NCBI GenBank assembly: GCA_035606695.1
Contig: DATNEW010000031.1
Span: forward strand, 186,001-250,000
From: Gemmatimonadaceae bacterium
GTDB taxonomy: Bacteria; Gemmatimonadota; Gemmatimonadetes; Gemmatimonadales; Gemmatimonadaceae
Direction: 5' to 3'
Length of the DNA: 64,000 nt
Position 1 is the stretch's first letter; the number at the start of each line of letters is the position of its first letter. This document shows positions 1 through 64,000 of this stretch, in pieces. The notes beneath the pieces were generated by a model. The model saw only the letters and a list, made by a program, of their open reading frames with translations. It made no database searches and was not told the origin of the DNA. The translations under genes and the position numbers were made by a program.

Positions 1-933
1 GAGCGGTTCTCGCAGTCGACGCTGGTGACGGACGACGTGTGGCGCGCGCTCGAGGACCTGATCGATCTCGCGCCATTACACAATCCTCATAACCTGCGCG
101 GCATCACGGCGGCACGAGCGGTCGTCGGGCCGGGCATTCCGCAGGTCGCGGTATTCGATACGGCGTTTCATCACAGTTTGCCCGAGACGGCGTATCTCTA
201 CGCCATTCCGTATCAGTACTACCGCCGTTATCGCGTCCGGCGATACGGATTCCATGGGACGTCGCATCGCTATGTCGCCTATCGGTACCGCCAGCTCACC
301 GGCAAGACGCGCGAGCAGACGAAGATCATCACGCTGCACCTGGGGAACGGTGCGTCAGCGTGCGCGATCTCGGCCGGCGAGTCGGTGGATACGAGCATGG
401 GCTTCACGCCGCTCGAGGGGCTGGTGATGGGAACGCGCTCCGGCGATCTCGACCCGGCGATTCTCGACTTCGTCGCGGCGAAGGAAGGCATGACGTTCCG
501 CGACGTCGACAACATGCTCAACAAGCAGTCCGGGCTGCTCGGCGTTTCGGGGCTGACCGCCGACATGCGAGAGCTGCTCGCGGAAGAAGGCGAGCATGCC
601 GATCGCCGCGCGCGATTGGCGATCGACCTTTTTTGCTATCGCGTCCGAAAGTACATCGGTGCGTACCTCGCGACGATGAATGGAGCGGACGCGATCGTGT
701 TCGCGGGCGGGATCGGCGAGAACGCGCCGGAGGTGCGCGGACGCATCTCTGACGGGCTGAGTTGGCTGGGTGTCGAGGTCGACGCCGCGCGAAACGCCGC
801 GATGCGCGGCGGCCTGGAAGGGCGCATCGATGCCGAGGGCTCGCGCGTTCAGGTCTGGGTGATTCCGACGGATGAGGAATTGCTCATCGCGCGCGATACA
901 TGGCGCGTCGTCAGCGGCTCGGAGCTGCCGTAG
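1..933 (+). CDS. ackA: Acetate kinase, C-terminal ~310 residues (5' end lies outside the window)
   Basis: Acetate kinase interconverts acetate + ATP and acetyl phosphate + ADP in the cytosol, usually as the last step of overflow or fermentative acetate formation. The reading frame is open to base 1 and already shows family sequence there (ERFSQS, then [15 protein letters not shown]), so the first in-frame GTG at 25 is internal and not the start. Signatures seen are YGFHGTSH with the catalytic His, the phosphate-binding [17 protein letters not shown] and [13 protein letters not shown] near the C-terminus. Full enzymes have about 400 residues, so about 90 are missing at the window edge. Its 3' end overlaps the convergent cupredoxin gene by 23 bp. 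Confidence 0.97.
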
Positions 934-1423
934 CAGTCGGCCCCGCGGGCGTGACCGCGGACGGCGCCAACACGACGAGTTGTCCCCACATCATCGGCAG
1001 GTGGCTTTGCACCGCGCATTGGAACGTGTAGATGCCGGCGCGGCGCGCGACGTACGTGGCTGTGGTCGTTTTCTGTCCCGGCAGCGAAACCGCGAAATCG
1101 GGAAGGATGAAGGAGTGCACGTCGTCTTCGGCGTTGATGAAGGTGAAGTCAATCGTGTCGCCCTCGATCACGGTGATCGTGCTCGGGCTGAACGCGTACA
1201 CTTCCTTGCCGTCGAGCACGCCTCCCTTGGCGAAGTCTTCCTTGAGGAAGGGCAGCACGCCTGACTGTTCCTTGACGAGGAGTGGAACGGTCGTGACGGT
1301 GATCGCGCGTGCTTGCGGCGTGTAGTTCGTGCGTCGTGAAGACGGTGCGTTCGGCGTGCACGCGGCGCCGAGCGCGGCGCTGGCGATGAGGACGATGAGA
1401 GGTTTGCGAAAGCGTTTGCGCAT
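911..1423 (-). CDS. Secreted cupredoxin-fold protein (probable copper-binding lipoprotein)
   Basis: 170 residues. The N-terminus is basic and then hydrophobic ([22 protein letters not shown]), resembling a lipoprotein signal with Cys22, although the lipobox is imperfect (Gly at -3). The rest looks like one cupredoxin domain: [13 protein letters not shown], then DVHSF with His103, and [14 protein letters not shown] giving Cys136, His141 and Met144/145, a type-1 copper ligand set. Family knowledge suggests small electron carriers or the cupredoxin parts of copper oxidases. A longer in-frame ORF starts upstream at 1627, but its extra residues look random and this ATG precedes the signal peptide. 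There is no clear Shine-Dalgarno. It overlaps the end of acetate kinase on the other strand. Confidence 0.75.
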
Positions 1424-1535
1424 GACCAATGATATGACGGATCTCTTAATGCTGATTGCGAGCCGACTGTTTCCGATTGGCACGCACGCTGCCCATGTAG
1501 GCCGGACTGAAAACCAGCCAACCCATGGAGCCGAA

Positions 1536-1847
1536 ATGCAGCATCGACTCGAGACGTTCGCAATGAGCCTGTCGACCGTCGCGATGATTTGCGCGGCGGC
1601 GTGCGGACACAGCAGCAACGCCAACACGACCGCGAATTCGGCGGGCGGCGACCTTGCTCCGCCCGCGTCGAGCGTGAGCGCACCGGCGACGACCGACGTG
1701 AGCGCGGATACGACGCAGGATCATCACAGCAAGTTCAAGGGCGCGCTCGTCGGCGCCGCGGCCGGCCACGTACTCGGCCACCATGCGTTGGCGGGCGCAG
1801 CGGTCGGTGCTTTGGTTCAGCATGAGCGCAACAAGCATCCTCGATAG
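1536..1847 (+). CDS. Small lipoprotein with glycine-zipper-like segment
   Basis: 103 residues. The start is the ATG at 1536, which has GGAG five bases upstream; a longer frame from 1329 overlaps the divergent cupredoxin gene and is unlikely. A short hydrophobic stretch ends in CAAAC (Cys23), consistent with a lipoprotein signal. A low-complexity Thr/Ser/Asp-rich spacer follows, then a Gly/Ala segment GALVGAAAGHVLGHHALAGAAVGAL with repeated small residues, typical of glycine-zipper envelope proteins, and a basic tail. Function is unknown; such proteins usually sit in or near the outer membrane. It ends just before a strong stem-loop. Confidence 0.6.
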   Translation: MQHRLETFAMSLSTVAMICAAACGHSSNANTTANSAGGDLAPPASSVSAPATTDVSADTTQDHHSKFKGALVGAAAGHVLGHHALAGAAVGALVQHERNKHPR

Positions 1848-1853
1848 AGTCCC

Positions 1854-1895
1854 GCTTTCGCGCGGCGCGACGATATTGTCGCGCCGCGCGAAAGC
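1854..1895. terminator. Perfect 18-bp stem-loop between convergent genes, probable bidirectional terminator
   Basis: The two arms, 1854-1871 and 1878-1895, are exact reverse complements over 18 bp around a 6-base AT-rich loop (GATATT). The stem is GC-rich in the middle with AAAG/CTTT at its base. It lies exactly between the stop of the small lipoprotein gene and the stop of the convergent sortilin-like gene, so it can serve both transcripts. No long U-tract follows, so it may act as an unusually stable I-shaped terminator or 3'-end protector. Confidence 0.8.
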
Positions 1896-1901
1896 AGGAG
1901 A

Positions 1902-4900
1902 TCACTCGCAACTCGGCAACTTGATCGTTCCGTCCGGCAGCTTCACCGTTCCACCGCGGGTCTTGACCGCGGTGGTGACACGAGACCACGCCGCCGCGAC
2001 GGTCGCGAGCTCCTTGCACGTCGCGCGATACGCCGCGAGCGCCGCAACCGTCGGCGCCTGATCGGCATTGTCCTGCGCGTTGAGCTGCTGCACGAACGCG
2101 CCGTTCAGCCCGCGGAAGCTCGGCGTGGCATTGCCGCCGCCGCCGCGGCCACGACCGCGGCCCGCGTCGAGACCGCGCACGGTATCGAGCTGCGCCAGGA
2201 GCAGCGCATTCCCCGGATTGTTCTCCGCGGTGAGCGATTCACGCAGCGCCGTCGCCAGGCGATGGCCTTCATACGACGCCTGCACGCCCTGCCAGACCTT
2301 CATCTCGAGCGCGTGCTGTGCGCGCAGCGCGACCGCGGTCGCCGGAGACCGCGGATCGTTCCGGATTGTTAGAGTTTGGGTATAGGTATGGCCGTCCGCC
2401 GTGAGCTTGAGCGTGTACGTCCCCGGCAGCGCGAGCGGGCCTTCCGGCGACGCCGGCGTTTGACCCGGGTTCGCGTTGATCTCGAACGAATGTGTGAACG
2501 TATTCGGTGAATCGTACCGCAGATCCCAATTCGTCCGATTGCCGCCCGCGTTCTTCGAGAGCGCAAACGGCGGCGCGACCCAGAAATTGGGATGCGGTGG
2601 ACGCGCCGCTTCGGCCACCGGCGTACCCGGCGCGCTCGTCATGTGGCGCACGAGAGCGCCCGACGCGTCGAGCACGTCGAGTGTGACGTCGGACGACGGC
2701 GCGCGCGCGAGCCAGTAGTCGATGATCGCGCCATCCGGCGGATTCAACGCGTGCGGCACCTCGGGCGGGAACGGCGTATCGGCGCCGACGTTGCGGCGCA
2801 CGCGCACGGCCTCGCCCGGCTTGAAGAGATGCGCCGCCTCGCTGGCGACGGCCGCGCTCATCTGCCTGAGCGGCGTGATGTCGTCGAGCACCCAGAAGCC
2901 GCGGCCGTACGTCGTGACGACGAGATCGTTGTCCTTGATCACCGCGTCCCGATACGACGTCGTCGGCAGATTGTTCTGCAGCGACTGCCAGTGCTCCCCG
3001 TCGTCGAATGAGACGTACATCCCGCTCTCGGTGCCGGCGAAGAGCAGTCCCTTGCGCTGCGTATCGTTGCGCACGAAACGCGCGAAGCTTCCGCCTGGCT
3101 GATTCACCGGCAGGCCGTTCGTGATCTTCGTCCACGTCTTGCCGTAATCGTGCGTGCGGTAGATGTACGGGGTGAAATCACCGACGCGCGCGAGATCGAC
3201 GATCGCATACGCCGTCGCCGCGTCGAAGTTCGACGCTTCCACCGCGAAGATTTCAGCGCGCGGCGCGAAGGGAATGTTCGGGATCGATACATCGTCCCAT
3301 TTCTTGCCGCCGTCGCGCGTGACCTTGATCAACCCGGTGTTGGTACCGACCCAGATCAAGCCCGCACTCACAGACGACAGCGACATCGACTGAATGCCGC
3401 CCGTCGGCTGAAGGCCCGGGCCGGCGCCCGGCGTCGGCGGTGCATCGCTTCGCACGGCGAGATCGGGACTGATCTCCGTCCAGTGCGCGCCGCCGTCGAT
3501 CGTCGTCCACACCGACTGGAATCCCGCGACGAGCATGTGCTTGTTCCACGGCGCGAAACGGATCGGCTGATCGCTCGTCGCGCGCAGGCGATGCGATGGA
3601 TCGACTTGCGGGCTGATGTTGATCCACTGCTCGCTCGGATAGGAGATCTTCACGATCCCGCTGCCGCTCGCGAAGACCGTATTCGGGTCGAGCGGGTCGG
3701 GCATCACCGTGCCCCACTCCCACCCGGGCACCGGATTCCAATCGAGCGGCGTGATCGCGCCCAGGTTGCCGCGCGACCGGGTGCGAATGGCGCCCGCGTC
3801 CTGCTGGCTCCCATAAACGTAATAGGGGAAGCTGTTGTCGGTCGCGAGATGATAGATCTGTTCGGTCGACTGATTGTACCACGAGCTCCACGTGCCGCCG
3901 CCGTCGAGCGAGACGATCGCGCCCTGATCGTAGCCGAAGAGAATACGCTGGCCGTTCGTCGGATCGATCCACATCTGCTGCGGATCGTCGCCGCCCGGCG
4001 CGCCCTTGAAGCCGGTGAACGTGCGGCCGCCATCGTGCGACACGTAGCTCGACGTGTTCAAGGTGTACACGAGATCGGGATTCTGCGGATCGACGTACAC
4101 GCCGCAGTTGTAGCCGCCCTGGCCGTTGCGAATGCGCGGATCGTCGGAAGCCATCTGCCGCCACGTCGTGCCGCCGTCGTCGGAGCGATAGAGCCCTTCG
4201 TCCCCGATCGTGTACACACGCTGGCCGCCGCTGTTGTTCGCGACGGAAATCCACATCTTGCCGGTGAGACGATTCGGCAGTCCACCGCCGGTGATCTCCT
4301 TCCACGTTGCGCCGCCGTCCACCGACTTGAAGATCTTCGTGCTCGTCGGTCCGGTGCGTTGATTGCCCCGGCCGAAGCCGCCGCCACCGCCAAAGCCGTT
4401 GTTCGCCGGCGGCGGTGTGTAGTGCGCCACGGTCGTCACGAACACCACGTTCGGCGTGTCGTACGCGCGCGAGATGCGTTGCGCGCCCGTGCTGTCATCG
4501 ACGAAGAGCGTCTGCGTCCACGTCGCGCCGCCGTCCGTCGTGCGATACACGCCGCGATCGTGACTCTTCTCGTGCACGTTGCCTTGTGCCGCGATCAACA
4601 CCTCGTTGGCGTTGCGCGGATGCACCGACATCGACGGAATCTGTTTCGTCGCCTCGAGGCCGAGGTGCCGCCACGTGCGCCCCGCGTCCGTGGATTTGTA
4701 GACGCCGTCGCCTTCGTTCACCGATCCACCGGTGATGATGTCACCCATGCCGGCGTAGACGACGTTCGGATCGGACGGCGCGACGTCCACCGAGCCGACC
4801 GATGAGATGTCTTTCATACCGTCGGTGAGTGGAAACCACGTCGCACCCGCGCTGGTGGTCTTCCAGATGCCGCCGCCGGGCGTGCCGATGTAGAACACAC

Positions 4901-5075
4901 CGGGCTGACCGATCGCGCCCGCCACCGCCGCCACCCGGCCCGCGCGGAACGGACCGAGGTTGCGCCACGTGAGTGACGAGTACATACGAGGGTCGACGGG
5001 ATTTTGCGCGCGCGCGATTGGTGCCAGTGTCGCGCAAGCGAGCGTGAGCTGCGAGAGCGTCGAAAAGATGCGCAT
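1902..5075 (-). CDS. Secreted sortilin-like/BNR-repeat beta-propeller protein (1057 aa)
   Basis: A signal peptide (MRIFSTLSQLTLACATLAPIARAQ) is followed by many BNR/Asp-box repeats of the form S-x-D-G-G-x-T-W (KSTDAGRTW, RTTDGGATW, KSVDGGATW, RSDDGGTTW, VSLDGGGTW, TTIDGGAHW, VTRDGGKKW, RTHDYGKTW). These mark the ten-bladed VPS10/sortilin-type and sialidase-like propellers. The last third lacks them and has an Ig-like stretch (LALPGTYTLKLTADG) and a Gly/Arg-rich segment, ending LPSCE. Such proteins are often labelled glycosyl hydrolase, but I see no sialidase catalytic set, so ligand or carbohydrate binding is more likely. It is exported, single-gene, and ends beside a shared terminator. A second protein of the same kind lies at 34.5-37.7 kb. 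Confidence 0.85.
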   Translation of the reverse strand: MRIFSTLSQLTLACATLAPIARAQNPVDPRMYSSLTWRNLGPFRAGRVAAVAGAIGQPGVFYIGTPGGGIWKTTSAGATWFPLTDGMKDISSVGSVDVAPSDPNVVYAGMGDIITGGSVNEGDGVYKSTDAGRTWRHLGLEATKQIPSMSVHPRNANEVLIAAQGNVHEKSHDRGVYRTTDGGATWTQTLFVDDSTGAQRISRAYDTPNVVFVTTVAHYTPPPANNGFGGGGGFGRGNQRTGPTSTKIFKSVDGGATWKEITGGGLPNRLTGKMWISVANNSGGQRVYTIGDEGLYRSDDGGTTWRQMASDDPRIRNGQGGYNCGVYVDPQNPDLVYTLNTSSYVSHDGGRTFTGFKGAPGGDDPQQMWIDPTNGQRILFGYDQGAIVSLDGGGTWSSWYNQSTEQIYHLATDNSFPYYVYGSQQDAGAIRTRSRGNLGAITPLDWNPVPGWEWGTVMPDPLDPNTVFASGSGIVKISYPSEQWINISPQVDPSHRLRATSDQPIRFAPWNKHMLVAGFQSVWTTIDGGAHWTEISPDLAVRSDAPPTPGAGPGLQPTGGIQSMSLSSVSAGLIWVGTNTGLIKVTRDGGKKWDDVSIPNIPFAPRAEIFAVEASNFDAATAYAIVDLARVGDFTPYIYRTHDYGKTWTKITNGLPVNQPGGSFARFVRNDTQRKGLLFAGTESGMYVSFDDGEHWQSLQNNLPTTSYRDAVIKDNDLVVTTYGRGFWVLDDITPLRQMSAAVASEAAHLFKPGEAVRVRRNVGADTPFPPEVPHALNPPDGAIIDYWLARAPSSDVTLDVLDASGALVRHMTSAPGTPVAEAARPPHPNFWVAPPFALSKNAGGNRTNWDLRYDSPNTFTHSFEINANPGQTPASPEGPLALPGTYTLKLTADGHTYTQTLTIRNDPRSPATAVALRAQHALEMKVWQGVQASYEGHRLATALRESLTAENNPGNALLLAQLDTVRGLDAGRGRGRGGGGNATPSFRGLNGAFVQQLNAQDNADQAPTVAALAAYRATCKELATVAAAWSRVTTAVKTRGGTVKLPDGTIKLPSCE

Positions 5076-5212
5076 GATTTTGGAGTTCGAGACCTAGGCA
5101 AGATACAGCTACGGCCCGAAATCGCACGATGACGGCCGGGTCGCCCCGGCGACACACCGCATGGCATGTCCCGTTGCGGCCCTTGCGAAATTCACCGACC
5201 GCCGAGCAACCT

Positions 5213-5809
5213 ATGGGTATGCCAGCCCTGCAGCGCCGTTGGACCGCTGACGACGTGTCCGCGCTCATCGACGACGAGTGCGCGTGGCCGCGCTACGAGT
5301 TGCTCGATGGAGAGCTGCTCGTGACGCCCGCGCCCGAGCCGTCGCATCAGTTCATCGTCGGTGAAGTATTCGCGATGTTGCACGCATATCTGGAACGCGA
5401 GCCAATCGGGATCGCGTTCACCTCGCCGGCCGACATTCGTCTGCATCCGGAATCGCTGCTCCAGCCGGACGTCTTCATCGTTCCCGCGGGCACCCGGATC
5501 GCCGGCAAACGACTTCGCTGGCCCGACGTCAAGTCGCTGCTGCTCGCCGTCGAAATACTCTCGCCGTGCACCGCACGCGACGATCGCGTGAGGAAGCGCG
5601 ACTTTTATTTGAACTCCGGCGTCGGCGAGTACTGGATCGTCGACTCGGACGCGCGGCTCATCGAGCGCTGGACGCCGTTGGCCGAGCGGCCCGAGCTCAT
5701 CCGCGATCATTTCAGGTGGTCGCCGCCGGGAGCCAAGCCGCTCGACGTCGACGTCGCGGCGCGGTTTGAGCGTTTGATAAAGACCGGCGCGCTGCCGCGA
5801 CTCCTGTAG
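5213..5809 (+). CDS. Uma2 family (DUF820) PD-(D/E)XK-fold endonuclease-like protein
   Basis: 198 residues from the ATG at 5213 (a second ATG follows at 5219); upstream in-frame sequence looks non-coding. Features typical of the Uma2 family are YELLDGELLVTPAPEPSHQ, QPDVFIV with the conserved Asp, VEILSPCTARDDRVRKRDFYLNSGVGEYWIVD with the Glu and Lys of the nuclease core, and the C-terminal wrap. The family has a restriction-endonuclease-like fold and unknown in vivo targets. It is monocistronic, between a sortilin-like gene (divergent) and an ADOP permease (convergent, 7 bp away). No toxin, transposase or restriction partner is next to it. Confidence 0.85.
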   Translation: MGMPALQRRWTADDVSALIDDECAWPRYELLDGELLVTPAPEPSHQFIVGEVFAMLHAYLEREPIGIAFTSPADIRLHPESLLQPDVFIVPAGTRIAGKRLRWPDVKSLLLAVEILSPCTARDDRVRKRDFYLNSGVGEYWIVDSDARLIERWTPLAERPELIRDHFRWSPPGAKPLDVDVAARFERLIKTGALPRLL

Positions 5810-5816
5810 CGCCTCG

Positions 5817-8318
5817 CTATTCGGTCCGCAGCGCCACCTGCGGATCGACCTTGGCCGCTCGCCGCGCCGGAACCCAGCTCGCCACGAGCGTGATCGCCAG
5901 CAACACCAGCGTCACGAACGCGTACACCCACGGATCGTGCGGCGATTCGTCGAAGAGCAATGGTTTCACCCATCGGCTCGCGATCAACGCGCAGACCGCG
6001 CCGAGCCCGAGTCCGATCACACCGAGCCGCAGACCATCGGTGATGACGAGCTGCACCACGTCGCGCATCTGTGCGCCGAGCGCGACGCGGACGCCCATCT
6101 CGTGCGTACGTTGCGTGACGTTGTAGGCGATCACGCTGTACAACCCGATCGCCGCGAGCGCGAGCGCGAGGCCGCCGAACGCGACGAACATCGTTGCACC
6201 CATCTCCCACGACTTCGTTTGTGATCCGATGATCTCGCGCAGCGGCGTCGTGGTGACATACGATGCGCCCGGCATCTCGCGCTGCAGACGGCTGCGCACG
6301 GTCTGGCCCATCTTCGCCGCATCGCCCGCGACGCGCACCATGAAGCTGTTCTGACCGCCGAACTGCTCGGCCGGCAGATAATAGATGTACGTCGCGGAAT
6401 CGCCGGAGATGTTTTTTTGGCGGATGTCCTCGCTGATGCCGACCACCGTCGTGCACGGCATGGTATCCGCGTTCACGCGCATGCACTGCCCCAGCGCATC
6501 GCGGCCGCGCCACAGCGCTTTCGCCATGCCTTCGCTGATCACCGCGACGCGAGGCGTTCCGAGTCTGTCTTGCGCGGTGAAGCCGCGGCCGCGAAGGATG
6601 CGAGTTCCGAATGTCGCGAAGAAGTCGGGCGATACCGCGTTGAGATTGAATTGGCCATAACGCCACACCGTATCGATGCCCTGCACATACAGGCCGACGC
6701 TCCAGGTGCTCCAGAATGGAATCGACGCGATGGTCGATGCGTGCGTGACGCCTGGAATCGTCGTCGCGGTGGCGAGAATGCGATCCTGCAGCTCCTTGGT
6801 ATGCACGCTGTCGAGCTTCACGCCGCGCATGTTGAGATCGACGAGCATCACCGGATCGACGTCGTAGCCGAGCCGCGCCGAGCGAACGTTGCTGACGCTG
6901 CGGACGAACAATCCCGCACCGACGAGCAACACCACCGACAGCGCGCCCTGCACCACGAGCAGCGCGACACGCACGCGCGAGCGGCCGTGCATTCCTTCGC
7001 GCGCGCCGGCCTTGAGGTCGTCGACGAGACTCCGCGAGGCGCTCGACGTCTGGAAGATCGGCGCGAGGCCGGCGAGAATGCCGACGATCACGGCCGCGCC
7101 GCCCGCGAAGAGCACCGTGCGCGGATCGCGGTAATACACGACCGGCTCGGCCTTCGTGAAAAACGCCGCGCGAAGCGCCGCACCCCCCCATTGCGCAACG
7201 AGCAACCCGGCAAGCGCGCCGCCGATCGCCAGCACCAGACTCTCCGTGAGCAGTTGCGACAAGAGCCGTGCGCGGCTGACGCCGAGGGCGAGGCGAACGG
7301 CGACTTCGCGGCGACGGCGCAGTGCGCGCGCGAGCAGCAGGTTCGCCACGTTCGCGCAGGCGATGAGCAGCACGATGATCGATACGCCGCCCACCCACGT
7401 CGCGACTTTCGCCACGCTCGACGTATTCGGTCCGCGCTCGGTGATGATCGACGCGGCGGCGGCGTGCGGCTTCGTGAGGTTGATCGGCGAGCTCTTCGTT
7501 TGCTCGATGAGCTGATTCTGATAACTCTTGCGCATGGCGTTCGAGAGATCTGTGTTCGCCGACGCGATCGACACACCGGGCTTGCGCCGCGCGATGACGG
7601 ACATCCATCCCCAGCTGTACGTCTTCCACCACACCGTGCCTTTGCGAAGGAAGTTGTTCTGCGCGATTTGGAGGCCCGCAAACGACGTGATGGGGACGTA
7701 CGCGACTGGTGGCTGATCCGGCCACAATCCGACGAATCCGGCCGGGGCGACGCCGATCACGGTGTAGATGCCGGTGCCGATTTGAATGCGGCTGCCGAGG
7801 ACGTCCGGGCGTTCGCCATAGCGCTCGCTCCAGAACGTGTGGCTGAGCACGGCGACGAGCTGGCCGTTCGGTTCAGAATCCTCGGCGGGAGTGAAGTAGC
7901 GGCCGATGACGGGTGGTGCGTCGAAGAACTTGAAGAAGTTGGCGCTCACGGCGCCGACGGACATCTCGCGCGCCGACTCGCCGATGCCGACGGCGAGATC
8001 GCGGCGGGCGTGGCCGGCCATGTACTCGAAGGAGTGTGATTCGGCAGCGAGGTCGCGATAGCGCGCGTACTGATAGCTGCCCTGCGCCTGCTCCTTGCCG
8101 CGGAACGTTTGGTAGACGTAGACGCGGTGCGCGGTAGCAGGATCGCGCAGCATCGGTGGCGGGCGAAAGAGCATGCGGTCGACGATGCCGAACATCGCGG
8201 CGTTCGCGCCGATTCCTAAGGCGAGCGTGACGACGACGGCGGTGGTGAAGCCAGGCTTGGCGCGCAGGCCGCGCAGCGTGTATCGCAAGTCCTGACGGAA
8301 TGCGTCGATCGCGGTCAT
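5817..8318 (-). CDS. ADOP-type ABC transporter permease (MacB/FtsX duplicated permease)
   Basis: 833 residues. The order is typical of acidobacterial duplicated orphan permeases: a cytosolic DLRYTLRGLRAKPGF leader, TM1 (VVVTLALGIGANAAMF), a long MacB-type periplasmic domain, an FtsX block of three helices (SIIVLLIACANVANLLLARALRRRREVAVRLALG), a second TM/periplasmic unit (VALLVVQGALSVVLLVGAGLFVRS) and a second FtsX block near the C-terminus with RTHEMGVRVALGAQ, ending VDPQVALRTE. It lacks an ATPase domain and has no ABC ATPase gene beside it. The family is thought to move lipids, peptides or lipoproteins or to transmit force, but substrates are rarely known. It is convergent with the Uma2 gene. 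Confidence 0.92.
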   Translation of the reverse strand: MTAIDAFRQDLRYTLRGLRAKPGFTTAVVVTLALGIGANAAMFGIVDRMLFRPPPMLRDPATAHRVYVYQTFRGKEQAQGSYQYARYRDLAAESHSFEYMAGHARRDLAVGIGESAREMSVGAVSANFFKFFDAPPVIGRYFTPAEDSEPNGQLVAVLSHTFWSERYGERPDVLGSRIQIGTGIYTVIGVAPAGFVGLWPDQPPVAYVPITSFAGLQIAQNNFLRKGTVWWKTYSWGWMSVIARRKPGVSIASANTDLSNAMRKSYQNQLIEQTKSSPINLTKPHAAAASIITERGPNTSSVAKVATWVGGVSIIVLLIACANVANLLLARALRRRREVAVRLALGVSRARLLSQLLTESLVLAIGGALAGLLVAQWGGAALRAAFFTKAEPVVYYRDPRTVLFAGGAAVIVGILAGLAPIFQTSSASRSLVDDLKAGAREGMHGRSRVRVALLVVQGALSVVLLVGAGLFVRSVSNVRSARLGYDVDPVMLVDLNMRGVKLDSVHTKELQDRILATATTIPGVTHASTIASIPFWSTWSVGLYVQGIDTVWRYGQFNLNAVSPDFFATFGTRILRGRGFTAQDRLGTPRVAVISEGMAKALWRGRDALGQCMRVNADTMPCTTVVGISEDIRQKNISGDSATYIYYLPAEQFGGQNSFMVRVAGDAAKMGQTVRSRLQREMPGASYVTTTPLREIIGSQTKSWEMGATMFVAFGGLALALAAIGLYSVIAYNVTQRTHEMGVRVALGAQMRDVVQLVITDGLRLGVIGLGLGAVCALIASRWVKPLLFDESPHDPWVYAFVTLVLLAITLVASWVPARRAAKVDPQVALRTE

Positions 8319-8662
8319 GCCGAGTCCCCGGGTCGTGGCGATGCGAGTTGGACACTACCGGGGCGGTTTTCGTTGACCGCCCTTGGGCGGAGTTGGGCGC
8401 TCGGGGCCCGGGATGATCGCCGGCGTCTCGCTCCCCGCGTCTCGCGCCCAGGCGCTCCGGGCCGGCCGTGGTGTCCTCCTGAGCACGTGTCATTCAGAGC
8501 GCAGCGAGGAATCTGGCGTCCCGGCGGATTGGCCGGCCACGCGACCGGGACGTTGGATCCCTCGCCTTCGCTACGCTCCGGCTCGGGATGACAAGGGTGC
8601 GGTTTGGTCGCGCCGTTCGATAACGGCGTCCGGCCGCGGTACCCTCTCGACCAAACGACAAA
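8319..8662. other. 344-bp gap upstream of the ADOP permease and downstream of the amidase
   Basis: I see no credible gene here. The gap should hold the promoter of the ADOP permease on the minus strand near its left side and the 3' end of the amidase on the right. Bases 8489-8593 are one copy of the dispersed palindromic repeat described separately. The remaining sequence is GC-rich without clear -35/-10 boxes or small ORFs with a ribosome site. Confidence 0.6.
8489..8593. repeat. Dispersed palindromic intergenic repeat, copy a
   Basis: The left end reads TGTCATTCAGAGCGCAGCG and the right end GCTACGCTCCGGCTCGGGATGACA, which are imperfect reverse complements; GAGGAATC and GGATCCCTC continue the pairing. 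Inside, CGTCCCGG and CCGGGACG form a second nested stem around a GGCCGGCC palindrome. The end motifs are shared with the repeats near 19.7, 29.7 and 37.8 kb. It lies just beyond the 3' end of the amidase gene on the minus strand, a position compatible with an mRNA 3' stem-loop. Confidence 0.75.
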
Positions 8663-10363
8663 CTACGGAAACAGCGGCGGCGCGTGACGCTTTTTGGTCG
8701 CCTGTTCGAACGCATACGCCAACTCGATCAGCTTCGGCTCACTGCACGCCATGCCGGTGAACGTCACGTTGAACGGCGCCGGACGCGGCTCGAAGCCCGT
8801 CGGATACGCGTTCGCGCCGGTCGGCATGTTCACCGCGAGCAATGCGTACGGCACCGTTACGCTCGGATAGCCGGGCTTGGCCGCGATGCCCGCGCTGCTC
8901 ACACTTGGAAAGAGCAGGGCATCGAGGCGATTGTTCTTCATCGCGGCGTCGATCCCGTTCGTGCCCGCGAGCAGAATGTCCTTGCGGCGATCGGCCTCGT
9001 ACTTCGGGCGATCCGCCAGCGTGTCCATCTCGTCCGAGATGTCGAGCAGCGCCTGCCCGTACCGAATGGCATTCGCGCGCTGATGCGCGATGTTCCACTC
9101 GCGCAGCGCGGTGAGCGTCTTCACCGGCGCGGCACTGCCGAGCGAATGCAGCCACGCATTGAAATCACGCTTCATCCCGTACTTGAGCACCACCGAGCAA
9201 TTCGCGTCCATGCCCTTCGCGTTATCGAGCCCGCTGCACGGATTCCAATTCAGGAAGTTGTCCGCCGAATCCGTGGTCGTGATGCTCGGAATGTCGGCGG
9301 GATCGACGACGATCGCGCCCTGTTGCTTGATCGTCGCGATGACGTCGTCCATGACCTGCTTCTGCGCGGGTGACAACCCGCCGCGCCCGTTTCTGCCGCC
9401 GGGAAGCGGCTCGTAGAAAAACGCGCGCGGAATCCCGATGCGGGCGCCTTTCAGTCCAGCGGGGTTTAGAAATCTGGTATAATCGCGCCCGGCCGGCGGC
9501 GGACAGCGCCGCGTCGCCGGATCGTTTGGATCGGGCTGCGCGCCTTCGAGCGCGCCGAACATGATCGCGGCGTCCGTCACGGTCCGCGCCATCGGGCCCG
9601 GGGTATCCTGATCCGCGGTGATCGGAATGACCCCATATCGGCTCACGCGGCCGACGGTGGGCTTGATGCCCACGAGCATGTTCTGATTCGACGGGCTCAA
9701 GATGGAGCCGCTCGTTTCCGTGCCGACGTTCGCCGCCCAGAAGCTCACGTTCGTGCCGGCGCCGGAGCTCGAGCCGCCCGTGGTGAGCACCGGCCGATTG
9801 TCGAAGAAATTCTCGCGCGGATCGCGCCGCGGATCCCACGGGTTGTAGCCGTACCCATTCAGCCCGTTGTAGTTGCCGGGCATGCCCGTCGCGACCCAGT
9901 TCGCCAGCTCGGTGAGCTGCGTCTTCGCGAGAATGATCGCGCCCGCGGCCTCGAGATTCTTCGTCAGCGTCGCGTCATATGGCGGCACGAGATCGGCAAA
10001 CGCCAGCGCGCCACCGGTCGTCGGCATGTCCGTCGTATGGATGTTGTCCTTGAGCGCGACGGGAATCCCGTGCAGCGGTCCAAGAATCCGACCCTGCGCG
10101 CGCAACCGGTCGAGCGAGTCGGCGATCGCGAACGCGCGCGGATTCACCGTGATCGCGGCGTGCAGCTTGTCCTCGTACATGCCGATGCGCTCGAGATATT
10201 GCCGCACCAGCTCGTGCGAGGTCACGCGCTTCTGCTCGAGCGCGCGGCGCATTTCCGGAATGCCGGCTTCGACGACAGAGAATGGCTGCTGGGCGCTGAG
10301 CGCGGGCCAGGCAACGCTGAGCGCGACGATCGCGCGGACGCAAATCTGTGACAGGCGATTCAT
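8663..10363 (-). CDS. Secreted amidase (amidase-signature family)
   Basis: 566 residues with a signal peptide (MNRLSQICVRAIVALSVAWPALSAQQ), so it acts outside the cytosol. The amidase-signature Ser-cisSer-Lys triad is visible: Lys105 in GIPVALKDN, a Ser of GGSSSGAG (198-200) and the nucleophile Ser in TETSGSI (about 220). Family members hydrolyse C-N amide bonds in very varied substrates; this long, exported subgroup resembles peptide or aryl amidases, but specificity cannot be read. It is monocistronic, and a dispersed palindromic repeat lies downstream. The ATG at 10363 is close to AT-rich sequence and no Shine-Dalgarno is evident. Confidence 0.92.
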   Translation of the reverse strand: MNRLSQICVRAIVALSVAWPALSAQQPFSVVEAGIPEMRRALEQKRVTSHELVRQYLERIGMYEDKLHAAITVNPRAFAIADSLDRLRAQGRILGPLHGIPVALKDNIHTTDMPTTGGALAFADLVPPYDATLTKNLEAAGAIILAKTQLTELANWVATGMPGNYNGLNGYGYNPWDPRRDPRENFFDNRPVLTTGGSSSGAGTNVSFWAANVGTETSGSILSPSNQNMLVGIKPTVGRVSRYGVIPITADQDTPGPMARTVTDAAIMFGALEGAQPDPNDPATRRCPPPAGRDYTRFLNPAGLKGARIGIPRAFFYEPLPGGRNGRGGLSPAQKQVMDDVIATIKQQGAIVVDPADIPSITTTDSADNFLNWNPCSGLDNAKGMDANCSVVLKYGMKRDFNAWLHSLGSAAPVKTLTALREWNIAHQRANAIRYGQALLDISDEMDTLADRPKYEADRRKDILLAGTNGIDAAMKNNRLDALLFPSVSSAGIAAKPGYPSVTVPYALLAVNMPTGANAYPTGFEPRPAPFNVTFTGMACSEPKLIELAYAFEQATKKRHAPPLFP

Positions 10364-10448
10364 GATAGTATGCTAAAGTCTGAGCGGAACCAGGGGTCCT
10401 CAATGATGCAGCGCTCCGGCCCATTCCGCACCTGGGCGGCTCGGCGCC

Positions 10449-11702
10449 CTAGGCGCGCTCCGCGAAGATCTGGACGAGATGCACCAACGTCTCGGTCGTC
10501 TTCTCGAGGCCGCGCCGCGAGTTGAACTCGAGCTTGCCGTGAAACTCGTGCCCGCCGGTGAAGATGTTCGGGCAGGGCAGCCCGCGGAACGTGAGCTTCG
10601 ACCCGTCCGTGCCGCCGCGAATGGGCTCCACGAAGGGCTCGAGTCCCGCGCGCCGCGCCGCCTCCATCGCGTATTCCGTCAATTCAGGATGCTTCGCCAG
10701 CACTTCCTTCATGTTGCGATAGTTCTCTTTCACGCTCACCGACACGGTGACGCCCGGGAATTCCTTCTCGGTGTCGGCGGCGAGCGTGCGAATCATCGCC
10801 TCCTTGGCCTGGAGTCCCGCCAGGTCGAAATCGCGTAACAATACTTTAATGCTGGATTCGGCAACATCGGCCGCTCCAATGTAGGGGTGCACGAACCCGA
10901 TGCGACCCTCGGTACTCTCGGGCAGCATGTCGTGCGGCATGCGCGTGAGGAAATACGCCATCGCGTAGATCGAGTTGACCATCACGCCTTTCGCCGTCCC
11001 CGGATGCGTGTTCCGCCCATGAAACGCCACCGTCGCGAGCCGCGCGCTCCACGTCTCCTCGCTGATCTCGCCGAGCGGGCCGCCATCCACCGTGTAGGCG
11101 AAGCGGGCGCCAAAGCCTTCGACCTCGAACTTCTCGATGCCCGTGCCGATCTCTTCGTCGGCGGTGAATCCGATCGCCAGCGGGCCGTGGATGATGTCCG
11201 GATTCTGCTGCAGCGTATCGACCAACGTCATGATCGTCGCTACGCCGGCCTTGTCATCGGAGCCGAGGAGCGTCGTGCCGTCCGTGGTGATAATGTCGTC
11301 GCCGATCATCGTCTTCAGCAGGGGATGCTGCGCGACGGTGATCACCTGCGAGGGATCGCCCGGCAACACGATGTCGCCGCCTTGATAGTTCTTGTGAATG
11401 ATGGGCTTCACATTCGCGCCCGACGTCGCCGGCGAGGTATCGACGTGCGCGAGCAAGCCGATGACGGGAATGTCCTTGGAATTCGGCGCGTTACCGGCAA
11501 TCTTCGCGTACACCATGCAGTACTCGTCGATGCGCGCGTCCTGCGCGCCGAGCTGCTGCAGTTCGGTGACGAGCAGCCGCGACAGATCCCACTGCGTCGC
11601 CGTGCTCGGCGTCGTCGTCGCGTCTTCGGCCGATTGCGTGTCGATGCGCACGTAGCGCAGGAACCGATCGACGACGGATTCGCGAGCGGGACGAAGGGTC
11701 AT
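10449..11702 (-). CDS. pepT: Peptidase T (tripeptide aminopeptidase, M20B)
   Basis: Cytosolic dizinc enzyme that removes the N-terminal residue of tripeptides. Metal ligands align with the known PepT: His86 and Asp88 (LAHVDTS), Asp149 (GSDDKAG), Glu183/184 (ADEEIGTG), Asp206 (TVDGGPLG) and the His of GGHEFHG; RGGTDGS is also present. About 417 residues, the usual length. I chose the ATG at 11702 because MTLRPARESVVDRFLRYVRIDTQS aligns with the family N-terminus. An ATG at 11729, preceded at only two bases by AGGA, would add nine residues and is possible; the frame extends to 11807 without support. Its promoter region is shared with the divergent YVTN lipoprotein. Confidence 0.95.
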   Translation of the reverse strand: MTLRPARESVVDRFLRYVRIDTQSAEDATTTPSTATQWDLSRLLVTELQQLGAQDARIDEYCMVYAKIAGNAPNSKDIPVIGLLAHVDTSPATSGANVKPIIHKNYQGGDIVLPGDPSQVITVAQHPLLKTMIGDDIITTDGTTLLGSDDKAGVATIMTLVDTLQQNPDIIHGPLAIGFTADEEIGTGIEKFEVEGFGARFAYTVDGGPLGEISEETWSARLATVAFHGRNTHPGTAKGVMVNSIYAMAYFLTRMPHDMLPESTEGRIGFVHPYIGAADVAESSIKVLLRDFDLAGLQAKEAMIRTLAADTEKEFPGVTVSVSVKENYRNMKEVLAKHPELTEYAMEAARRAGLEPFVEPIRGGTDGSKLTFRGLPCPNIFTGGHEFHGKLEFNSRRGLEKTTETLVHLVQIFAERA

Positions 11703-11837
11703 GACGTAGCTCGATGTGAATTCATTCATTTTCCTTAGCGGCAAGACAACGGCGCGAAGGCCCGCGCGTTGCTCGAAGGATTTCCCGAGACGGCCACTCG
11801 GCGTCATTCAACATTAACCAGGCTCAGGCTTGGTCGT

Positions 11838-13025
11838 ATGCGGCGCGATTTCTGGACGATTGTCGGTGTGACGCTTGGCGTCGCGGCGTGCAGCCACTCC
11901 GGCCGGAGGCTCCGCGCCGCCGACGGAAAGCAACACTACGCCGTCTACAGCGCCGCCGGCGAGGTCACCGACCCCAAGGGTGCGGTGAACATCTACGCCG
12001 CCACCGGAACGAACGGACTGTCGGCGATCGCCGCGAAGTCGAAGCCGCTCGTCTACGTGCCGAACTCCCGCTCGGGTTCGGTGAGCGTGATCGACCCGAC
12101 GACGTACACCGTCGTGCGCACGTTCAAAGTCGGACAGATCCCGCAACATGTCGTGCCGGCGTACGATCTGTCGCGCCTGTGGGTGTTGGCCAACCAATCG
12201 AGCACGCTCATTCCGATCGACCCGCTCACCGGCGCCGATGGCAAGCCCATCCACGTCGATGATCCCTACAACATGTACTTCACGCCCGACGGCAAATTCG
12301 CCATCGTCGTCGCCGAACGGCGCGAGCGGCTCGACTTCCGCGATCCGGAGTCGATGCAGCTCGTACAATCGGTGAACACGGGCTGTCGCGGCATCGACCA
12401 CATGGAGTTTACCGCCGACGGCCGCTACGCCATCGCGACGTGCGAGTTCAACGGCTCGCTGCTCAAGCTCGACGTGACGACGAAGCAACCCGTCAAACTG
12501 CTCGCGCTCGACACGACGAGCGGCGCGGGACTGGGCGCCATGCCGCAAGACGTGCGTTCGTCGCCCGACGGCAGCGTGTTCTTCGTCGCCGACATGAAGG
12601 CGAACGGCGTGCGGCTCGTCGATCCAACGACATTCACGCAGATCGGTTTCATTCCGACCGGCGTCGGAACGCACGGCATCTACCCGAGCCGCGACGGCAA
12701 GCTGCTCTACATGACGAATCGTGGATGGAACACGCTGAAGGCGGGACCGCATGGCAAGGGATCGATCAGCGTCGTCGATCCGTTCGCGCGCAAGGTCGTC
12801 GCGACATGGGAGATTCCCGGCGGCGGCAGTCCGGACATGGGCAACGTCACCGCGGACGGCAAGGAGCTGTGGGTGAGCGGCCGCTATGACAAGCAGGTCT
12901 ACGTGTTCGATACGGCGACGGGGCAGCTGACCCATCGCATTCCTGTCGGGCGCGAGCCACACGGGCTTTGCGTGTGGCCGCAGCCGGGACGCTACTCGCT
13001 GGGACACACGGGTAACATGCGATAA
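11838..13025 (+). CDS. YVTN-type beta-propeller lipoprotein
   Basis: 395 residues from the ATG at 11838, which begins a short signal peptide ending in GVAAC (lipobox, Cys about 19). The body has repeated YVTN/NHL-like blades: LVYVPNSRSGSVSVIDPTT, MYFTPDGKFAIVV, MEFTADGRYAIATC, RSSPDGSVFFVADM, PSRDGKLLYMTNRG and VTADGKELWVSGRYDKQVYVFD, forming about seven blades. Such proteins are exported and bind partners or metals rather than catalyse; relatives occur near cytochromes and copper proteins. It is divergent from pepT. The downstream dehydrogenase gene is 61 bp away in the same direction and may be co-transcribed. Confidence 0.85.
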   Translation: MRRDFWTIVGVTLGVAACSHSGRRLRAADGKQHYAVYSAAGEVTDPKGAVNIYAATGTNGLSAIAAKSKPLVYVPNSRSGSVSVIDPTTYTVVRTFKVGQIPQHVVPAYDLSRLWVLANQSSTLIPIDPLTGADGKPIHVDDPYNMYFTPDGKFAIVVAERRERLDFRDPESMQLVQSVNTGCRGIDHMEFTADGRYAIATCEFNGSLLKLDVTTKQPVKLLALDTTSGAGLGAMPQDVRSSPDGSVFFVADMKANGVRLVDPTTFTQIGFIPTGVGTHGIYPSRDGKLLYMTNRGWNTLKAGPHGKGSISVVDPFARKVVATWEIPGGGSPDMGNVTADGKELWVSGRYDKQVYVFDTATGQLTHRIPVGREPHGLCVWPQPGRYSLGHTGNMR

Positions 13026-13086
13026 CGCATCGACGTGAAGGACTGGCGCCGACGTCCGGGCATCGACCAATTTGCGATTTATCGCG

Positions 13087-14115
13087 ATGTACAATCGTCG
13101 CCAACCCGTACCGACGTCGGAGAGCCCGGTCCTGCGCGTCCTGATCTACATCCAGTGGCCCGTCAAAGCGTGGTGTATTCCGGACGCCCAGGTTGACGCG
13201 TTGCGTCGTCGTTTTCCGGATTTTGAATTCATAAACGTTAATACGCGCGACGAGATTCCGGACGCCATTCGCGCCGCCGATGCCGCGTTCACGCCGTTTC
13301 TCACCGCGGAGTGGGTCGCGGCCGCGCCCAAGCTCCGTTGGGTCCACTCCTCCGCGGCCGCCGTCGAAGGGCTGCTGCCGTTGCCCGCGCTCAACGATCG
13401 CGGCATCGTCGTCTCGAATTCCCGCGGCGTCCAGGCGATCGCCATGGCCGAGAATGCGATGGGCGGCCTCCTGGTAATCGCGCGCAAGCTCAATCGCACG
13501 CTCGAGGCGCAGCGCGAGCATCGCTGGATTCAAAACGATTTGATCCACGACTGGCCGTGGCTCCTCCACGGCAAGCGCATGACGGTCGTTGGACTCGGCA
13601 CCATCGGCATGGAGATCGCCAAGCGCGCGCACGCCTTCGGCATGCGCGTCACCGGCATTCGGCGAAACGTCGACCGCCCGCGGCCGGAGTTCGTGAATCG
13701 CGTGCTTCCGCCGAGCGCGCTCCACGACTCGCTGGCCGGCTGCGACGTGCTGGTGCTGTCCGCGCCGGGTGTCGAGGCGACGAAGCGCATCGTCGGCGTT
13801 CGGGAGATCGCGATGCTCGAGCGGGGCGCGGTGATCGTGAACGTCGCGCGCGGTCAGGTCGTCGACGAGCTAGCCATGATCGACGCGCTGCGCTCCGGTG
13901 CGCTCGGCGGCGCGGTGCTCGACGTATTCGAGCGCGAGCCGCTCGATGCAGGGAGTGCGCTCTGGGATTTGCCGAACGTCGTGATCACGCCGCATTCGTC
14001 GGGCTTTCGTGCGACACATTGGGACGACGTGGTCGACCTGTTCGCCGAGAATCTCGAGCGGTTTCGCCGCGGCGAGCCCGTGCAAAACATCGTCAACACG
14101 GCCGCCGGATACTGA
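13087..14115 (+). CDS. D-2-hydroxyacid dehydrogenase family protein
   Basis: 342 residues, from the ATG at 13087; a TTG at 13072 is an alternative. The Rossmann dinucleotide motif is VVGLGTIGMEIAKRA. The three catalytic residues of the family are present: Arg in VNVARGQVVD, Glu in FEREPLDAGSALWDLPN and His in VITPHSSGF. The N-terminal half has the catalytic-domain pattern (APKLRWVHSSAAAVEGLL, VVSNSRGVQAIAMAENAMG). The enzyme reduces or oxidises a 2-hydroxy/2-keto acid with NAD(P); substrate is not clear, and the glyoxylate/hydroxypyruvate reductase-like branch fits best. It is convergent with the sensor kinase gene, with 4 bp between stops. Confidence 0.9.
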   Translation: MYNRRQPVPTSESPVLRVLIYIQWPVKAWCIPDAQVDALRRRFPDFEFINVNTRDEIPDAIRAADAAFTPFLTAEWVAAAPKLRWVHSSAAAVEGLLPLPALNDRGIVVSNSRGVQAIAMAENAMGGLLVIARKLNRTLEAQREHRWIQNDLIHDWPWLLHGKRMTVVGLGTIGMEIAKRAHAFGMRVTGIRRNVDRPRPEFVNRVLPPSALHDSLAGCDVLVLSAPGVEATKRIVGVREIAMLERGAVIVNVARGQVVDELAMIDALRSGALGGAVLDVFEREPLDAGSALWDLPNVVITPHSSGFRATHWDDVVDLFAENLERFRRGEPVQNIVNTAAGY

Positions 14116-14119
14116 CGCG

Positions 14120-15838
14120 CTACACGGCCACCGGATGCTCGGCGGTGTTCGGCGTGGCCTCGCTCGCGCTGGCGAGCGGAACGCCGACGACGAAGACCGA
14201 TCCGCCGCCGATGTGCTCATCGACGCGCACCCAGCCATCGTGGCGCACGATGATGTCGCGCACCACGGAGAGGCCGAGTCCGAGTCCATCGCGGCGCGCG
14301 GTGCCGGTGCTGTTGAGGCGCTCGTAGGCGGCCCAGACGCGCTCGCGTTGATCGGCGGGAATGCCGGGACCATGATCGGCGACGCTCAGCTCCGCGGTAT
14401 CGCCGTAGTGGCGAAGGCGAATTTGCACCGTTGAGTCGCGCGGCCCGTATTTCAGCGCGTTGTCGAGCAGGTTGAGGATCACCTGGCGAAATGCGTCGGG
14501 GTCGACGAGTGCCCACACGGTGGATGATGCGACGACGTCGAACGAGACGTGTCGTGTCGCCGCGATCGGCGCCATCGATTCGGCAGTGGCCCGTACGAGC
14601 GCATCGAGCTCCGTGACGCGCGGCCGCACCTTCCACGTCGGAAGCTCGGCCTTGGCGAGCGTGAGCAAATTCTCAACGGTGCGCGTGAGCTGCTCGGTGC
14701 CGCGGCCGAGTGCTTCGATGGTGCGCTCGCGCCGTTCGTCGCCATCGGCGGGCAGGCGGCGCAGCGTTTCGACGGACAGGCGCACCTGCGTGAGCGGCGT
14801 ACGCAGCTCGTGCGACACGGCGGCAAGAAATGTTTGCCGGCGCGCCATGCCGGCGAAGGCGCGCTGAGTGACGATGCCGGCGACGATGGCGAGGCCGACC
14901 GCGATGGTCATCAGCACCCACAACGTCCACTCTGGTACACCAGTTGGCAGGCGCTCGATGAGCGTGTCGGTGATCGTATCGGCCAATCCGATGCGGACGC
15001 GAACGCCGTGCATCGGCCCCGACGCCAGCTCGTACGTGCCGTGCGCGCCTTCGTGCGCGAGCACACCGCTGTCGAACTCGACGCGGTCCGTGTTCGCGTC
15101 CTCGACGCGTGCGCTGACATAACGCCGCTGCAGCGCGAGCGCTTGTTGAGTATTTCCTAAATCCCGCCGTGTCCCGCCGACCGACGCGGGCAGCACGGGT
15201 ACCGTCGCGAGCACGAGGGGAACGAACGCGGTCATGAATTGGGTGCGTGAGAACGAGACGCCCTCGACGAATGTGGGACGTCCGGTTGCGTCGCGTCCGA
15301 CGATGATCCACGCGGACATGTCGTCGCCGTGCCAGGGATACGCCGTGCCGAGCAGCGTCTGATGCCCCGTGGATTTCGCGACGACCTTGGTGACGGCGTC
15401 GTGCAGTGCTTCGCGGAGCGCGTTGCTCTGAACGCCGGCCCACTTCCACGACTCGGCGGGCGATGACGGGTTGCCCTCGAACGCCAGCCGCAGCGTGTCG
15501 CTGGATTCGGATCCGCTCAGTGGCATGCGCTCGGACCACGCGAGTCTCGCGAGCAAACTGTCGGGTGCGATCGGCGCCGGTGCGCCGCCACGCTCGGCGG
15601 CAAACAACAACATGTTCGTCGCGTCGAGGCCGAAGTTCGCGGTTTGCTGGAGGATGAGTCGCGCGCTCGAGGTTGCGAGATCACCGGCGGCCCGATCGAC
15701 GTCGTGCACCGTTCGGCGGCGCGAGCCGAGCAGGAGGGCAAGCGCGGCGGCGGCGACCAGCAGCGACGCGGCCAATGCGCCACCGGCGGCGATGAGTCTG
15801 ACGCGAACCGCGTCGCGGCGCGGGGTGGGGAGGAACAT
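14120..15838 (-). CDS. Membrane sensor histidine kinase
   Basis: 572 residues. TM1 is about 12-37, followed by a ~270-residue periplasmic sensor of no recognised fold, then TM2 (WTLWVLMTIAVGLAIVAGIV). The transmitter has the H-box AVSHELRTPL (phospho-accepting His), N-box ILNLLDNALKYG, G1 VADHGPGIP and G2 GLGLGLSVV, so the kinase should be active. It is divergent from the OmpR-type regulator at 16111 and both share a 272-bp region with an ordered operator, which strongly suggests a cognate, self-regulating pair. No HAMP domain is obvious between TM2 and the H-box; only a short linker is present. The signal is unknown. Confidence 0.92.
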   Translation of the reverse strand: MFLPTPRRDAVRVRLIAAGGALAASLLVAAAALALLLGSRRRTVHDVDRAAGDLATSSARLILQQTANFGLDATNMLLFAAERGGAPAPIAPDSLLARLAWSERMPLSGSESSDTLRLAFEGNPSSPAESWKWAGVQSNALREALHDAVTKVVAKSTGHQTLLGTAYPWHGDDMSAWIIVGRDATGRPTFVEGVSFSRTQFMTAFVPLVLATVPVLPASVGGTRRDLGNTQQALALQRRYVSARVEDANTDRVEFDSGVLAHEGAHGTYELASGPMHGVRVRIGLADTITDTLIERLPTGVPEWTLWVLMTIAVGLAIVAGIVTQRAFAGMARRQTFLAAVSHELRTPLTQVRLSVETLRRLPADGDERRERTIEALGRGTEQLTRTVENLLTLAKAELPTWKVRPRVTELDALVRATAESMAPIAATRHVSFDVVASSTVWALVDPDAFRQVILNLLDNALKYGPRDSTVQIRLRHYGDTAELSVADHGPGIPADQRERVWAAYERLNSTGTARRDGLGLGLSVVRDIIVRHDGWVRVDEHIGGGSVFVVGVPLASASEATPNTAEHPVAV

Positions 15839-15895
15839 GCTCTAAGATTGGGCGCGCGGCGCGCGGCGATGCAACTATCTGCGACGGAGAACAAC

Positions 15896-16013
15896 GACCG
15901 GATCTGACCAAATCTGACCAAATCTGCTCTCGTAGTCCGAGAGGACGGCGCCTGACCGGCCCGGTCGTGCTTCAACGGTTTCCAGATCTGGTCAGACGTG
16001 GTCAGATCTGGTC
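15896..16013. promoter_or_regulatory. Symmetric operator: two inverted arrays of three half-sites flanking a palindrome
   Basis: GACC occurs at 15896, 15906 and 15916, exactly 10 bp apart (core ATCTGACCAA). Its inverse GGTC occurs at 15990, 16000 and 16010, again exactly 10 bp apart (core AGATCTGGTC). Near the centre, GACCGG-C-CCGGTC at 15954-15966 is a near-perfect palindrome of the same half-site. OmpR-family regulators bind direct repeats about one helical turn apart, so this is best read as the binding region of the regulator encoded at 16111, controlling both it and the divergent kinase. The right array ends four bases before a plausible -35 box. Confidence 0.75.
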
Positions 16014-16017
16014 GTGG

Positions 16018-16047
16018 TTAATTGTTATGTATTTAAAGTTCTAGAAT
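16018..16047 (+). promoter_or_regulatory. Putative promoter of the response regulator gene
   Basis: An unusually AT-rich stretch in this GC-rich window contains TTAATT (16018-16023) and TAGAAT (16042-16047) with an 18-bp spacer, a reasonable -35/-10 pair. It begins directly after the right half-site array, the usual place for an activator that contacts polymerase. The call rests on sequence resemblance only. Confidence 0.45.
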
Positions 16048-16110
16048 ATCACCACGCCATCATGGCCTCGCTTCCGCGACTCCGACCCGGTCGTTAACGT
16101 ACGCTCCAGC

Positions 16111-16812
16111 ATGGGCAACATTCTCGTCATCGAAGACAACGAAGACATCGCCAACGGGCTCCGCGACAACCTGGAGCTCGAGGGCCACGCGGTGCGAACC
16201 GCCGAGACCGGGGCGCTCGGCGTCGCCGAGGCGAAGGGCTGGAATCCCGACGTCATCATTCTCGACCTCGGGCTGCCCGACATGGATGGCCATCACGTCA
16301 TGCGCCAACTGCCGCGCGAAGGCGTCACCTCCGGCATCCTCATCCTCTCGGCGCGCGATGCCGAGGCGGAGAAAGTGGTCGGGCTGCGGCTGGGCGCCGA
16401 GGATTACGTCACGAAGCCGTTCGGGATGTTGGAGCTGCTGGCGCGCGTCGAGTTGATCCTGCGCCGCGGCCGTGTCGCCGCCGCGCCGCTCGAGATCGTC
16501 GCGCCACAACGTGCGATCGTACGGCTCGGACCCCTCGAGATCGACCGCGATGCGCGCCAGGTCAAGCGCCATGGACGGCTCGTGTCACTCTCGCCCAAGG
16601 AGTTCGATCTGCTCGACGCGCTCATCGGGCGCGGCGGAGCGGTGGTCAAGCGCAGCGATCTCCTCCGCGAAGTATGGGGCTATAGCGGCTTCGTCTCGAG
16701 CCGCACGGTGGATACCCATATCGCGCAGTTGCGCCGCAAGCTCGAGAGCGATCCCGCGAATCCGGAGTTCATTCTCACGGTTCAAAAGGCGGGATACCGC
16801 ATGGCGATGTGA
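16111..16812 (+). CDS. OmpR/PhoB-family response regulator
   Basis: 233 residues. The receiver domain has the acidic pair in VIEDNED, the phospho-acceptor Asp52 in ILDLGLPDMDG, the Ser/Thr switch in ILILSARD and Lys in DYVTKPFG. The C-terminal winged-helix domain shows LSPKEFDLLDALIGRGGAVVKRSDLLREVWGY, then RTVDTHIAQLRRKLE and the final FILTVQKAGYRM, the classic DNA-binding helix and wing. It is divergent from the histidine kinase at 14120-15838 and preceded by ordered direct repeats that are likely its own binding sites. A 156-bp gap separates it from the cupin gene downstream. Confidence 0.96.
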   Translation: MGNILVIEDNEDIANGLRDNLELEGHAVRTAETGALGVAEAKGWNPDVIILDLGLPDMDGHHVMRQLPREGVTSGILILSARDAEAEKVVGLRLGAEDYVTKPFGMLELLARVELILRRGRVAAAPLEIVAPQRAIVRLGPLEIDRDARQVKRHGRLVSLSPKEFDLLDALIGRGGAVVKRSDLLREVWGYSGFVSSRTVDTHIAQLRRKLESDPANPEFILTVQKAGYRMAM

Positions 16813-16968
16813 GGGGAGCAGCGCGGACGACGGGCGATCGTCGCCGGCTGATCGCGAACATCGTCGTTCCCGTGGGGCTGCCGGTGGTATCGTCGCGCGG
16901 TTGCCGCTAGCGTTCGCGTATCATCATCTCGCGGAAGTCGTTCTCAGTCTCCCACTCACTTCTTCTGG

Positions 16969-17442
16969 ATGTCTCTCGTGCAGAACGCGCTCATCCTCGC
17001 GCTGCTCACCGCCATTCCGCTTCACGCTGTGGCCGCGCAACACGCCGCACCCGCCGCCACGATCACGCCCGCCGCACGACTCGCGGTGTTGGGCGATTCG
17101 CTCACGCCTGGCGCATCGCGCACCGCGCAGCTTGGGCTGGGCCCGAACATGACGTACGCGCTCACGCATCGCGACTCGACCGGCGGTCTGGAAGCGCATC
17201 GGGATTGGACCGACGTCTTCGTCGTCGAGAGCGGCAGCGCGACCCTCGTCTCGGGCGGCACGCTCAGCGGTGCGAAGGAAGCGACGCCGGGCGAATGGCG
17301 CGGCGGCAAAGCGAACGGATCGACGCGCGCGGCGCTTCACGTCGGCGACGTCGTCGTCATTCCCGCCGGCGCGCCGCATCAGATGATACTCGCGCCGGGC
17401 GAACACATCACGTATCTCGCATTCAAGGTGAAAGCACCATGA
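16969..17442 (+). CDS. Secreted cupin-domain protein
   Basis: 157 residues with a signal peptide (MSLVQNALILALLTAIPLHAVAAQ). The cupin barrel is seen in the two motifs: HRDSTGGLEAHRDWTDVFVVESGSATLVSGG and HVGDVVVIPAGAPHQMILAPGEHITYLAFKV. Glu and His residues of a metal site are only partly kept (His in APHQ, His in EAHRD), so enzymatic activity is uncertain; binding of a small ligand is equally possible. Its stop overlaps the start of the DinB gene by ATGA, indicating translational coupling in a cupin-DinB-M28 peptidase operon. Confidence 0.85.
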   Translation: MSLVQNALILALLTAIPLHAVAAQHAAPAATITPAARLAVLGDSLTPGASRTAQLGLGPNMTYALTHRDSTGGLEAHRDWTDVFVVESGSATLVSGGTLSGAKEATPGEWRGGKANGSTRAALHVGDVVVIPAGAPHQMILAPGEHITYLAFKVKAP

Positions 17443-17906
17443 GCTCACATCCCGTCATCACGCCCGAGCAGTTGCTCGATCACTGGCAGGGACATCGCCG
17501 AGTGACGCGACGGCTCATCGAGGTGTTTCCGGAGCGCGAGTTGTTCGATTACGCGATCGGCGGCATGCGGCCGTTCGCGAAGCTCGCGACAGAGCTGCTC
17601 ACGATGGCCGTGCCGATCGCGCAGGGCGTCGCCACCGGTCAATGGGTGAACGAGAAGCTCGAGCTGACGACCAAGGGCGAGATTCTTCGGCTGTGGGACG
17701 CCAACACCGCGGAGCTCGACCGCGTATGGAAGACGATCCCCGAAAAGCGCTTTCAGGAAGAGGACACCGCATTCGGGCAGTGGAAGATGTCGGGGTTCGC
17801 GATGATCTTCTACGCCATCGACAATGAAGTGCATCATCGCGGGCAGGGGTACGTGTATCTGCGCTCGCTCGGATTCGAGCCGCCCGCTTTCTACGACCGG
17901 AGCTGA
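17439..17906 (+). CDS. DinB-family four-helix-bundle protein
   Basis: 155 residues starting at the ATG that overlaps the cupin stop (ATGA). The C-terminal motif EVHHRGQGYVYLRSLGFEPPAFYDR is the characteristic end of DinB/YfiT-like proteins, and LLDHWQGHRRVTRRL matches the first helix. Family members are metal-binding helical bundles, some acting as thiol transferases or hydrolases. The usual central His of the metal triad is not evident here (the second helix reads FAKLATELLTMAVPIAQG), so the site may be altered. It is followed only 2 bp later by the M28 peptidase gene. Confidence 0.85.
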   Translation: MSSHPVITPEQLLDHWQGHRRVTRRLIEVFPERELFDYAIGGMRPFAKLATELLTMAVPIAQGVATGQWVNEKLELTTKGEILRLWDANTAELDRVWKTIPEKRFQEEDTAFGQWKMSGFAMIFYAIDNEVHHRGQGYVYLRSLGFEPPAFYDRS

Positions 17907-17908
17907 TC

Positions 17909-19666
17909 ATGCGTATTTCACGAATTTCGTTCGCGGCGGCGACGCTCTCGACGCTCGCTACGCTCGTCGCGGTGTCATCAGCACATGCTCAACGCGGCGG
18001 GTTCGGCGGCGGTGCGCCGCAACAACCCGCATATCCCGATCCGCCGGCGCTGTCGTTTCCAACCGACGATCCGATCATCAAGCAGATCTGGACGATGGGC
18101 ATGGACAACTCGCATGTGAAGCAGTTGTCCCAGGTGTTGTTCGATTCGCTCGGACCTCGCCTCATGGGCGCGCCGAACACCAAGGCCGCGCAGGACTGGT
18201 TGGTCAAGACGTACGCGGGCTGGGGCATCAGCGCGAAGCTCGAGAACTACGGCACGTGGCGCGGCTGGGTGCGCGGACCGTCACACATCGATCTGCTCAC
18301 GCCGCGCGTGCGGACGCTCGAGGGACAGATGGTCGGCTACAGCCCCGGCACCGGTGGCAAGAATGTCGATGCGCAGCCGATCGTGCTGCCGCAGTTCGCG
18401 GACAGCAACGCGTTCGTGAAGTGGCTGCCGAACGCCAAGGGCAAGCTCGTGATGGTGTCGGCGCCGCATGAGACCTGTCGCCCGAATCGCGAATGGACGG
18501 CGTACAGCTATCCGCAGGAGATCGCGCGCAAGGACAGCGTGCAGCGCGAGCTCGCGGCGGGCTTCGGCGGACGCGGAAGCACCCGCGGCACCGGCTACTT
18601 CGTTTCACTCGGCGGCGGCTCGTTGAGCCAGCGCCTGGACCAGGCAGGTGTCGCGGGCCTGATCACGTCGCGGCCGAAGGACGAGATCGGCACGATGGAA
18701 GTCTTCGAGACGTACAGCACGCACGTGCCGACGATCGCGCTGAGCTGCGAGGATTATGGGCTCGTGTATCGTCTGACCGAAAACAATCAGCATCCGACGC
18801 TGCGTCTCAATCTCGAGGGTCGCCTGCTCGGCGAGCAGCCGGTGTACAACGCCATCGCGACTATTCCCGGCAGCTCCAGGGCGAACGAGTATGTGCTGCT
18901 CTCGTCGCACTTCGACTCGTGGGACGGCTCGTCGGGCGCCACGGACAACGGCACGGGCACGATCACGATGCTCGAGGCCATGAGAATTCTCAAACAAGTG
19001 CTGCCGCATCCGCAGCGCACGATCATCGCCGGCCACTGGACCGGTGAAGAGGAAGGTGAGGTTGGCTCGGCCGCGTATGCAAAGGATCATCCGGACGTCG
19101 TGAAGCATCTGCAGGGCGTCTTCAACCAGGACAACGGCACGGGGCGCGTGATTCGTGTCGGCGCGGGCGGGTTGCCGAGCGGGGCGGAGCATCTCACGCA
19201 GTGGTTGAGCAAGCTGCCGAACGTATTTCAGCAGCAGGTTGGCTTCACGGGCGCGCCGGTCGCGCCGGGTGGCCCGGCCGGCGGCGGCAGCGACGATTAC
19301 TCGTTCACGTGCTATGGGGCGCCGACGTTCGGCTTGGGGGCGCTGAGCTGGGATTACAACAACGTCACCTGGCATACCGAGCGCGACACGTATGATAAAG
19401 TTGTATTTGACGATCTCAAATCAAACGCGACGTTGACGGCGATGCTCGCGTACCTCGCGTCGGAGGACGCGTCGCACGTGACGCCGATCAATCCGGATTC
19501 GGCGCGCGCCGCGATGCAGGTGGTGTTGGATTCGATCGCGCGCGTCGGCGGCGGCAACAATGCGCCGGCGGCGGGTGGGCGTGGCGGACGTGGGTTCGGT
19601 GGCCCGCGTTTGTGGCCCAAGTGCGAGGACGTGCCGCGGACGACGAAGCCGCGTCTCGGCGGCTGA
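17909..19666 (+). CDS. Secreted M28-family zinc aminopeptidase
   Basis: 585 residues with a signal peptide (MRISRISFAAATLSTLATLVAVSSAHAQ), so it works in the periplasm or outside. Dizinc ligands of M28 are visible: SSHFDSWD (His), GATDNGTGT (bridging Asp), WTGEEEGEVGS (catalytic and ligand Glu), FNQDNGTG (Asp) and WHTERDTYDKV (last His). A PA-like insert sits between the N-terminus and the catalytic part (VLPQFADSNAFVKWL...AGVAGLITSRP). The family removes N-terminal residues from peptides or splits dipeptides. It is the last gene of the cupin-DinB-M28 operon. The Gly/Arg-rich tail is followed by a palindromic repeat. Confidence 0.92.
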   Translation: MRISRISFAAATLSTLATLVAVSSAHAQRGGFGGGAPQQPAYPDPPALSFPTDDPIIKQIWTMGMDNSHVKQLSQVLFDSLGPRLMGAPNTKAAQDWLVKTYAGWGISAKLENYGTWRGWVRGPSHIDLLTPRVRTLEGQMVGYSPGTGGKNVDAQPIVLPQFADSNAFVKWLPNAKGKLVMVSAPHETCRPNREWTAYSYPQEIARKDSVQRELAAGFGGRGSTRGTGYFVSLGGGSLSQRLDQAGVAGLITSRPKDEIGTMEVFETYSTHVPTIALSCEDYGLVYRLTENNQHPTLRLNLEGRLLGEQPVYNAIATIPGSSRANEYVLLSSHFDSWDGSSGATDNGTGTITMLEAMRILKQVLPHPQRTIIAGHWTGEEEGEVGSAAYAKDHPDVVKHLQGVFNQDNGTGRVIRVGAGGLPSGAEHLTQWLSKLPNVFQQQVGFTGAPVAPGGPAGGGSDDYSFTCYGAPTFGLGALSWDYNNVTWHTERDTYDKVVFDDLKSNATLTAMLAYLASEDASHVTPINPDSARAAMQVVLDSIARVGGGNNAPAAGGRGGRGFGGPRLWPKCEDVPRTTKPRLGG

Positions 19667-19670
19667 GGCG

Positions 19671-19858
19671 TCGTCATCGCGAGGAGCGTAGCGAGATTGT
19701 CATCCCGAGGAGCGTAAGCGAGGCCGTCATCCCGAGGAGCGTAAGCGACGAGGGATCTTTCCTCCTGATAGGGGGCCCTCTATCGGGATGAAAGATCCCT
19801 CGCTGCGCTCGGGATGACAGTGGGGCGCTCGGGATGACAGTGGGGCGCTCGGGATGAT
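19671..19858. repeat. Dispersed palindromic intergenic repeat, copy b, with tandemly multiplied ends
   Basis: On the left, three tandem copies of GTCATC-(C/G)CGAGGAGCGTA occur; on the right, the unit CGCTCGGGATGACAGTGGGG repeats every 20 bp (two full copies and a partial). Between them, arms 19749-19760 and 19791-19802 pair perfectly over 12 bp (CGAGGGATCTTT), enclosing a second stem GATAG/CTATC. It fills the whole gap between the M28 peptidase and the convergent MarC gene, so it may end both transcripts. Confidence 0.8.
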
Positions 19859-19860
19859 AA

Positions 19861-20520
19861 CTAATGAATCTTCAGGGCGTCCCGCACTCCGGTGAGCACG
19901 AACTGCACGGCGATGGCCGCGAGCAGGAGTCCCATGATGCGTGTCATGACACGAATGCCCGTCTGCCCCATGCGCAGCACGACGCGTTCGCCGACGCGCA
20001 GGACGACGAGTGAGATCGCCATCGTCGCGACGATCGCCGCGAGCACGACGATCTTTTCGCCGACGGCCTGCGCCTGACCGGCGAGCACGATGATGGTCGA
20101 GATCGCGCCGGGGCCGGCGAGCATCGGCATCGCGAGCGGCGTCACCGCGACGTCTTCCTTCACCGCGCCTTCGGCAATCTCCGGTCGGCTCTCCTGCGTG
20201 CGCCGCTCGCCGTGCAGCATGTCCATCGCCACGACCCAGAGGATCAAGCCGCCCGCGATGCGGAACGCCTCGATCGTGATGCCGAAGATGCGAAAGATGA
20301 GCGTGCCGCCGAGCGCGAAGGCGATGAGAATGAGGCCGGCGGCAATGCAGGCGCGGCGCGCCGTGATCGCGCGCTGCCCCGTCGTCTGGTCTCGCGTGAT
20401 CACCAGGTAGGTGGGGATCACGGCGATGGGATCGACGATGAACAGAATGGCGGTGAGCGTGACGAGCGCGAACTGACCGAGATTGGCCATGGTGACGGTG
20501 GAAGCTATCACCGCCGTCAC
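19861..20520 (-). CDS. MarC-family integral membrane protein
   Basis: 219 residues with six hydrophobic segments in the MarC pattern: FALVTLTAILFIVDPIAVIPTYLVIT (the conserved DPI/P motif), ACIAAGLILIAFALGGTLIF, FRIAGGLILWVVAMDML, VTPLAMPMLAGPGAISTIIVLAG (the second conserved Pro-Gly motif), IVVLAAIVATMAISLVVL and IMGLLLAAIAVQFVLTGV. The role of the family is not settled; the old link to multiple antibiotic resistance was withdrawn. I used the GTG at 20520, with GAGGTGA about 11 bases upstream; an ATG at 20490 would remove ten residues. Convergent with the M28 gene. Confidence 0.88.
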   Translation of the reverse strand: MTAVIASTVTMANLGQFALVTLTAILFIVDPIAVIPTYLVITRDQTTGQRAITARRACIAAGLILIAFALGGTLIFRIFGITIEAFRIAGGLILWVVAMDMLHGERRTQESRPEIAEGAVKEDVAVTPLAMPMLAGPGAISTIIVLAGQAQAVGEKIVVLAAIVATMAISLVVLRVGERVVLRMGQTGIRVMTRIMGLLLAAIAVQFVLTGVRDALKIH

Positions 20521-20567
20521 CGTCTCGCGCTCGTCACCTCACGGTGATCGTCTTACGACTGACGTGA

Positions 20568-21146
20568 TTACAGCGAGACCGTCGCCGCCGCGTCGGTGGA
20601 CGACGTCGAGGTCGGATCGTTCGGGTCCGTGGTCGTCGTCGACGATGAGAGCGATGCAAACGCCGTCTCGAGCGCCGACTTCATACCACCACCGCCGCCG
20701 TGGTGATGGTGGTGGTGATGCCCCGGCGCCTTCTGCGTGCCGCTGGTCGCGCTCGAGGAGCTCTGCGTCGTCTGATCCTGTGCATCCGCCTGCAACTTCG
20801 TGAGCGCCGCCTGCGCGCCCGAGGTGTCGCCGGACTGCACGGCCTGGAACAACGAATCGAGATCGGTCTGCTGCGGCGAGGTTGAGGAGGAGGACGATGA
20901 CGGTGCGCTGTAGGACGCGGAGCCGCCGAGGTCGGACTGGAGCGTGCTCAAGGCCGACTGCGCGGACGTCATGTCGCCGGACTTGACCGCCTCGAGGAGC
21001 GACGCGAAGTCGCCGCGGAAACTGTCCTTGGCGCCGACGCGTGACGTGCTCGAGTCGCTGGCGCTATCGCGTGAACCGCCGACGGCGCCCGTGCTGACCG
21101 GCGCGACGAAGCCGACCGGCCGCGACGTGATGCTGCTGATGCTCAT
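20568..21146 (-). CDS. Low-complexity protein with two helical repeats and a natural His7-Gly5 run
   Basis: 192 residues, no signal peptide, not a family I can name. Residues 46-73 and 95-122 are two copies of one helical unit: DFASLLEAVKSGDMTSAQSALSTLQ and DLDSLFQAVQSGDTSGAQAALTKLQ (pattern F-x2-L-x2-AV-x-SGD-x3-AQ-x-AL-x2-LQ). Ser/Thr-rich linkers surround them. Residues 143-149 are seven His followed by five Gly, then a third short helix (MKSALETAFASL). Similar repeat-and-His proteins occur as uncharacterised genes in several bacteria. The run could bind metal. GGGGTGG lies just upstream of the ATG, and the leader contains a G-rich stem-loop. Confidence 0.65.
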   Translation of the reverse strand: MSISSITSRPVGFVAPVSTGAVGGSRDSASDSSTSRVGAKDSFRGDFASLLEAVKSGDMTSAQSALSTLQSDLGGSASYSAPSSSSSSTSPQQTDLDSLFQAVQSGDTSGAQAALTKLQADAQDQTTQSSSSATSGTQKAPGHHHHHHHGGGGGMKSALETAFASLSSSTTTTDPNDPTSTSSTDAAATVSL

Positions 21147-21177
21147 GTGCCACCCCAGATGGAGTTGAAGCGTGAGG

Positions 21178-21220
21178 GATCGGCCGGGGGTGGTGGGAGG
21201 GGGAGGGGGGACGGCCGATC
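21178..21220. promoter_or_regulatory. Inverted repeat enclosing a G-tract cluster (possible G-quadruplex)
   Basis: GATCGGCCG at 21178-21186 and its exact complement at 21212-21220 form a 9-bp stem. The enclosed sequence has G runs of 5, 2, 3, 5 and 6 separated by single T or A, which satisfies the usual four-tract quadruplex pattern on the plus strand. It lies 32-74 bp upstream of the His-run gene, so it is in that gene's promoter or leader; the transcript itself would carry the C-rich strand. Confidence 0.5.
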
Positions 21221-21304
21221 TCGAAAGGGAAGTTCAGGTACGATGAGTATCGGCAGGGTGCGCAAATACTTTAGCGATGCGCTGAAATCGTTCCAGTCAA
21301 ACGC

Positions 21305-23287
21305 CTAAAACCTAAACAAGGGGACATCGACCGCGACAAAGGCGCCGCCGCGCGCTACGTTCATGCGCGCGCCCGTGAGCTCGTTCTTGCGCAACCCTCC
21401 GACGTACTGTGCACCGAGTCCCACGCTAATCGGATAGCGCTGAGTGATTCCAAACACGGCGTACGCCCCCGGCGCAACAATCTGCGCGAACGTCACGTGG
21501 GGCACGGCATCGGCGCTCGCGGCGTCCTTGCCGAAGCGATAGCTCGCGACGGTGCCGAGATCGATCAACGGGACGAATAGCGACAACGATCCATTCGAGC
21601 GGCCGAACGGCCAACTTAACTCGAAGCCGACAGGAACGACGGCGCCGGCGTAGCCGGCGGCTCCCTGATTCGATCCTGGCCCAAACGCGTTCTCAACGCC
21701 GGCGACCGCGCCGACATAACTGTTGATGCCGAATGCGAACGACGCGTCTGTCCCAGTTCGTGCCCGCTTGGTACGGAACGAGGTAACTGGCACTGCCGCG
21801 GCGTTCAATGCCGACGACACGTCTGCCGGCGTCTTGGCCGACGCGAGCGCCGACGCAAAGCTGAGGATCCGCACGCGTTGCGGCGAAAACACCGGAGTCG
21901 ACAGTTGTCGCGCCAGCGCGCTCACGAGCGTCTGGGCCGCCGTGACGTACTCCTGAGCCGCGATCGCGGCCTCGGCGTGCGAGAGATCGGAGAGCAGATC
22001 GAGAACGCCCTGCACTTGATGCTGCGCGTTTGCGTCGCCGACGAGCGGCGCAACGGCTCCGACGAACTGCACCGCGGCCGCCGTGATTTGCGCGGCGACG
22101 CCGAGCGCCGCGTCGCCGGAGCCGGCCGCCTTCAGTCGCTCGACACCGTTGCGCACAGCGGTATCCACGTCGGCCAGCGCCATACCAAGCGGCGCGATTC
22201 TCGCCACATAATTCTTCACGAGACCGTCGGTGACGACGGATTGTGGCAACGCTTGAGAATCGATGAGCTCACGCAGAAGCACACCAACGGCGAGCTGGCG
22301 CTCGTAGGGGTCGGTTCGCACGGCCTGAAGCAACTCGGCGCCTCCGTTCCGATACTCACGTGCCATGATTCCACCCGTAACGAGGGCGGCGCGAAGCCGG
22401 TCGTCGACGATGTCAGTTGTTTGCAACTCTGCTAAGTGCGCCAGCGCCGCCAGCGTCGGCTCACCATCAGTCAGTCCATGCAAGCGCATGGCGATGCTGT
22501 GCGCGTCGTGCACCCACGGCTTCGCCGTGGGCCAAGCCGCTGATGCCACCGGGTCCTTCAACTCGGCGACGATGTCTCCGACCAGATCGGGGTCGAGCGC
22601 GTTGACGGGAAGCGCCTGCACATCTGCGCGGAACGCCGCGCGCAACGTCGGAACAAGTTGACTCGCGGCGACCGCGTCGAGATTCGCCATCGCCGTGTAC
22701 GTGGACGCGAAGAGTAATCTGAGCACGGCATCGTTCTTGAGGCGTTCTCGCAAGTCGGCGAAAAACGAGATGACCAACTCGTCCTTGGCGCGTTGCACGA
22801 TGAAATCGCTGATACCGGCGATGATTGTCGCTTCCGACGGCAAGCCTCCGCCCATTGAGGTTACATCGTCGACCAACTGTTGGTTGAATCGGTTCTGTTG
22901 GTTGCGGTTCGCTTTGGCCGCGAGCGTGTTGGCGGCGAAGTACACCATGTACACCGCGTCGGCACTCGGGATGCCGAGCCTGCCTCCGCTGACCGGGAAA
23001 TACGGCGCCCCGCATCCTCGGCGCTGCGTGGTCGCACACACGGGATCATCGAGGAACTCGAAGACCAACTCCACGCTGTCTTTCTCGACATGCGCGGCCA
23101 CGAGGTCAGATTCGAGGTGGCCATTCGCGACCCGATCCCGTCGGATGAACTCGAGCTGCCTGATTTCCTCGATATACGGCACCAGTTGCGCCCGCGATCG
23201 CAGCCGGGGCAGCGGCTCAGCCGCCAGCGGTCTGCCTCCGAGGAGAGAAAGAGCACTAATGCATGCGGCTCGGCAGGTGATCGTCAT
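21305..23287 (-). CDS. Unknown exported protein, possibly outer-membrane associated
   Basis: 660 residues from the ATG at 23287, which precedes a short hydrophobic signal-like stretch (MTITCRAACISALSLLGGRPLAAE); the open frame upstream to 23533 overlaps the next gene and looks non-coding. I do not recognise a family. The first ~500 residues are mostly helical (many Ala-rich amphipathic segments, few Gly). The last ~130 residues change to beta-type sequence (FAFGINSYVGAVAGVENAF, AGAVVPVGFELSWPFG, SLSLFVPLIDLGTVASYRFG, YPISVGLGAQYVGG) and end in VAVDVPLFRF, with a terminal Phe as in outer-membrane strands. A helical periplasmic domain with a small C-terminal barrel is my reading. Confidence 0.55.
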   Translation of the reverse strand: MTITCRAACISALSLLGGRPLAAEPLPRLRSRAQLVPYIEEIRQLEFIRRDRVANGHLESDLVAAHVEKDSVELVFEFLDDPVCATTQRRGCGAPYFPVSGGRLGIPSADAVYMVYFAANTLAAKANRNQQNRFNQQLVDDVTSMGGGLPSEATIIAGISDFIVQRAKDELVISFFADLRERLKNDAVLRLLFASTYTAMANLDAVAASQLVPTLRAAFRADVQALPVNALDPDLVGDIVAELKDPVASAAWPTAKPWVHDAHSIAMRLHGLTDGEPTLAALAHLAELQTTDIVDDRLRAALVTGGIMAREYRNGGAELLQAVRTDPYERQLAVGVLLRELIDSQALPQSVVTDGLVKNYVARIAPLGMALADVDTAVRNGVERLKAAGSGDAALGVAAQITAAAVQFVGAVAPLVGDANAQHQVQGVLDLLSDLSHAEAAIAAQEYVTAAQTLVSALARQLSTPVFSPQRVRILSFASALASAKTPADVSSALNAAAVPVTSFRTKRARTGTDASFAFGINSYVGAVAGVENAFGPGSNQGAAGYAGAVVPVGFELSWPFGRSNGSLSLFVPLIDLGTVASYRFGKDAASADAVPHVTFAQIVAPGAYAVFGITQRYPISVGLGAQYVGGLRKNELTGARMNVARGGAFVAVDVPLFRF

Positions 23288-23397
23288 GGCTCGGCGTGTG
23301 GAGGAAAACCAACGCCCACAGCCTAAGGGCCGTTTGAAGGCTCGTAAATGGGATATTCCGCCAGTCTCATTAAAGACTGCTAATGTAGCCCATTCCC

Positions 23398-26048
<2,651 letters not shown>

Positions 26049-26052
<4 letters not shown>

Positions 26053-26750
26053 ACCGTTTCGGGGCGCTTCACGACATAGGTGCTGACCAGCTTGTCATGC
26101 CAGCACTGGCGGTCCTTGTCGACGAAGATCCACAGCAGGCCGAGGCAGAAGACCATGTGCGAGATGATGAGCTTCCCGATCCACTCGCGCACGAACATGC
26201 GGCCGAATCCGGCGACGTGGCCGTCCTCGTTGATGACGTCCATGCCGAGCAGGTTTTTGGCTGGCGTGGTTCCGCGCGAGAAGAGCACGCCCGACCAGAC
26301 GATGTAGGCCAGGGTGAGCGCGGCGGCAGCGATGACCGCGGCCATGCCACCGCCCGACCATGCGACGACAGTGACGAGGGCGCCGATGCTCGTGAACGGA
26401 AGAATCCAATCGAGCAGGTACGCGCCCAGGCGTCGCCCCGGCGAAGCGAGAGTGCCGAACACGCCAGGAATCGCCGAGGCATGACACGCGCCGCACCACT
26501 TCGATTCGGGCGCGAGCGGAATGCCGCACGACCGGCACGCGCGCGTCGTCGGCGCCGTGTAGGCATTCGGGATGGGCTGCATCGGTTGCGGTGCGCGAAG
26601 CAGCGTATCCACCGTACTCCAGGTGGTCGAGCCCTCGGCGAAGAGCGGTGAGCTCCCGTTCAATTTGCCGTCGCGATACAGTGCCATGACCTGGTCGGCG
26701 CTGAGTGGTCCGACCGGCTTGCTGTCCGCGTCTGCGTAGTAGTAGCCCAC
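26049..26750 (-). CDS. GYF_2/zinc-ribbon/RDD membrane protein
   Basis: 233 residues. I chose the GTG at 26750 because AGGAGA sits five bases upstream and the GYF_2 domain begins immediately ([17 protein letters not shown]...GSTTWSTVD); the frame continues to a TTG at 26810 without support. A double-Cys ribbon follows (CRSCG...CGACH), then an RDD domain with [31 protein letters not shown] and three or four TM helices. RDD proteins are poorly defined; some are transporters or membrane anchors. Its stop overlaps the GH63 start by ATGA, so the two are translationally coupled. Confidence 0.85.
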
Positions 26751-26755
26751 CGTGA

Positions 26756-26761
26756 TCTCCT
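26756..26761 (-). promoter_or_regulatory. Ribosome binding site deciding the GTG start of the RDD gene
   Basis: On the minus strand the sequence is AGGAGA, then five bases (TCACG), then GTG. This is one of the strongest Shine-Dalgarno matches in the window and it supports the short form of the protein over the longer frame. Confidence 0.7.
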
Positions 26762-26904
26762 GGACAAATTCGTCGCCGCAGACGCTAGCGTCCGTGCAGC
26801 GGTTCGGCAAGAAGGAAGGTTCCCATGAGAGGCGAAGGATGACAACACCGCCGCACCGGCATTAGCATCAGTGTGCTTCCTCCCGACTCACTTTTTCTCG
26901 CTCG

Positions 26905-28374
26905 ATGAGATCCGTGCCCACTCCGCGCCATCTCCGACTCTCGATCGCCGCGTTGATTGCGGTCGCGTCAGCCGCTTCAGCCGCGTCCGCGCAATCGTCC
27001 ACGCTCACGCCGCGCCAGCGCCTGGCCCACGACGTGTACTTCGAGCTCGTCTCGATCAACACCGTCGATTCCGTCGGCTCCGTGACCAAGGCGGTCGAGG
27101 CGATGGCGGCGCGCTTTCGCGCGGCGGGCTTTCCCGACTCCGATGTGAAAGTGCTCATACCGCCCGGCAAGCCGACGAAGGGCAACCTCGTCGTGCGATA
27201 CCACGGCCGCGGCGGAGCGACAGCAGGCAAACCGATTCTCGAGCTCGCGCACCTCGACGTCGTGGCGGCGCTGCGCAGCGATTGGCCGCGCGATCCGTTC
27301 ACGCCCGTCGAGGAGAACGGCTTCTTCCTTGGCCGCGGCGTGAGCGACGACAAGGCGATGGCGTCGATCTTCGTCGCCAACATGCTGTCGTGGAAGCAGG
27401 AAGGCTTCGTCCCGCAGCGCGACGTCATTCTCGCGCTCACCGCCGACGAGGAAGGCGGCAGCGCGAACGGCGCGCATTGGCTCGTCGACCAGCACAAGGA
27501 TCTCATCGACGCCGCGTTCGCGATCAACGAAGGCGGCGGCGGAACGCTCGACGGCAAAGGCATGGACGTGAAGCCGCTCTTCAATTCGATTCAGGCGGCC
27601 GAAAAGGTGTATGTCGATTTCACGCTCACCGCCACGAACCCGGGCGGCCACTCCAGCGTGCCGCGTCCCGACAACGCGATCTACGAGCTCGCCAACGCGC
27701 TCGGTCGCGTGGCGAAGTACAGCTTTCCCGTCGAGCTGAATCCGACGACGCGCGGCTTTTTCGCGCAGACGGCGAAAGTCGAGAAACCGGCGATCGCCGC
27801 GGCCATGCGCGCCATTGTGAAGAATCCGAAGGATGCAAGCGCGTCGGCGATTCTGTCGAAGGATCCGCGGTACAACTCCACACTGCGCACGACGTGCGTC
27901 GCGACGCGACTGGCCGGCGGCCACGCCTACAACGCGCTGCCGCAGTCCGCGACGGCGAACGTGAACTGCCGCATGGTGCCGACGACCACGCTCGACAACG
28001 TGCGCTCGACGCTCGCGCGCGTGATCGGCGATACCGGCATCAAGATCACGCTCACGCAAAAGAACGAGGCGCCGCGCTTCCCGACGTCGACGCTGGCGAT
28101 CGATCCGCAGCTGCTGAACGCCGCCACCGACATCACGCATCAAATGTTCGGCGGCATTCCGGTCGTGCCGGTGATGTCCACGGGCGCCACCGACAGCCAT
28201 TGGCTGCGTGAGGCAGGCATTCCGTCATACGGCGTCTCGGGACTTTTCTCACTCCCCGGCGAAACGAACGCGCACGGCCGCGACGAGAAGCTGCGCGTCA
28301 AATCGTACTACGACGGGCTGGAGTTCCTCGACAAGCTGGTACGTCGTCTGTCGGCCTCGCAGACGACGATGTGA
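26905..28374 (+). CDS. Secreted M20-family zinc peptidase
   Basis: 489 residues with a signal peptide (MRSVPTPRHLRLSIAALIAVASAASAASAQ). Dizinc site residues: His116 and Asp118 (LAHLDVV), Asp148 (GVSDDKA), Glu182/183 (ADEEGGS), Glu209 (INEGGGG) and a His in ATDSHWLR near the C-terminus. The dimerisation domain carries ATNPGGHSSVPRPDNAIY. It belongs to the carboxypeptidase/dipeptidase-like M20 branch and probably acts on peptides in the periplasm. The next gene, an amidase, begins within its stop codon (TGATG), so both form an operon. Confidence 0.93.
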   Translation: MRSVPTPRHLRLSIAALIAVASAASAASAQSSTLTPRQRLAHDVYFELVSINTVDSVGSVTKAVEAMAARFRAAGFPDSDVKVLIPPGKPTKGNLVVRYHGRGGATAGKPILELAHLDVVAALRSDWPRDPFTPVEENGFFLGRGVSDDKAMASIFVANMLSWKQEGFVPQRDVILALTADEEGGSANGAHWLVDQHKDLIDAAFAINEGGGGTLDGKGMDVKPLFNSIQAAEKVYVDFTLTATNPGGHSSVPRPDNAIYELANALGRVAKYSFPVELNPTTRGFFAQTAKVEKPAIAAAMRAIVKNPKDASASAILSKDPRYNSTLRTTCVATRLAGGHAYNALPQSATANVNCRMVPTTTLDNVRSTLARVIGDTGIKITLTQKNEAPRFPTSTLAIDPQLLNAATDITHQMFGGIPVVPVMSTGATDSHWLREAGIPSYGVSGLFSLPGETNAHGRDEKLRVKSYYDGLEFLDKLVRRLSASQTTM

Positions 28375-29648
28375 TGTCGATGGGTACTCCAATTGAAAAC
28401 GTCGAAGAGGCGCTGTCGGCGATCGCAACACACGGGCGTCGCACGAATGCGTTCATTCTCGTCGATGCCGAAGCCGCTCGCAGTGCGGCACGAGCAACGA
28501 GTCGCGGCCCGCTCGCCGGGATGACGATCTCGATCAAGGATCTCATCGACATCGAAGGGCAACCGACGACGGCCGGGTCGCGCGTGCGCGACGGGCACGT
28601 CGCCGAGCATGACGCGCCAGTGGTGCAGCGGCTGCGCAACGCCGGCGCGATACTCATCGGCAAAACCAATCTGCACGAGTTCGCGTTCGGTACCACGAGC
28701 GAAGAATCGGCGTTCGGAGCCGTGCACAACCCGCTCGACGTCACGCGATCCGCCGGCGGCTCGAGCGGTGGCTCGGCGGCGGCGGTCGCCAGCGGCATGG
28801 GGCGAGCATCGATCGGCACGGATACCGGCGGCTCGATTCGCATTCCCGCGGCTGCCTGCGGAATCGTTGGCCTCAAGCCCTCGCTCGGCGAAGTACCGAC
28901 TGACGGCGTCGTCGCCTTGAGCACGACCTTCGATCACGTCGGTCCGATCACGCGCGACGTCGCCGATGCAGCGCTCATCTGGTCGGTGCTCGCCGAACAA
29001 CCCATGCCCGCGCTCGACCTCGGCCGCGCGCCGCGCCTTGGCCTGCTCGGCGGATACTTCACGAAGTTGCTCGAGCGCGACGTACGCAGCGCGTTTGATG
29101 CGGCGATCGAACGCCTGCGCCGCGAGGGCGCCACGACGGCGCCGCGTGAGCTCGCGCACGCCGATTCGATCGTGCCCGCGTACGTCAACATCTCGATGCC
29201 CGAGGCGGCGCACTGGCACGGAGCGGATATCGACGAACACGCGAATGACTATCAGCCGCCGGTGCTCGAGCGGCTGCATCGTGGCCGAACGATTCTCGCG
29301 GTGGATTACCTCGCGGCGTTCGACACGCGCGAGACGCTGCGCCGCGCGGTGGACGATCTGCTCGCCGATTGCGATGCGCTGGCGCTGCCGACGCTGCCGA
29401 TCATCCCGCCGTCGCACGGCCAGGTCGATGCGATGATGGGCAACGGCGAAACAATTCCGGTGCGCGCGGCGATGCTGCGATTGACGCAGCTCTTCAACAT
29501 CACGGGGCATCCGGCGATTTCGGTGCCGGTGCCGGTGAAAGGATTGCCCGTGGGACTTCAGCTGGTGGGACGGCGGGGGCGGACGGATGACTTGCTGCGG
29601 GTGGCGGCGAGGTGTGAAAGCCTGTTGCGTCATCCCGAGCGACCCTGA
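28374..29648 (+). CDS. Cytosolic amidase (GatA-like amidase-signature enzyme)
   Basis: 424 residues without a signal peptide. Catalytic triad: Lys in MTISIKDLIDIEG, cis-Ser in SAGGSSGGSAAAVASG and the nucleophile Ser in GTDTGGSIRIPAA; GIVGLKPSLGEVPTDGV and LSTTFDHVGPITRDVADAA complete the core. It hydrolyses an amide of unknown identity; the shorter length than true GatA (about 480) and lack of gatB/gatC argue against tRNA amidation. The start overlaps the M20 peptidase stop (TGATG); a GTG at 28371 is an alternative. The last codons and the stop come from a dispersed repeat (copy c). Confidence 0.9.
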   Translation: MSMGTPIENVEEALSAIATHGRRTNAFILVDAEAARSAARATSRGPLAGMTISIKDLIDIEGQPTTAGSRVRDGHVAEHDAPVVQRLRNAGAILIGKTNLHEFAFGTTSEESAFGAVHNPLDVTRSAGGSSGGSAAAVASGMGRASIGTDTGGSIRIPAAACGIVGLKPSLGEVPTDGVVALSTTFDHVGPITRDVADAALIWSVLAEQPMPALDLGRAPRLGLLGGYFTKLLERDVRSAFDAAIERLRREGATTAPRELAHADSIVPAYVNISMPEAAHWHGADIDEHANDYQPPVLERLHRGRTILAVDYLAAFDTRETLRRAVDDLLADCDALALPTLPIIPPSHGQVDAMMGNGETIPVRAAMLRLTQLFNITGHPAISVPVPVKGLPVGLQLVGRRGRTDDLLRVAARCESLLRHPERP

Positions 29649-29824
29649 GCGTAGCGAAGGGGAGTCGAGGGACCCCCATCCGGGCGGAGGAGTTCTCCGT
29701 AGTGAAGGGGGTCCCTCGACTGCGGCGCTACGCGCCTTCGCTCGGGATGACATAAGGGGGGGCGCTACGCGCCTTCGCTCGGGATGAAATAAGGGGAACG
29801 CTGCGCGGCTCCGCTCGGGATGAC
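29629..29824. repeat. Dispersed palindromic repeat, copy c, 124-bp unit plus two extra end units
   Basis: The main unit, 29629-29752, has terminal inverted repeats (GTCATCCCGAGC and GCTCGGGATGAC) and an inner perfect 15-bp stem, 29663-29677 with 29707-29721, enclosing a smaller GGAG/CTCC hairpin. The right end is then repeated in tandem: GCGCTACGCGCCTTCGCTC-type units end near 29752, 29788 and 29822. The unit covers the last codons and stop of the amidase gene. It is an inverted match to copy d at 37788-37911, same length, with seven mismatches by eye. Confidence 0.85.
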
Positions 29825-29826
29825 AG

Positions 29827-30513
29827 CTACTTCGCGCTGTCGTCCTTCTCCCACAACCTGAACCCACCCTTGAACGCATTGTCGTTCGTCCCCAACCGCA
29901 CGAACTTCGGCAACCGCTTCATGTGCGGCGCATTCCCGCCGCCGAGCACGACGTAGTCAACCTCGAGCGCGGCGACGAAGAGGTCGATGATCTCAAGCAC
30001 GTGCGCGCGCCACTTCGGTTTTCCCAATCGCTTGTACCCGAGAGCGCCGACATATTCCTCGTAGGTCTTGCCGTGGCGATACGGCAGGTGCGCCAGCTCG
30101 AGCGGCACCACGACTCCGCCATGAATCATGGTCGTGCCCAGGCCGGTGCCGAGTCCCAGAAAGAGCATGTGTCCGCCGCGATAGCTGCCGAGCGCTTGCA
30201 TCGCCGCGTCGTTGATCATGCGCACCGGCTTCTTGAATGCGCGCGCATAGTCGAATCGCACCCAGCCGCGTCCGAGATTCCATGGCTCGTCCACCGGATG
30301 GTTGTCGCGCACCGGGGCCGGAAAGCCGATCGAGATGCGATCGTACTCCCAGTCCTCGGTGGCCGCGAGCACTTGCTCGACCATGCGCGCCGGCGTGAGC
30401 GTTGGCCCCGAGTCGAACATCCGCCGCGAACGCTTGCCGGTCGCGAGCAGCTTCACATGCGTGCCGCCGACGTCGATGACGAGAGTCTTCATGCGTTGAA
30501 CTTGCGCGCTCAT
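29827..30513 (-). CDS. ROK/polyphosphate-glucokinase-type sugar kinase
   Basis: 228 residues. The actin-like ATPase motifs are clear: LVIDVGGTHVKLLATG (phosphate 1), ISIGFPAPVRDN, MINDAAMQALG (catalytic Asp), FLGLGTGLGTTM (phosphate 2) and VVLGGGNAPHMKRLP (adenosine). The Cys-rich zinc motif of true ROK repressors is absent, and the length suits polyphosphate/ATP glucokinases. It would phosphorylate glucose or a related sugar in the cytosol. The start at 30513 overlaps the helicase stop by ATGA; an ATG at 30492 (MKTLVIDVGGT) is an alternative. Coupling to an SNF2 helicase is unusual. Confidence 0.85.
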   Translation of the reverse strand: MSAQVQRMKTLVIDVGGTHVKLLATGKRSRRMFDSGPTLTPARMVEQVLAATEDWEYDRISIGFPAPVRDNHPVDEPWNLGRGWVRFDYARAFKKPVRMINDAAMQALGSYRGGHMLFLGLGTGLGTTMIHGGVVVPLELAHLPYRHGKTYEEYVGALGYKRLGKPKWRAHVLEIIDLFVAALEVDYVVLGGGNAPHMKRLPKFVRLGTNDNAFKGGFRLWEKDDSAK

Positions 30514-33203
30514 TCGCCGGCGGACAACAACATCTCCAATTCTTCGCGGCCAATGCCGGCCAGCGCGCCCTGATCGCTGCCCAGGATGGCGTCGGCCAGC
30601 GCGCGTTTCGAGGCCTGAAGCTCGAGAACCTTTTCCTCGATCGTGCCCTTCGCGACGAGGCGTGTCGCGATCACACGGCGCGTTTGCCCAATGCGATGCG
30701 CGCGGTCGATCGCCTGCGCTTCGACGGCGGGGTTCCACCACGGATCGAGAAGATACACATAGTCGGCGGCCGTGAGATTCAATCCGTGGCCGCCCGCCTT
30801 GAGACTCACGAGAAAGAGCGGCGGTCCGTCCGCCGACTGAAAGCGATCGACGCGTGCCTCGCGATCGCGCGTGGCACCGTCGAGATACTCGTACGCAATG
30901 CCGTCCTCCTCCAGGCGGCGCCGCACCAGCGAGAGGAAGCTCGTGAACTGCGAGAACACCACGGCCTTGTGATCCTCGTCCACGATCTCGGCCAACGTCG
31001 GAATCAACGCGTCCAGCTTCGCGCTCGGCAAATTGGGGCGCGTGTGATCGGCGAGCACGGGGTGACACGCCGCTTGGCGCAGCCGCAGCAGCGCGGTGAG
31101 AATGTGCATGCGCGCCCCGCCAACGCCCACGCGGTCGATCTCGTCGAACACGGTGCGCCGCGTTTCGGCGAGCAACTGCATGTAGAACGCGCGCTGCGCC
31201 GGCTCCATGTCCACGTACAGCGTCTGTTCGACGCGCTCCGGCAGCTCGGGCGCGACCTGCTGCTTGGTCCGCCGCAGAATCACCGGGCGCAGCGCACGCT
31301 TGAGGATCTCGCGGCTCTCCTGGTGGTCGCCGGGAGGCGCGTCGGTAGCCAGATCGGCCATCAACCCGAACGTGGACGAGGCTCCGAGCATGCCGGGATT
31401 CAAGAACTCGAATAGACTCCAGAGCTCGTGGAGATGGTTCTCGATCGGCGTGCCGCTCAGCGCCAGGCGATGGCGCGCGCGCAACAGCCGCGCGGCTTTC
31501 GCCGACGCCGTGTTCGCATTCTTGATCGCCTGTGCCTCGTCGAGAATGGCATACTCGAAGTCGATCTCGCTGAGCTCGGCGATGTCGCTGCGCATCATGC
31601 CGTAGGTCGTGATGACGACGTCGTCCGTGTGGGGGTCGATCGCGCCGGGGCGGCGGCGCGCGACGCTGTAGTCGAGCACGCGCAGCGCCGGCGTGAATCG
31701 CTCGGCTTCGCGCAGCCAGTTGAAGACGAGCGAACGTGGAACGACGATGATCGATGGGCGCTTAGTCGCCGCCGCGGCGCGCCGAGCATCGAGGAGCGCC
31801 AGCACCTGAACCGTTTTGCCCAAACCCATGTCGTCGGCGAGGCAGCCGCCGAGCCCGAAGTCGCGCAGGAAGTCCAGCCAGCCGAGTCCTTCGCGCTGAT
31901 ACTCGCGCAGCGTTCCGACAAAGCTCGGCGCGGGGTCGGCGGGGGCGATCCCCTCGAACGAATGCAGCTTCTCGCGCGCACGCTCGAAGGTTTCGTCGAT
32001 CGACACGTCGGGTGTCGCGGACAGCAGCGCATCGAGCAAGCCGATCTGCGAGCGCGAAAAGCGTGTGACGCCCGCCTGTGGCGAACCGGCGGCGAGCGCC
32101 GGACCGAGACGCGACAGCCACTCGACGGGAACGAGGCCAACGCTGCCGTCGGACAGCGTGACCGTCGATTGACGTTTGCGAATTGCGTCGAGCAACGCGG
32201 GAAGCGGCGCGGTGGCGCCGTCGTAATCCACGACCATGTCGAGGTCGAACCAGTCGATGCCCGACCGCACCTGCGCGCGCGCCAAACCGGGAGCGCGATA
32301 CTGCACGCCGCTCGCGTCGACGCGCCAGCCTTCGCGCACGAGCTCCACGATGAGCGGCGCGAGGCGCGATCGCGCGATCGTGAGGCGATGCGGATCGTTG
32401 TCACGCTCGATGTCGGCGTGCACGCGCGCCGACGCCGTCGTCAAGCGCTCGCGTGCCGCACGCTCGGCATCGTAGTCGCGGCGCAGCAGCGTCATGCTGG
32501 CGCGATCGAAGATCGCTTCCTGCGGGTGATCGGCCGGAATGCGCACGTCGCCGTACTGGAAGCCGAGCGCGAGGATCGGGGTCGCGATCTTCCACGGCGA
32601 CGGATCCTGCGTGATCGAGAGCCACGGCCGCGGCGCAACGCGTCGTTCGTCGAGATGCACGTCCTCCGGCAAGGCGATCGACGGTGCGTGCGGCAACGCG
32701 TACAGAAGCTCGAGAATTTCGGGCAATTCGCCGTCGACGAGCGGAACGTTCGGCACGTTGCGCAGCGTGGCGGCAATGTGAGACACGCCGCCGTGATCGT
32801 AGCGCGCGAGCGCGCCGTTCATATATAGAAGGCCGTTCGGATGCAGGACCGCGGGTGCGTCGAGCGCCAACATTTGGTCGCCGCGCACGAGCGAGCCCGA
32901 GAGCGCGTGCGTCCCGTCGTCGCGCGATGTGACGCGCAACGCGAGTCGCCACGTGCCGGCGTCGTCCCAACGCGCGGCCTTCTTCGCGACCTGAGTGGCA
33001 GATTCGCGAACGTGACAGCGGCCCGTCGCGCAGATCGCGGCGAGCGTCTCTCCGACGTCGCTGCCGCGCAGCAGGCGACTCAGCGCGGGATCGATGTGCG
33101 CGACGTCAGCACCGGCATCGACGTAGACGCCGTCGTCCGGCGATCGCGGCGAGAGATCGACGACATACGACAGCCGGAGATTTGGCGGCCAGAATTCCGG
33201 CAT
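30510..33203 (-). CDS. SNF2-family DEAD/DEAH helicase
   Basis: 897 residues. The C-terminal ~470 residues hold the Swi2/Snf2 ATPase: LREYQREGLGWLDFLRDF, Walker A LADDMGLGKT, SIIVVPRSLVFNW, Walker B YAILDEAQAIKN, ALSGTPIENHLHELWSLFEFLNPG, RPVILRRTKQQV, KAVVFSQFTSFL, LVSLKAGGHGLNLTAADYV and DRAHRIGQTRRV. The N-terminal half is a bacterial-specific region of the type found in SWIM/Snf2 proteins, although no SWIM Cys-His motif is visible. These enzymes translocate on double-stranded DNA and remodel protein-DNA complexes; the bacterial role here is not known. Translationally coupled to the downstream sugar kinase. Confidence 0.93.
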   Translation of the reverse strand: MPEFWPPNLRLSYVVDLSPRSPDDGVYVDAGADVAHIDPALSRLLRGSDVGETLAAICATGRCHVRESATQVAKKAARWDDAGTWRLALRVTSRDDGTHALSGSLVRGDQMLALDAPAVLHPNGLLYMNGALARYDHGGVSHIAATLRNVPNVPLVDGELPEILELLYALPHAPSIALPEDVHLDERRVAPRPWLSITQDPSPWKIATPILALGFQYGDVRIPADHPQEAIFDRASMTLLRRDYDAERAARERLTTASARVHADIERDNDPHRLTIARSRLAPLIVELVREGWRVDASGVQYRAPGLARAQVRSGIDWFDLDMVVDYDGATAPLPALLDAIRKRQSTVTLSDGSVGLVPVEWLSRLGPALAAGSPQAGVTRFSRSQIGLLDALLSATPDVSIDETFERAREKLHSFEGIAPADPAPSFVGTLREYQREGLGWLDFLRDFGLGGCLADDMGLGKTVQVLALLDARRAAAATKRPSIIVVPRSLVFNWLREAERFTPALRVLDYSVARRRPGAIDPHTDDVVITTYGMMRSDIAELSEIDFEYAILDEAQAIKNANTASAKAARLLRARHRLALSGTPIENHLHELWSLFEFLNPGMLGASSTFGLMADLATDAPPGDHQESREILKRALRPVILRRTKQQVAPELPERVEQTLYVDMEPAQRAFYMQLLAETRRTVFDEIDRVGVGGARMHILTALLRLRQAACHPVLADHTRPNLPSAKLDALIPTLAEIVDEDHKAVVFSQFTSFLSLVRRRLEEDGIAYEYLDGATRDREARVDRFQSADGPPLFLVSLKAGGHGLNLTAADYVYLLDPWWNPAVEAQAIDRAHRIGQTRRVIATRLVAKGTIEEKVLELQASKRALADAILGSDQGALAGIGREELEMLLSAGE

Positions 33204-33227
33204 CCCTGAAAGATACGCTGCCGGCGC

Positions 33228-34445
33228 CTAGGGCTGGCGGCTCATCACGAAAGTCAGCGGTACCGTGTCTTTCGGCGAGATGGTCACGGTGACGGTGGTG
33301 TCCCGAAATCCGGCGCGGTGTAGGCGCAGGGTGTTCGTTCCCTCGGGAACGAAGAAGAGCGATACGGTCCCGGTCGCCGTGCTTTGCACGCGATTGCCGC
33401 TCACCGAATCGATCACGTCCACGTTCGGCAGCGGATCGCCCGTGCCCACGTCGTAGATCCCGACGATCCGAAACCGGTAGCGGGGAAGGTTGTCGACCGT
33501 GAACGCGTTCGCGTTGCGCCTGGACGTCGTATCCTCGGGCACGACGAAGGTCCCGAGCCCCGGCTTGTAGCCGATGCCTGGCTTCAGCACGATGAACATC
33601 GCCAGGTCGGAGTGATTCTTGTCCACCGACATGTCGAAGCAATCGTGATACGTCACTTCGGCGATGTGCTCGGGCTTGATCCCCTTGAGGATCGAGAGGA
33701 CGGTGTCCATGTGCGAGAACTGCGTGAATTGCGACGGAGTCGGCGGACGCGCGCCGACGCGTGACAGGCGCGGGTTCGGGCGCGGCATCGGCTTGTCGAA
33801 GACGCCGAGCGACTGCTTGCGGCTATACACGTATTGTGAATCCATGGGCGCGAGCACGATGCGCTTGCCGTTGATGAACACGTTCTCGATCCAACCGGTA
33901 CGATCGGTCCACGGGACTTCGCACGCCTTCGCGCCGCCGCGGCTGTTCATCATGTCCGGACGCAGCTTGAAGATGTCGCTCGCATCCAGCATCGTGCGAT
34001 TGCTGTTCTCGATATCCTCGGCGCTGAGATAATAGCTCTTTCGTTTGAGATCTTCGGCGGCGGAGACCTTCACTGTCTCGAGCGTCACCGGCGTGCGCAT
34101 GAGCCGCAGCTCGATGAACGTGCTGTCGCCCGCGGGAAGCGCGAAGAAGCGATAGGCGGCCTGGTAGCCGATGCGCCGCGCGATGAGCTGCAGCGATCCC
34201 GGACCCCGCGGCACGACGAGCCTCGTGCGCCCGGCGGCGTTGGTGGTCGCATGTGCGAGCGCGGTCGAGACGTCGCGCACGACGGAGACGTCGGCGTCGG
34301 GGACCGGCGCGCTGCTCGAGTCGAGCACGCGTACCGCGATCGTCACGTTGGGCGACGCCTGGCCGGTCGCGAGCGACGGCCGAAGGGCGAGGAGGGCGAG
34401 GAGGGCGACGACGGTGGCGAGGAGTCCCGAAATTCGAGGCCGCAT
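33228..34445 (-). CDS. Exported protein with carboxypeptidase-regulatory-like domains
   Basis: 405 residues from the ATG at 34445 (signal peptide MRPRISGLLATVVALLALLALRPSLATGQ). An N-terminal carboxypeptidase-regulatory-like fold (VRVLDSSSAPVPDADVSVVRD...ATTNAAGRTRLVVPRG) is followed by LETVKVSA and a TonB-plug-like middle part (SAEDIENSNRTMLDASDIFKLRPDMM, IENVFINGKRIVLA, HIAEVTYHDCFDMS), and a second regulatory-like domain at the C-terminus (VDVIDSVSGNRVQSTATGTVSLFFVPEGTNTLRLHRAGF). No barrel follows, so it resembles a plug without a receptor. It may be a periplasmic adaptor for outer-membrane assembly or uptake. Divergent from the second sortilin-like gene by 63 bp. Confidence 0.75.
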   Translation of the reverse strand: MRPRISGLLATVVALLALLALRPSLATGQASPNVTIAVRVLDSSSAPVPDADVSVVRDVSTALAHATTNAAGRTRLVVPRGPGSLQLIARRIGYQAAYRFFALPAGDSTFIELRLMRTPVTLETVKVSAAEDLKRKSYYLSAEDIENSNRTMLDASDIFKLRPDMMNSRGGAKACEVPWTDRTGWIENVFINGKRIVLAPMDSQYVYSRKQSLGVFDKPMPRPNPRLSRVGARPPTPSQFTQFSHMDTVLSILKGIKPEHIAEVTYHDCFDMSVDKNHSDLAMFIVLKPGIGYKPGLGTFVVPEDTTSRRNANAFTVDNLPRYRFRIVGIYDVGTGDPLPNVDVIDSVSGNRVQSTATGTVSLFFVPEGTNTLRLHRAGFRDTTVTVTISPKDTVPLTFVMSRQP

Positions 34446-34508
34446 GACCGCATAAAGTATGGGATGCACCGCGAGGCGGCCAGCGTGAAACCGGCTATCT
34501 TCGAACGC

Positions 34509-37500
34509 ATGCGCTCACTCGTCCTCCTTCTACTCGCGGCCGCACTTGGCGCGCAGTCGCCTGATTCCGCGCGGCTCGCCGTCGCGCTGTCCGGTCTCAA
34601 GCTGCGGTCGATCGGTCCCGCACTCACATCGGGCCGCATCGCCGACATCGCCGTCGCGCCCGACAAGAAGACATGGTTCGTGGCCACGGCGGCCGGTGGC
34701 GTTTGGAAGAGCACGAACGCCGGCGTGTCGTTTACGCCCGCGTTCGATCATGACGGTTCGTTCACGACCGGCGTGGTCGTGATCGATCCACACAATCCGA
34801 ACGTCGTGTGGGTGGGTTCAGGCGAGAACAACACGCAGCGCGTCGTCGCGTATGGCGACGGCGTGTACAAGTCGATCGACGGCGGACGGAGCTGGAAGAA
34901 CGTGGGGCTCAAGGAGTCCGAGCACATCGGCCGCATCGTCGTCGATCCGCGCAACTCCGACATCGTGTACGTCGCGGCGCAGGGGCCCTTGTTTCGAAAG
35001 GGCGGCGACCGCGGCATCTACAAGACGACCGACGGTGGCAAGACGTGGACGAAGCTCAGCGTTCCGGCGGATGAATGGACGGGCGCGAACGACATCCAGC
35101 TCGATCCGCGCGATCCCGACGTGCTCGTCGCGACGACGTGGCAGCGCGAGCGACGCGTGTTCGGCTTCATCGCGGGCGGGCCGGGGTCGGCGGTATATCG
35201 CTCGACGGACGCTGGACGCACATGGACCAAGTCGCAGTCGGGATTTCCCGACGTCGATCTCGGACGCATTGGGCTGTCGGCATCGGTCGGCGGCGCGCTG
35301 TACGCGATCGCCGAAGCAGCCGATGGCAAAGGCGGTTTCTTCCGGTCGCGCGACTTTGGCGCGAGCTGGGAGAAGATGAGCGGATATCAGAGTGGCGGAA
35401 ACTACTACAACGAGGTTTTCGCCGATCCGCTCAACGTCGACCGCGTGTACGCGATCGACGTCAATCTCAAGGTGAGCGACGATGGCGGCCGCACGTTCCA
35501 CAATGTCGGCGAGCAGCTCAAGCACGTCGACAACCACGTGGTGTGGATCGACCGCGACGACACGGATCATCTGATTGTCGGTTGCGACGGCGGTGTGTAC
35601 GAGACCTTCGACCGCGGGCACACGTGGCGTTTCTCGGCGAATCTGCCGGTGACGCAATACTATCGCGTGGCGACGGACAACTCGCGCCCGTTCTATCGAA
35701 TATTCGGCGGCGCGCAGGATAATTTTTCGGTGGGCGGCCCGAGTCGCACGCGCACGAACAACGGCATTCGCAACGCCGACTGGTTCATCACGAGCGGCGG
35801 CGACGGGTTTGGCAGCGTGGTCGATCCCGAGGATCCGAACACCGTCTATGCCGAGTCGCAGTTCGGCGTGCTGAGCCGGTTCAACCTGCGGACGGGCGAC
35901 GTCGTGGGCATTCAGCCGTTCGACTCCGTGGGCGAGGCGCTGCGGTGGAACTGGGATTCGCCGCTCTTCGTGAGCCCGCACTCGCACACGCGGATCTATT
36001 TCGCGTCGAACCGGCTGTACCGCAGCGACGACCGCGGCGATTCGTGGCGCGCCGTCTCGCCCGATCTCTCGCGCAACATCGACCGCAATCGCTTGAAGTT
36101 GATGGACCGTGTGTGGGGCGTGGACGCGGTGTCGAAGAACGTGAGCACGACGTTGTTCGGAACGATCGTCACGATCGCGGAATCGCCGGTCAAGGACGGT
36201 TTGCTGTTCGTGGGCACCGATGACGGGCGCCTGTCGATCAGCGAGAACAGCGGCGCGGCGTGGCGCGCGATCGACCATTTCCCCGGCGTGCCGGACACGA
36301 GCGTCGTGCAGCGAGTGGTGCCGAGCAATTTCGACGCGAACACGTTCTACGTGGTATTACAGAATTATCAATCCGGCGACTTCAAACCGTACGTGGTCAA
36401 GTCGGCGGACCTGGGGCGCACGTTCACGAACATCACGAGCAATCTGCCCGAGCGGGGCAGCACATGGAGTCTGGCGGAGGATCACGTCGACCGGAATCTG
36501 CTGTTCGTGGGCACGGAGTTCGGATTGTACGTGACCGTGGACGGCGGCAAGCGATGGATGCCGCTCAAGGGCGGCCTGCCGACGATTCAGGTGCGCGACG
36601 TGACGATCCAGCGGCGCGAGAACGATCTGGTGCTCGGGACGTTCGGCCGCGGCTTCTACGTGCTGGACGACTACGCGCCATTACGAAACTGGCATGAACA
36701 AACTGTCACACTCTACCCCGTGAAGCCGGCGCCGCTGTATGTCGAGTCGACGCCGCTCGGACTTCCGGGTGGATCGTTTCAGGGCGCGGGGATGTACATG
36801 GCGCAGAATCCGCCGTTCGGCGCCGTGATCACGTACTACATGCGCGACTCGCTCGCCGGGCGACGTTCGCAGCGACAGATCGCGGAGCGGGCGCTGGAGA
36901 AAAAGGGGGCGGACGTGCTCTATCCGCCGTGGGATACGCTGCGCGCCGAGGATCGTGAGGAGGCGCCGGCGGTGATCGTGTCGATCAGTGATGCGAGCGG
37001 TCAGGTCGTGCGGCGCTTCGTCGGATCGAACAGCGCAGGCATCAACCGCGTGGCGTGGGATCTTCGCCTCCAGCCGACCGCTCCCGTGAATGGTCCGCCG
37101 TACAAGCCCGATCCGGACTATCCGTTCACGTCGCCGCCGCTGGCGCCGTTCGCGCCGCCGGGAACGTATCAAGTGTCGTTGATGAGTCGCATCGATGGCA
37201 ATTTCTCGACGCTTGCCGGTCCGGTGCGCTTTCAGGTCGTGGATATGGATTCAGTGCCGGGCCGTGTGATGGCGACCCTCGCCGACCAACGACGCATTGG
37301 CGAGTTGGAGCGCTCGGTACTCGGCGCATCGGCATCGTTGAGCGAGGCGTTGACGCGCATTGGGTTTTTGAAGCGCGCGATTGACGAAGCGCCGTCCGCG
37401 GACACGTCGCTCGCGCGGCGCGTGCGCGCGCTGGAACAACAGTTGCGCGACGCCGAGGAGTCGCTCACCGGCGATCCGACGCGTGCCATTCGGCAGGAGG

Positions 37501-37736
37501 CGACTCAGACGTCGTTGCAAGCGCGGTTGAGCGGAGCGATCGGCAACGCATGGGGGAGTACGCTGTCAGCGCTCGATGCATCGCAGGCCGCGCAGGTGGA
37601 AATTGTTCGGCAGCGATTCCCGGCGATCGAGCAGCGTGTCAGGCAGCTGGTGGCGGTCGAGTTGCCGAATCTGGAGCGGGATGCGGAGCGCGCGGGGGTG
37701 CCGTGGACGCCGGGGCGGGTGCCGCCGGGGGCGTAA
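34509..37736 (+). CDS. Second sortilin-like/BNR-repeat beta-propeller protein (1075 aa)
   Basis: The start at 34509 gives a signal peptide (MRSLVLLLLAAALGAQ); the open frame upstream to 34251 overlaps the divergent gene and is not coding. Repeated Asp-boxes mark blades: KSTNAGVSF, KSIDGGRSW, KTTDGGKTW, RSTDAGRTW, RSRDFGASW, VSDDGGRTF, ETFDRGHTW, RSDDRGDSW, KSADLGRTF and VTVDGGKRW. A GGAQDNFSVGGPSRT-type loop and NADWFITSGGDGFGSVVDPED are typical of this bacterial family. The C-terminal quarter has an Ig-like part (GINRVAWDLRLQPT) and a helical, coiled-coil-prone end (ALEQQLRDAEESLTG). Role: extracellular binding, enzymatic activity unproven. A palindromic repeat follows. Confidence 0.87.
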   Translation: MRSLVLLLLAAALGAQSPDSARLAVALSGLKLRSIGPALTSGRIADIAVAPDKKTWFVATAAGGVWKSTNAGVSFTPAFDHDGSFTTGVVVIDPHNPNVVWVGSGENNTQRVVAYGDGVYKSIDGGRSWKNVGLKESEHIGRIVVDPRNSDIVYVAAQGPLFRKGGDRGIYKTTDGGKTWTKLSVPADEWTGANDIQLDPRDPDVLVATTWQRERRVFGFIAGGPGSAVYRSTDAGRTWTKSQSGFPDVDLGRIGLSASVGGALYAIAEAADGKGGFFRSRDFGASWEKMSGYQSGGNYYNEVFADPLNVDRVYAIDVNLKVSDDGGRTFHNVGEQLKHVDNHVVWIDRDDTDHLIVGCDGGVYETFDRGHTWRFSANLPVTQYYRVATDNSRPFYRIFGGAQDNFSVGGPSRTRTNNGIRNADWFITSGGDGFGSVVDPEDPNTVYAESQFGVLSRFNLRTGDVVGIQPFDSVGEALRWNWDSPLFVSPHSHTRIYFASNRLYRSDDRGDSWRAVSPDLSRNIDRNRLKLMDRVWGVDAVSKNVSTTLFGTIVTIAESPVKDGLLFVGTDDGRLSISENSGAAWRAIDHFPGVPDTSVVQRVVPSNFDANTFYVVLQNYQSGDFKPYVVKSADLGRTFTNITSNLPERGSTWSLAEDHVDRNLLFVGTEFGLYVTVDGGKRWMPLKGGLPTIQVRDVTIQRRENDLVLGTFGRGFYVLDDYAPLRNWHEQTVTLYPVKPAPLYVESTPLGLPGGSFQGAGMYMAQNPPFGAVITYYMRDSLAGRRSQRQIAERALEKKGADVLYPPWDTLRAEDREEAPAVIVSISDASGQVVRRFVGSNSAGINRVAWDLRLQPTAPVNGPPYKPDPDYPFTSPPLAPFAPPGTYQVSLMSRIDGNFSTLAGPVRFQVVDMDSVPGRVMATLADQRRIGELERSVLGASASLSEALTRIGFLKRAIDEAPSADTSLARRVRALEQQLRDAEESLTGDPTRAIRQEATQTSLQARLSGAIGNAWGSTLSALDASQAAQVEIVRQRFPAIEQRVRQLVAVELPNLERDAERAGVPWTPGRVPPGA

Positions 37737-37748
37737 CAGCGCCCGCTA

Positions 37749-37936
37749 TTGTCATCCCGAGCGGAGGCGCGGAGCGTTCCCCGCTATTGTCATCCCGAGC
37801 GGAGGCGCGGAGCGCCGGAGTCGAGGGACCCCCTTCACTACGGAGAGCTCCTCCGTCGGGACGGGGGTCCCTCGACTCCCCTTCGCTACGCTCAGGGTCG
37901 CTCGGGATGACAGCGAGCCGCGCTCGCTCAGGATGA
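37749..37936. repeat. Dispersed palindromic repeat, copy d, 124-bp unit with duplicated left end
   Basis: The main unit, 37788-37911, has the terminal inverted repeats and a perfect 17-bp inner stem, 37817-37833 with 37863-37879, enclosing CGGAG/CTCCG. A partial left-end duplicate (TTGTCATCCCGAGCGGAGG) precedes it at 37749, and a degenerate right end follows (GCTCAGGATGAC, to 37936). The reverse complement of the unit matches copy c almost base for base. It fills the gap between the sortilin-like gene and the MetX-like hydrolase gene. Confidence 0.85.
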
Positions 37937-37967
37937 CAAAACGGCGCGACCGCTCCACGTTTCCCGC

Positions 37968-39056
37968 ATGCCACGCCCCATCCTCGCCGCGGTGCTCGCC
38001 CTCTGCGCGACCACTGCCGCCGCGCAACAGCGCCCGGACCGCGCCGAACATCACGAATTCGCGATTGCGAACTTTCATACCGAAAGCGGCGTCACGCTGC
38101 CGAAAGCGATCGTCGTCTACGGCACGTACGGCCATCTGAATGCCGCGCGCGACAACGTCGTGCTGCTGCCGTCACACTACATGGCCAACCATCACGGCTA
38201 CGAGTGGTTGATCGGGCCGGGTCGCGCGCTCGACACCGCGACGATGTTTCTGGTCGCGACGGAGCTCTTCGGCAACGGCCACTCGTCGAGTCCAAGCAAC
38301 ACGCCCGAGCCGTATCACGGGCCGCGCTTTCCGGTGATGACGATCCGCGACAACGTCGAGGCGGTCCATCGATTACTCGCCGAGGATCTGCACGTCACGC
38401 ATCTGCGCGCGGTGATCGGCTTCTCGATGGGCGCGCAGCAGGCGTTTCAGTGGGCCGTGAGCTACCCCGCGTTCGAGGATCGCGTCGTCGCGACGTCGGG
38501 CACCGCGAAGACGTACGGGCACGGCATCATGAGATTGGAAAGTCAGATCGCGGCGATCGAGACCGATCCGACATTCAACAACGGCGACTACACCGAGCAG
38601 CCGAAGAAAGGCCTCGAGGCGTTCGGCATGGTGTGGGCACCGTGGCTCTACTCGCAGGAATGGTGGCGCAGAGAATTGTGGAAGACCACGGTGCCGGCCG
38701 GCACGACGCTCGAGCAATACATGGCGCGCTTTCGCAACTTCATTCCCGGCGCGGACGCCAACGATCTGATTCTCCAATGCCGCACCTGGGAGAAGCACGA
38801 CGTCGGCATGACGCCGGGCTTCAACGGCAGTGTCGAGGCGGCGCTCAGATCGATCAAGGTGCCGTTTCTCTACATGCCCTCCGAGACCGATTTGTATTTC
38901 CCGGTCGGCGATGCGCGCTACGAATCGCAGTTCATGTCGACGGTCAAGCTCGTGCCGATTCCGTCGCTGTGGGGCCATCCCGCGGGCGCCGGCGCCAACC
39001 CGCAGGATCGCGACTTCCTCAACTCACGCATCTCGGCGTTTCTGGCGGGGCGCTGA
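37968..39056 (+). CDS. Secreted alpha/beta hydrolase of the MetX (homoserine acetyltransferase)-like group
   Basis: 362 residues with a short signal peptide (MPRPILAAVLALCATTAAAQ). The fold is that of homoserine O-acetyltransferase-like alpha/beta hydrolases: ESGVTLPKAIVVYGTYG, VLLPSHYMANHHGYEWLIGPGRALDT, PVMTIRDNVEAVHRLL, nucleophile Ser in AVIGFSMGAQQAFQWA, Asp in PSETDLYFPVGDARYES and His in SLWGHPAGAG. Export is odd for methionine synthesis, so an esterase/thioesterase role in the periplasm is more likely. The stop is 11 bp from the convergent ADOP permease stop. Confidence 0.85.
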   Translation: MPRPILAAVLALCATTAAAQQRPDRAEHHEFAIANFHTESGVTLPKAIVVYGTYGHLNAARDNVVLLPSHYMANHHGYEWLIGPGRALDTATMFLVATELFGNGHSSSPSNTPEPYHGPRFPVMTIRDNVEAVHRLLAEDLHVTHLRAVIGFSMGAQQAFQWAVSYPAFEDRVVATSGTAKTYGHGIMRLESQIAAIETDPTFNNGDYTEQPKKGLEAFGMVWAPWLYSQEWWRRELWKTTVPAGTTLEQYMARFRNFIPGADANDLILQCRTWEKHDVGMTPGFNGSVEAALRSIKVPFLYMPSETDLYFPVGDARYESQFMSTVKLVPIPSLWGHPAGAGANPQDRDFLNSRISAFLAGR

Positions 39057-39067
39057 TCCAGGTTGAT

Positions 39068-41557
39068 CTACTCGTACCGCAGCGCCTGAACGGGATCCAC
39101 TCGCGCCGCGCGCGCGGCCGGGATCGCTCCGGCGAGCACCGCGGCAATCGCGAGCACGACGGCCGCGCCAACCATCACGAACGGATCGCGGCCCTGCACG
39201 CCGAACAACAACGACTGCGCGCCTCGTCCAATTCCCCATGCGGCCGCGGCACCGATCGTCGCGCCCACAGCGGTCATGATCGCGACGCTGCGCAGCACCA
39301 TCGACAGGATCTTCGATGAGTCCGCGCCGAGCGCCATGCGCACGCCGATCTCCTTGGTGCGTTGCACGACGGAATACGCGAGCACGCCGTACAATCCGAT
39401 CGCGGCAAGCAGCGTCGCGAGCGCCGCGAAGCCCGCCGACAACGTGCTGATCATCCGATCGAGATACACGTTGTCCTTGATCTGCTGGGGCATCGTCTTG
39501 AGGCCCGTCACGGGCAGGTTGCGGTCGACCTTCGCCACGGCCGCGCGAATTTCGGGCATCAACGTCGCGGACGGCAGCGAGCTTCTCACGTAGAAGCTCA
39601 TCGACCCGGCGGTCGTATCCTGCTTGTAGGCGACGTAATACACCGGACGCATGTCCTGCTTCACGCCGCTGTAGCGCGAATCCTTGACGACGCCGACGAT
39701 CACGTGCGTGAGACTGTCGCCCTCGCCGACCATCTTGCCGACCGCGTCGTTGCCAAGCTTGAACTTTTTCGTGAACGCCTCGTTCACGATTGCCACGCGC
39801 GGCGCACCGACGGCGTCGCCCGTCGTGAACTCACGTCCCGCGACGAGCGGAATGCCCATCGTGTGAAAAAATTCCGGGCTCACCTCGTTGAAGTAGGCAT
39901 CGACGTCGGTGTCGAGCGTCTTCGCGAAGCCCTGAACGTTCATGCCGTTGTCCCAGTTGTTGCCGCCGATCACCTGGACGCGCGCGGCGACAATACCACG
40001 GACGCCCGGGATGGAGCTCACCTCGGATTCAATGCGCGCGAACACCTGCTGCGAGCGGACGCCCGAGTAGCCGTTCAGGACCGGCGAGACGCGAAACGTC
40101 ACGAGATTGTTCACGTCGAGCCCCAGGCTCACGCGGCTCACATTCGTGAGACTCTTGATGAAGAGCCCGGCCGAGACCAGCAGCGCCATCGACAGCGCGA
40201 TCTGCGCCGTGACGAGCGACGTCCGGAACCGCGTCGCACTGCGCGTTGCCGACGTCTTGCCCGATCCGTCGCGCAGCGCCGAGACGAGGTTGGGCCGCGT
40301 GCTGTGCAGCGCGGGGAAGAGGCCGAACAGCAATCCGGTGAGCATCGCCAGCAACGCGGCGAACCCGATCGCGGTGGGGCTCAGCGTGAACGAAAGCGCC
40401 GACGACACGTCGTTGGGGAGCAGCAACACGATGGCGTGCAGCGTCCCCCACGCCACGGCCAGCCCCGCCACTCCACCGAGTGCGGCGAGCACGACGGATT
40501 CGGTGAGCAGCTGCGCGAGGAGCTGCCTGCGGGTCGCGCCCAACGAGAGCCGAACGGCCATCTCCAGCGATCGACTCGCGGCGCGCGCGAGCAGCAGGTT
40601 CGCGATGTTGGCGCACGCGATCGTGAGCACGAACAGCGTGATTCCGAACAGCAGCATCAGCGGCGTACGCGTTTGGGCGTCCAACGTGCTCAGGCCGCGG
40701 CGGCCGTCGCTGAGCTCGAGCTTTTTCACCTTGAATCGGTCGAGCACCTTCTGGCTGACTCCCTTCTGCAGCGGCAGCTCGACGTTGTTGATGATACTGT
40801 GATAGAGGACGTTCTCGCGCGCGCCGGCCTGTTCGATCGTCACGCCGGGGTTGAGGCGGCCGAAGACATAGACCCAGTACTGCCGGCGTTTGTCGAACGC
40901 GTTGAACCCGGGACTCAATGCGCCGCGCATGGTGAGCGGCGCGTAGAAGTCCGGCTTGTTGCCCAGCGTGGTGCCCTGAAATCCCGCGGCGGCAACGCCG
41001 ATGATGGTTAGCTTTTGGCCGTTGACGTCGAGGATCTGGCCGACCACCGCGGGATCGCCGCCAAGTTGGGTCGACCAATACTCGTGGCTGAGGACCACGA
41101 TGGGGTGGCCGCCGATCGTCTTGTCGTCGTCGACACTGAACAGACGGCCAATCGCGGGTCTGACGCCGAGCACGGGGAAGTACGAGCCGGAGACGAGCTC
41201 ACCGGATGCGCTCGAGGTGTTGCCGCGATAGCTGACGTTTCCGCTGGTGATGACGTGCCCCGCGAGGCCGCTGAACGGACCCGGCTGCGCCTCGAGATCG
41301 CGGAACATCTTGTAGCTGAACACCCACTGGCAGTTCCCGGCCAGGCCGCACTGATGCGAGCCCGGCGTCGGGTCGTTGCCACCCAGATTGACGAGGCGTT
41401 CCGGATGCGGCACCGGGAGCGGGGCCAGCAGGAGCTCGTTGAACAACGAGTAGATGGCCGCGTTCGCGCCAATGCCCAACGCGAGCGAAAGGACGGCGAC
41501 GATCGTGACGAAGGGCGTCTTGAACAGCGTCCGGAAAGCGAGGCGGAGATTGCGCAT
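39068..41557 (-). CDS. Second ADOP-type ABC transporter permease
   Basis: 829 residues with the same order as the protein at 5817: leader NLRLAFRTLFKTPFVT, TM1 VAVLSLALGIGANAAIYSLFNEL, MacB-like periplasmic domain, FtsX block (LMLLFGITLFVLTIACANIANLLLARAASRSLEMAVRLSLG), middle TM (LVTAQIALSMALLVSAGLFIKSLTNVS) and final block (RTKEIGVRMALGADSSKILSMVLRSVAIMTAVGATIG), ending ARVDPVQALRYE. No ATPase gene lies beside it. The two copies are paralogues but differ widely in their periplasmic domains, suggesting different substrates or partners. It is divergent from the MscS channel gene. Confidence 0.92.
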   Translation of the reverse strand: MRNLRLAFRTLFKTPFVTIVAVLSLALGIGANAAIYSLFNELLLAPLPVPHPERLVNLGGNDPTPGSHQCGLAGNCQWVFSYKMFRDLEAQPGPFSGLAGHVITSGNVSYRGNTSSASGELVSGSYFPVLGVRPAIGRLFSVDDDKTIGGHPIVVLSHEYWSTQLGGDPAVVGQILDVNGQKLTIIGVAAAGFQGTTLGNKPDFYAPLTMRGALSPGFNAFDKRRQYWVYVFGRLNPGVTIEQAGARENVLYHSIINNVELPLQKGVSQKVLDRFKVKKLELSDGRRGLSTLDAQTRTPLMLLFGITLFVLTIACANIANLLLARAASRSLEMAVRLSLGATRRQLLAQLLTESVVLAALGGVAGLAVAWGTLHAIVLLLPNDVSSALSFTLSPTAIGFAALLAMLTGLLFGLFPALHSTRPNLVSALRDGSGKTSATRSATRFRTSLVTAQIALSMALLVSAGLFIKSLTNVSRVSLGLDVNNLVTFRVSPVLNGYSGVRSQQVFARIESEVSSIPGVRGIVAARVQVIGGNNWDNGMNVQGFAKTLDTDVDAYFNEVSPEFFHTMGIPLVAGREFTTGDAVGAPRVAIVNEAFTKKFKLGNDAVGKMVGEGDSLTHVIVGVVKDSRYSGVKQDMRPVYYVAYKQDTTAGSMSFYVRSSLPSATLMPEIRAAVAKVDRNLPVTGLKTMPQQIKDNVYLDRMISTLSAGFAALATLLAAIGLYGVLAYSVVQRTKEIGVRMALGADSSKILSMVLRSVAIMTAVGATIGAAAAWGIGRGAQSLLFGVQGRDPFVMVGAAVVLAIAAVLAGAIPAARAARVDPVQALRYE

Positions 41558-41657
41558 GGACGATTGGACAACGGGACGGTGCAGAACGTTTGGGTCGGTT
41601 CACTTTCGTGCGGCGGGGACCCGGCTTAGCTTCGCGCGATAGACGATATGGATCTTT

Positions 41658-43430
41658 ATGGATCTTTCGCATCGGAAGCAGAGCGGCGCGGTCGTGCTGC
41701 TCGTCGTTCTCCTGGCGCTGGCCGGCTACGGCGTGTACTACACGCGGCCGCGCCCGAGTGCCGGGACGCCCGGCGCCCGGCGCGTTCCGCCGGCCGTGTC
41801 CGGCGACGTCGATCAGACTTCTCTAATAACCGTCGAACAGCTGTTGCGCCTGCCGACGGCGCCCGAAGAGCGATCCAGCGCCCAGAGCGCGCTGCGCCTG
41901 GCCGATCAGGAGATCGACCTCGCGTTCGCGCAGGCGGTACGCCAGGCCGCCGCGCGCCCCCGCGCCAACACACCCGAGGCGCGGCAGATCGACGCTCGGC
42001 TCACGAAAGCGCGGAATGCGCTCGCCGCCGACAAAGCGGAGGTCACTCGTCTCACGGCCGAGGCGGCGAAGGCATCGGCCGCGCAGGCGCAACCGTTGGC
42101 CGATCGCCTCGAGCTGGCGAAAGCCATGGCGACGCTCGATCAGGACGAGGTCGACGACGCGCAGCAGGATCTCATTCGCGTCGGCGGCGATCCGCAGGCG
42201 CGAATGCAGGCGATGATGGCGCAGCACGAAGCGGCATCGAAGAGCAGCGACAGCCTGCGCGTCGTCGTGACGCCAACGTCCGATTCGCCGGGGCTGGTGC
42301 ATCGCCTTGCCGCATGGCAGGCGCTCGACGACAAGAAGTCCTCGCTCGCGCACGCGAAGGAGCAAGCCGACTCACTCGCCGCCGCGCTCAGGGCGCGGCA
42401 CGATCGCATGAGAGCGCGCGCCGCCAGCCGATTGCGCGACTCATCCGCGCGCGCGCTGAGCCACGACTCGACGACCGCGCTCGTCGCCGCCACGCGCGCG
42501 CAGGCGTTGACCGAACAATCGCTGACGACGCTCGACCAGCGCGTCGACAATCAGCACCAACTGTCCGACACGTACACGAATTGGATGACGGTCGTCGATG
42601 GACAGCAGCGCGTCGTGGTCAATCGCATGCTGCGCGGCGTCGTCGCGCTGATCGCCATTTTCCTTGGTGTCGTGCTGCTTGCGGGATGGACCGACCGTGT
42701 TACGGGACGGCTCAGCATCGACCGCCGGCGTGCGCAGACCCTGCACATGGTCGCCCGCGTGACGCTGCAAATCATCGGCATTCTCCTCATCCTCCTCGTC
42801 ATCTTCGGGCCGCCCAACAACCTGGGCACCTTCCTCGGCTTGGCCGGCGCGGGGCTCACGGTGGCGCTCAAGGATTTCATCGTCGGTTTCGTCGGCTGGT
42901 TCGTGCTCATGGGCCGCGACGGCATCCGGATTGGCGACCTGGTCGAGATCAACGGCGTCACCGGCGAGGTCGTGGAGCTCGGGATGTTTCACACCGTGCT
43001 GCTCGAGACTGGCGACTGGAGCGGATCCGGGTATCCGACGGGACGCCGCGTGACCTTCGCCAACGGATTCGCGATCGAAGGCCACTATTTCAATTTCTCG
43101 ACGACGGGCCAGTGGATGTGGGACGAGGTCCAGATCGTCGTCCCGGAGAGTCGCGACCCGTATGCGGTTGCCGAGTCGCTGCAAACCGAGGTCGAGGCTG
43201 CAACGTCGCAAAGCGCGCAGCAGGCCGAGGCGGAGTGGAAGGGCTCGCGGCGAGCGCCGCATTATACTTCTCTAACAGCAACGCCGGGCGTGCATCTCAA
43301 GCCGGTGCCGGGCGGCGTCGAGATCACGGTGCGCTATGTGACGCGCATGGCCGAGCGCGCCGAGGTGCGCGGCCGCCTCTACAGGACCGCGATGCAACTC
43401 CTGGGAACGATCGGCTCGGCGCCGCGCTAA
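41658..43430 (+). CDS. MscS-family mechanosensitive channel with long N-terminal coiled-coil domain
   Basis: 590 residues. TM1 (about 10-28) is followed by ~295 residues of Ala-rich helical sequence predicted to form coiled coils (e.g. ALRLADQEIDLAFAQAVRQ, RLTAEAAKASAAQAQPLADRLELAK). Then come TM2 (325-345), TM3 (365-384) and the MscS pore helix (LGLAGAGLTVALKDFIVGFVGWF, 393-415), followed by the beta domain (IRIGDLVEINGVTGEVVELGMFHTVL) and the cytoplasmic cage (VPESRDPYAVAESL). Such channels release solutes under hypo-osmotic stress; the long domain is likely periplasmic. A 10-bp direct repeat (TATGGATCTT) lies around the start, giving a second ATG in another frame. Confidence 0.9.
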   Translation: MDLSHRKQSGAVVLLVVLLALAGYGVYYTRPRPSAGTPGARRVPPAVSGDVDQTSLITVEQLLRLPTAPEERSSAQSALRLADQEIDLAFAQAVRQAAARPRANTPEARQIDARLTKARNALAADKAEVTRLTAEAAKASAAQAQPLADRLELAKAMATLDQDEVDDAQQDLIRVGGDPQARMQAMMAQHEAASKSSDSLRVVVTPTSDSPGLVHRLAAWQALDDKKSSLAHAKEQADSLAAALRARHDRMRARAASRLRDSSARALSHDSTTALVAATRAQALTEQSLTTLDQRVDNQHQLSDTYTNWMTVVDGQQRVVVNRMLRGVVALIAIFLGVVLLAGWTDRVTGRLSIDRRRAQTLHMVARVTLQIIGILLILLVIFGPPNNLGTFLGLAGAGLTVALKDFIVGFVGWFVLMGRDGIRIGDLVEINGVTGEVVELGMFHTVLLETGDWSGSGYPTGRRVTFANGFAIEGHYFNFSTTGQWMWDEVQIVVPESRDPYAVAESLQTEVEAATSQSAQQAEAEWKGSRRAPHYTSLTATPGVHLKPVPGGVEITVRYVTRMAERAEVRGRLYRTAMQLLGTIGSAPR

Positions 43431-43462
43431 TCTTTGCGGCGCGGTCGCCGATACTTGTCTGG

Positions 43463-44044
43463 ATGACCGACCGCAATCATCACATTCGCCATTTCGCCGC
43501 CGACAATGGCGCGACGCTGTTCGAGCGCGACTTCGGGGTGCTGTGCATCGAAGTGCGCGATATCGTACCGGCGCGGCGCTCGGTCGACGACGTGTGGGGA
43601 TTCGTGAACACGCTCGAGATGAGCGGGCTCGAATGGGTGTGGGATCACGACTGCTCGAACAACGACGGCGGCCTTCCGACCGTGCTCACGTCGTCCACGC
43701 AGGACGGTCTTCTCACCGACATCCTCGATCGGAACGGCGAGCGGCACTGGCGGTCGACCACGCTGGTGGGGGTGGATCAGGGTGCCGCGTACGCCGTCGC
43801 GGACCCCACGTCATTTTCGTCGACACTTCGCAACTTCGCGGAGTCCGAGGACGGACCCATTCGCGTCGTCATCTTCCACATCGCGGACATGCGCGAGCAG
43901 TACGTCTTCGTGCCGCACGTTCGCGTGGAAGCGGTCGATGCGCTCCTCGTGGCGTTGGGTGTCGATCCGAATGAGGCACCGCGCCGCCGCGAGTATCGCG
44001 TCAGCAGCGGCATCACGCTCGAGGCGTTGTATCGAGCGCTGTAA
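43463..44044 (+). CDS. Conserved-looking protein of unknown function (193 aa)
   Basis: No signal peptide, no TM and no family I recognise. It is a soluble mixed alpha/beta protein with a high share of acidic and aromatic residues: ADNGATLFERDFGVLCIEVRDIVPA, WGFVNTLEMSGLEWVWDHDCSNNDGG, VLTSSTQDGLLTDILD, GPIRVVIFHIADMREQYVFVPHV, ending SSGITLEALYRAL. Two Cys are present but no metal motif. It starts 32 bp after the MscS stop, so it may share that transcript, and it is convergent with the YceH gene (18 bp apart). Codon use matches its neighbours, so I take it as real. Confidence 0.65.
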   Translation: MTDRNHHIRHFAADNGATLFERDFGVLCIEVRDIVPARRSVDDVWGFVNTLEMSGLEWVWDHDCSNNDGGLPTVLTSSTQDGLLTDILDRNGERHWRSTTLVGVDQGAAYAVADPTSFSSTLRNFAESEDGPIRVVIFHIADMREQYVFVPHVRVEAVDALLVALGVDPNEAPRRREYRVSSGITLEALYRAL

Positions 44045-44062
44045 TGGGCCGGCCGGCTGCCC

Positions 44063-44740
44063 TCAGCCGAACTGCCTCTGAAAATGCTCGAAGCGCGAAC
44101 GCAGCTCGTCGAGCTCGCGGCGCAATTCATCCACGCTCGCCTCGAGCGCGGCCACGCGATCCGGGCGGCGGGCCTCATCGCCGCCGGCATGTTCGGCATG
44201 TTCGGCGTGCTCGGCGTGCAGGTCGTCTTCGCTTGCATCGGCTGCTGATTCCGCGGGCGGTCCGCCGAGCAACTGAACGAAGCGCGTCTCTTTCTGGCCC
44301 GGCCGGCGCGCCATCTCCGCGACAAGGTCTCGCTTCGACAACTCGGTCAGCGTCGATTCAACGTCGGAGAGCGCAGGGAATTCCGCGAGGCGCGACGTGC
44401 GCGTGCGAATCTCGCCCAACGTTTGCGGGCCGCGGAGCATGAGCACACCGAGCACCGCTCGTTCGCGATCGTCGAGATTCAGCTTGTCGGTGAGCAGATG
44501 CTGAAACTTCATGACCTTCGAGCCTGCGGGTTGAATGGCCCGAACCAGACCCTCCTGCCGCAGCGCATTGACCGCGTTGCGCACGTCTATTTCGGTCAGC
44601 GACATGACGGGGTCGCGATTCGACAACTGATTGCACGCGGCCGTCAGCGCGTTGAGCGACAGCGGATACACATCGGGGGTCGTCGCTTCCTTCTCGAGGA
44701 GCGCGCCGAGGATGCGAAGGGGAATTGCGGAGATCTGCAT
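44063..44740 (-). CDS. YceH family (DUF480) double winged-helix protein
   Basis: 225 residues from the ATG at 44740. The first wing domain carries LRILGALLEKEATTPDVYPLSLNALTAACNQLSNRDPVMSL, the family hallmark; the second begins ERAVLGVLMLRGPQTLGEIRTRTSRLAEF, then VESTLTELSKRDLV and RPGQKETRFVQLLGG. The family has a tandem winged-helix fold and an unknown role. The C-terminus adds a His/Ala/Glu repeat (HAEHAEHAEHAGG) and a coiled-coil-like end (LEASVDELRRELDELRSRFEHFQRQF), which may dimerise. The frame extends upstream to 44836 but the family start is clear. Confidence 0.93.
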   Translation of the reverse strand: MQISAIPLRILGALLEKEATTPDVYPLSLNALTAACNQLSNRDPVMSLTEIDVRNAVNALRQEGLVRAIQPAGSKVMKFQHLLTDKLNLDDRERAVLGVLMLRGPQTLGEIRTRTSRLAEFPALSDVESTLTELSKRDLVAEMARRPGQKETRFVQLLGGPPAESAADASEDDLHAEHAEHAEHAGGDEARRPDRVAALEASVDELRRELDELRSRFEHFQRQFG

Positions 44741-44984
44741 GCAAAAAATTTTGCCTCTCCGCGCCCTCGCAAGTAAGTCCCACCGGACGCTTTGGACGCT
44801 TTCAATTCTTTGATGCCCGACTATCTGGCGACCCACCGATTCGGGTGGTAGACTCCCGAGCCGCTACGAAATACAAGACGTCCCACCACATCGAACGCCT
44901 GTTGCGCGCGTTGGGAAGAACTCCCTATCGCATCAGCGTTCGATGCACACGAACTTGAACGGCGGCTAACACACGGAGTGCGCG
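44741..44984. promoter_or_regulatory. 244-bp intergenic region between divergent YceH and LuxR-HTH genes
   Basis: The region should contain promoters for both genes. Near the YceH start it has GCAAAAAATTTTGC, which is close to palindromic and AT-rich, and a 9-bp tandem repeat GGACGCTTT at 44785-44802. The HTH gene start at 44985 has GGAG seven bases upstream. No small gene with a ribosome site is evident. I cannot assign specific -35/-10 boxes. Confidence 0.45.
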
Positions 44985-45365
44985 ATGGTGCGCGGTTCCC
45001 CGACGATTCACGACGGCGTGTCTGCGCACAGCAGTGACACGGCGAAAGTCAGCTCATTGATCCACGAGCTCGTCGCTGATGATCTGGCCCGGCTCGGCTA
45101 CGACGTGATCGTCATCGCGGTCCGCCGGCACGATCCGGTGCTGACCGCGGAGGCAACGCACGGAAAGGACAGCGCGCGTCTGACGGCGCGCGAGCGCCAG
45201 GTCGCTCGCGAGTTGGCGCGTGGACACAGCAATCAGCAGATCGCCGGCGCGCTCGGGTTGAGCGTACACACGGTGCGGCGCCACACCGAACGGGTGCTTC
45301 GCAAGCTCGGTGTACGAAGCCGGCACGCGGTGGCCGAGCGGCTTCGCGCCGGTCAACCGATCTAG
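44985..45365 (+). CDS. Small LuxR/GerE-type HTH regulator without a receiver domain
   Basis: 126 residues. The C-terminal 60 form a LuxR-type DNA-binding domain: ARLTARERQVARELARGHSNQQIAGALGLSVHTVRRHTERVLRKLGVRSRHAVAERL. The N-terminal ~60 residues (HDGVSAHSSDTAKVSSLIHELVADDLARLGYDVIVIAVRRHD) are too short for a receiver or PAS domain and match nothing I know. It may be a free-standing regulator that dimerises or is controlled by a partner. It is convergent with the Ser/Thr kinase gene and opposite to YceH. Confidence 0.88.
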   Translation: MVRGSPTIHDGVSAHSSDTAKVSSLIHELVADDLARLGYDVIVIAVRRHDPVLTAEATHGKDSARLTARERQVARELARGHSNQQIAGALGLSVHTVRRHTERVLRKLGVRSRHAVAERLRAGQPI

Positions 45366-45408
45366 GCAGTCATCCTGTCACGCCTTTGGCGTCCAGGACG
45401 ACTGCATA

Positions 45409-47316
45409 CTACGGCGCGGCCGACGCGCCAAACGACGCAAGCTTCCATGCGCCGTTGTCGCGCGTAGCCACCAGCTGGATCGTGGCCGACGACTTGCCGC
45501 CGCGCCATTCGAGATCGATTACGAATTCTGTCATGAATCGCTCGCCGGTGACGACCGGCAGCGATGCGACGCGATCGATGCCGGCCGAGAAATCGGCGGC
45601 GGTGTGCACCGACTGAATGAGTTGCGTACGGAGCGCGGCATCACCGGCGAGTGCGCCGAGCGCCTCGAGGTCGCGCCACCGGCGTTGATTGCACATGGTG
45701 ACGAACTGCCGCGTCACGGCGCGTGCATCGTCCAGCGATGCAGTCGCGACGGGCGCGGTGACCGCGGGCGCACTGACGCTCGCCGGGGCCGGATTTGAAT
45801 TCGCCGGCGCCGCTGACGGTCGCTCCGGTGGCGATGCCGGCGAAGCGGGCGAAGCGGGCGAAGCGGACATGCTGTCGTTCGTCGCGCGCGGTGCCGCGCT
45901 GTCTGCCACGTTGTTGTGCGGGGCTGGTGCGGTGTTTGGCGTATTGCCGCTCGCGACGGCGCCCCTCTGCGGCGCAATCGCGTTTGCCGCTTGTGAAATT
46001 GGCGCGGCCGATTTCGACGAAGATGCATCGACGTTCGCGGCTTGTTGCGCGACGTCGGGCGACGCACCGGCCCGAGTCGCCCGTGGGCGCGACAATGTCC
46101 ACGCGATCCCCGCCGCCACAACGACGACCGCCGCGGCCGCGATGGCGACGAAGCGCGGGCGGTTGGACACGGTCGCTGTCGACGAGGTCGTCGTCGTCGA
46201 CGTCGTCGACGGCGTGGACGTGGACAGCGGCGCGGCCGACGCGACGGGTGCGCCGACCGGGACGGCAACGGGGGCCATCACCGTCACTTCGGTCGCCGGC
46301 TTCCGCGCGGGAACGCGAGGCGCCGCGATCGTGCGCGACAGGCTCGCGAGGACGCTCGTCGTATGCTTTTTGTCTTTTATGAACTGTCGAAAGACGGCGT
46401 CCGCGCCGCGGAGATCGGCATGGCGCTCCGAGGGCTCCTTGGCCAATGCCCGCATCACATACGCGACGACGTCCGCGGGCAAGTCCGGCCGAAGCGCGCT
46501 CAAGTCCGGCGGCGGATCGTTTGCGTGCGCCTGGAGCGTTTCGAGAATCGTTCCGCCGAACGGTCGCTTGCCCGCGAGCAGCTCGAACGCCATGACGCCG
46601 AAGGAGTACTGATCCGACGCCGGACTCACGCCGGCGCCGACGCATTGCTCGGGACTCATGTAGGCGACCGTGCCCATCACCACACCCGTGCCGGTGATGC
46701 GCGTCCCGCCCTCGCGGCGAGCGATGCCAAAATCCGAAACGACCGCGTGTCCGTCGGCGCCGAGCAGCACGTTGGCCGGCTTCACATCGCGGTGCACGAC
46801 GTTGCGATCGTGTGCGTGCTGCAACCCCGCGGCGACTTCGGCGAGCACCTGACCCGCGACCGGCAGCGGAAGCACCGGCTGCTCCTTGATCGCCGCGTCG
46901 AGACTGCGCCCGTCGACGTACTGCATCACGATCGCGTGCAGCTCGCCATCGGTGCGCACGCCGTACACCGTTACGACGTTCGGATGCTGCAGCGACGCGA
47001 CCAGCCGTGCTTCACGGCGAAATCGCTCGGCGAGCTCGGGGCTGTCCGCGATCTCGGGCGGCAGCACCTTGATCGCCACGCGCCGCTCGAGCCCTGGATC
47101 GAATGCCGAGTAGACGACGGCCATTCCGCCGCGGCCGATCTCCTTCTCGATGCGATAGTCGGCGCCGAACATCGCGCGCGTGCGCTGCATCAACGGATCG
47201 TCGTCGGGCCGCAACTCGGCGCTCATGCCGCATTGCGAGCAGAAGCCGATGCCCGGCGCGATCGTCGCGCCACAGTGCGCGCAGCGGCGCTGAAAGAGCT
47301 GCGTGGTATCCGTCAC
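45409..47316 (-). CDS. Transmembrane Ser/Thr protein kinase with N-terminal zinc ribbon
   Basis: 635 residues. The order is: zinc ribbon (CAHCG...CSQCG, about 12-30), Hanks kinase domain (GRGGMAVVYSAF, AIKVLP, HRDVKPANVLL, DFGIARR, GTVAYMSPEQ, DQYSFGVMAFELL), a Pro/Ala/Thr-rich linker, one TM (FVAIAAAAVVVVAAGIAW), a long Ser/Pro/Ala spacer and a C-terminal ~110-residue domain (VTRQFVTMCNQRRWRDLEALG...FVIDLEWRGG...ATRDNGAWKLASFG) that looks NTF2/SnoaL-like and lies outside the membrane. The active-site residues are intact. It is followed 73 bp upstream on the same strand by a paralogous kinase. A double-FHA protein at 62.2 kb is a possible downstream reader. Confidence 0.94.
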   Translation of the reverse strand: MTDTTQLFQRRCAHCGATIAPGIGFCSQCGMSAELRPDDDPLMQRTRAMFGADYRIEKEIGRGGMAVVYSAFDPGLERRVAIKVLPPEIADSPELAERFRREARLVASLQHPNVVTVYGVRTDGELHAIVMQYVDGRSLDAAIKEQPVLPLPVAGQVLAEVAAGLQHAHDRNVVHRDVKPANVLLGADGHAVVSDFGIARREGGTRITGTGVVMGTVAYMSPEQCVGAGVSPASDQYSFGVMAFELLAGKRPFGGTILETLQAHANDPPPDLSALRPDLPADVVAYVMRALAKEPSERHADLRGADAVFRQFIKDKKHTTSVLASLSRTIAAPRVPARKPATEVTVMAPVAVPVGAPVASAAPLSTSTPSTTSTTTTSSTATVSNRPRFVAIAAAAVVVVAAGIAWTLSRPRATRAGASPDVAQQAANVDASSSKSAAPISQAANAIAPQRGAVASGNTPNTAPAPHNNVADSAAPRATNDSMSASPASPASPASPPERPSAAPANSNPAPASVSAPAVTAPVATASLDDARAVTRQFVTMCNQRRWRDLEALGALAGDAALRTQLIQSVHTAADFSAGIDRVASLPVVTGERFMTEFVIDLEWRGGKSSATIQLVATRDNGAWKLASFGASAAP

Positions 47317-47389
47317 GTCAGTATGGTGTCACGCGGAACCGCGAGTCCGCCAGGGTCGATTGCCCTGGGTTGTCCTGAACCGCGATCGA

Positions 47390-49480
47390 TTACCAGCCGC
47401 TGACGCGCGCAGGCTTCACCTGCCACGTCGTTCCGGTACGCGTCGCTTCGGAATGGAACGTGGCGGTGCGATTGCGCGTCGGTCCGGCGGCGGTGACCCA
47501 GCGCATTGCCACGCGAAAATCGATCGAGCCGGCTTGATCGGTCACTTGCGGCTGATCGGGATCTACGGAGACGACGCTGAAGTTGTAGCCGTCCTTGACG
47601 GTGCCGAGCATGTCGCGCGCCGTCTTGTCGTCGACGAGCAACGAGGAGAGCGTGACGACATTGCGGTTGCGCAGCGCGGCGGCGATGGCGGCCTCGGCAT
47701 CGCGCAGTGCAGTCACTCCCCCCGCTCGTACCTCTTCGGCGGTTGGCTTCGGTGCGGCGGTCGTCGTCGGCGCCGGCGACGGCGGCACGGCCGCGGGGCG
47801 ATTCAACTTTGCTGAATCGGCCGCCTTCGCGGCCGCCGACGCATCGGACGCATTCGTCGGCGTATTGGCCGGCGCGTTCGAAGTCTGTTGTCGCGTTACA
47901 TCGGGAGCGCCCTTCTGCGACGACGCGTTCGGCTGCGCGGGCGTCGATGTGCCCGCGGCGCGGTTGGGTGCCGCGGCGGTGTGTTGTTGCGTCGGGTTGA
48001 CGATTACGCGCTTTGCGGTGTCGGTCGCCGAGCCGCCGCGCTGTATTGCCGGCGGATTGGTTCCGACGGCGCTCGAGTCCACCGCCGGTTGAGGCGAGGT
48101 CGCCGCCGCCGGTGCGCCTGCCTGTTGCGACGACTGCGTGCGAGCGCCGTAGATCTTTGCGGAGATGACGATCGCCCCGACGGCGACGGGCACCGTCGCG
48201 GCCAGAAGCACGACGCGCGATCGTCGGCCCGTTGCGCCGACGGATTCCGGCGCGAGCGGTGACGGCGGGACCAAGCCCGCGGGCGCGAGAACGGTGCTGT
48301 CGCCGTCACGCTTCGTCGACACCGGCGTGACCGGCGTATTCGCCTCCAGCCGCCGTTTCTCCGATTCACTCGGCGTTGCGAGTCGCATCAGCTCTTCGCG
48401 CACGGGATCGTTTTCCGCGACATACACGGCGCCGAGGGCGTCGAGCGCGTCGGACATGCTGGCGAAACGCTGGGCGGGGTCTTTCGAGAGCATGCGCAGG
48501 ACCGCGGCTTCGAGCTCGGGCGGGCAGTCGGGCACGCGCTCGCGAATGGGATGCGGGACGTCGGCGGTGTGCGCCTGCATCACCACGAAGCGGTTGCCGA
48601 GAAACGGCGCGACGCCGGTCAACATTTCGTACGCAACGACGCCGAGCGAATACTGATCGACCGCGGCGGTGATCTCGCGGCCGATGATTTGTTCCGGCGC
48701 CATGTACGCGGGCGTGCCGATGATCGCACCCGTCTGCGTGTGCGTGGGCGACTCGGCGACTTTCGCGATTCCGAAATCCGTGACGATGACCATTCCGTCG
48801 GTCGCCGACACGAGAATATTCGCCGGCTTCACGTCGCGGTGGGTGACGCCGTTCTTGTGCGCGAACGCCAGTCCGCGGCCCGCTTGCGACAGCACCGCGC
48901 GCACGACCGGGATGGGAAGGGCGCCGTTGCGGCGGATGATCGTGTCGAGCGAGCGGCCGTACACGAGGCCCATCACGAAGAAGTCGAGCCCTTCGGCCTC
49001 GTAGTCCTGATAGACTTTTGCAATATTAGGATGCTCAAGACGCGCGTTCGTCTGCGCCTCGAACCGGAATCGCCGCACGAGCTCTTCGTCGGTCGCGAGC
49101 GTGGGGGACATCACCTTGATCGCGACCATGCGCTTGAGGCGCACCTCGTGCGCGAGAAACACCGCGGCCATGCCGCCGCGGCCAAGCTCGCGAATGATCT
49201 CGAACTGACCGGCGGTGGCCTTGCGCAAGCGTTCCGTGACGCTCGCCCACGGACCGCGGCGCGAGGAATCGTCGTCGCTCGAGCCTTCGGTGATGTTGGC
49301 CGCGTCCACCGTCGAGCCGCAGCTCGGACACGTCGCATCGCCCGCCGTCAGCGGCCGCGAACAGCTCGTGCAGGTACGCACGAGGGCGCCGCATTCCTGA
49401 CAAAAGCGGTCCGTCGCCTGCATCGTGTGGCGGCACGCGGAACAGACAGGCAGGGAAGCGTTTAGCGACATTGGCCCCAT
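47390..49480 (-). CDS. Second transmembrane Ser/Thr protein kinase with double zinc ribbon
   Basis: About 696 residues (ATG at 49480; 49471 or 49507 are possible). Two Cys pairs at the N-terminus form a double ribbon (CSACR...CQECG, CTSCS...CPSCG). The kinase domain is intact: GRGGMAAVFLAHEVRLKRMVAIKVM, HRDVKPANILV, DFGIAKV, GTPAYMAPEQ, DQYSLGVVAYEML. Then come an SES/KRR linker, one TM (VVLLAATVPVAVGAIVISA), a long Ala/Pro/Thr/Gln spacer and a C-terminal NTF2-like domain (VTALRDAEAAIAAALRNRNVVTLSSLL...DFRVAMRWVT). It has the same architecture as the neighbouring kinase, indicating tandem duplication with divergence of the sensor. Confidence 0.93.
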   Translation of the reverse strand: MGPMSLNASLPVCSACRHTMQATDRFCQECGALVRTCTSCSRPLTAGDATCPSCGSTVDAANITEGSSDDDSSRRGPWASVTERLRKATAGQFEIIRELGRGGMAAVFLAHEVRLKRMVAIKVMSPTLATDEELVRRFRFEAQTNARLEHPNIAKVYQDYEAEGLDFFVMGLVYGRSLDTIIRRNGALPIPVVRAVLSQAGRGLAFAHKNGVTHRDVKPANILVSATDGMVIVTDFGIAKVAESPTHTQTGAIIGTPAYMAPEQIIGREITAAVDQYSLGVVAYEMLTGVAPFLGNRFVVMQAHTADVPHPIRERVPDCPPELEAAVLRMLSKDPAQRFASMSDALDALGAVYVAENDPVREELMRLATPSESEKRRLEANTPVTPVSTKRDGDSTVLAPAGLVPPSPLAPESVGATGRRSRVVLLAATVPVAVGAIVISAKIYGARTQSSQQAGAPAAATSPQPAVDSSAVGTNPPAIQRGGSATDTAKRVIVNPTQQHTAAAPNRAAGTSTPAQPNASSQKGAPDVTRQQTSNAPANTPTNASDASAAAKAADSAKLNRPAAVPPSPAPTTTAAPKPTAEEVRAGGVTALRDAEAAIAAALRNRNVVTLSSLLVDDKTARDMLGTVKDGYNFSVVSVDPDQPQVTDQAGSIDFRVAMRWVTAAGPTRNRTATFHSEATRTGTTWQVKPARVSGW

Positions 49481-49589
49481 GTATTCTGAAGTTGGGAGAT
49501 GGGACATTTGTCCGCAATGACTCGCCCGGTTGAGTGGGTCATGATAACTTCGCGTTCAGGCCTGGAAATCCAATCGTCGCGGAGAATGC

Positions 49590-50243
49590 ATGCGAAAGGT
49601 GTGTCTGTCGCTGGGTGTCACGTTGTCTCTCGCGGTGCTTGTTGTGTCATCCGCGTCGGCACAAACGCGCAGTCCGTGGTCGATTCAGGGCTCTGGCCTG
49701 TTCGCCGGACTCGGTGGCAGCGCGTACAGCGGCTTGAACGCCGGCCCCGGTCTCGAAGTGCAGATTCGTCACAAGCTCGGCGACGTGTGGTCGCTGGGAT
49801 GCGGATATCAGATGACGGATCACAACCTCTCGCGGTTCAGCGGGAGCACCACGCTCCAGGGCGCGTTCTGTGAACCTCGGCGCGTGATCGACATCGGCAG
49901 CGACCGCATCTTTCCGTACATTGCCGCGCGCGCCGGCCTGCTGCAGCAGAAATTGTCGAGCGGTACCGTGTCGTCGACCGCGACGGGAACGATGTTGAAC
50001 GGCGGCGCCGGGGTGATGATTCCGTTCGGAAACGCGGCGAGCGATTACCCCACGCTGATCGAGCTGGGCGCAAGTCTTGGCTTCGCGAACTTCGGGAATT
50101 TTTCACAGCAGAATTCAGCCACGAACGCGGTGTCGACGGGTACAACGGGGAGTGGCTGGAACTACGTCCTGCGCGCCGGGCTCGCGATCGGTCTGCCCTT
50201 TGGAACACAACGCGCGCCGTCGCCGGACCGCGTCGCTCGATAA
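49590..50243 (+). CDS. Small outer-membrane beta-barrel protein
   Basis: 217 residues with a signal peptide (MRKVCLSLGVTLSLAVLVVSSASAQ) and GGAGA-like GGAGA sequence GGAGA four bases before the ATG. Alternating beta-strand sequence with Gly and aromatics (SIQGSGLFAGLGGSAYSGLNAGPGLEVQIRHKL, WSLGCGYQMTDHNL, FPYIAARAGLLQQK, WNYVLRAGLAIGLPFG) suits an 8-stranded OmpA/OmpX-like barrel. No peptidoglycan domain follows. The next gene, the propeller lipoprotein, begins 15 bp downstream, so they likely share a transcript. The function is unknown. Confidence 0.75.
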   Translation: MRKVCLSLGVTLSLAVLVVSSASAQTRSPWSIQGSGLFAGLGGSAYSGLNAGPGLEVQIRHKLGDVWSLGCGYQMTDHNLSRFSGSTTLQGAFCEPRRVIDIGSDRIFPYIAARAGLLQQKLSSGTVSSTATGTMLNGGAGVMIPFGNAASDYPTLIELGASLGFANFGNFSQQNSATNAVSTGTTGSGWNYVLRAGLAIGLPFGTQRAPSPDRVAR

Positions 50244-50258
50244 CGGGATTACGGAGTC

Positions 50259-52709
50259 ATGATGAGTTTGCAGCACCGCGTTGCGGTCTCGAGTGTGTTG
50301 GCGCTGCTTGCCGCCGGTGTGTCGTGCGGTGGGGGCGGCGCGTGTCCGGTCAGCAATCCGAATTGCGAGTCGCAGACGCAGAACCCGAGCGTGACCGGCG
50401 TCACGATCTCCGGTGCGCCAAGTACGGCGATCGCGGTCGGGCAAACGGCGCAGGTAACCGCATCCGTGACCGTGACGGGCGGCGCGGCGCAAACGGTAGC
50501 GTGGACGTCGGACAACCCGGCCGTGGCGACGGTGAGCGCGGCCAATCCAACAACTGTAACAGCGATCGCGCCGGGCACGACGAACATCACCGCGCGCTCG
50601 ACGGTGGACGGAACGAAGTTCGCCACCGCACCGATCACTGTCGCGGGCGTCAGCACCGTGGCGCTCAACGTGACCGCGCCGCAAACGATTCAGATCGGAC
50701 AGACGACGACACTCACCGCGAACGTCGCGACGTTCGGCGGAGTGGCGAGCACCGTCACGTGGAAGTCGTCGAACACCAACGTCGCGACGGTGACGCCGAG
50801 CGGCAACACGGCGTCGGTGAAAGGGCTGGCCTCGGGAACCGCCACGGTGACGGCAACGTCTTCGGTGGATGGCCAGAAGTCGGCGGCACTCGTGTTCACA
50901 GTCGTCGCGGCGCAGCCCGTCGCGAACTGGACGCCCGGGAAAGTGGCGATCGTCGGCGGCCCGATGACCGGCGCCGTCACCGGCATGTGGGGCAGCGGCA
51001 CGTCGAGCGTCTTCGCGGTAACGGACAACGGTGAGATCGCCCACTACGACGGCACGCGGTGGCAGTCGAGTCTCAGCGGAAAGAATCCGTTCAACGGCGT
51101 ATTTGGAAACAGTGCATCCGACGTGTTCGCCGTGGGGAACGGGAGCCTCTTCCATTTCGACGGAACGAATTGGACGTCGCAAACGATTCCCGTCAGCTCG
51201 AAGCTCTTCGCCGTCTGGAGCGCAAGTAGCTCGACGGCATTCGCGGTCGGGCAGAGCGGCACGATCATCCGGCTCACCGGCGGCACGTGGAGCACGATGA
51301 CGTCTCCGACCGCGCAGGATCTGCATGGCGTATTTGGTTTCGGCGCCTCGGACGTGTACGCCGTCGGAAGCGGCGGCGTGATTCTGCACTTCGACGGTAC
51401 GACGTGGACGTCGATGAGCTCCGGTACCTCGCAAACGCTACGCGGCGTCTGGGGCACGAGCACCGCGAACGTCTTCGCCGTCGGCGAAGGCGGCACGATT
51501 CTACACTTCAACGGCAGCGTGTGGGGGGCCATGTCGAGCGGTACGACTGGCGTCCTCACGGCGGTCAGCGGCGCCGGCACGAGCGACGTCTATGCAACGC
51601 TCGCGAACGGATCGTTGCTCACGTTCAACGGCACGTCGTGGGGGCCGTCGGGCATCGCGCTGACCTTCGCGGGCACGCTCAACTATCGCGACTCGGTCCT
51701 CGCTGTCTGGGACGCAGGCGCGAGCGTCGCGTTCCTCGGAGGCTCCGAAGGCATGACGGGCATTTACCGTCCGCCCGGCAACTCGCTCGCCGGCATGACG
51801 CTGCTGTCGCTCAATCCCACGCTCGAGAGCGTGCAGCAATTCGGCAACGTCGACGTCGTCGTGGGCACGTACGGCACCATTCAACAATTCGACGGCACAT
51901 CGTGGACGGCGGTGAACTCACCGACGTCCGGTACGCTGCTTGGATTGTCTCCGCCGTTCGCGGTCGGCGCCGGGGGCACGATCCTTCGCTTCAGCGGGAA
52001 CGCGTGGACCGGCATGACGAGTCCCGTCACCGCCGACCTCAATTCGGTGTGGGCGAACAGCAGCACCGACGCGTTCGCGGTCGGCGGCGGCGGAACGATT
52101 CTCCACTTCGACGGCGCCACGTGGACCAAGATGACGTCGAACACCACGGCGCTCCTCCTCGGCGTGTGGTCCAGACCCGACGGCAAATCGGTGTACGCCG
52201 TCGGACGAAGCACCATCATGCACTTCGACGGCACGACGTGGTCGGCCATGTCGCTGCCCGTGTCCACGGATATCTCGGCCGTGTGGGCGTTCGCCGATGC
52301 GTCCAATCCGACGATATCATCGAACGTGTACGCGGTGGGCTTCGACGGATCGATCCTCGTCAACACGCCGCCGAGCAACGTGTGGACGAAGATGTCGGCG
52401 CCGGTGTCGACGCCGCTGTTCTCGATCTGGGGCAACAGCGCGGCCGACATTTACGCCGGTGGCTTCAACGGCACCATCCTCCACTTCGACGGCTCGACCT
52501 GGGGCGCGATGACCAGCAACACGACGATCTCGATCTCGGGCATCGGCGGGTCGTTCTCGACGGGGATCTTCGCCGTCGGCCAGGCGGGAACCGCGGTGCG
52601 CGGGACGCCGCCGGCGAGCGTGGTGAGTCAAAAAAACAGTGTCGTCCTGAGGAAGCGAAGCGACCGAATCGGGATGACTCCTCCAGCGCCTAGGTCAATT
52701 GCCCCATAG
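50259..52709 (+). CDS. Lipoprotein with two BIG2 Ig-like domains and ~14 propeller repeats
   Basis: 816 residues. A signal peptide ends in AAGVSC, a lipobox with Cys23 or so. Two bacterial Ig-like (BIG2) domains follow: VTGVTISGAPSTAIAVGQTAQV... and LNVTAPQTIQIGQTTTLTANV..., each ending in the TAxxxGTxxITA pattern. From about residue 225, a ~40-residue unit repeats some 14 times: VYAVGxGGTILHFDGTTWxxM, with one degenerate copy; this suits two seven-bladed propellers. Likely a surface-exposed binding protein. The last ~20 residues are encoded by a fragment of a dispersed repeat, so the original end was probably near GTAVRGTPPAS. Confidence 0.82.
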   Translation: MMSLQHRVAVSSVLALLAAGVSCGGGGACPVSNPNCESQTQNPSVTGVTISGAPSTAIAVGQTAQVTASVTVTGGAAQTVAWTSDNPAVATVSAANPTTVTAIAPGTTNITARSTVDGTKFATAPITVAGVSTVALNVTAPQTIQIGQTTTLTANVATFGGVASTVTWKSSNTNVATVTPSGNTASVKGLASGTATVTATSSVDGQKSAALVFTVVAAQPVANWTPGKVAIVGGPMTGAVTGMWGSGTSSVFAVTDNGEIAHYDGTRWQSSLSGKNPFNGVFGNSASDVFAVGNGSLFHFDGTNWTSQTIPVSSKLFAVWSASSSTAFAVGQSGTIIRLTGGTWSTMTSPTAQDLHGVFGFGASDVYAVGSGGVILHFDGTTWTSMSSGTSQTLRGVWGTSTANVFAVGEGGTILHFNGSVWGAMSSGTTGVLTAVSGAGTSDVYATLANGSLLTFNGTSWGPSGIALTFAGTLNYRDSVLAVWDAGASVAFLGGSEGMTGIYRPPGNSLAGMTLLSLNPTLESVQQFGNVDVVVGTYGTIQQFDGTSWTAVNSPTSGTLLGLSPPFAVGAGGTILRFSGNAWTGMTSPVTADLNSVWANSSTDAFAVGGGGTILHFDGATWTKMTSNTTALLLGVWSRPDGKSVYAVGRSTIMHFDGTTWSAMSLPVSTDISAVWAFADASNPTISSNVYAVGFDGSILVNTPPSNVWTKMSAPVSTPLFSIWGNSAADIYAGGFNGTILHFDGSTWGAMTSNTTISISGIGGSFSTGIFAVGQAGTAVRGTPPASVVSQKNSVVLRKRSDRIGMTPPAPRSIAP
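52641..52678. repeat. Partial dispersed repeat inside the 3' end of the propeller gene
   Basis: The sequence GTCGTCCTGAGGAAGCGAAGC, then CGGGATGAC at the right end, keeps both terminal motifs of the dispersed palindromic family, but in a short form. It supplies codons for the last residues of the propeller lipoprotein. Its resemblance to the other copies is weaker than theirs to each other. Confidence 0.5.
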
Positions 52710-52788
52710 GTAGTTCGCGCCGCACGTCTTAGCGTAGCGAATGAGAATCCTTGCATGACAACGCGCGCGGCGTTGCCGGCCGGCGGTC

Positions 52789-52808
52789 TCACATAGGTTC
52801 ACATAGGT
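52789..52808 (+). promoter_or_regulatory. 10-bp tandem direct repeat upstream of the cytochrome cluster
   Basis: TCACATAGGT occurs twice in direct succession with no spacer, about 95 bp upstream of the pentaheme cytochrome start. Two half-sites one helical turn apart are typical of OmpR-like or other dimeric activators. The position suits an upstream activator site of the operon. Confidence 0.4.
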
Positions 52809-52833
52809 CATCGGCCATCTTGCGAGTGGTTTT

Positions 52834-52864
52834 CCGCAATGGCACACTTGCGCGCCATTCGCGG
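52834..52864. promoter_or_regulatory. Inverted repeat in the leader of the cytochrome cluster
   Basis: CCGCAATGGC and GCCATTCGCGG pair (AATGGC/GCCATT perfect, then CCGC/GCGG with one bulged C) around a 10-base loop. It ends 36 bp before the ATG of the first cytochrome gene, where it could be an operator or a leader hairpin in the mRNA. Confidence 0.4.
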
Positions 52865-52900
52865 AAGCACGTCGGCGCACCTCAATTCGAGACTGACTTG

Positions 52901-54721
52901 ATGCACATTTGGCGACGGAGTCGAATTGCGCGCCAGTGGGTTCGATCGATCATCGCACCCATCGCCTGTACGGCGCTGGTGTCCGCGTGGATCGGCGCGT
53001 CCAGCCGGACGTCGTCGGCGAAGACCGTCCGACATGTCCGACGAGTCCAGCAGGACCGGCAGGTCCAGCAAGGCGGCGACCCGCACGCGGCCGTCTTCGC
53101 CGAGTCGGAGTATCCGTCCGCGTCGCAGTGCGCGTCGTGCCATCAACAGATCTACCAGGAGTGGGCGAGCAGCAATCACGCGTACGCGTCGACCTCGCCC
53201 GTCTTTCACAAATTCGAACAGCGCATCAACGATCTGTCACACGGCACGATCGGATACTTCTGCATGCGCTGCCACGCCGCGGTCGGCACCACGCTCAACG
53301 AGCGCCGCGATCTGCCGCTCACCGAGCGGTCGCAGGTGTCGCGCGAAGGCGTGACGTGCGTGACGTGCCACCGTGTGTCGGAGCGGTTTGGCCGCGTCAA
53401 CGGCGAACGGCGCATGGAGCCGGGCAACATCAACGCGCCGGTCTATGGTCCCACGGGCGGTTCAGGACTGGCGCCCGTGTTGGCCGACAAGGGTCACTAC
53501 GCCGTCAAGACGAGTGCGAGCGAGACAGGCCCGGGTCAGAACATTCACTCGGCCGCGATCAAATTCGACCAGCTCGACAAGAGCTCATTCTGCGTGTCGT
53601 GTCACCAGGTGGCCGTCCAACCGGGCATCAAGCTCGAGGTGGTGTGGGATCAGTACCGCGCGTCACCGGCAGCGAAGCAGGGCGTCACGTGTCAGGATTG
53701 CCACATGGGCAAGACGCCGGGCGTGGCCGACGGCTATGCGACAGGACCTGCCGCGATCGTCAATGGCATTCCGATCAATCCCACGCGCAGGCACACGAAC
53801 CATTCGTTCTTTGGCCCAGGATATCCGACCGCGCATCCCGGACTCTTTCCGCACAATCCAAACGCGCAGCGCTGGACGGCCGATCAGTGGCTCAAGTTCG
53901 ACTATCGCGCCGGCTGGGGCACGGATGCGTTCGAGAACAAGGTGACACCGCAGACCAGGTTCCCTAAGGACTGGGCGGAAGCGGACGATCGCTATGACGC
54001 GCGCAAGATCATCGATGCCAACCTTGCCTCGCTCGAGAAGAAGCGCGAGCTGCGTCGCGAAGTGATGGAGCATGGATCGCACATCGACGGGCCGTTCTTC
54101 AGCAGTGATCTGCGCGCCGGACAGTCGCTGCATTTCCGGTATCGCGTCTCGAACATCAATCCGGGACACAACCTGCCGTCAGGATCGCTTGGCGCGCAGC
54201 CGGAGCTGTGGCTCAACGTCGCGTTGATCGATCCCGACGGAAAGCGCGTGTGGGAGTCGGGCTATCTCGACAGCAACGGCGACATGGCCGACGAGCACTC
54301 GCTCGACGTGCGGGCCGGTAAGGTTCCGTACGACAAGCAGCTCTTCAACCTGCAGACGAAGTTCCTGACGACGGACGTCAAGGGCACCGACCGCGAGATG
54401 TATCTCCCGATCAATCTCGACATCGATCAACTTCCGTTCATACGTCCGGGCGGGCAGCCGATCACCGTGATGAACCACCCGCCGTTCATCCGCATGGAAG
54501 CACGCTCGTTGCCGCCGCTCAGCTCGCGCGACGCCGAGTACACGGTGCCGGCCGATGCGATGCGGAAGCCCGGCACGTACAAGCTCGCCGTGCGCATGCG
54601 CAGCCGTGCGGAGCCGATCTACTTCATGAAGTTCATCGGATCGACCAAGGAGATGGAGCGCACGATGAACGAATGGATGGTCGATCTGCATCCGTACACC
54701 GTCACGTTCACGGTTCGCTAA
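52901..54721 (+). CDS. Pentaheme c-type cytochrome
   Basis: 606 residues from the ATG at 52901, which begins a basic then hydrophobic export signal (RQWVRSIIAPIACTALVSAWIGASS). Five CxxCH heme sites lie at Cys77, Cys121, Cys153, Cys231 and Cys264, the third and fifth in GVTC(V/Q)(T/D)CH. Further His residues (HTNHSFF, NPGHNLPSG) can be distal ligands. From about residue 350 there is no heme; a beta-type domain follows (LHFRYRVSNINPGHNLPSGS, PELWLNVALIDPDGKRVWESGY) of the kind seen attached to periplasmic multiheme proteins. Its stop overlaps the start of the barrel gene by one base (TAATG). Confidence 0.9.
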   Translation: MHIWRRSRIARQWVRSIIAPIACTALVSAWIGASSRTSSAKTVRHVRRVQQDRQVQQGGDPHAAVFAESEYPSASQCASCHQQIYQEWASSNHAYASTSPVFHKFEQRINDLSHGTIGYFCMRCHAAVGTTLNERRDLPLTERSQVSREGVTCVTCHRVSERFGRVNGERRMEPGNINAPVYGPTGGSGLAPVLADKGHYAVKTSASETGPGQNIHSAAIKFDQLDKSSFCVSCHQVAVQPGIKLEVVWDQYRASPAAKQGVTCQDCHMGKTPGVADGYATGPAAIVNGIPINPTRRHTNHSFFGPGYPTAHPGLFPHNPNAQRWTADQWLKFDYRAGWGTDAFENKVTPQTRFPKDWAEADDRYDARKIIDANLASLEKKRELRREVMEHGSHIDGPFFSSDLRAGQSLHFRYRVSNINPGHNLPSGSLGAQPELWLNVALIDPDGKRVWESGYLDSNGDMADEHSLDVRAGKVPYDKQLFNLQTKFLTTDVKGTDREMYLPINLDIDQLPFIRPGGQPITVMNHPPFIRMEARSLPPLSSRDAEYTVPADAMRKPGTYKLAVRMRSRAEPIYFMKFIGSTKEMERTMNEWMVDLHPYTVTFTVR

Positions 54722-56250
54722 TGACGCGCCGACTCTCGTCGTGGCCGATCGCCGCGCTGGTGGTGATGCTGTTGAGCGCCGGCCTGCCGTGCGCCGCGGC
54801 GGCGCAGCAGAGCACATCGAGCGCGCGTCCCGACAGCGCGCACATGGATCCGCGCGCGCAGCCCGCGACGCACGATCGCTCGGTCTTCGCGGCCGATCCG
54901 AACTACGGCAATCCCGCCTACGACTATCAGGCGCAGCTCGACATCTATGGCGCGAAGCATCTCAACTCGACGCAGCGTCCGCTGCTCGAGCTGGGACGCG
55001 AGCTCTATCAGAGCGGTCCGTTCTCGCCCGCGCCGACGTTCCTGGGCTCGCACAACATCGTCATTCCGCAACTGCTCGTGTACGGCGACTTCCGTTCGGC
55101 GGCGGGAGGTTCCGACGCGGGCACGCAGATCAGCCGGTGGGGAAACCGGCTGAACCTCGACGTCGATCTCAAGATCACGGCGACCGAACGCTTTCACGCG
55201 TTGTTTCGTCCGTTCGAGGACAAAGGTCAGTTCACGGGCGCGACGTTCAGCGGCGACTCGACGGGCTTCAAGGGCCACTACAACGGCGATCCCGCGGCGC
55301 TGTTCTTCGAGGGCGACTTGGGCGCGATCGTCGGCGGTCTGACCGGCCATGACTCACCGTTCGACCTGCCGATCTCCGCCGGCCGCATGCCGCTGTTGTT
55401 TCACAACGGCATCTGGCTGCAGGACGCGTTCAGCGGCGCGGCGTTCGCGATTCCAGCGCGCAACTCCGGCTCGCTCGACTGGTCGAACTTCGACGGGAGC
55501 TTCTTTTACGGCGGCCGCGACGTCTCGAACTCGTTCGTCGGCAATGGGAAGGATCACGGGCAGATCTTCGGGACGAACACGTTCATCGACGCCTATCACG
55601 GCTATGTGGAGGCGGGCTACGCGTACATCGCCGGCGGCGACGTGACGCAGCCGGACTTTCATTCGGTGGCGCTGTCGTTCACGCGGCGTTGGGGCGGCAT
55701 CGTGTCGAATTCGGTACGGTACATCGGCGCGTTCAGCCAAGGTGTACCGACGGGCATCGTCACGCCGGCGGGGACGGCTGTGAATCCGACACCGAACGGC
55801 CATCTCTTTCTGATGGAGAATTCGTTCATCACGTCGCACGAGGCGACCGTCGTGCCGTATCTCAACTTGTTCTTCGGCATCGACAATCCGGTGTCGGCGG
55901 CGCGCGACCCTGGTGCGGGCGGCATTCTCACGAACACGGGCATCAATTTCGAGACGGACGCGATCACGGCGTTCCCCGCGCTCGACGCCACGGGACGCAA
56001 CTCGACCGGCGGCGCGCTCGGCCTCGAGCTCCTGGGCTCACAGCTCGATCGTCAAGTGGTATTTGAAGTCGCGACGGCGTATCCACATCAGACGAGCGCC
56101 GAGATGCCCGGCGGGCAGTACGCGTTCGGCATTCGCGCGCAGAAGGTGTTGAATCGCGCGATGATCTTTCGCGTCGATGGTATTGCCGGTAAGCGAACGG
56201 GCCTGCCCGACGTGCGCGGGATTCGCGCCGAGCTCCGCACGAAGTTCTGA
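54721..56250 (+). CDS. Outer-membrane beta-barrel protein of the cytochrome cluster
   Basis: 509 residues with a signal peptide (MTRRLSSWPIAALVVMLLSAGLPCAAAAQQ). The mature protein is rich in amphipathic strands and ends in VRGIRAELRTKF, a C-terminal Phe as for Bam-dependent barrels. Regular Gly/aromatic strand pairs (FHSVALSFTRRWGGIVSNSVRYIGAF, EATVVPYLNLFFGID, LDRQVVFEVATAYPH, YAFGIRAQKVLNRAMIFRVDGIAG) suggest about 16 strands. It starts on the last base of the pentaheme stop, so the two are coupled. A porin-like conduit or scaffold for the cytochromes is my inference; the N-terminal CxxC of MtrB proteins is absent. Confidence 0.75.
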   Translation: MTRRLSSWPIAALVVMLLSAGLPCAAAAQQSTSSARPDSAHMDPRAQPATHDRSVFAADPNYGNPAYDYQAQLDIYGAKHLNSTQRPLLELGRELYQSGPFSPAPTFLGSHNIVIPQLLVYGDFRSAAGGSDAGTQISRWGNRLNLDVDLKITATERFHALFRPFEDKGQFTGATFSGDSTGFKGHYNGDPAALFFEGDLGAIVGGLTGHDSPFDLPISAGRMPLLFHNGIWLQDAFSGAAFAIPARNSGSLDWSNFDGSFFYGGRDVSNSFVGNGKDHGQIFGTNTFIDAYHGYVEAGYAYIAGGDVTQPDFHSVALSFTRRWGGIVSNSVRYIGAFSQGVPTGIVTPAGTAVNPTPNGHLFLMENSFITSHEATVVPYLNLFFGIDNPVSAARDPGAGGILTNTGINFETDAITAFPALDATGRNSTGGALGLELLGSQLDRQVVFEVATAYPHQTSAEMPGGQYAFGIRAQKVLNRAMIFRVDGIAGKRTGLPDVRGIRAELRTKF

Positions 56251-56275
56251 GCGGTGGTGAGCCAGTGAGGAGCCA

Positions 56276-58450
56276 GTGAGGGTTGGCCGGCTCGCCGGAT
56301 GGGCTGCTACCTGCGCCGCCTCGGGGTTGGTCATCGCCGCGGTCTCGCTGTTTGGTCAGCAGCCCGGCCCGAGCTACAAGAGCTCGCCGTTCCTGCGCAT
56401 CGATCCGGACAAGGTCGTGATCACCGACGCGTCGGGGCAGAAACCCTGCGCCGACTGTCACCGCAATGAATGGCAGGTGTGGAAGGATACGCGTCATGCG
56501 CAGATGTACGACTCACTCACTCGAATGGCGTCGGCCAAGCAGTACATGCAGGCATTGGGGCTGCGCACCACCAAGCGGCAGGACGCGATCTGCATGCGTT
56601 GCCACTACACGGTGGGACCGGATCGCACGGCGATCGCCGGCGTGTCGTGCGAATCGTGTCATGGCGCGGCGCGCGACTGGATCAACGTTCACAACAAGTT
56701 CGCGCCCGGCGTGCGTGACCGGACGCAGGAAAGCCCGGTGCAGCACGAGCAGCGCGTCGCGGCGAGCCGCGCCGGCGGGATGCTGCGCCCGTCCACGGAC
56801 ATTTATGCCGTAGCGGCGAACTGTTTCGAGTGCCACACTGTTCCGATGGAGATCGTCGTCAACAAGGCCGGCCACTCGTCGGGCACGCGGTCGTTCGATC
56901 TCGTGTCGATGATCGACTCCATTCGTCACAATTTTCTAAATCCCGGCGGGCCGGTGGTGAATCGCCCGAACACGCCGGAGCAGAAGCGCGTGCTGTTCGT
57001 GATCGGCCGCATGCTGGCGTACGAGTACGCGCTGCGCGGCATGTCGACGGCGACGGTGGACAGCACCTATTCCGATGCGATGAACGTCCGCGCGAAGCGC
57101 GCGTTCACCGATTTGCAAACGATGAACGCGGCGCAGCACCTGCCGGCCGTTGACAGCGTGATGATGATCGCGCGAAAGGTGAAGCTGGTGCCGAACAATC
57201 GCGCGGAGCTGGAGCATGCGGCGGATCAGATTCGCGAGATCGGGCAGCGATTCGCGTCGGGCACGAATGGATCGACGTTGGCGGCGCTCGACCCGGTGAT
57301 CTCGGGGCATCCTGTCGCGGCGCCAGTGGAACAGGCGCCCGTTGCGGCGACGCCGCCTGCGGCGAGTGCTCCCGCAACGGGTGCCGGCGTCCCGGCGACG
57401 GCGCGTGGATCGAAAGGCGCGACGCCGCAACGCACAACCGCTGCGTCGACGGCGCCGGCATCGGCTCCCGCGCCGGCGGCCGCGCCGCCCGCGCACGTCG
57501 AGCTTCCCGGTCGCATTCGCAATCGTCCTGAGTGGTTCAACGCCAGCGGCCGCAGCGGATATTTGGGCGTCGACGCCTGCGCGCGCTGCCACGGCAAGGC
57601 GATGGGCTGGTGGAATCGCGACCCGCACAGCGAGAGCGCGTCGAAGCATTTGCTCGGTGAGGATCCGAAGGCGCGCCGCATCGCCGACACATATGGTATA
57701 GGCGCCGCCGGCATGGCTCGCCCCGACAACATGTGCATGAGCTGCCATGCGACGGTCGACGAAGGCCGGAAAGTGCAGATCGAGACCGGTGTGAGTTGCG
57801 AGAGTTGTCACGGGGCCGCGAGCGGGTGGAAAGATTCGCACCAGAAGGGCAACAACCCGCAGCCCGGCATGAGGAACCTGAAACAGGCGGCCGATCGGGC
57901 GCAGACGTGTTCAGGCTGCCATCGCATCACGGACGAGCGCCTGATCGCGGCGGGGCATACGACCGGCGCGAATTATGACTTTGCTAAAGCCAACGAGAAG
58001 ATCAAGCATTGGCCCGATGCGAAGGCCGATCAATTCCGTGCCGAGCATGGTGGCGCGGCGTATCAGGATGTGCCGGCGGCGGCGCTGACGGCGGCGTTTG
58101 CGGCGGCGGTGCAAAGCCGGCCAATTCCGAAAGTGGCGGTTGCTGCGGCGCCGACTCCGCCCCCCGTGCCGGCATCTATCTCGGCGCGTTCGCCGGCCGA
58201 AGTTTCGCCGTCCGCCGCCGACACCCCGTCGCCCACCGCCGACGCCCATACGCCCATACGCCCATACGCCCATACGCCCAAACAGGCCCCCACCCTCCCC
58301 TCGCGCATTCCCCCCAGCACCCGCAGCACGCCGGTCACACTCGATCTGCCGCCGCTGCCGCCGACGGCTCACATGACCACCGAAGATCTGCTGCTTCTCG
58401 TGAAGAAACGCATCGAACGAATTCAGGCCGCGATCGCGGGCCGCAACTGA
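56276..58450 (+). CDS. Octaheme c-type cytochrome built from two tetraheme modules
   Basis: 724 residues, GTG start with GAGGA five bases upstream; the start region is an 11-bp tandem repeat (GAGCCAGTGAG twice). A hydrophobic N-terminus (WAATCAASGLVIAAVSLFG) exports it. Hemes: Cys58, 106, 125 and 183, then a Pro/Ala-rich linker (about 345-410), then Cys435, 487, 508 and 545. Both modules have the same order, including GVSCESCHGAA and a fourth heme followed by GH, and resemble the tetraheme cytochrome c554 type. The C-terminal ~115 residues are Pro/Ala-rich and end in a charged helix (MTTEDLLLLVKKRIERIQAAIAG). An 8-bp repeat in the coding region lies at 58243-58282. Confidence 0.92.
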   Translation: MRVGRLAGWAATCAASGLVIAAVSLFGQQPGPSYKSSPFLRIDPDKVVITDASGQKPCADCHRNEWQVWKDTRHAQMYDSLTRMASAKQYMQALGLRTTKRQDAICMRCHYTVGPDRTAIAGVSCESCHGAARDWINVHNKFAPGVRDRTQESPVQHEQRVAASRAGGMLRPSTDIYAVAANCFECHTVPMEIVVNKAGHSSGTRSFDLVSMIDSIRHNFLNPGGPVVNRPNTPEQKRVLFVIGRMLAYEYALRGMSTATVDSTYSDAMNVRAKRAFTDLQTMNAAQHLPAVDSVMMIARKVKLVPNNRAELEHAADQIREIGQRFASGTNGSTLAALDPVISGHPVAAPVEQAPVAATPPAASAPATGAGVPATARGSKGATPQRTTAASTAPASAPAPAAAPPAHVELPGRIRNRPEWFNASGRSGYLGVDACARCHGKAMGWWNRDPHSESASKHLLGEDPKARRIADTYGIGAAGMARPDNMCMSCHATVDEGRKVQIETGVSCESCHGAASGWKDSHQKGNNPQPGMRNLKQAADRAQTCSGCHRITDERLIAAGHTTGANYDFAKANEKIKHWPDAKADQFRAEHGGAAYQDVPAAALTAAFAAAVQSRPIPKVAVAAAPTPPPVPASISARSPAEVSPSAADTPSPTADAHTPIRPYAHTPKQAPTLPSRIPPSTRSTPVTLDLPPLPPTAHMTTEDLLLLVKKRIERIQAAIAGRN
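58243..58282 (+). repeat. 8-bp tandem repeat inside the octaheme cytochrome gene
   Basis: ACGCCCAT occurs four times without spacer from 58243 to 58274, followed by a fifth copy with one change (ACGCCCAA). As eight is not a multiple of three, gain or loss of one unit would shift the frame of the last ~55 residues. All eight heme sites lie upstream and would stay intact. Confidence 0.85.
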
Positions 58451-58462
58451 TGGCGATGATGT

Positions 58463-60001
58463 ATGTCTGAAACGATCGTGATGATGGCGCGCCAATTCGA
58501 CGACCGCTGGTCGTCGCTCACCGCGCGCCCTGGACTCGCCGAGCTCTCGAGCTTGCGGCGCCCCGACCAGCTGCGGCAAATCGATCTGCTGCGCGAGTTC
58601 GACGACGATTTTCTGCGCGATATCAGTCCCGATCTCGCGATCGCGACCTGGGAGCCGCAAGCGACGCTGTTCAAAGCGGGGACGTATCTCGACGTTGCGT
58701 TCTATGTGTTGGACGGCACCGTCGATCTCGAGCTCCAGGTAGGTGACGCGCACCGCCCGATCTTCGCCACGCGCAGCGTCCCGCTTGCGACGGAAGATTT
58801 CAATCTCGCCCCCGGCGAGTCGCTGCGGATTGGTGCGGGCGACGTGTTCGGCGAGATCGGTGCGATGAACGGTTGGCCACAAGCCGTCACGGCACACACC
58901 GCAACCCGTTGTACGCTGCTTCAGATTCGCCTGCCCGCGTTGCGAAAACTCAAGCGCAAGTCGAAGGCGCTCAAACAGCGCATGGATCAGGTCTATCGCG
59001 AGCGGACGCTGCGACAGCATCTGCGCAGTACACCGGTCCTCCAAGGTCTTGCGCCCGAGCTGATCGACGCGCTCGCCGCGCACGTCGAGCTGGTATCGTG
59101 CCAGCCAGGCGACGTCGTCGCGCGCGAGGGATCGCCGGTCGAGCACCTCATTCTCGTGCGATCGGGCTCGCTGCGCATGTCGCAGGCGATTGGCACCGGC
59201 GAGATCGCGGTCTCCTACGTGAGTAAGGGCTCGACCGTCGGCGAGTCCGAGCTGCTCGTCGACGAGATGGCGACGTGGGAAGTGACGGCGACGTCGGTCG
59301 GCTACTCCGAGCTCGTGCGCATTCCGCGCGAAGACTTCCTGCGCGTGCTCAAGCGCGCGCCGGAGCTGGAGAAGCGCCTGTGGGCGATCGCCGGCGAGCG
59401 CATCAAGGAAATAGCGTCGCGGCGCGCGCACCTGGACCGCGCCGACCTGCTCGACTTCAGTCTCGCGAAAGGGCTCACACAAGCGAACAGCGTGCTCGTG
59501 ATCGATCTCGAGACGTGCACGCGGTGCGACGACTGCGTGCGCGGCTGCGCGAGTACGCACGGCGGCACGCCGCGCTTCGTGCGCGAAGGCGAGGTCCATG
59601 AGGGTTTTCTCATTGCGCGGTCGTGCTATCACTGCCAGGACCCAACGTGCCTCGTGGGCTGCCCGACGGGCGCGATCAGCCGCACCAACATCGGCGACAC
59701 AGTGGCGATCGACCCAGCGGTCTGTATCGGCTGCGGCTCGTGCGCCGAGAATTGCCAGTACGACTCGATCGTCATTCACGACCTTGGTGTCACGTGGGGA
59801 CCGGATGCGATGCCGCGCCATTTGCGCGGACAGCCGCGCAGCGTCGCGAGCAAATGCGATCTCTGTCGCGAGGCGCCGGAAGGTCCCGCGTGTGTATCGA
59901 GCTGTCCGCACGGCGCCGCGATTCGCGTCGCCGGCGCCGAAGAGTTCGACGTGCTGATTCAGACCAAGCGCCGCCGGCAGTTGCCGCTGGTGCCGGCGTG
60001 A
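58463..60001 (+). CDS. Double cNMP-binding-like domains fused to a four-cluster (16Fe) ferredoxin
   Basis: 512 residues, cytosolic (no signal). Two CAP/CRP-like sensor domains lie at about 42-165 (FKAGTYLDVAFYVLDGTVDLEL, GDVFGEIGAMNGWP) and 188-305 (LVSCQPGDVVAREGSPVEHLILVRSGSLRM, GSTVGESELL). Neither keeps the Arg-Ser/Thr pair that holds the cyclic phosphate (WPQAVTA and ATWEVTA instead). Residues 350-490 match the DmsB/HybA-type ferredoxin, with CTRCDDCVRGC, CYHCQDPTCLVGCP, CIGCGSCAENCQ and CDLC-x8-CVSSCP, i.e. four [4Fe-4S] sites. No DNA-binding domain is present. Its stop overlaps the cytochrome b start by GTGA. It is likely the cytosolic regulated electron relay of the complex. Confidence 0.9.
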   Translation: MSETIVMMARQFDDRWSSLTARPGLAELSSLRRPDQLRQIDLLREFDDDFLRDISPDLAIATWEPQATLFKAGTYLDVAFYVLDGTVDLELQVGDAHRPIFATRSVPLATEDFNLAPGESLRIGAGDVFGEIGAMNGWPQAVTAHTATRCTLLQIRLPALRKLKRKSKALKQRMDQVYRERTLRQHLRSTPVLQGLAPELIDALAAHVELVSCQPGDVVAREGSPVEHLILVRSGSLRMSQAIGTGEIAVSYVSKGSTVGESELLVDEMATWEVTATSVGYSELVRIPREDFLRVLKRAPELEKRLWAIAGERIKEIASRRAHLDRADLLDFSLAKGLTQANSVLVIDLETCTRCDDCVRGCASTHGGTPRFVREGEVHEGFLIARSCYHCQDPTCLVGCPTGAISRTNIGDTVAIDPAVCIGCGSCAENCQYDSIVIHDLGVTWGPDAMPRHLRGQPRSVASKCDLCREAPEGPACVSSCPHGAAIRVAGAEEFDVLIQTKRRRQLPLVPA

Positions 60002-60702
60002 CGACACCGCTGCCCGTCCTCGTCTTCGGCATTGGCGCCGCGATCTCCATGGCGGCGGTGATGGCGTATTCGGCGCGACGGTCGCGGCCACAGGTGCGCA
60101 AGCTCGGTCCCGCACGAACGTACTACCGCGTCCATGTCTGGGGCGGGCTGCTGTTCCTCGCGCTGCTCATCCTCCACATGAGCTTTCACCTGCCGCGCTC
60201 GGGATTTGGATTCATCCTCTGGGCCGCGAGCATCTGGGTGGTCGTCACCGGCACGCTCGGCTGGTTTCTCCAATGGCTCGTGCCCAAGGTGTTGACGCCC
60301 GCCTCGTCGTTCGAGGTCAACTACGAGCGCATTCCCGAATTCGTCAACGAGCTTCGCGGGCGGGCCGAAGAGGTCGTGGCGCGCGCGGAACCGCGCATCC
60401 AGAGCTATTACAGCCAACAGATGGCGAGCGAGCTCGCCGCGCCGCGCATGTCCGCGGCATCCCTGTTCGCGGGCGCGCGCGGCCGCTCGACCGGCGGCGT
60501 CGATCTGTTGCGGCGCACGCTATCGCCGGGAGATGCGGCTGTCCTCGATTCGTTGTGTCAAATCCAAAACTCCAAACGCGAGGTCGACGCGCACTACACG
60601 CTGCAGCGCGTGTTGCGCGGTTGGCTGACGATTCATTTGCCCGTTGCGATCGCGCTCGTCGGACTCGTCGTGCTGCACATCTTCTTCGTCGTGTACTTCT
60701 GA
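59998..60702 (+). CDS. Four-helix di-heme cytochrome b-type membrane subunit
   Basis: 234 residues, GTG start overlapping the upstream stop (GTGA). Four TM helices: about 5-25, 45-66, 72-95 and 208-232. His46/His60 in TM2 and His213/His227 in TM4 are each 14 residues apart, the spacing for two b hemes stacked across the membrane; His64 is a further candidate. A ~105-residue soluble segment between TM3 and TM4 (SSFEVNYERIPEFVNELRGRAEE...) is unusual. No signature of NarI or Nrf/Hyb subunits is recognised. It should take electrons from the Fe-S protein, or return them, and pass them to the periplasmic hemes. Confidence 0.78.
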   Translation: MTTPLPVLVFGIGAAISMAAVMAYSARRSRPQVRKLGPARTYYRVHVWGGLLFLALLILHMSFHLPRSGFGFILWAASIWVVVTGTLGWFLQWLVPKVLTPASSFEVNYERIPEFVNELRGRAEEVVARAEPRIQSYYSQQMASELAAPRMSAASLFAGARGRSTGGVDLLRRTLSPGDAAVLDSLCQIQNSKREVDAHYTLQRVLRGWLTIHLPVAIALVGLVVLHIFFVVYF

Positions 60703-60714
60703 TCGGATCGCACC

Positions 60715-62265
60715 GTGGCTGAGATTCCCCCAAACAACCGGCGGTTCGACAAGGGCTTTTTCACGCGCGAGCGATTCGCCGTCGCGGCGAAGTACCTCGC
60801 GATGCCGAATCGCGCGCGCTTGTTCAAGTACGGGGGTATCGCCGCGCTCGCGCTTGCGCTCGTCTTTCTCGCCGACGCCTTCATCGGCCGCGCGTCGTTC
60901 ATCGCCGGCCCGCTCTCGGCGAGGCACGCGTTGTTCGCGAAGAACTGCTCGTCGTGCCACACGGCGGCGCACGGCGCGCCGAACGCCAACTGCCAGAGCT
61001 GCCATCAGAAGTCAGCCGGCGAACGCCAGGTCTACGGATTCGCCAAGCACTATCAATATCGCTCGGCCGACGTCGATCGCTCGTCGCCGCACAGTCAGGA
61101 GATGACGTGCGGTACGTGTCATCGCGAGCATCAGGGCCGTCAGAACACTCTGCAGAACGTGGCCGACAACAAATGCGTCGGCTGTCACGACATGCGCTCG
61201 TTCCACAGCGGGCATCCGGAGTTCGAGTTCGCGCGGAAGAAGATTCCGAATCCGTCGAACCTCACGTTTCAGCACATACTGCACGTGCGCGAGGTGATGA
61301 AGGAGCAGAAGCTGTCGAACGCCGAGAACGCGTGTCTCTCGTGTCACACGCCGAAACCGGACGGCCGTACGTTCCAGCCGCTGTCGTACGCCAAGGCGTG
61401 CGACCGATGTCATTTGGGCGAGACCGAGTCGACGCCGTACATGCCGTTGAAGAGCGGCGGTCGGCCCGGCGTCGCGACGCTTGCCGAGATTCGCAAGAGT
61501 GCGTCGCCGGGCACGCAGTGGGCCGAGTATTGGAACGCCGACGAGTTCAGCGAGCAGGGTGGGGCGGTGAAGAAGCGGATCGTCTATCACGCCGACCCGT
61601 GGGTGCTCTACAACCTCCAGCAAATTCGGCATCAGCTGTATCCTGGCGCCGAGCTCGCGGATCTCATCAACACCACGGCGGAGCTTCCGCCCGAGCAGGC
61701 ACGCACGCTCTACGAAGAAGCGACGGGCACGCTACAGAAGCAGATCGAATCGCTGCGCGGCAACCAGTCGCCTGATGTGCAGAACGAGGTGTCGTCGCTG
61801 ACGCAGGTTCTCAAGCTGATTCAACAGCGCATCGACGAGCCGTATGCCCCGCTCGACGAAACGAAGTTCGCGGTGACGAACGGCGATCGATCGGGTGCCG
61901 ATGAACGCGCGTATGCGCCGGTGATCGATTCGCTCACCAAACCGTGCCAGCTCTGTCACACGGTACAGAAGGCGACGATTCGCCGTGTGAAGACGGATTT
62001 GCGGACGATGGTGCGCGCGGAGTTCGATCACCGCGCGCACGTGCTGCACGCCAAGTGTCTCGACTGCCACAATGTGATACCGTTCCGGCAGTACCTTGGC
62101 ACCGACGACAAGCCGGCGCCGAGCCAGGACAATGCGCAAATTGTGAATTTGCCGACGATCGAAAAGTGCCAATCCTGTCATACGAGCAAGGCGGCGCCGG
62201 CAACGTGCACAACCTGTCACCTCTTTCATCCGGACCGAGAGCATTGGGCGAGCCTGACGCGGTAG
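60715..62265 (+). CDS. Membrane-anchored decaheme c-type cytochrome
   Basis: 516 residues with a GTG start 12 bp after the cytochrome b gene. A ~38-residue cytosolic start and one uncleaved TM (GIAALALALVFLADAFI, 41-57) anchor it. Ten CxxCH sites occur at Cys78, 93, 132, 154, 207 and 229, then after a helical, heme-free segment of ~180 residues at Cys411, 448, 485 and 498. Close pairs such as CSSCH-x10-CQSCH and CQSCH-x8-CTTCH resemble cytochrome c3/c7-type packing. Free His (FKHYQ-like KHYQ, FQHILH, FDHRAH) can be distal ligands. It is likely the periplasmic acceptor of electrons from the cytochrome b. It overlaps the FHA gene by 22 bp. Confidence 0.92.
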   Translation: MAEIPPNNRRFDKGFFTRERFAVAAKYLAMPNRARLFKYGGIAALALALVFLADAFIGRASFIAGPLSARHALFAKNCSSCHTAAHGAPNANCQSCHQKSAGERQVYGFAKHYQYRSADVDRSSPHSQEMTCGTCHREHQGRQNTLQNVADNKCVGCHDMRSFHSGHPEFEFARKKIPNPSNLTFQHILHVREVMKEQKLSNAENACLSCHTPKPDGRTFQPLSYAKACDRCHLGETESTPYMPLKSGGRPGVATLAEIRKSASPGTQWAEYWNADEFSEQGGAVKKRIVYHADPWVLYNLQQIRHQLYPGAELADLINTTAELPPEQARTLYEEATGTLQKQIESLRGNQSPDVQNEVSSLTQVLKLIQQRIDEPYAPLDETKFAVTNGDRSGADERAYAPVIDSLTKPCQLCHTVQKATIRRVKTDLRTMVRAEFDHRAHVLHAKCLDCHNVIPFRQYLGTDDKPAPSQDNAQIVNLPTIEKCQSCHTSKAAPATCTTCHLFHPDREHWASLTR

Positions 62266-63263
62266 ACGACGCGCGAGCGCTGCTCGTGTGCAAGAGCGGC
62301 GACCTGGCCGGCACGAGATTCGAGATCGGGCGTGACGCGCTCATCGGTCGCGACGAGCGCGGGCGCGTGCAGGTCGTGAGTGGATCGCAGCGGGTGGCGG
62401 AATCGTTCGCGCGGATTTCCCATCGCGACGGACGGTACACGCTCGAGAGCACCACGGCCGGCGCCGTTCGTGTCGACGGCAATCCGGCGCATGGCGCTGT
62501 CGTGCTCGATCGGCGGCATCTGATAGCGCTGCCCGATGGAACGGAGCTCGTGTACAGCGTCACGCCGCCCGCGGCGCGGCCACAAGCACCCGCCAGCTCA
62601 CCCGCGAGCGCACCCGCGAGCTCGCCCCCGCCGTCGCAGCGTCGCGAACCGACGGTCGAAGCCCCGCTCGAGACGATGGTCGAATCCGCGTGGGGGGGCG
62701 TGCCCGAGCTCAAGCGCCGGCCCAACACGCCCGCCGCACAAGCGCCAGGTCAGCAACCTCCCGAGCGCATCATCACGGCGCCGCGCTCGAAGCAGGTGTC
62801 GGACGATCCGCCGGGCGGCACCATGGTCGACGCGAACCTGGGCGCGCTGCCGCCGCTCGTCCGCAAACCGGCGCCGCGCCCGCCGGCGAACGAACCGCCG
62901 GCAACGCACAGCACCGGCGACGACGACATCGGAACGCGCGTGTTCGAGCCGCCCAAGCCCGCGGTCGCCTACGAGGTCGTCGTCAAGGTGCCCGATCAGG
63001 AAACTCTAACGTACCCGCTCAAACACGGCGAGAACATCATTGGCCGCAGCAGCGAGTGCGACATCCAGCTCGCGGACCCGAACAAGTGGCTCTCGCGCAA
63101 GCACGCGATGGTTCGCGTGTCCAACGATCTCGTCGAGCTGATGGATCTCAACGGCATGAACGGAACGTACCTGAACGGTGCGCGCATCACCAACGCGGTC
63201 CTTGTTCCGGGCACCTCGTTCTACCTCGGCCCCAACGTGGAGCTCACGCTCCGTCAACGATGA
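62244..63263 (+). CDS. Double-FHA-domain protein
   Basis: 339 residues. The start is probably the TTG at 62244, since the first FHA domain begins soon after (ALLVCKSGDLAGTRFEIGRDALIGRDE) and no ATG is near; this overlaps the decaheme gene by 22 bp. The N-terminal FHA is less typical (SFARISHRDGRYTLES). A ~140-residue Pro/Ala-rich linker with TMVESAWGGVPELKRRP and TMVDANLGALPPLVRKP, two related motifs, follows. The C-terminal FHA is canonical: ENIIGRSSECDIQL, LSRKHAMVRV, ELMDLNGMNGTYLNGARI. FHA domains bind phosphothreonine, and the repeated TMV motifs may be kinase sites. It is coupled to the flavoprotein gene by ATGA. Confidence 0.88.
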   Translation: MGEPDAVDDARALLVCKSGDLAGTRFEIGRDALIGRDERGRVQVVSGSQRVAESFARISHRDGRYTLESTTAGAVRVDGNPAHGAVVLDRRHLIALPDGTELVYSVTPPAARPQAPASSPASAPASSPPPSQRREPTVEAPLETMVESAWGGVPELKRRPNTPAAQAPGQQPPERIITAPRSKQVSDDPPGGTMVDANLGALPPLVRKPAPRPPANEPPATHSTGDDDIGTRVFEPPKPAVAYEVVVKVPDQETLTYPLKHGENIIGRSSECDIQLADPNKWLSRKHAMVRVSNDLVELMDLNGMNGTYLNGARITNAVLVPGTSFYLGPNVELTLRQR

Positions 63264-64000
63264 GCTCTGCCTCTTCCACCAGCGCGCCCGAGTCGACGGC
63301 GCATCGCATGTCGCTCGCGCAGACCGACGTGCTCGACATGCTCATCGTCGGCGGCGGACCCGCCGGCACCTCGGCCGCGTTTCGCGCGCGCGAGCTGGGT
63401 CTGCGCGCGCTGCTGATCGACTTCGACGACATCCTCAAGCGCATTCGCGATTATCCCAAGGACAAGTTGATCCTTCCGGATTTCGGCGGCGGCGATCGCA
63501 TGGCGTTCCCCGCCGGCGACAAATGCGTCAGCGCGCTGCAATTCGAGCCGATCGACAAGGACGACATGTGCGCGCGCTGGAAAGGATTGTACGACGAATT
63601 CCAGATTCCCGCGCGCACGGGCCTCGAGCTCCAGAGCGCCGAGCGGGAAGATGACGCGTGGAAGATCACCACGTGGGATCACAAGGCGGGCGCGGCGCAG
63701 GTGTATCGCGCGCGACACGTCGTGCTGGCAATCGGACGCGGCGTACCGCGCCGGCTCGATCTGTCGGGGAACACCGAGGGCATTCGCTATCGCCTCGACG
63801 ATCCCGCCAACTACTGCGGAAGCCCGGTCCTCGTCGTCGGCGGCGGCACCTCGGCCGCCGAGGCGGTGCTGGGTATTTCGGCCGCGAAGATCGCGGCCGG
63901 TGATTCGTGCGGCGTGTACTGGTCGTTTCGGGGCACGCGCATGCCGCGCGTCTCGAAGGCGCTGGCCGAGCAGTTCTTCGAGGCGTACATCGGCAACGGC
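63260..64000 (+). CDS. FAD/NAD(P)-dependent oxidoreductase, N-terminal 247 residues (3' end outside window)
   Basis: The ATG overlaps the FHA stop (ATGA). The frame is open to the window end. The FAD site is MLIVGGGPAGTSAAFRARELG with the acidic end of beta-2 in LLIDFDD; the second dinucleotide site is PVLVVGGGTSAAEAVLG, and HVVLAIGRGVPRRLDLSG is the linking ATG-like motif. It belongs to the thioredoxin-reductase/YpdA-like two-dinucleotide-fold group. No CxxC redox pair is visible in the part present. It is the natural NAD(P)H entry or exit point for the Fe-S/cytochrome chain. Only the window edge truncates it. Confidence 0.88.
   Translation, partial: MSSASSTSAPESTAHRMSLAQTDVLDMLIVGGGPAGTSAAFRARELGLRALLIDFDDILKRIRDYPKDKLILPDFGGGDRMAFPAGDKCVSALQFEPIDKDDMCARWKGLYDEFQIPARTGLELQSAEREDDAWKITTWDHKAGAAQVYRARHVVLAIGRGVPRRLDLSGNTEGIRYRLDDPANYCGSPVLVVGGGTSAAEAVLGISAAKIAAGDSCGVYWSFRGTRMPRVSKALAEQFFEAYIGNG

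Follow-up and report, generated by a model that had tools for sequence, protein, structure and literature searches.

The closest described system to the locus analysed here is PCC4, in which a porin is combined with three periplasmic cytochromes (4, 5 and 10 hemes) and a di-heme-b-like inner-membrane protein (He et al. 2017, PMC5566968). The inner-membrane protein carries two WX3HX13H motifs together with SGXXG. An Fe-S gene (PF13247) precedes the gene for this protein in subgroup II and was once annotated as a single gene with it (PMC5566968). PCC4 is a genome prediction, mostly from iron oxidisers, for which Proteobacteria and Planctomycetes were given as carriers and which was drawn as electron uptake to quinone (PMC5566968). 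KSB1 and Planctomycete MAGs have also been reported with PCC genes, and a 2026 survey presenting related layouts argued that PCC-bearing MAGs mostly export electrons, the organisms being heterotrophs. A ten-heme cluster labelled 'forkhead-associated protein' appears, with no remark on it, in a Gallionellaceae pangenome.

The window (the whole stretch of 64,000 nucleotides that was analysed) holds a cluster of eight ORFs, all on the + strand, as determined by an ORF check of the window plus the continuing contig. The features are as follows.

52901..54721, + strand: pentaheme c-type cytochrome, 606 aa, periplasmic (5 CxxCH; 5ze8 profile match)
54721..56250, + strand: outer-membrane beta-barrel (porin), 509 aa (AlphaFold model and Foldseek)
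56276..58450, + strand: octaheme cytochrome, 724 aa, a duplicated cytochrome c554-like tetraheme (8 CxxCH; half-versus-half alignment)
58463..60001, + strand: cNMP-FeS relay, 512 aa, cytoplasmic (Pfam cNMP_binding and Fer4; 16 Cys)
59998..60702, + strand: di-heme b inner-membrane protein, 234 aa, four membrane helices (invariant His; model)
60715..62265, + strand: decaheme cytochrome, 516 aa, with an N-terminal membrane anchor (10 CxxCH; Cytochrome_C7/c3 Pfam)
62244..63263, + strand: FHA-domain protein, 339 aa, cytoplasmic (Pfam FHA 3.9e-17)
63260..64000 in the window and on to about 65590 (L004:3261-5591), + strand: flavoprotein, 776 aa when whole (Pfam)

An earlier note on this DNA had described eight co-directional genes with overlaps, and both were borne out when the ORFs and junctions were re-checked. 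The junctions were TAATG at 54719-54723, GTGA at 59998, where the relay gene overlaps the di-heme b gene by 4 bp, and ATGA at 63260, while the FHA-protein gene, with a TTG start, overlaps the decaheme gene by 22 bp at 62244. The 23 c-type heme motifs previously counted were also recovered, with 5 + 8 + 10 CxxCH across the three cytochromes. The operon ends with the flavoprotein gene and the next downstream gene is on the opposite strand; this gene (L004:5603-8194, - strand), convergent with the operon, encodes an RCC1-repeat-like secreted protein. Directly before the operon, at 50259-52709 (+ strand), lies the gene for an 816-aa lipoprotein-like protein that contains Ig-like stretches and numerous repeat units of the WxxMSSGTT type.

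To survey the distribution of the cluster, 84,980 species genomes were scanned with an alignment of the relay protein, giving at least 80 loci in a listing biased toward the query. Among the matches listed, the full order of pentaheme, barrel, octaheme, cNMP-FeS, cytochrome b, decaheme, FHA protein and flavoprotein was found in Gemmatimonadota, Rhodothermia/Bacteroidota, Acidobacteriota and Calditrichota, the Calditrichota loci having insertions. Close variants were found, again among the matches listed, in Ignavibacteria, Zixibacteria, KSB1 and Nitrospirota; in Ignavibacteria and Zixibacteria the order is the same only from the tetraheme on. A four-gene core (tetraheme, cNMP-FeS, cytochrome b and decaheme) is also present in Planctomycetota, Verrucomicrobiota and Alphaproteobacteria, where the pentaheme-barrel pair is often near the core or divergent. 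In KSB1, Ignavibacteria and Zixibacteria, a large ten-heme protein occupies the place of the pentaheme-barrel pair. At six loci (L063, L075, L077, L081, L082 and L083), a ten-heme protein of about 1250 aa and a tetraheme relative with three CxxCH replace pentaheme, barrel and octaheme. The adjacencies of cNMP-FeS to cytochrome b and of cytochrome b to decaheme were nearly complete where both genes were seen among the matches listed. The pentaheme-barrel pair is a separable module on a constant core. Most relatives are MAGs, and phyla with a single locus (Nitrospirota) may be binning errors. Within the own phylum, clear relatives were present in only three of 395 genomes, namely G397, where the eight genes are all present in unchanged order, G278, where the first six are followed by the contig end, and G302, which has a shorter form. 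No clear copy was found within the same genus in one set of five genomes, nor in another set of four. In the relay tree, the window protein groups with the other Gemmatimonadota copies. The genes are kept together across phyla in an order far beyond chance, and the cluster is a true unit.

The relay protein contains two cNMP-type domains and matched Pfam cNMP_binding (2.2e-25) and Fer4 models including PF13247 (2.3e-6). Its 16 Cys fall into quartets at 352/355/358/362, 388/391/396/400, 421/424/427/431 and 465/468/477/481, a spacing for four [4Fe-4S] clusters that agrees with the 16Fe relay claimed before. The adjoining inner-membrane protein contains the His pairs H46-X13-H60 and H213-X13-H227; all four His are invariant in 41 homologues, upholding its assignment as a cytochrome b, and G85 and G88 are likewise invariant. 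Its second motif, W209-X3-H213-X13-H227, is an exact WX3HX13H, while in the first Tyr42 replaces the Trp found in 87% of the family, and TGxxG stands where PCC4 has SGxxG. In its confident structural model (pLDDT 92), the four membrane helices are accompanied by a long helical insertion. Foldseek gave no match to this model below E 0.001, and PDB profile searches found no homologue of either this protein or the barrel. With a second structural aligner, the cytochrome b6f chain 2e74_A was matched at Z 8.3, among helical bundles, which supports the predicted di-heme b fold without proving it.

The earlier note knew of no described complex with this combination of parts. This does not hold, as PCC4 unites a porin with 4-, 5- and 10-heme cytochromes, a di-heme b inner-membrane protein, an Fe-S protein and a redox gene (PMC5566968). 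The window cluster resembles subgroup II in its porin, its 5- and 10-heme cytochromes, its member of the tetraheme family, its protein with HX13H pairs and a further redox gene, as well as in the Fe-S gene (PF13247) directly upstream of the inner-membrane protein gene. Alphaproteobacterial and Planctomycete loci of PCC4 layout are homologous to it. However, the hemes number 5, 8 and 10 instead of 4, 5 and 10, the 8 belonging to a duplicated tetraheme of the same family that has 4 in the relatives. In addition, the redox gene of PCC4 precedes the tetraheme gene, whereas in the window a gene for a TrxR-like, FHA-bearing flavoprotein stands last in the operon. Because of this last position, we class the cluster, matched to PCC4 by described layout, as an extended variant of PCC4 rather than as a plain member. 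New relative to PCC4 are the octaheme, the TrxR-like flavodehydrogenase, the FHA domains (with a separate FHA gene and, occasionally, a kinase gene), the change of Arg to Gln in the cNMP domain, by which the Arg is lost, and the occurrence in phyla outside the PCC4 list. No description of a cNMP domain, an FHA-flavoprotein or a kinase neighbourhood in such an operon was found in open papers.

Other systems share fewer features. PCC3 and the giant-multiheme clusters of Gemmatimonadota relatives (for example L041, L042 and L048) have a similar di-heme b protein (about 25% identity), multiheme cytochromes and a nearby TrxR-like flavoprotein, but their cytochromes carry 16-34 hemes and neither a cNMP-FeS relay nor an FHA gene could be recognised in them. 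Seven loci of Gemmatimonadota relatives (L041, L042, L045, L048, L052, L054 and L055) are PCC3-like, with 13-34-heme cytochromes beside a TrxR-like flavoprotein; the aligned flavoproteins of this set have an N-terminal Fe-S region, and some of the loci have a di-heme b protein. The Verrucomicrobial porin-MHC system was also considered and set aside, its porin partner being an eight-heme protein in a layout that differs as far as the text tells (PMC5615132).

The flavoprotein gene is cut at the window end. The FAD/NAD(P) domain claimed from the truncated sequence was confirmed, and extension of the contig past 64 kb showed that the gene runs on to about 65590. In the whole protein of 776 aa, a TrxR/YpdA-like FAD-NAD(P) domain is followed by two FHA domains and, at the end, by a Fer2-like domain (Pyr_redox_3 2e-19, FHA 7.8e-25 and Fer2 1.9e-5). 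The Fer2-like domain (L004:5374-5591, or about 65373-65590 in window numbering) has the pattern Cys-x4-Cys-x2-Asp...Cys, in which the third Cys ligand of a plant-type [2Fe-2S] cluster is Asp726; Asp occupies this position in all aligned members of the FHA clade. The domain could hold an unusual Cys3Asp cluster or could have lost its cluster.

Gene fusions in relatives join neighbours of the chain and so indicate the order of the electron path, from flavoprotein to FeS protein to cytochrome b. The cultured Sphingobium herbicidovorans encodes a TrxR-like flavoprotein and the cNMP-FeS protein as one fused polypeptide, with the cytochrome b and decaheme genes following. A second kind of fusion, of the cNMP-FeS protein with cytochrome b, occurs at loci of KSB1, Nitrospirota and Caldithrix. 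The Sphingobium locus (L146, strain MH, plasmid pMSHV, 7759-12934; genes B6S01_RS18455-18445) encodes an 825-aa fusion that joins two cNMP domains and four [4Fe-4S] to the TrxR-like flavoprotein, followed by cytochrome b and decaheme; a 1329-aa ten-heme protein is encoded 2 kb further on, and twelve Sphingobium plasmid records match the region. In the Planctomycete/Verrucomicrobial clade, the flavoprotein is replaced by a reductase with FNR-type FAD/NAD-binding and Fer2 domains. As two different flavin folds fill the same role, the NAD(P)H linkage appears to be what selection keeps. Gene order and fusions together back the earlier proposal of a single electron-transfer unit running from FAD/NAD(P) through [4Fe-4S], b hemes and c hemes to the outer membrane.

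NADPH oxidase and ferric reductase likewise have two stacked transmembrane b hemes that receive electrons from an NAD(P)H flavin module, and in them a cytoplasmic reductase drives electrons outward across the membrane. The window differs from these enzymes in its TrxR-like flavin fold, the four intervening [4Fe-4S] clusters and the multiheme c chain on the far side, and the structural matches of its di-heme b protein include cytochrome b6f chains but not NADPH oxidase or ferric reductase. The similar topology argues for outward flow, as does a host with terminal oxidases (three COX1 genes) and no RuBisCO match in its genome. Inward flow to NAD(P) would oppose both the redox potential and the membrane potential. 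Of respiration, redox sensing and extracellular electron transfer, among which the function had been left, extracellular transfer is now the most likely as judged from the sequences.

We infer the outward direction, the donor, the acceptor and the regulation in the following scheme. The cytoplasmic TrxR-like flavoprotein would oxidise NAD(P)H and pass electrons, by way of the Fer2-like domain and the four-cluster cNMP-FeS protein, to the two b hemes across the inner membrane. On the periplasmic side the anchored decaheme would accept them, after which the octaheme and pentaheme would carry them to the outer-membrane barrel and an acceptor outside. Ser/Thr phosphorylation, read by the FHA domains of the flavoprotein and of its partner protein, would switch or assemble the entry module. 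On balance, we regard the cluster as a probable PCC4-variant, phospho-controlled conduit for electrons from NAD(P)H to the outside.

The same parts could run in the opposite sense, with electrons from outside Fe(II), Mn(II) or reduced humics entering by the barrel and the c hemes and reaching the di-heme b protein, where they would feed the quinone pool and, along a side branch, NAD(P). Such uptake is how the published PCC4 model, built on genomes of Fe(II) oxidisers, was drawn (PMC5566968), and conduits of this kind can be reversible. However, the host lacks a RuBisCO match, most carriers belong to phyla usually called heterotrophic and the 2026 survey argues for export by most PCC-bearing MAGs. 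Moreover, an NAD(P)H-type flavoprotein and four clusters would hardly be needed if electrons stopped at quinone, and uptake is therefore considered unlikely.

On the outer-membrane side, the N-terminal heme domain of the pentaheme is related to Thermochromatium tepidum c552 (PDB 5ze8; profile search, E 2e-17). The pentahemes of cable bacteria, which form one family with ExtKL, have likewise been compared in structure to T. tepidum c552 (PMC11976967). The pentaheme gene is paired with the barrel gene in relatives. The barrel had no Pfam or NCBIfam family match; its AlphaFold model (pLDDT 76) has about 18-20 long strands and resembles OprD/OccK, MOMP and AlgE barrels (Foldseek, E about 1e-11). 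The MtrB sheath has 26 strands, and since the modelled barrel is narrower, a heme wire through it is unproven. For the octaheme, the N and C halves aligned to each other at E 3e-15 with 30% identity, and the N half shares about 40% identity with the 4-heme proteins at PCC4-type loci; these alignments show that the octaheme arose by tandem duplication of the cytochrome c554-like tetraheme of the family. All 10 CxxCH of the decaheme are invariant in 19 homologues. Assignment of the decaheme to the DmsE family (MtrA) was rejected, as it scored 19.5 against a cut-off of 192.2, and the Hmc complex gave only a partial HmcA-like match (37 against a cut-off of 400 bits). MtrAB and MtoAB combine a DmsE-family decaheme with a large MtrB barrel, whereas the window cluster matches neither family. 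No extracellular cytochrome was evident in the window cluster.

The likeness of both heme proteins to the small-molecule multiheme proteins c554, c552 and MccA, and of the barrel to the substrate-specific OprD/OccK channels, would also fit a periplasmic reductase, in which the pentaheme or octaheme is a terminal enzyme for nitrogen or sulfur compounds and the barrel a mere substrate channel. No match exceeded any enzyme-family cut-off, however, and the pentaheme-barrel pair is separable from the constant core, with the large ten-heme protein substituting for it in some relatives. A terminal reductase is accordingly judged improbable, more so than uptake.

The conduit reading also includes control, for which two built-in signal-binding modules, cNMP-like and FHA, had been put forward. 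The cNMP part stands as a real fold but without its ligand Arg. In the cassette of relay cNMP domain 1, Glu131 is kept and Arg is replaced by Gln140; among the matches listed, this position is Gln in 30 of 30 window-clade relays and Arg in 47 of 48 other rows, the sole exception being Ile in L087. The Gln relays form one clade (support 99), so the Arg/Gln change represents one evolutionary event, and its association with the FHA genes is inseparable from shared descent. In the window clade, the cNMP domain has probably become a structural relic or else binds another ligand. The FHA part fared better, as pThr residues are kept and kinases adjoin several relatives. The alignment of the FHA protein showed an intact pThr-binding motif (GRS / SRKH / NGT); in the flavoprotein, the second FHA domain keeps the pThr residues and the first is degenerate. 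A Hanks-type kinase gene, counted by BLAST, lay within the cluster or at most 1 kb away from it at 9 of 30 FHA-clade loci compared to 0 of 43 in the other clade, among the matches listed (Fisher p 1.5e-4, the loci being not fully independent). In the window no kinase gene touches the cluster, the nearest being at 47390-49507 on the opposite strand. It belongs to a tandem Ser/Thr kinase pair (45409-49507, - strand) located 3.4 kb upstream of the first operon gene. The host genome has 37 kinase matches, and hence the FHA domain could serve any host kinase. The actinobacterial GarA/OdhI share with the window an FHA domain (by sequence matches), the reading of Ser/Thr kinases and a tie to central redox metabolism, but are stand-alone inhibitors, whereas the window FHA domains are built into a redox enzyme. 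The Acidobacterial locus L087 (9878-15193) encodes a cNMP-FeS protein, an FHA protein and an FHA-flavoprotein without cytochromes; upstream of these, a kinase-like gene lies on the opposite strand.

That electron flow through the relay merely reports the redox state to FHA or kinase partners, and is not respiration, would suit the pThr residues, the kinase neighbours and the cytochrome-free L087, but 23 hemes and an outer-membrane barrel surpass the need of a sensor and most loci have the full wire, making this highly improbable.

The outward conduit from NAD(P)H is therefore retained as the preferred reading. Among the matches listed, about ten phyla contain a PCC4 core that includes a cNMP-FeS relay, and the fusions tie such a core directly to a flavoprotein of the NAD(P)H type. 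FHA parts are present in one clade, where its sister clade keeps the cNMP residues. Tentatively, and at somewhat less than even confidence, NAD(P)H-driven extracellular conduits may be widespread, with control of the entry enzyme by FHA domains and Ser/Thr phosphorylation replacing the cyclic-nucleotide control of the sister clade. The Sphingobium plasmids provide a cultured carrier of the core, making the core testable. If the reading is true, bacteria of soil, sediment and groundwater could export the reducing power of NAD(P)H under kinase control.

Follow-up and report, generated by a model that had tools for sequence, protein, structure and literature searches.

The locus described here raises the question of what two cyclic-nucleotide-binding (CNB) domains are doing on a four-cluster ferredoxin, and whether they might control the electrons that pass through it. 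The gene concerned (D) lies near the end of the 64,000-nucleotide stretch of DNA that was analysed as a whole (the window), and the original prediction, drawn from the letters alone, had placed two CNB domains ahead of a DmsB-like ferredoxin in the frame at 58463 to 60001. This architecture was confirmed, as Pfam returned two cNMP_binding domains plus Fer4 and the protein has 16 cluster cysteines. Less well founded was the accompanying remark that CNB folds normally sit on DNA-binding or kinase modules, since many other modules are listed as well in Kannan 2007 (PMC2246266). The genes of the set and the parts of D are as follows.

52751 to 54721, plus strand: gene A, five-haem (CXXCH) cytochrome; start probably ATG 52901, judged by eye
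54673 to 56250, plus strand: gene B, probable outer-membrane beta barrel, inferred; N-terminal signal and terminal Phe seen by eye
56276 to 58450, plus strand: gene C, eight-haem (CXXCH) cytochrome by motif; N-terminal signal seen by eye
58463 to 60001, plus strand: gene D, CNB-CNB-four-cluster ferredoxin of 512 aa, from the open reading frame, Pfam, alignment, and predicted model
58634 to 58933, plus strand: CNB1 of D, about residues 58–157, cassette 130–143; Gln140 for the phosphate-binding Arg and Leu76 for the β2–β3 Gly
59075 to 59362, plus strand: CNB2 of D, about residues 205–300, cassette 260–276; Glu263, and Trp272 in the Arg column
59489 to 59962, plus strand: ferredoxin part of D, about residues 343–500; 16 Cys and four [4Fe-4S] sites by motif, with Pfam and alignment
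59998 to 60702, plus strand: gene E, putative dihaem cytochrome b, a membrane protein; GTG start overlaps the stop of D (GTGA)
60715 to 62265, plus strand: gene F, ten-haem (CXXCH) cytochrome by motif, with one N-terminal membrane anchor
62244 to 63263, plus strand: gene G, FHA-domain protein; start uncertain, TTG 62244 or GTG 62286
63260 to 64000, plus strand: gene H, FAD/NAD(P)H oxidoreductase-FHA-FHA-[2Fe-2S]; ATG 63260 overlaps the stop of G (ATGA), and the gene continues past the window to L016:2590

Protein D and the genes around it

The frame of D runs from ATG 58463 to TGA 60001 with no internal stops, and as no signal peptide was seen in its product, the protein appears to be cytoplasmic. 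PF00027 matched D in two stretches with 88.9 bits (cut-off 27.5; E 2e-25 for the protein; best at residues 211–298), and two such stretches were likewise found in the 513-codon frame by a whole-genome scan. The CNB fold assigned beforehand was also matched by a model of D made with AlphaFold2 on a 22-row alignment, in which pLDDT is mostly 80–90 for the CNB domains and about 50–72 for the ferredoxin. Here, a fold search paired CNB2 with 5bv6 (Z 19.6, rmsd 2.4 over 145 residues), and matched the tandem CNB part with 1cx4, 5j3u, 6rsx, and 3of1 at large rmsd values, with the ferredoxin part barely covered. In a model of the D-E fusion described below, the ferredoxin mostly has a pLDDT below 50.

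The 16 ferredoxin cysteines fall into four groups (residues 352–362, 388–400, 421–431, and 465–481) and are all invariant in the 22-row alignment; several Fer4 models match residues 382–437. Closest among solved structures are HycB3 and HycB4 of the hydrogen-dependent CO2 reductase, formate hydrogenlyase subunit 2, and an NrfC protein. The 16-Cys arrangement is thus shared with the HycB/DmsB/HmcB/DsrO ferredoxins, with HycB3 as the best solved relative, but D differs from these in its two CNB domains and in its partners, as the operon genes scanned between 52751 and the end of H included no molybdenum enzyme, hydrogenase, or formate enzyme. An identity of D as a reductase subunit of the DmsB type was consequently rejected, the molybdopterin partner being absent among these genes. 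HmcB and DsrO are moreover exported, in contrast to the apparently cytoplasmic D.

Concerning the neighbours, gene B could be aligned across 8 loci and has a barrel-like end, and profile and PDB searches gave no family match and no PDB match for it, solved barrels included. In gene E, His46/His60 and His213/His227 lie in membrane helices and are invariant in 11/11 homologues; the search for a named family returned no Pfam match (with E of L017), no NCBIfam match (with E of the window), and chance-level PDB matches only. Gene F scores to HmcA and to the solved multihaem cytochromes 3ov0 and 3oue.

The first relatives of D, found in a scan of genome contigs, were four proteins at 47–52% identity, of which three carried the label candidate division KSB1. 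D is present in 3/298 sampled genomes of the window's phylum, in 4/121 genomes of one family of that phylum (two being genomes already in the 298 sample), and in 16/82 sampled genomes of a second phylum, that of L009. Our working set accordingly comprised 23 proteins, namely those of the window, L017, L052, and L053 from the window's phylum, 18 from the 16 second-phylum genomes (two of which carry two copies each), and the outlier L018. Setting aside L018, which is distant (31% identity), the in-family set is made up of 22 proteins from 20 genomes and two phyla, with pairwise identities of 42–99% (median 54%) that exceed 90% in only 1/231 pairs. In trees of both D and H, the window groups with members of its own phylum.

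The window (together with L016) and L052 carry complete copies of all eight genes A–H in one shared order, and so do L062, L064, and L061 of the second phylum, although in L061 two additional genes separate E from F. The order recurs in L053, where A is cut at the contig edge and the cytochrome b was identified by position only, that of the other A–H loci having been identified by alignment. In L017, genes A–F run in order to near the contig end, which falls close to G, and H is located on a separate contig. The remaining second-phylum loci differ from the A–H set in the outer half, and in several of them D is preceded by an HbpS-like protein, a ~1,226-residue 10-haem cytochrome with LVIVD repeats, and a 3-haem protein (families read from L055 only). 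Five genomes (L065–L069) have D fused to E in a single polypeptide, the cytochrome b helices coming after the ferredoxin; the L065 sequence breaks off within E. All these parts are of known kinds, whereas their combination is new to us: a literature search, with most subscription papers outside its coverage, turned up no publication linking CNB domains to either four-cluster ferredoxins or multihaem cytochromes.

The cassettes of CNB1 and CNB2

Both phosphate-binding cassettes had been described as keeping the Gly-Glu and lacking the Arg-Ser/Thr pair. The first two parts of this description, Gly-Glu kept and Arg lost, stood up, though the loss of the Ser is not family-wide in CNB1, where a Ser follows the Arg position in 21/23 homologues and the Ala of the window is one of 2 exceptions. 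The CNB1 cassette of the window, FGEIGAMNGWPQAVTA, aligns without gaps with that of a solved M. loti channel CNB domain (GEPRSATV), and places Gln140 at the Arg position after an intact Gly-Glu. Gln140 occurs in all 22 in-family proteins, and so do Gly130, Glu131, Gly133, Ala134, Gly137, Trp138, Pro139, and Thr143. Moreover, among 326 windows of 14 residues from residues 1–340, outside the ferredoxin, residues 130–143 rank first in conservation, and the cassette mean of 0.90 exceeds that of the rest of CNB1 (0.67; one-sided Mann-Whitney p 0.0002).

The CNB2 cassette of the window, VGESELLVDEMATWEVTA, likewise has the Gly-Glu, but its loop is two residues longer and Trp272 stands in the Arg column, as placed by alignments with a two-residue gap and by the strand positions of the model. 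Trp272 is found in 21/22 in-family proteins, and Glu263, which occupies the position of Ala202 in PKA RIα, in 21/22 (22/23 with L018). The first cassette Glu is retained in 17/23 and is Asp in 5/23 and Leu in 1/23. Apart from Gly260, Glu263, and Trp272, this cassette is poorly conserved, ranking 273 of 323 and not differing significantly from the rest of CNB2 (p 0.16). For comparison, we took 35 control CNB domains (6 from the window's own genome and 29 from relatives, 20 genomes in all), which are mostly best-scoring ones and so lean towards the canonical; here, the Arg column holds Arg in 26, and the residue-263 column holds Glu in 0/35.

The losses extend to the β2–β3 loop, whose glycine is co-conserved with the cassette Arg in CNB domains, according to Kannan 2007 (PMC2246266). 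In that column, CNB1 has Leu, Ile, or Val in 22/23 proteins, with L018 as the exception, and CNB2 has Ala, Val, or Ser in 23/23. Hence, the Gly went together with the Arg from both domains of the in-family proteins, none of which (0/22) shows an intact Arg-Ser/Thr cassette in the alignment; only L018 keeps the Arg-Ser, in CNB1, along with the β2–β3 Gly.

From the conservation pattern of the two cassettes, a working pocket seems to have persisted in CNB1 but not in CNB2. As judged from the alignments, CNB1 has the look of a functional site whose ligand has changed, and CNB2 that of one that is plugged or structural. The earlier proposal, that the domains sense another ligand or have become structural, thus fits well, with the amendment that the two domains diverge, the first having the best conserved cassette and the second an eroded one. 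Gating of electron flow by a ligand of CNB1 is plausible and consistent with the gene set. The chief rival, which we rate as a serious though somewhat doubtful possibility, is that both CNB domains are purely structural, binding no small ligand and instead positioning the ferredoxin against the cytochrome b or H, or dimerising it. Arg is after all missing from both cassettes, and in CNB2 it has given way to Trp272 within an eroded cassette. Moreover, the nearest NCBIfam profile is that of the family 2B encapsulins, whose CNB-like domain is reported not to bind cyclic nucleotides, with its function not known and an unknown ligand suggested (PMC12407261). A structural contact, as opposed to a ligand, could also be the reason why the CNB1 cassette is conserved. 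Against this, a mere scaffold need not keep its pocket residues best, and no stretch of D outside the ferredoxin is more conserved than the CNB1 cassette. The conserved Gly-Glu...Gly-Trp-Pro-Gln-Ser offers a defined target for ligand screening.

The encapsulin shell profile in question (NF041163) gives the best NCBIfam match both to D as a whole and to its CNB domains taken singly, and it matches 18/18 of the CNB2 set and 11/18 of the CNB1 set. An encapsulin identity for D was nonetheless ruled out, as the match is confined to profile positions 67–198 of 450 (71.6 bits against a cut-off of 400) and the HK97 shell domain is absent. What D shares with these proteins is the CNB-like insertion domain, including a Trp at the aligned place in the solved chain 9bje, an entry named in the encapsulin paper (9BJE; PMC12407261); what it lacks is the HK97 shell part.

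Proposed electron path and its control

A path for the electrons of D is suggested by the operon itself, which the original prediction had left unmentioned, with its multihaem cytochromes, cytochrome b, FHA proteins, and NAD(P)H oxidoreductase. The D-E fusion argues for a hand-over of electrons between the ferredoxin and the cytochrome b, in either direction, and the loops of E that are rich in arginine, inspected by eye under the positive-inside rule, would, together with the lack of a visible signal peptide in D, put the ferredoxin in the cytoplasm. H, the one NAD(P)H enzyme in the cluster, is the likely donor. With its inner-membrane cytochrome b, multihaem cytochromes, and candidate outer-membrane barrel, the set resembles porin-cytochrome conduits and Hmc-type complexes. 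In these, the input is a quinol oxidase or a hydrogenase, whereas in the A–H set it is the CNB-ferredoxin and the FHA-bearing NAD(P)H oxidoreductase.

The reading we prefer, in which our confidence is about evenly divided, takes D as the cytoplasmic entry carrier of a trans-envelope conduit, with ligand gating by CNB1, a structural CNB2, and phosphorylation control through FHA domains. From the gene set we infer that electrons would pass from NAD(P)H to the FAD and [2Fe-2S] of H, then by way of the four [4Fe-4S] clusters in D to E, the dihaem cytochrome b, and onward through the membrane-anchored ten-haem F and through C to the A/B pair at the outer membrane. Here, B may be the pore, and an external acceptor would be the most likely destination. 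CNB1 would have retained its ligand site but, with Gln for Arg behind an intact Gly-Glu, would no longer take cyclic nucleotides; its ligand might be one without a charged cyclic phosphate, such as a nucleoside or other metabolite. Binding would then move the helical connections among CNB1, CNB2, and the ferredoxin, which would alter the docking of D to E or H, with CNB2 serving as a plugged, mainly structural partner, and the FHA domains of H and G would add control by phosphorylation. If this is true, a respiratory wire would be switched directly by ligand and phosphorylation and not only via gene expression, which would represent a new control point for extracellular electron transfer. It would also bring new chemistry to the CNB fold, some arginine-free versions of which (family 2B encapsulins) are without a known ligand.

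Gene H, which crosses the window edge, encodes a FAD/NAD(P)H oxidoreductase part, two FHA domains, and a [2Fe-2S] domain. Its glycine motifs for FAD and NAD(P) are conserved in 12/12 homologues, as are, in the second FHA domain, the phosphopeptide motifs GR, LSR-x-H or LSRHH, and NG. At the third [2Fe-2S] ligand position there is an Asp (C-x4-C-x2-D) in 10/12 rows, the two others being cut or without it; such an Asp also occurs in some succinate dehydrogenase subunits. The nearest relatives of the H FHA domains are GarA and OdhI, which are phospho-switches, but in H two FHA domains are set inside an oxidoreductase, between its FAD/NAD(P)H and [2Fe-2S] parts.

The distribution of H follows that of D. 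In the second phylum, H is present in 12/82 genomes, all 12 among the 16/82 with D (Fisher p 2e-11, kinship uncorrected), and in the window's phylum it is found in 2/298 genomes, both among the 3/298 with D (Fisher p 7e-5, kinship uncorrected). The remaining 4/16 D-bearing genomes of the second phylum have no H match (one of these genomes is small) and all four carry the D-E fusion, which suggests that H is not always the donor. Moreover, the operon of L018 contains a NADH-FAD-[2Fe-2S] reductase unrelated to H, and H was not found in the genome of L018; another reductase in place of H is what would be expected if the input module is exchangeable.

A somewhat unlikely alternative accepts the conduit as real but has it run inward, from an outside source (for example Fe(II)) or a periplasmic donor to NAD(P)+ or a cytoplasmic acceptor, or has it serve a periplasmic enzyme, or takes A or C as a terminal reductase. 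The direction cannot be read from the sequence, and there is some support for this alternative in the matches of A and C to the cytochrome c554 family and in those of the A profile to PDB entry 5ze8, named cytochrome c552, and, at chance-like scores, to nitrite reductase entries. On the other hand, an outer-membrane conduit would account better than a soluble reductase for a barrel-like B placed between A and C, and outward flow from NAD(P)H is downhill for most acceptors.

Returning to the outward, gated path, a broader version of it strikes us as unlikely. In this, a conduit family common to two phyla would be controlled post-translationally at its cytoplasmic entry, with CNB1 turned to a new non-cyclic ligand and the FHA domains reading phosphothreonine, so that electron export would be switched by a metabolite and a kinase with no transcription step. 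The candidate ligand for CNB1 would then be a nucleoside or other uncharged ribose compound that reports the energy state.

Kinase genes were observed within ~6 kb of D in 9/16 second-phylum genomes (L054–L057, L066, L067, L069, L011, and L012), a neighbourhood that is only suggestive. A further kinase gene follows H in L058 (same genome as L057), and PP2C genes lie near H in two loci, L058 and L064. Among the four in-family loci from the phylum of the window, where gene tables and open reading frames were read by eye, no kinase was noticed.

Nucleosides, cyclic nucleotides, and related systems

A further alternative, which we consider improbable, makes CNB2 and not CNB1 the sensor, with nucleosides bound through an extra Glu (GExE) as in trypanosomatid PKA. 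In the report on that kinase, the Arg is replaced, a Glu stands at the Ala202 position, and inosine, guanosine, and adenosine are bound with nanomolar affinity (PMC10959531). Here, the CNB2 of the window and of most homologues has the Gly-Glu-x-Glu with the Arg lost, and the Glu at this position is as regular in D as it is foreign to the control domains. Nevertheless, the pocket would be crowded with Trp272 at the Arg position; the first Glu of the cassette is at times Asp or Leu, and the remainder of the cassette is not conserved. Beyond the lost Arg and the Glu of CNB2, D and the trypanosomatid regulatory subunit share the tandem CNB fold (6hyq against the D model: Z 17.6, rmsd 14.2 over 251 residues). 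They differ in that CNB1 of D is without that Glu, the column of the second Glu of the ribose cassette holding Gly, and in the Trp of CNB2 and the output, a ferredoxin as against a kinase.

Least probable of all is that D is an ordinary cAMP or cGMP sensor tolerant of substitutions, for although 9/10 D-bearing genomes tested have class III cyclase domains (the genome of L018 among the 10) and the outlier L018 has a canonical-looking CNB1 cassette, the Arg is gone from CNB1 in 22/22 proteins and supplanted by Trp in CNB2 in 21/22, the co-conserved Gly is gone from both domains, and most control domains do keep the Arg. We thus set aside ordinary cAMP sensing as unlikely. With cyclase domains in nearly all the genomes tested, the Arg would not have been lost for want of cyclase genes, and the simplest history appears to be a cyclic-nucleotide-type ancestor whose function was lost within the D family.

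A precedent for tandem CNB domains tied to a redox enzyme is the 'Bact_Pyrredox' group of Kannan 2007, where a pyridine nucleotide-disulphide oxidoreductase is found on the same chain and the listed cassette, GEMGLISGRRRGATVRA, has the Arg (PMC2246266). In D, by contrast, the CNB domains are on a four-cluster ferredoxin and are without the Arg.

The FHA-containing oxidoreductase and neighbouring phosphorylation genes

Taken alone, the domain architecture of H, the last protein of the gene set, is unusual, with its FHA domains placed internally and, at the third cluster ligand position of its [2Fe-2S] part, an Asp rather than a Cys.

63260-64000, continued at L016:260-2590 (past the window's end): H, two FHA domains between the FAD/NAD(P)H part and the [2Fe-2S] part
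L058:16962-19901: PP2C phosphatase and PEGA-domain Ser/Thr kinase, directly 3' of H

Here, the phosphatase and PEGA-domain kinase of L058, a second-phylum locus, are a possible partner pair for the FHA domains of H. Separately, L054-L057, L011, and L012 each have, within a few kb of D (the CNB-CNB-ferredoxin protein), a Ser/Thr kinase joined in one chain to a domain that resembles formylglycine-generating enzyme.

Variant forms of the cluster

In five second-phylum genomes (L065-L069), D and the cytochrome b that follows it, E, form a single polypeptide of ~820 aa, the L065 copy being truncated at the contig end. In the distant outlier L018, H is replaced by a different NADH-FAD-[2Fe-2S] reductase, and the cassette of the first CNB domain looks canonical.

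L018:2934-13094: distant cluster version, first CNB cassette GEMAALGRTDRSATV

Outer half of the proposed conduit and upstream genes

We also observed another outer half of the proposed conduit in L054-L058, L060, and L065-L069, consisting of a 10-haem cytochrome (~1,226-1,284 aa; in L055 it has LVIVD repeats) and a 3-haem cytochrome, both often preceded by an HbpS-like protein. The upstream protein at 50259-52709 has Ig-like segments, judged by eye to be BIG2-like, as well as repeat segments.

50259-52709: secreted-looking protein, just upstream of the cytochrome cluster
L052:2-1273 (genome G345, the window's phylum): adenylate cyclase-like fragment, just upstream of the cluster
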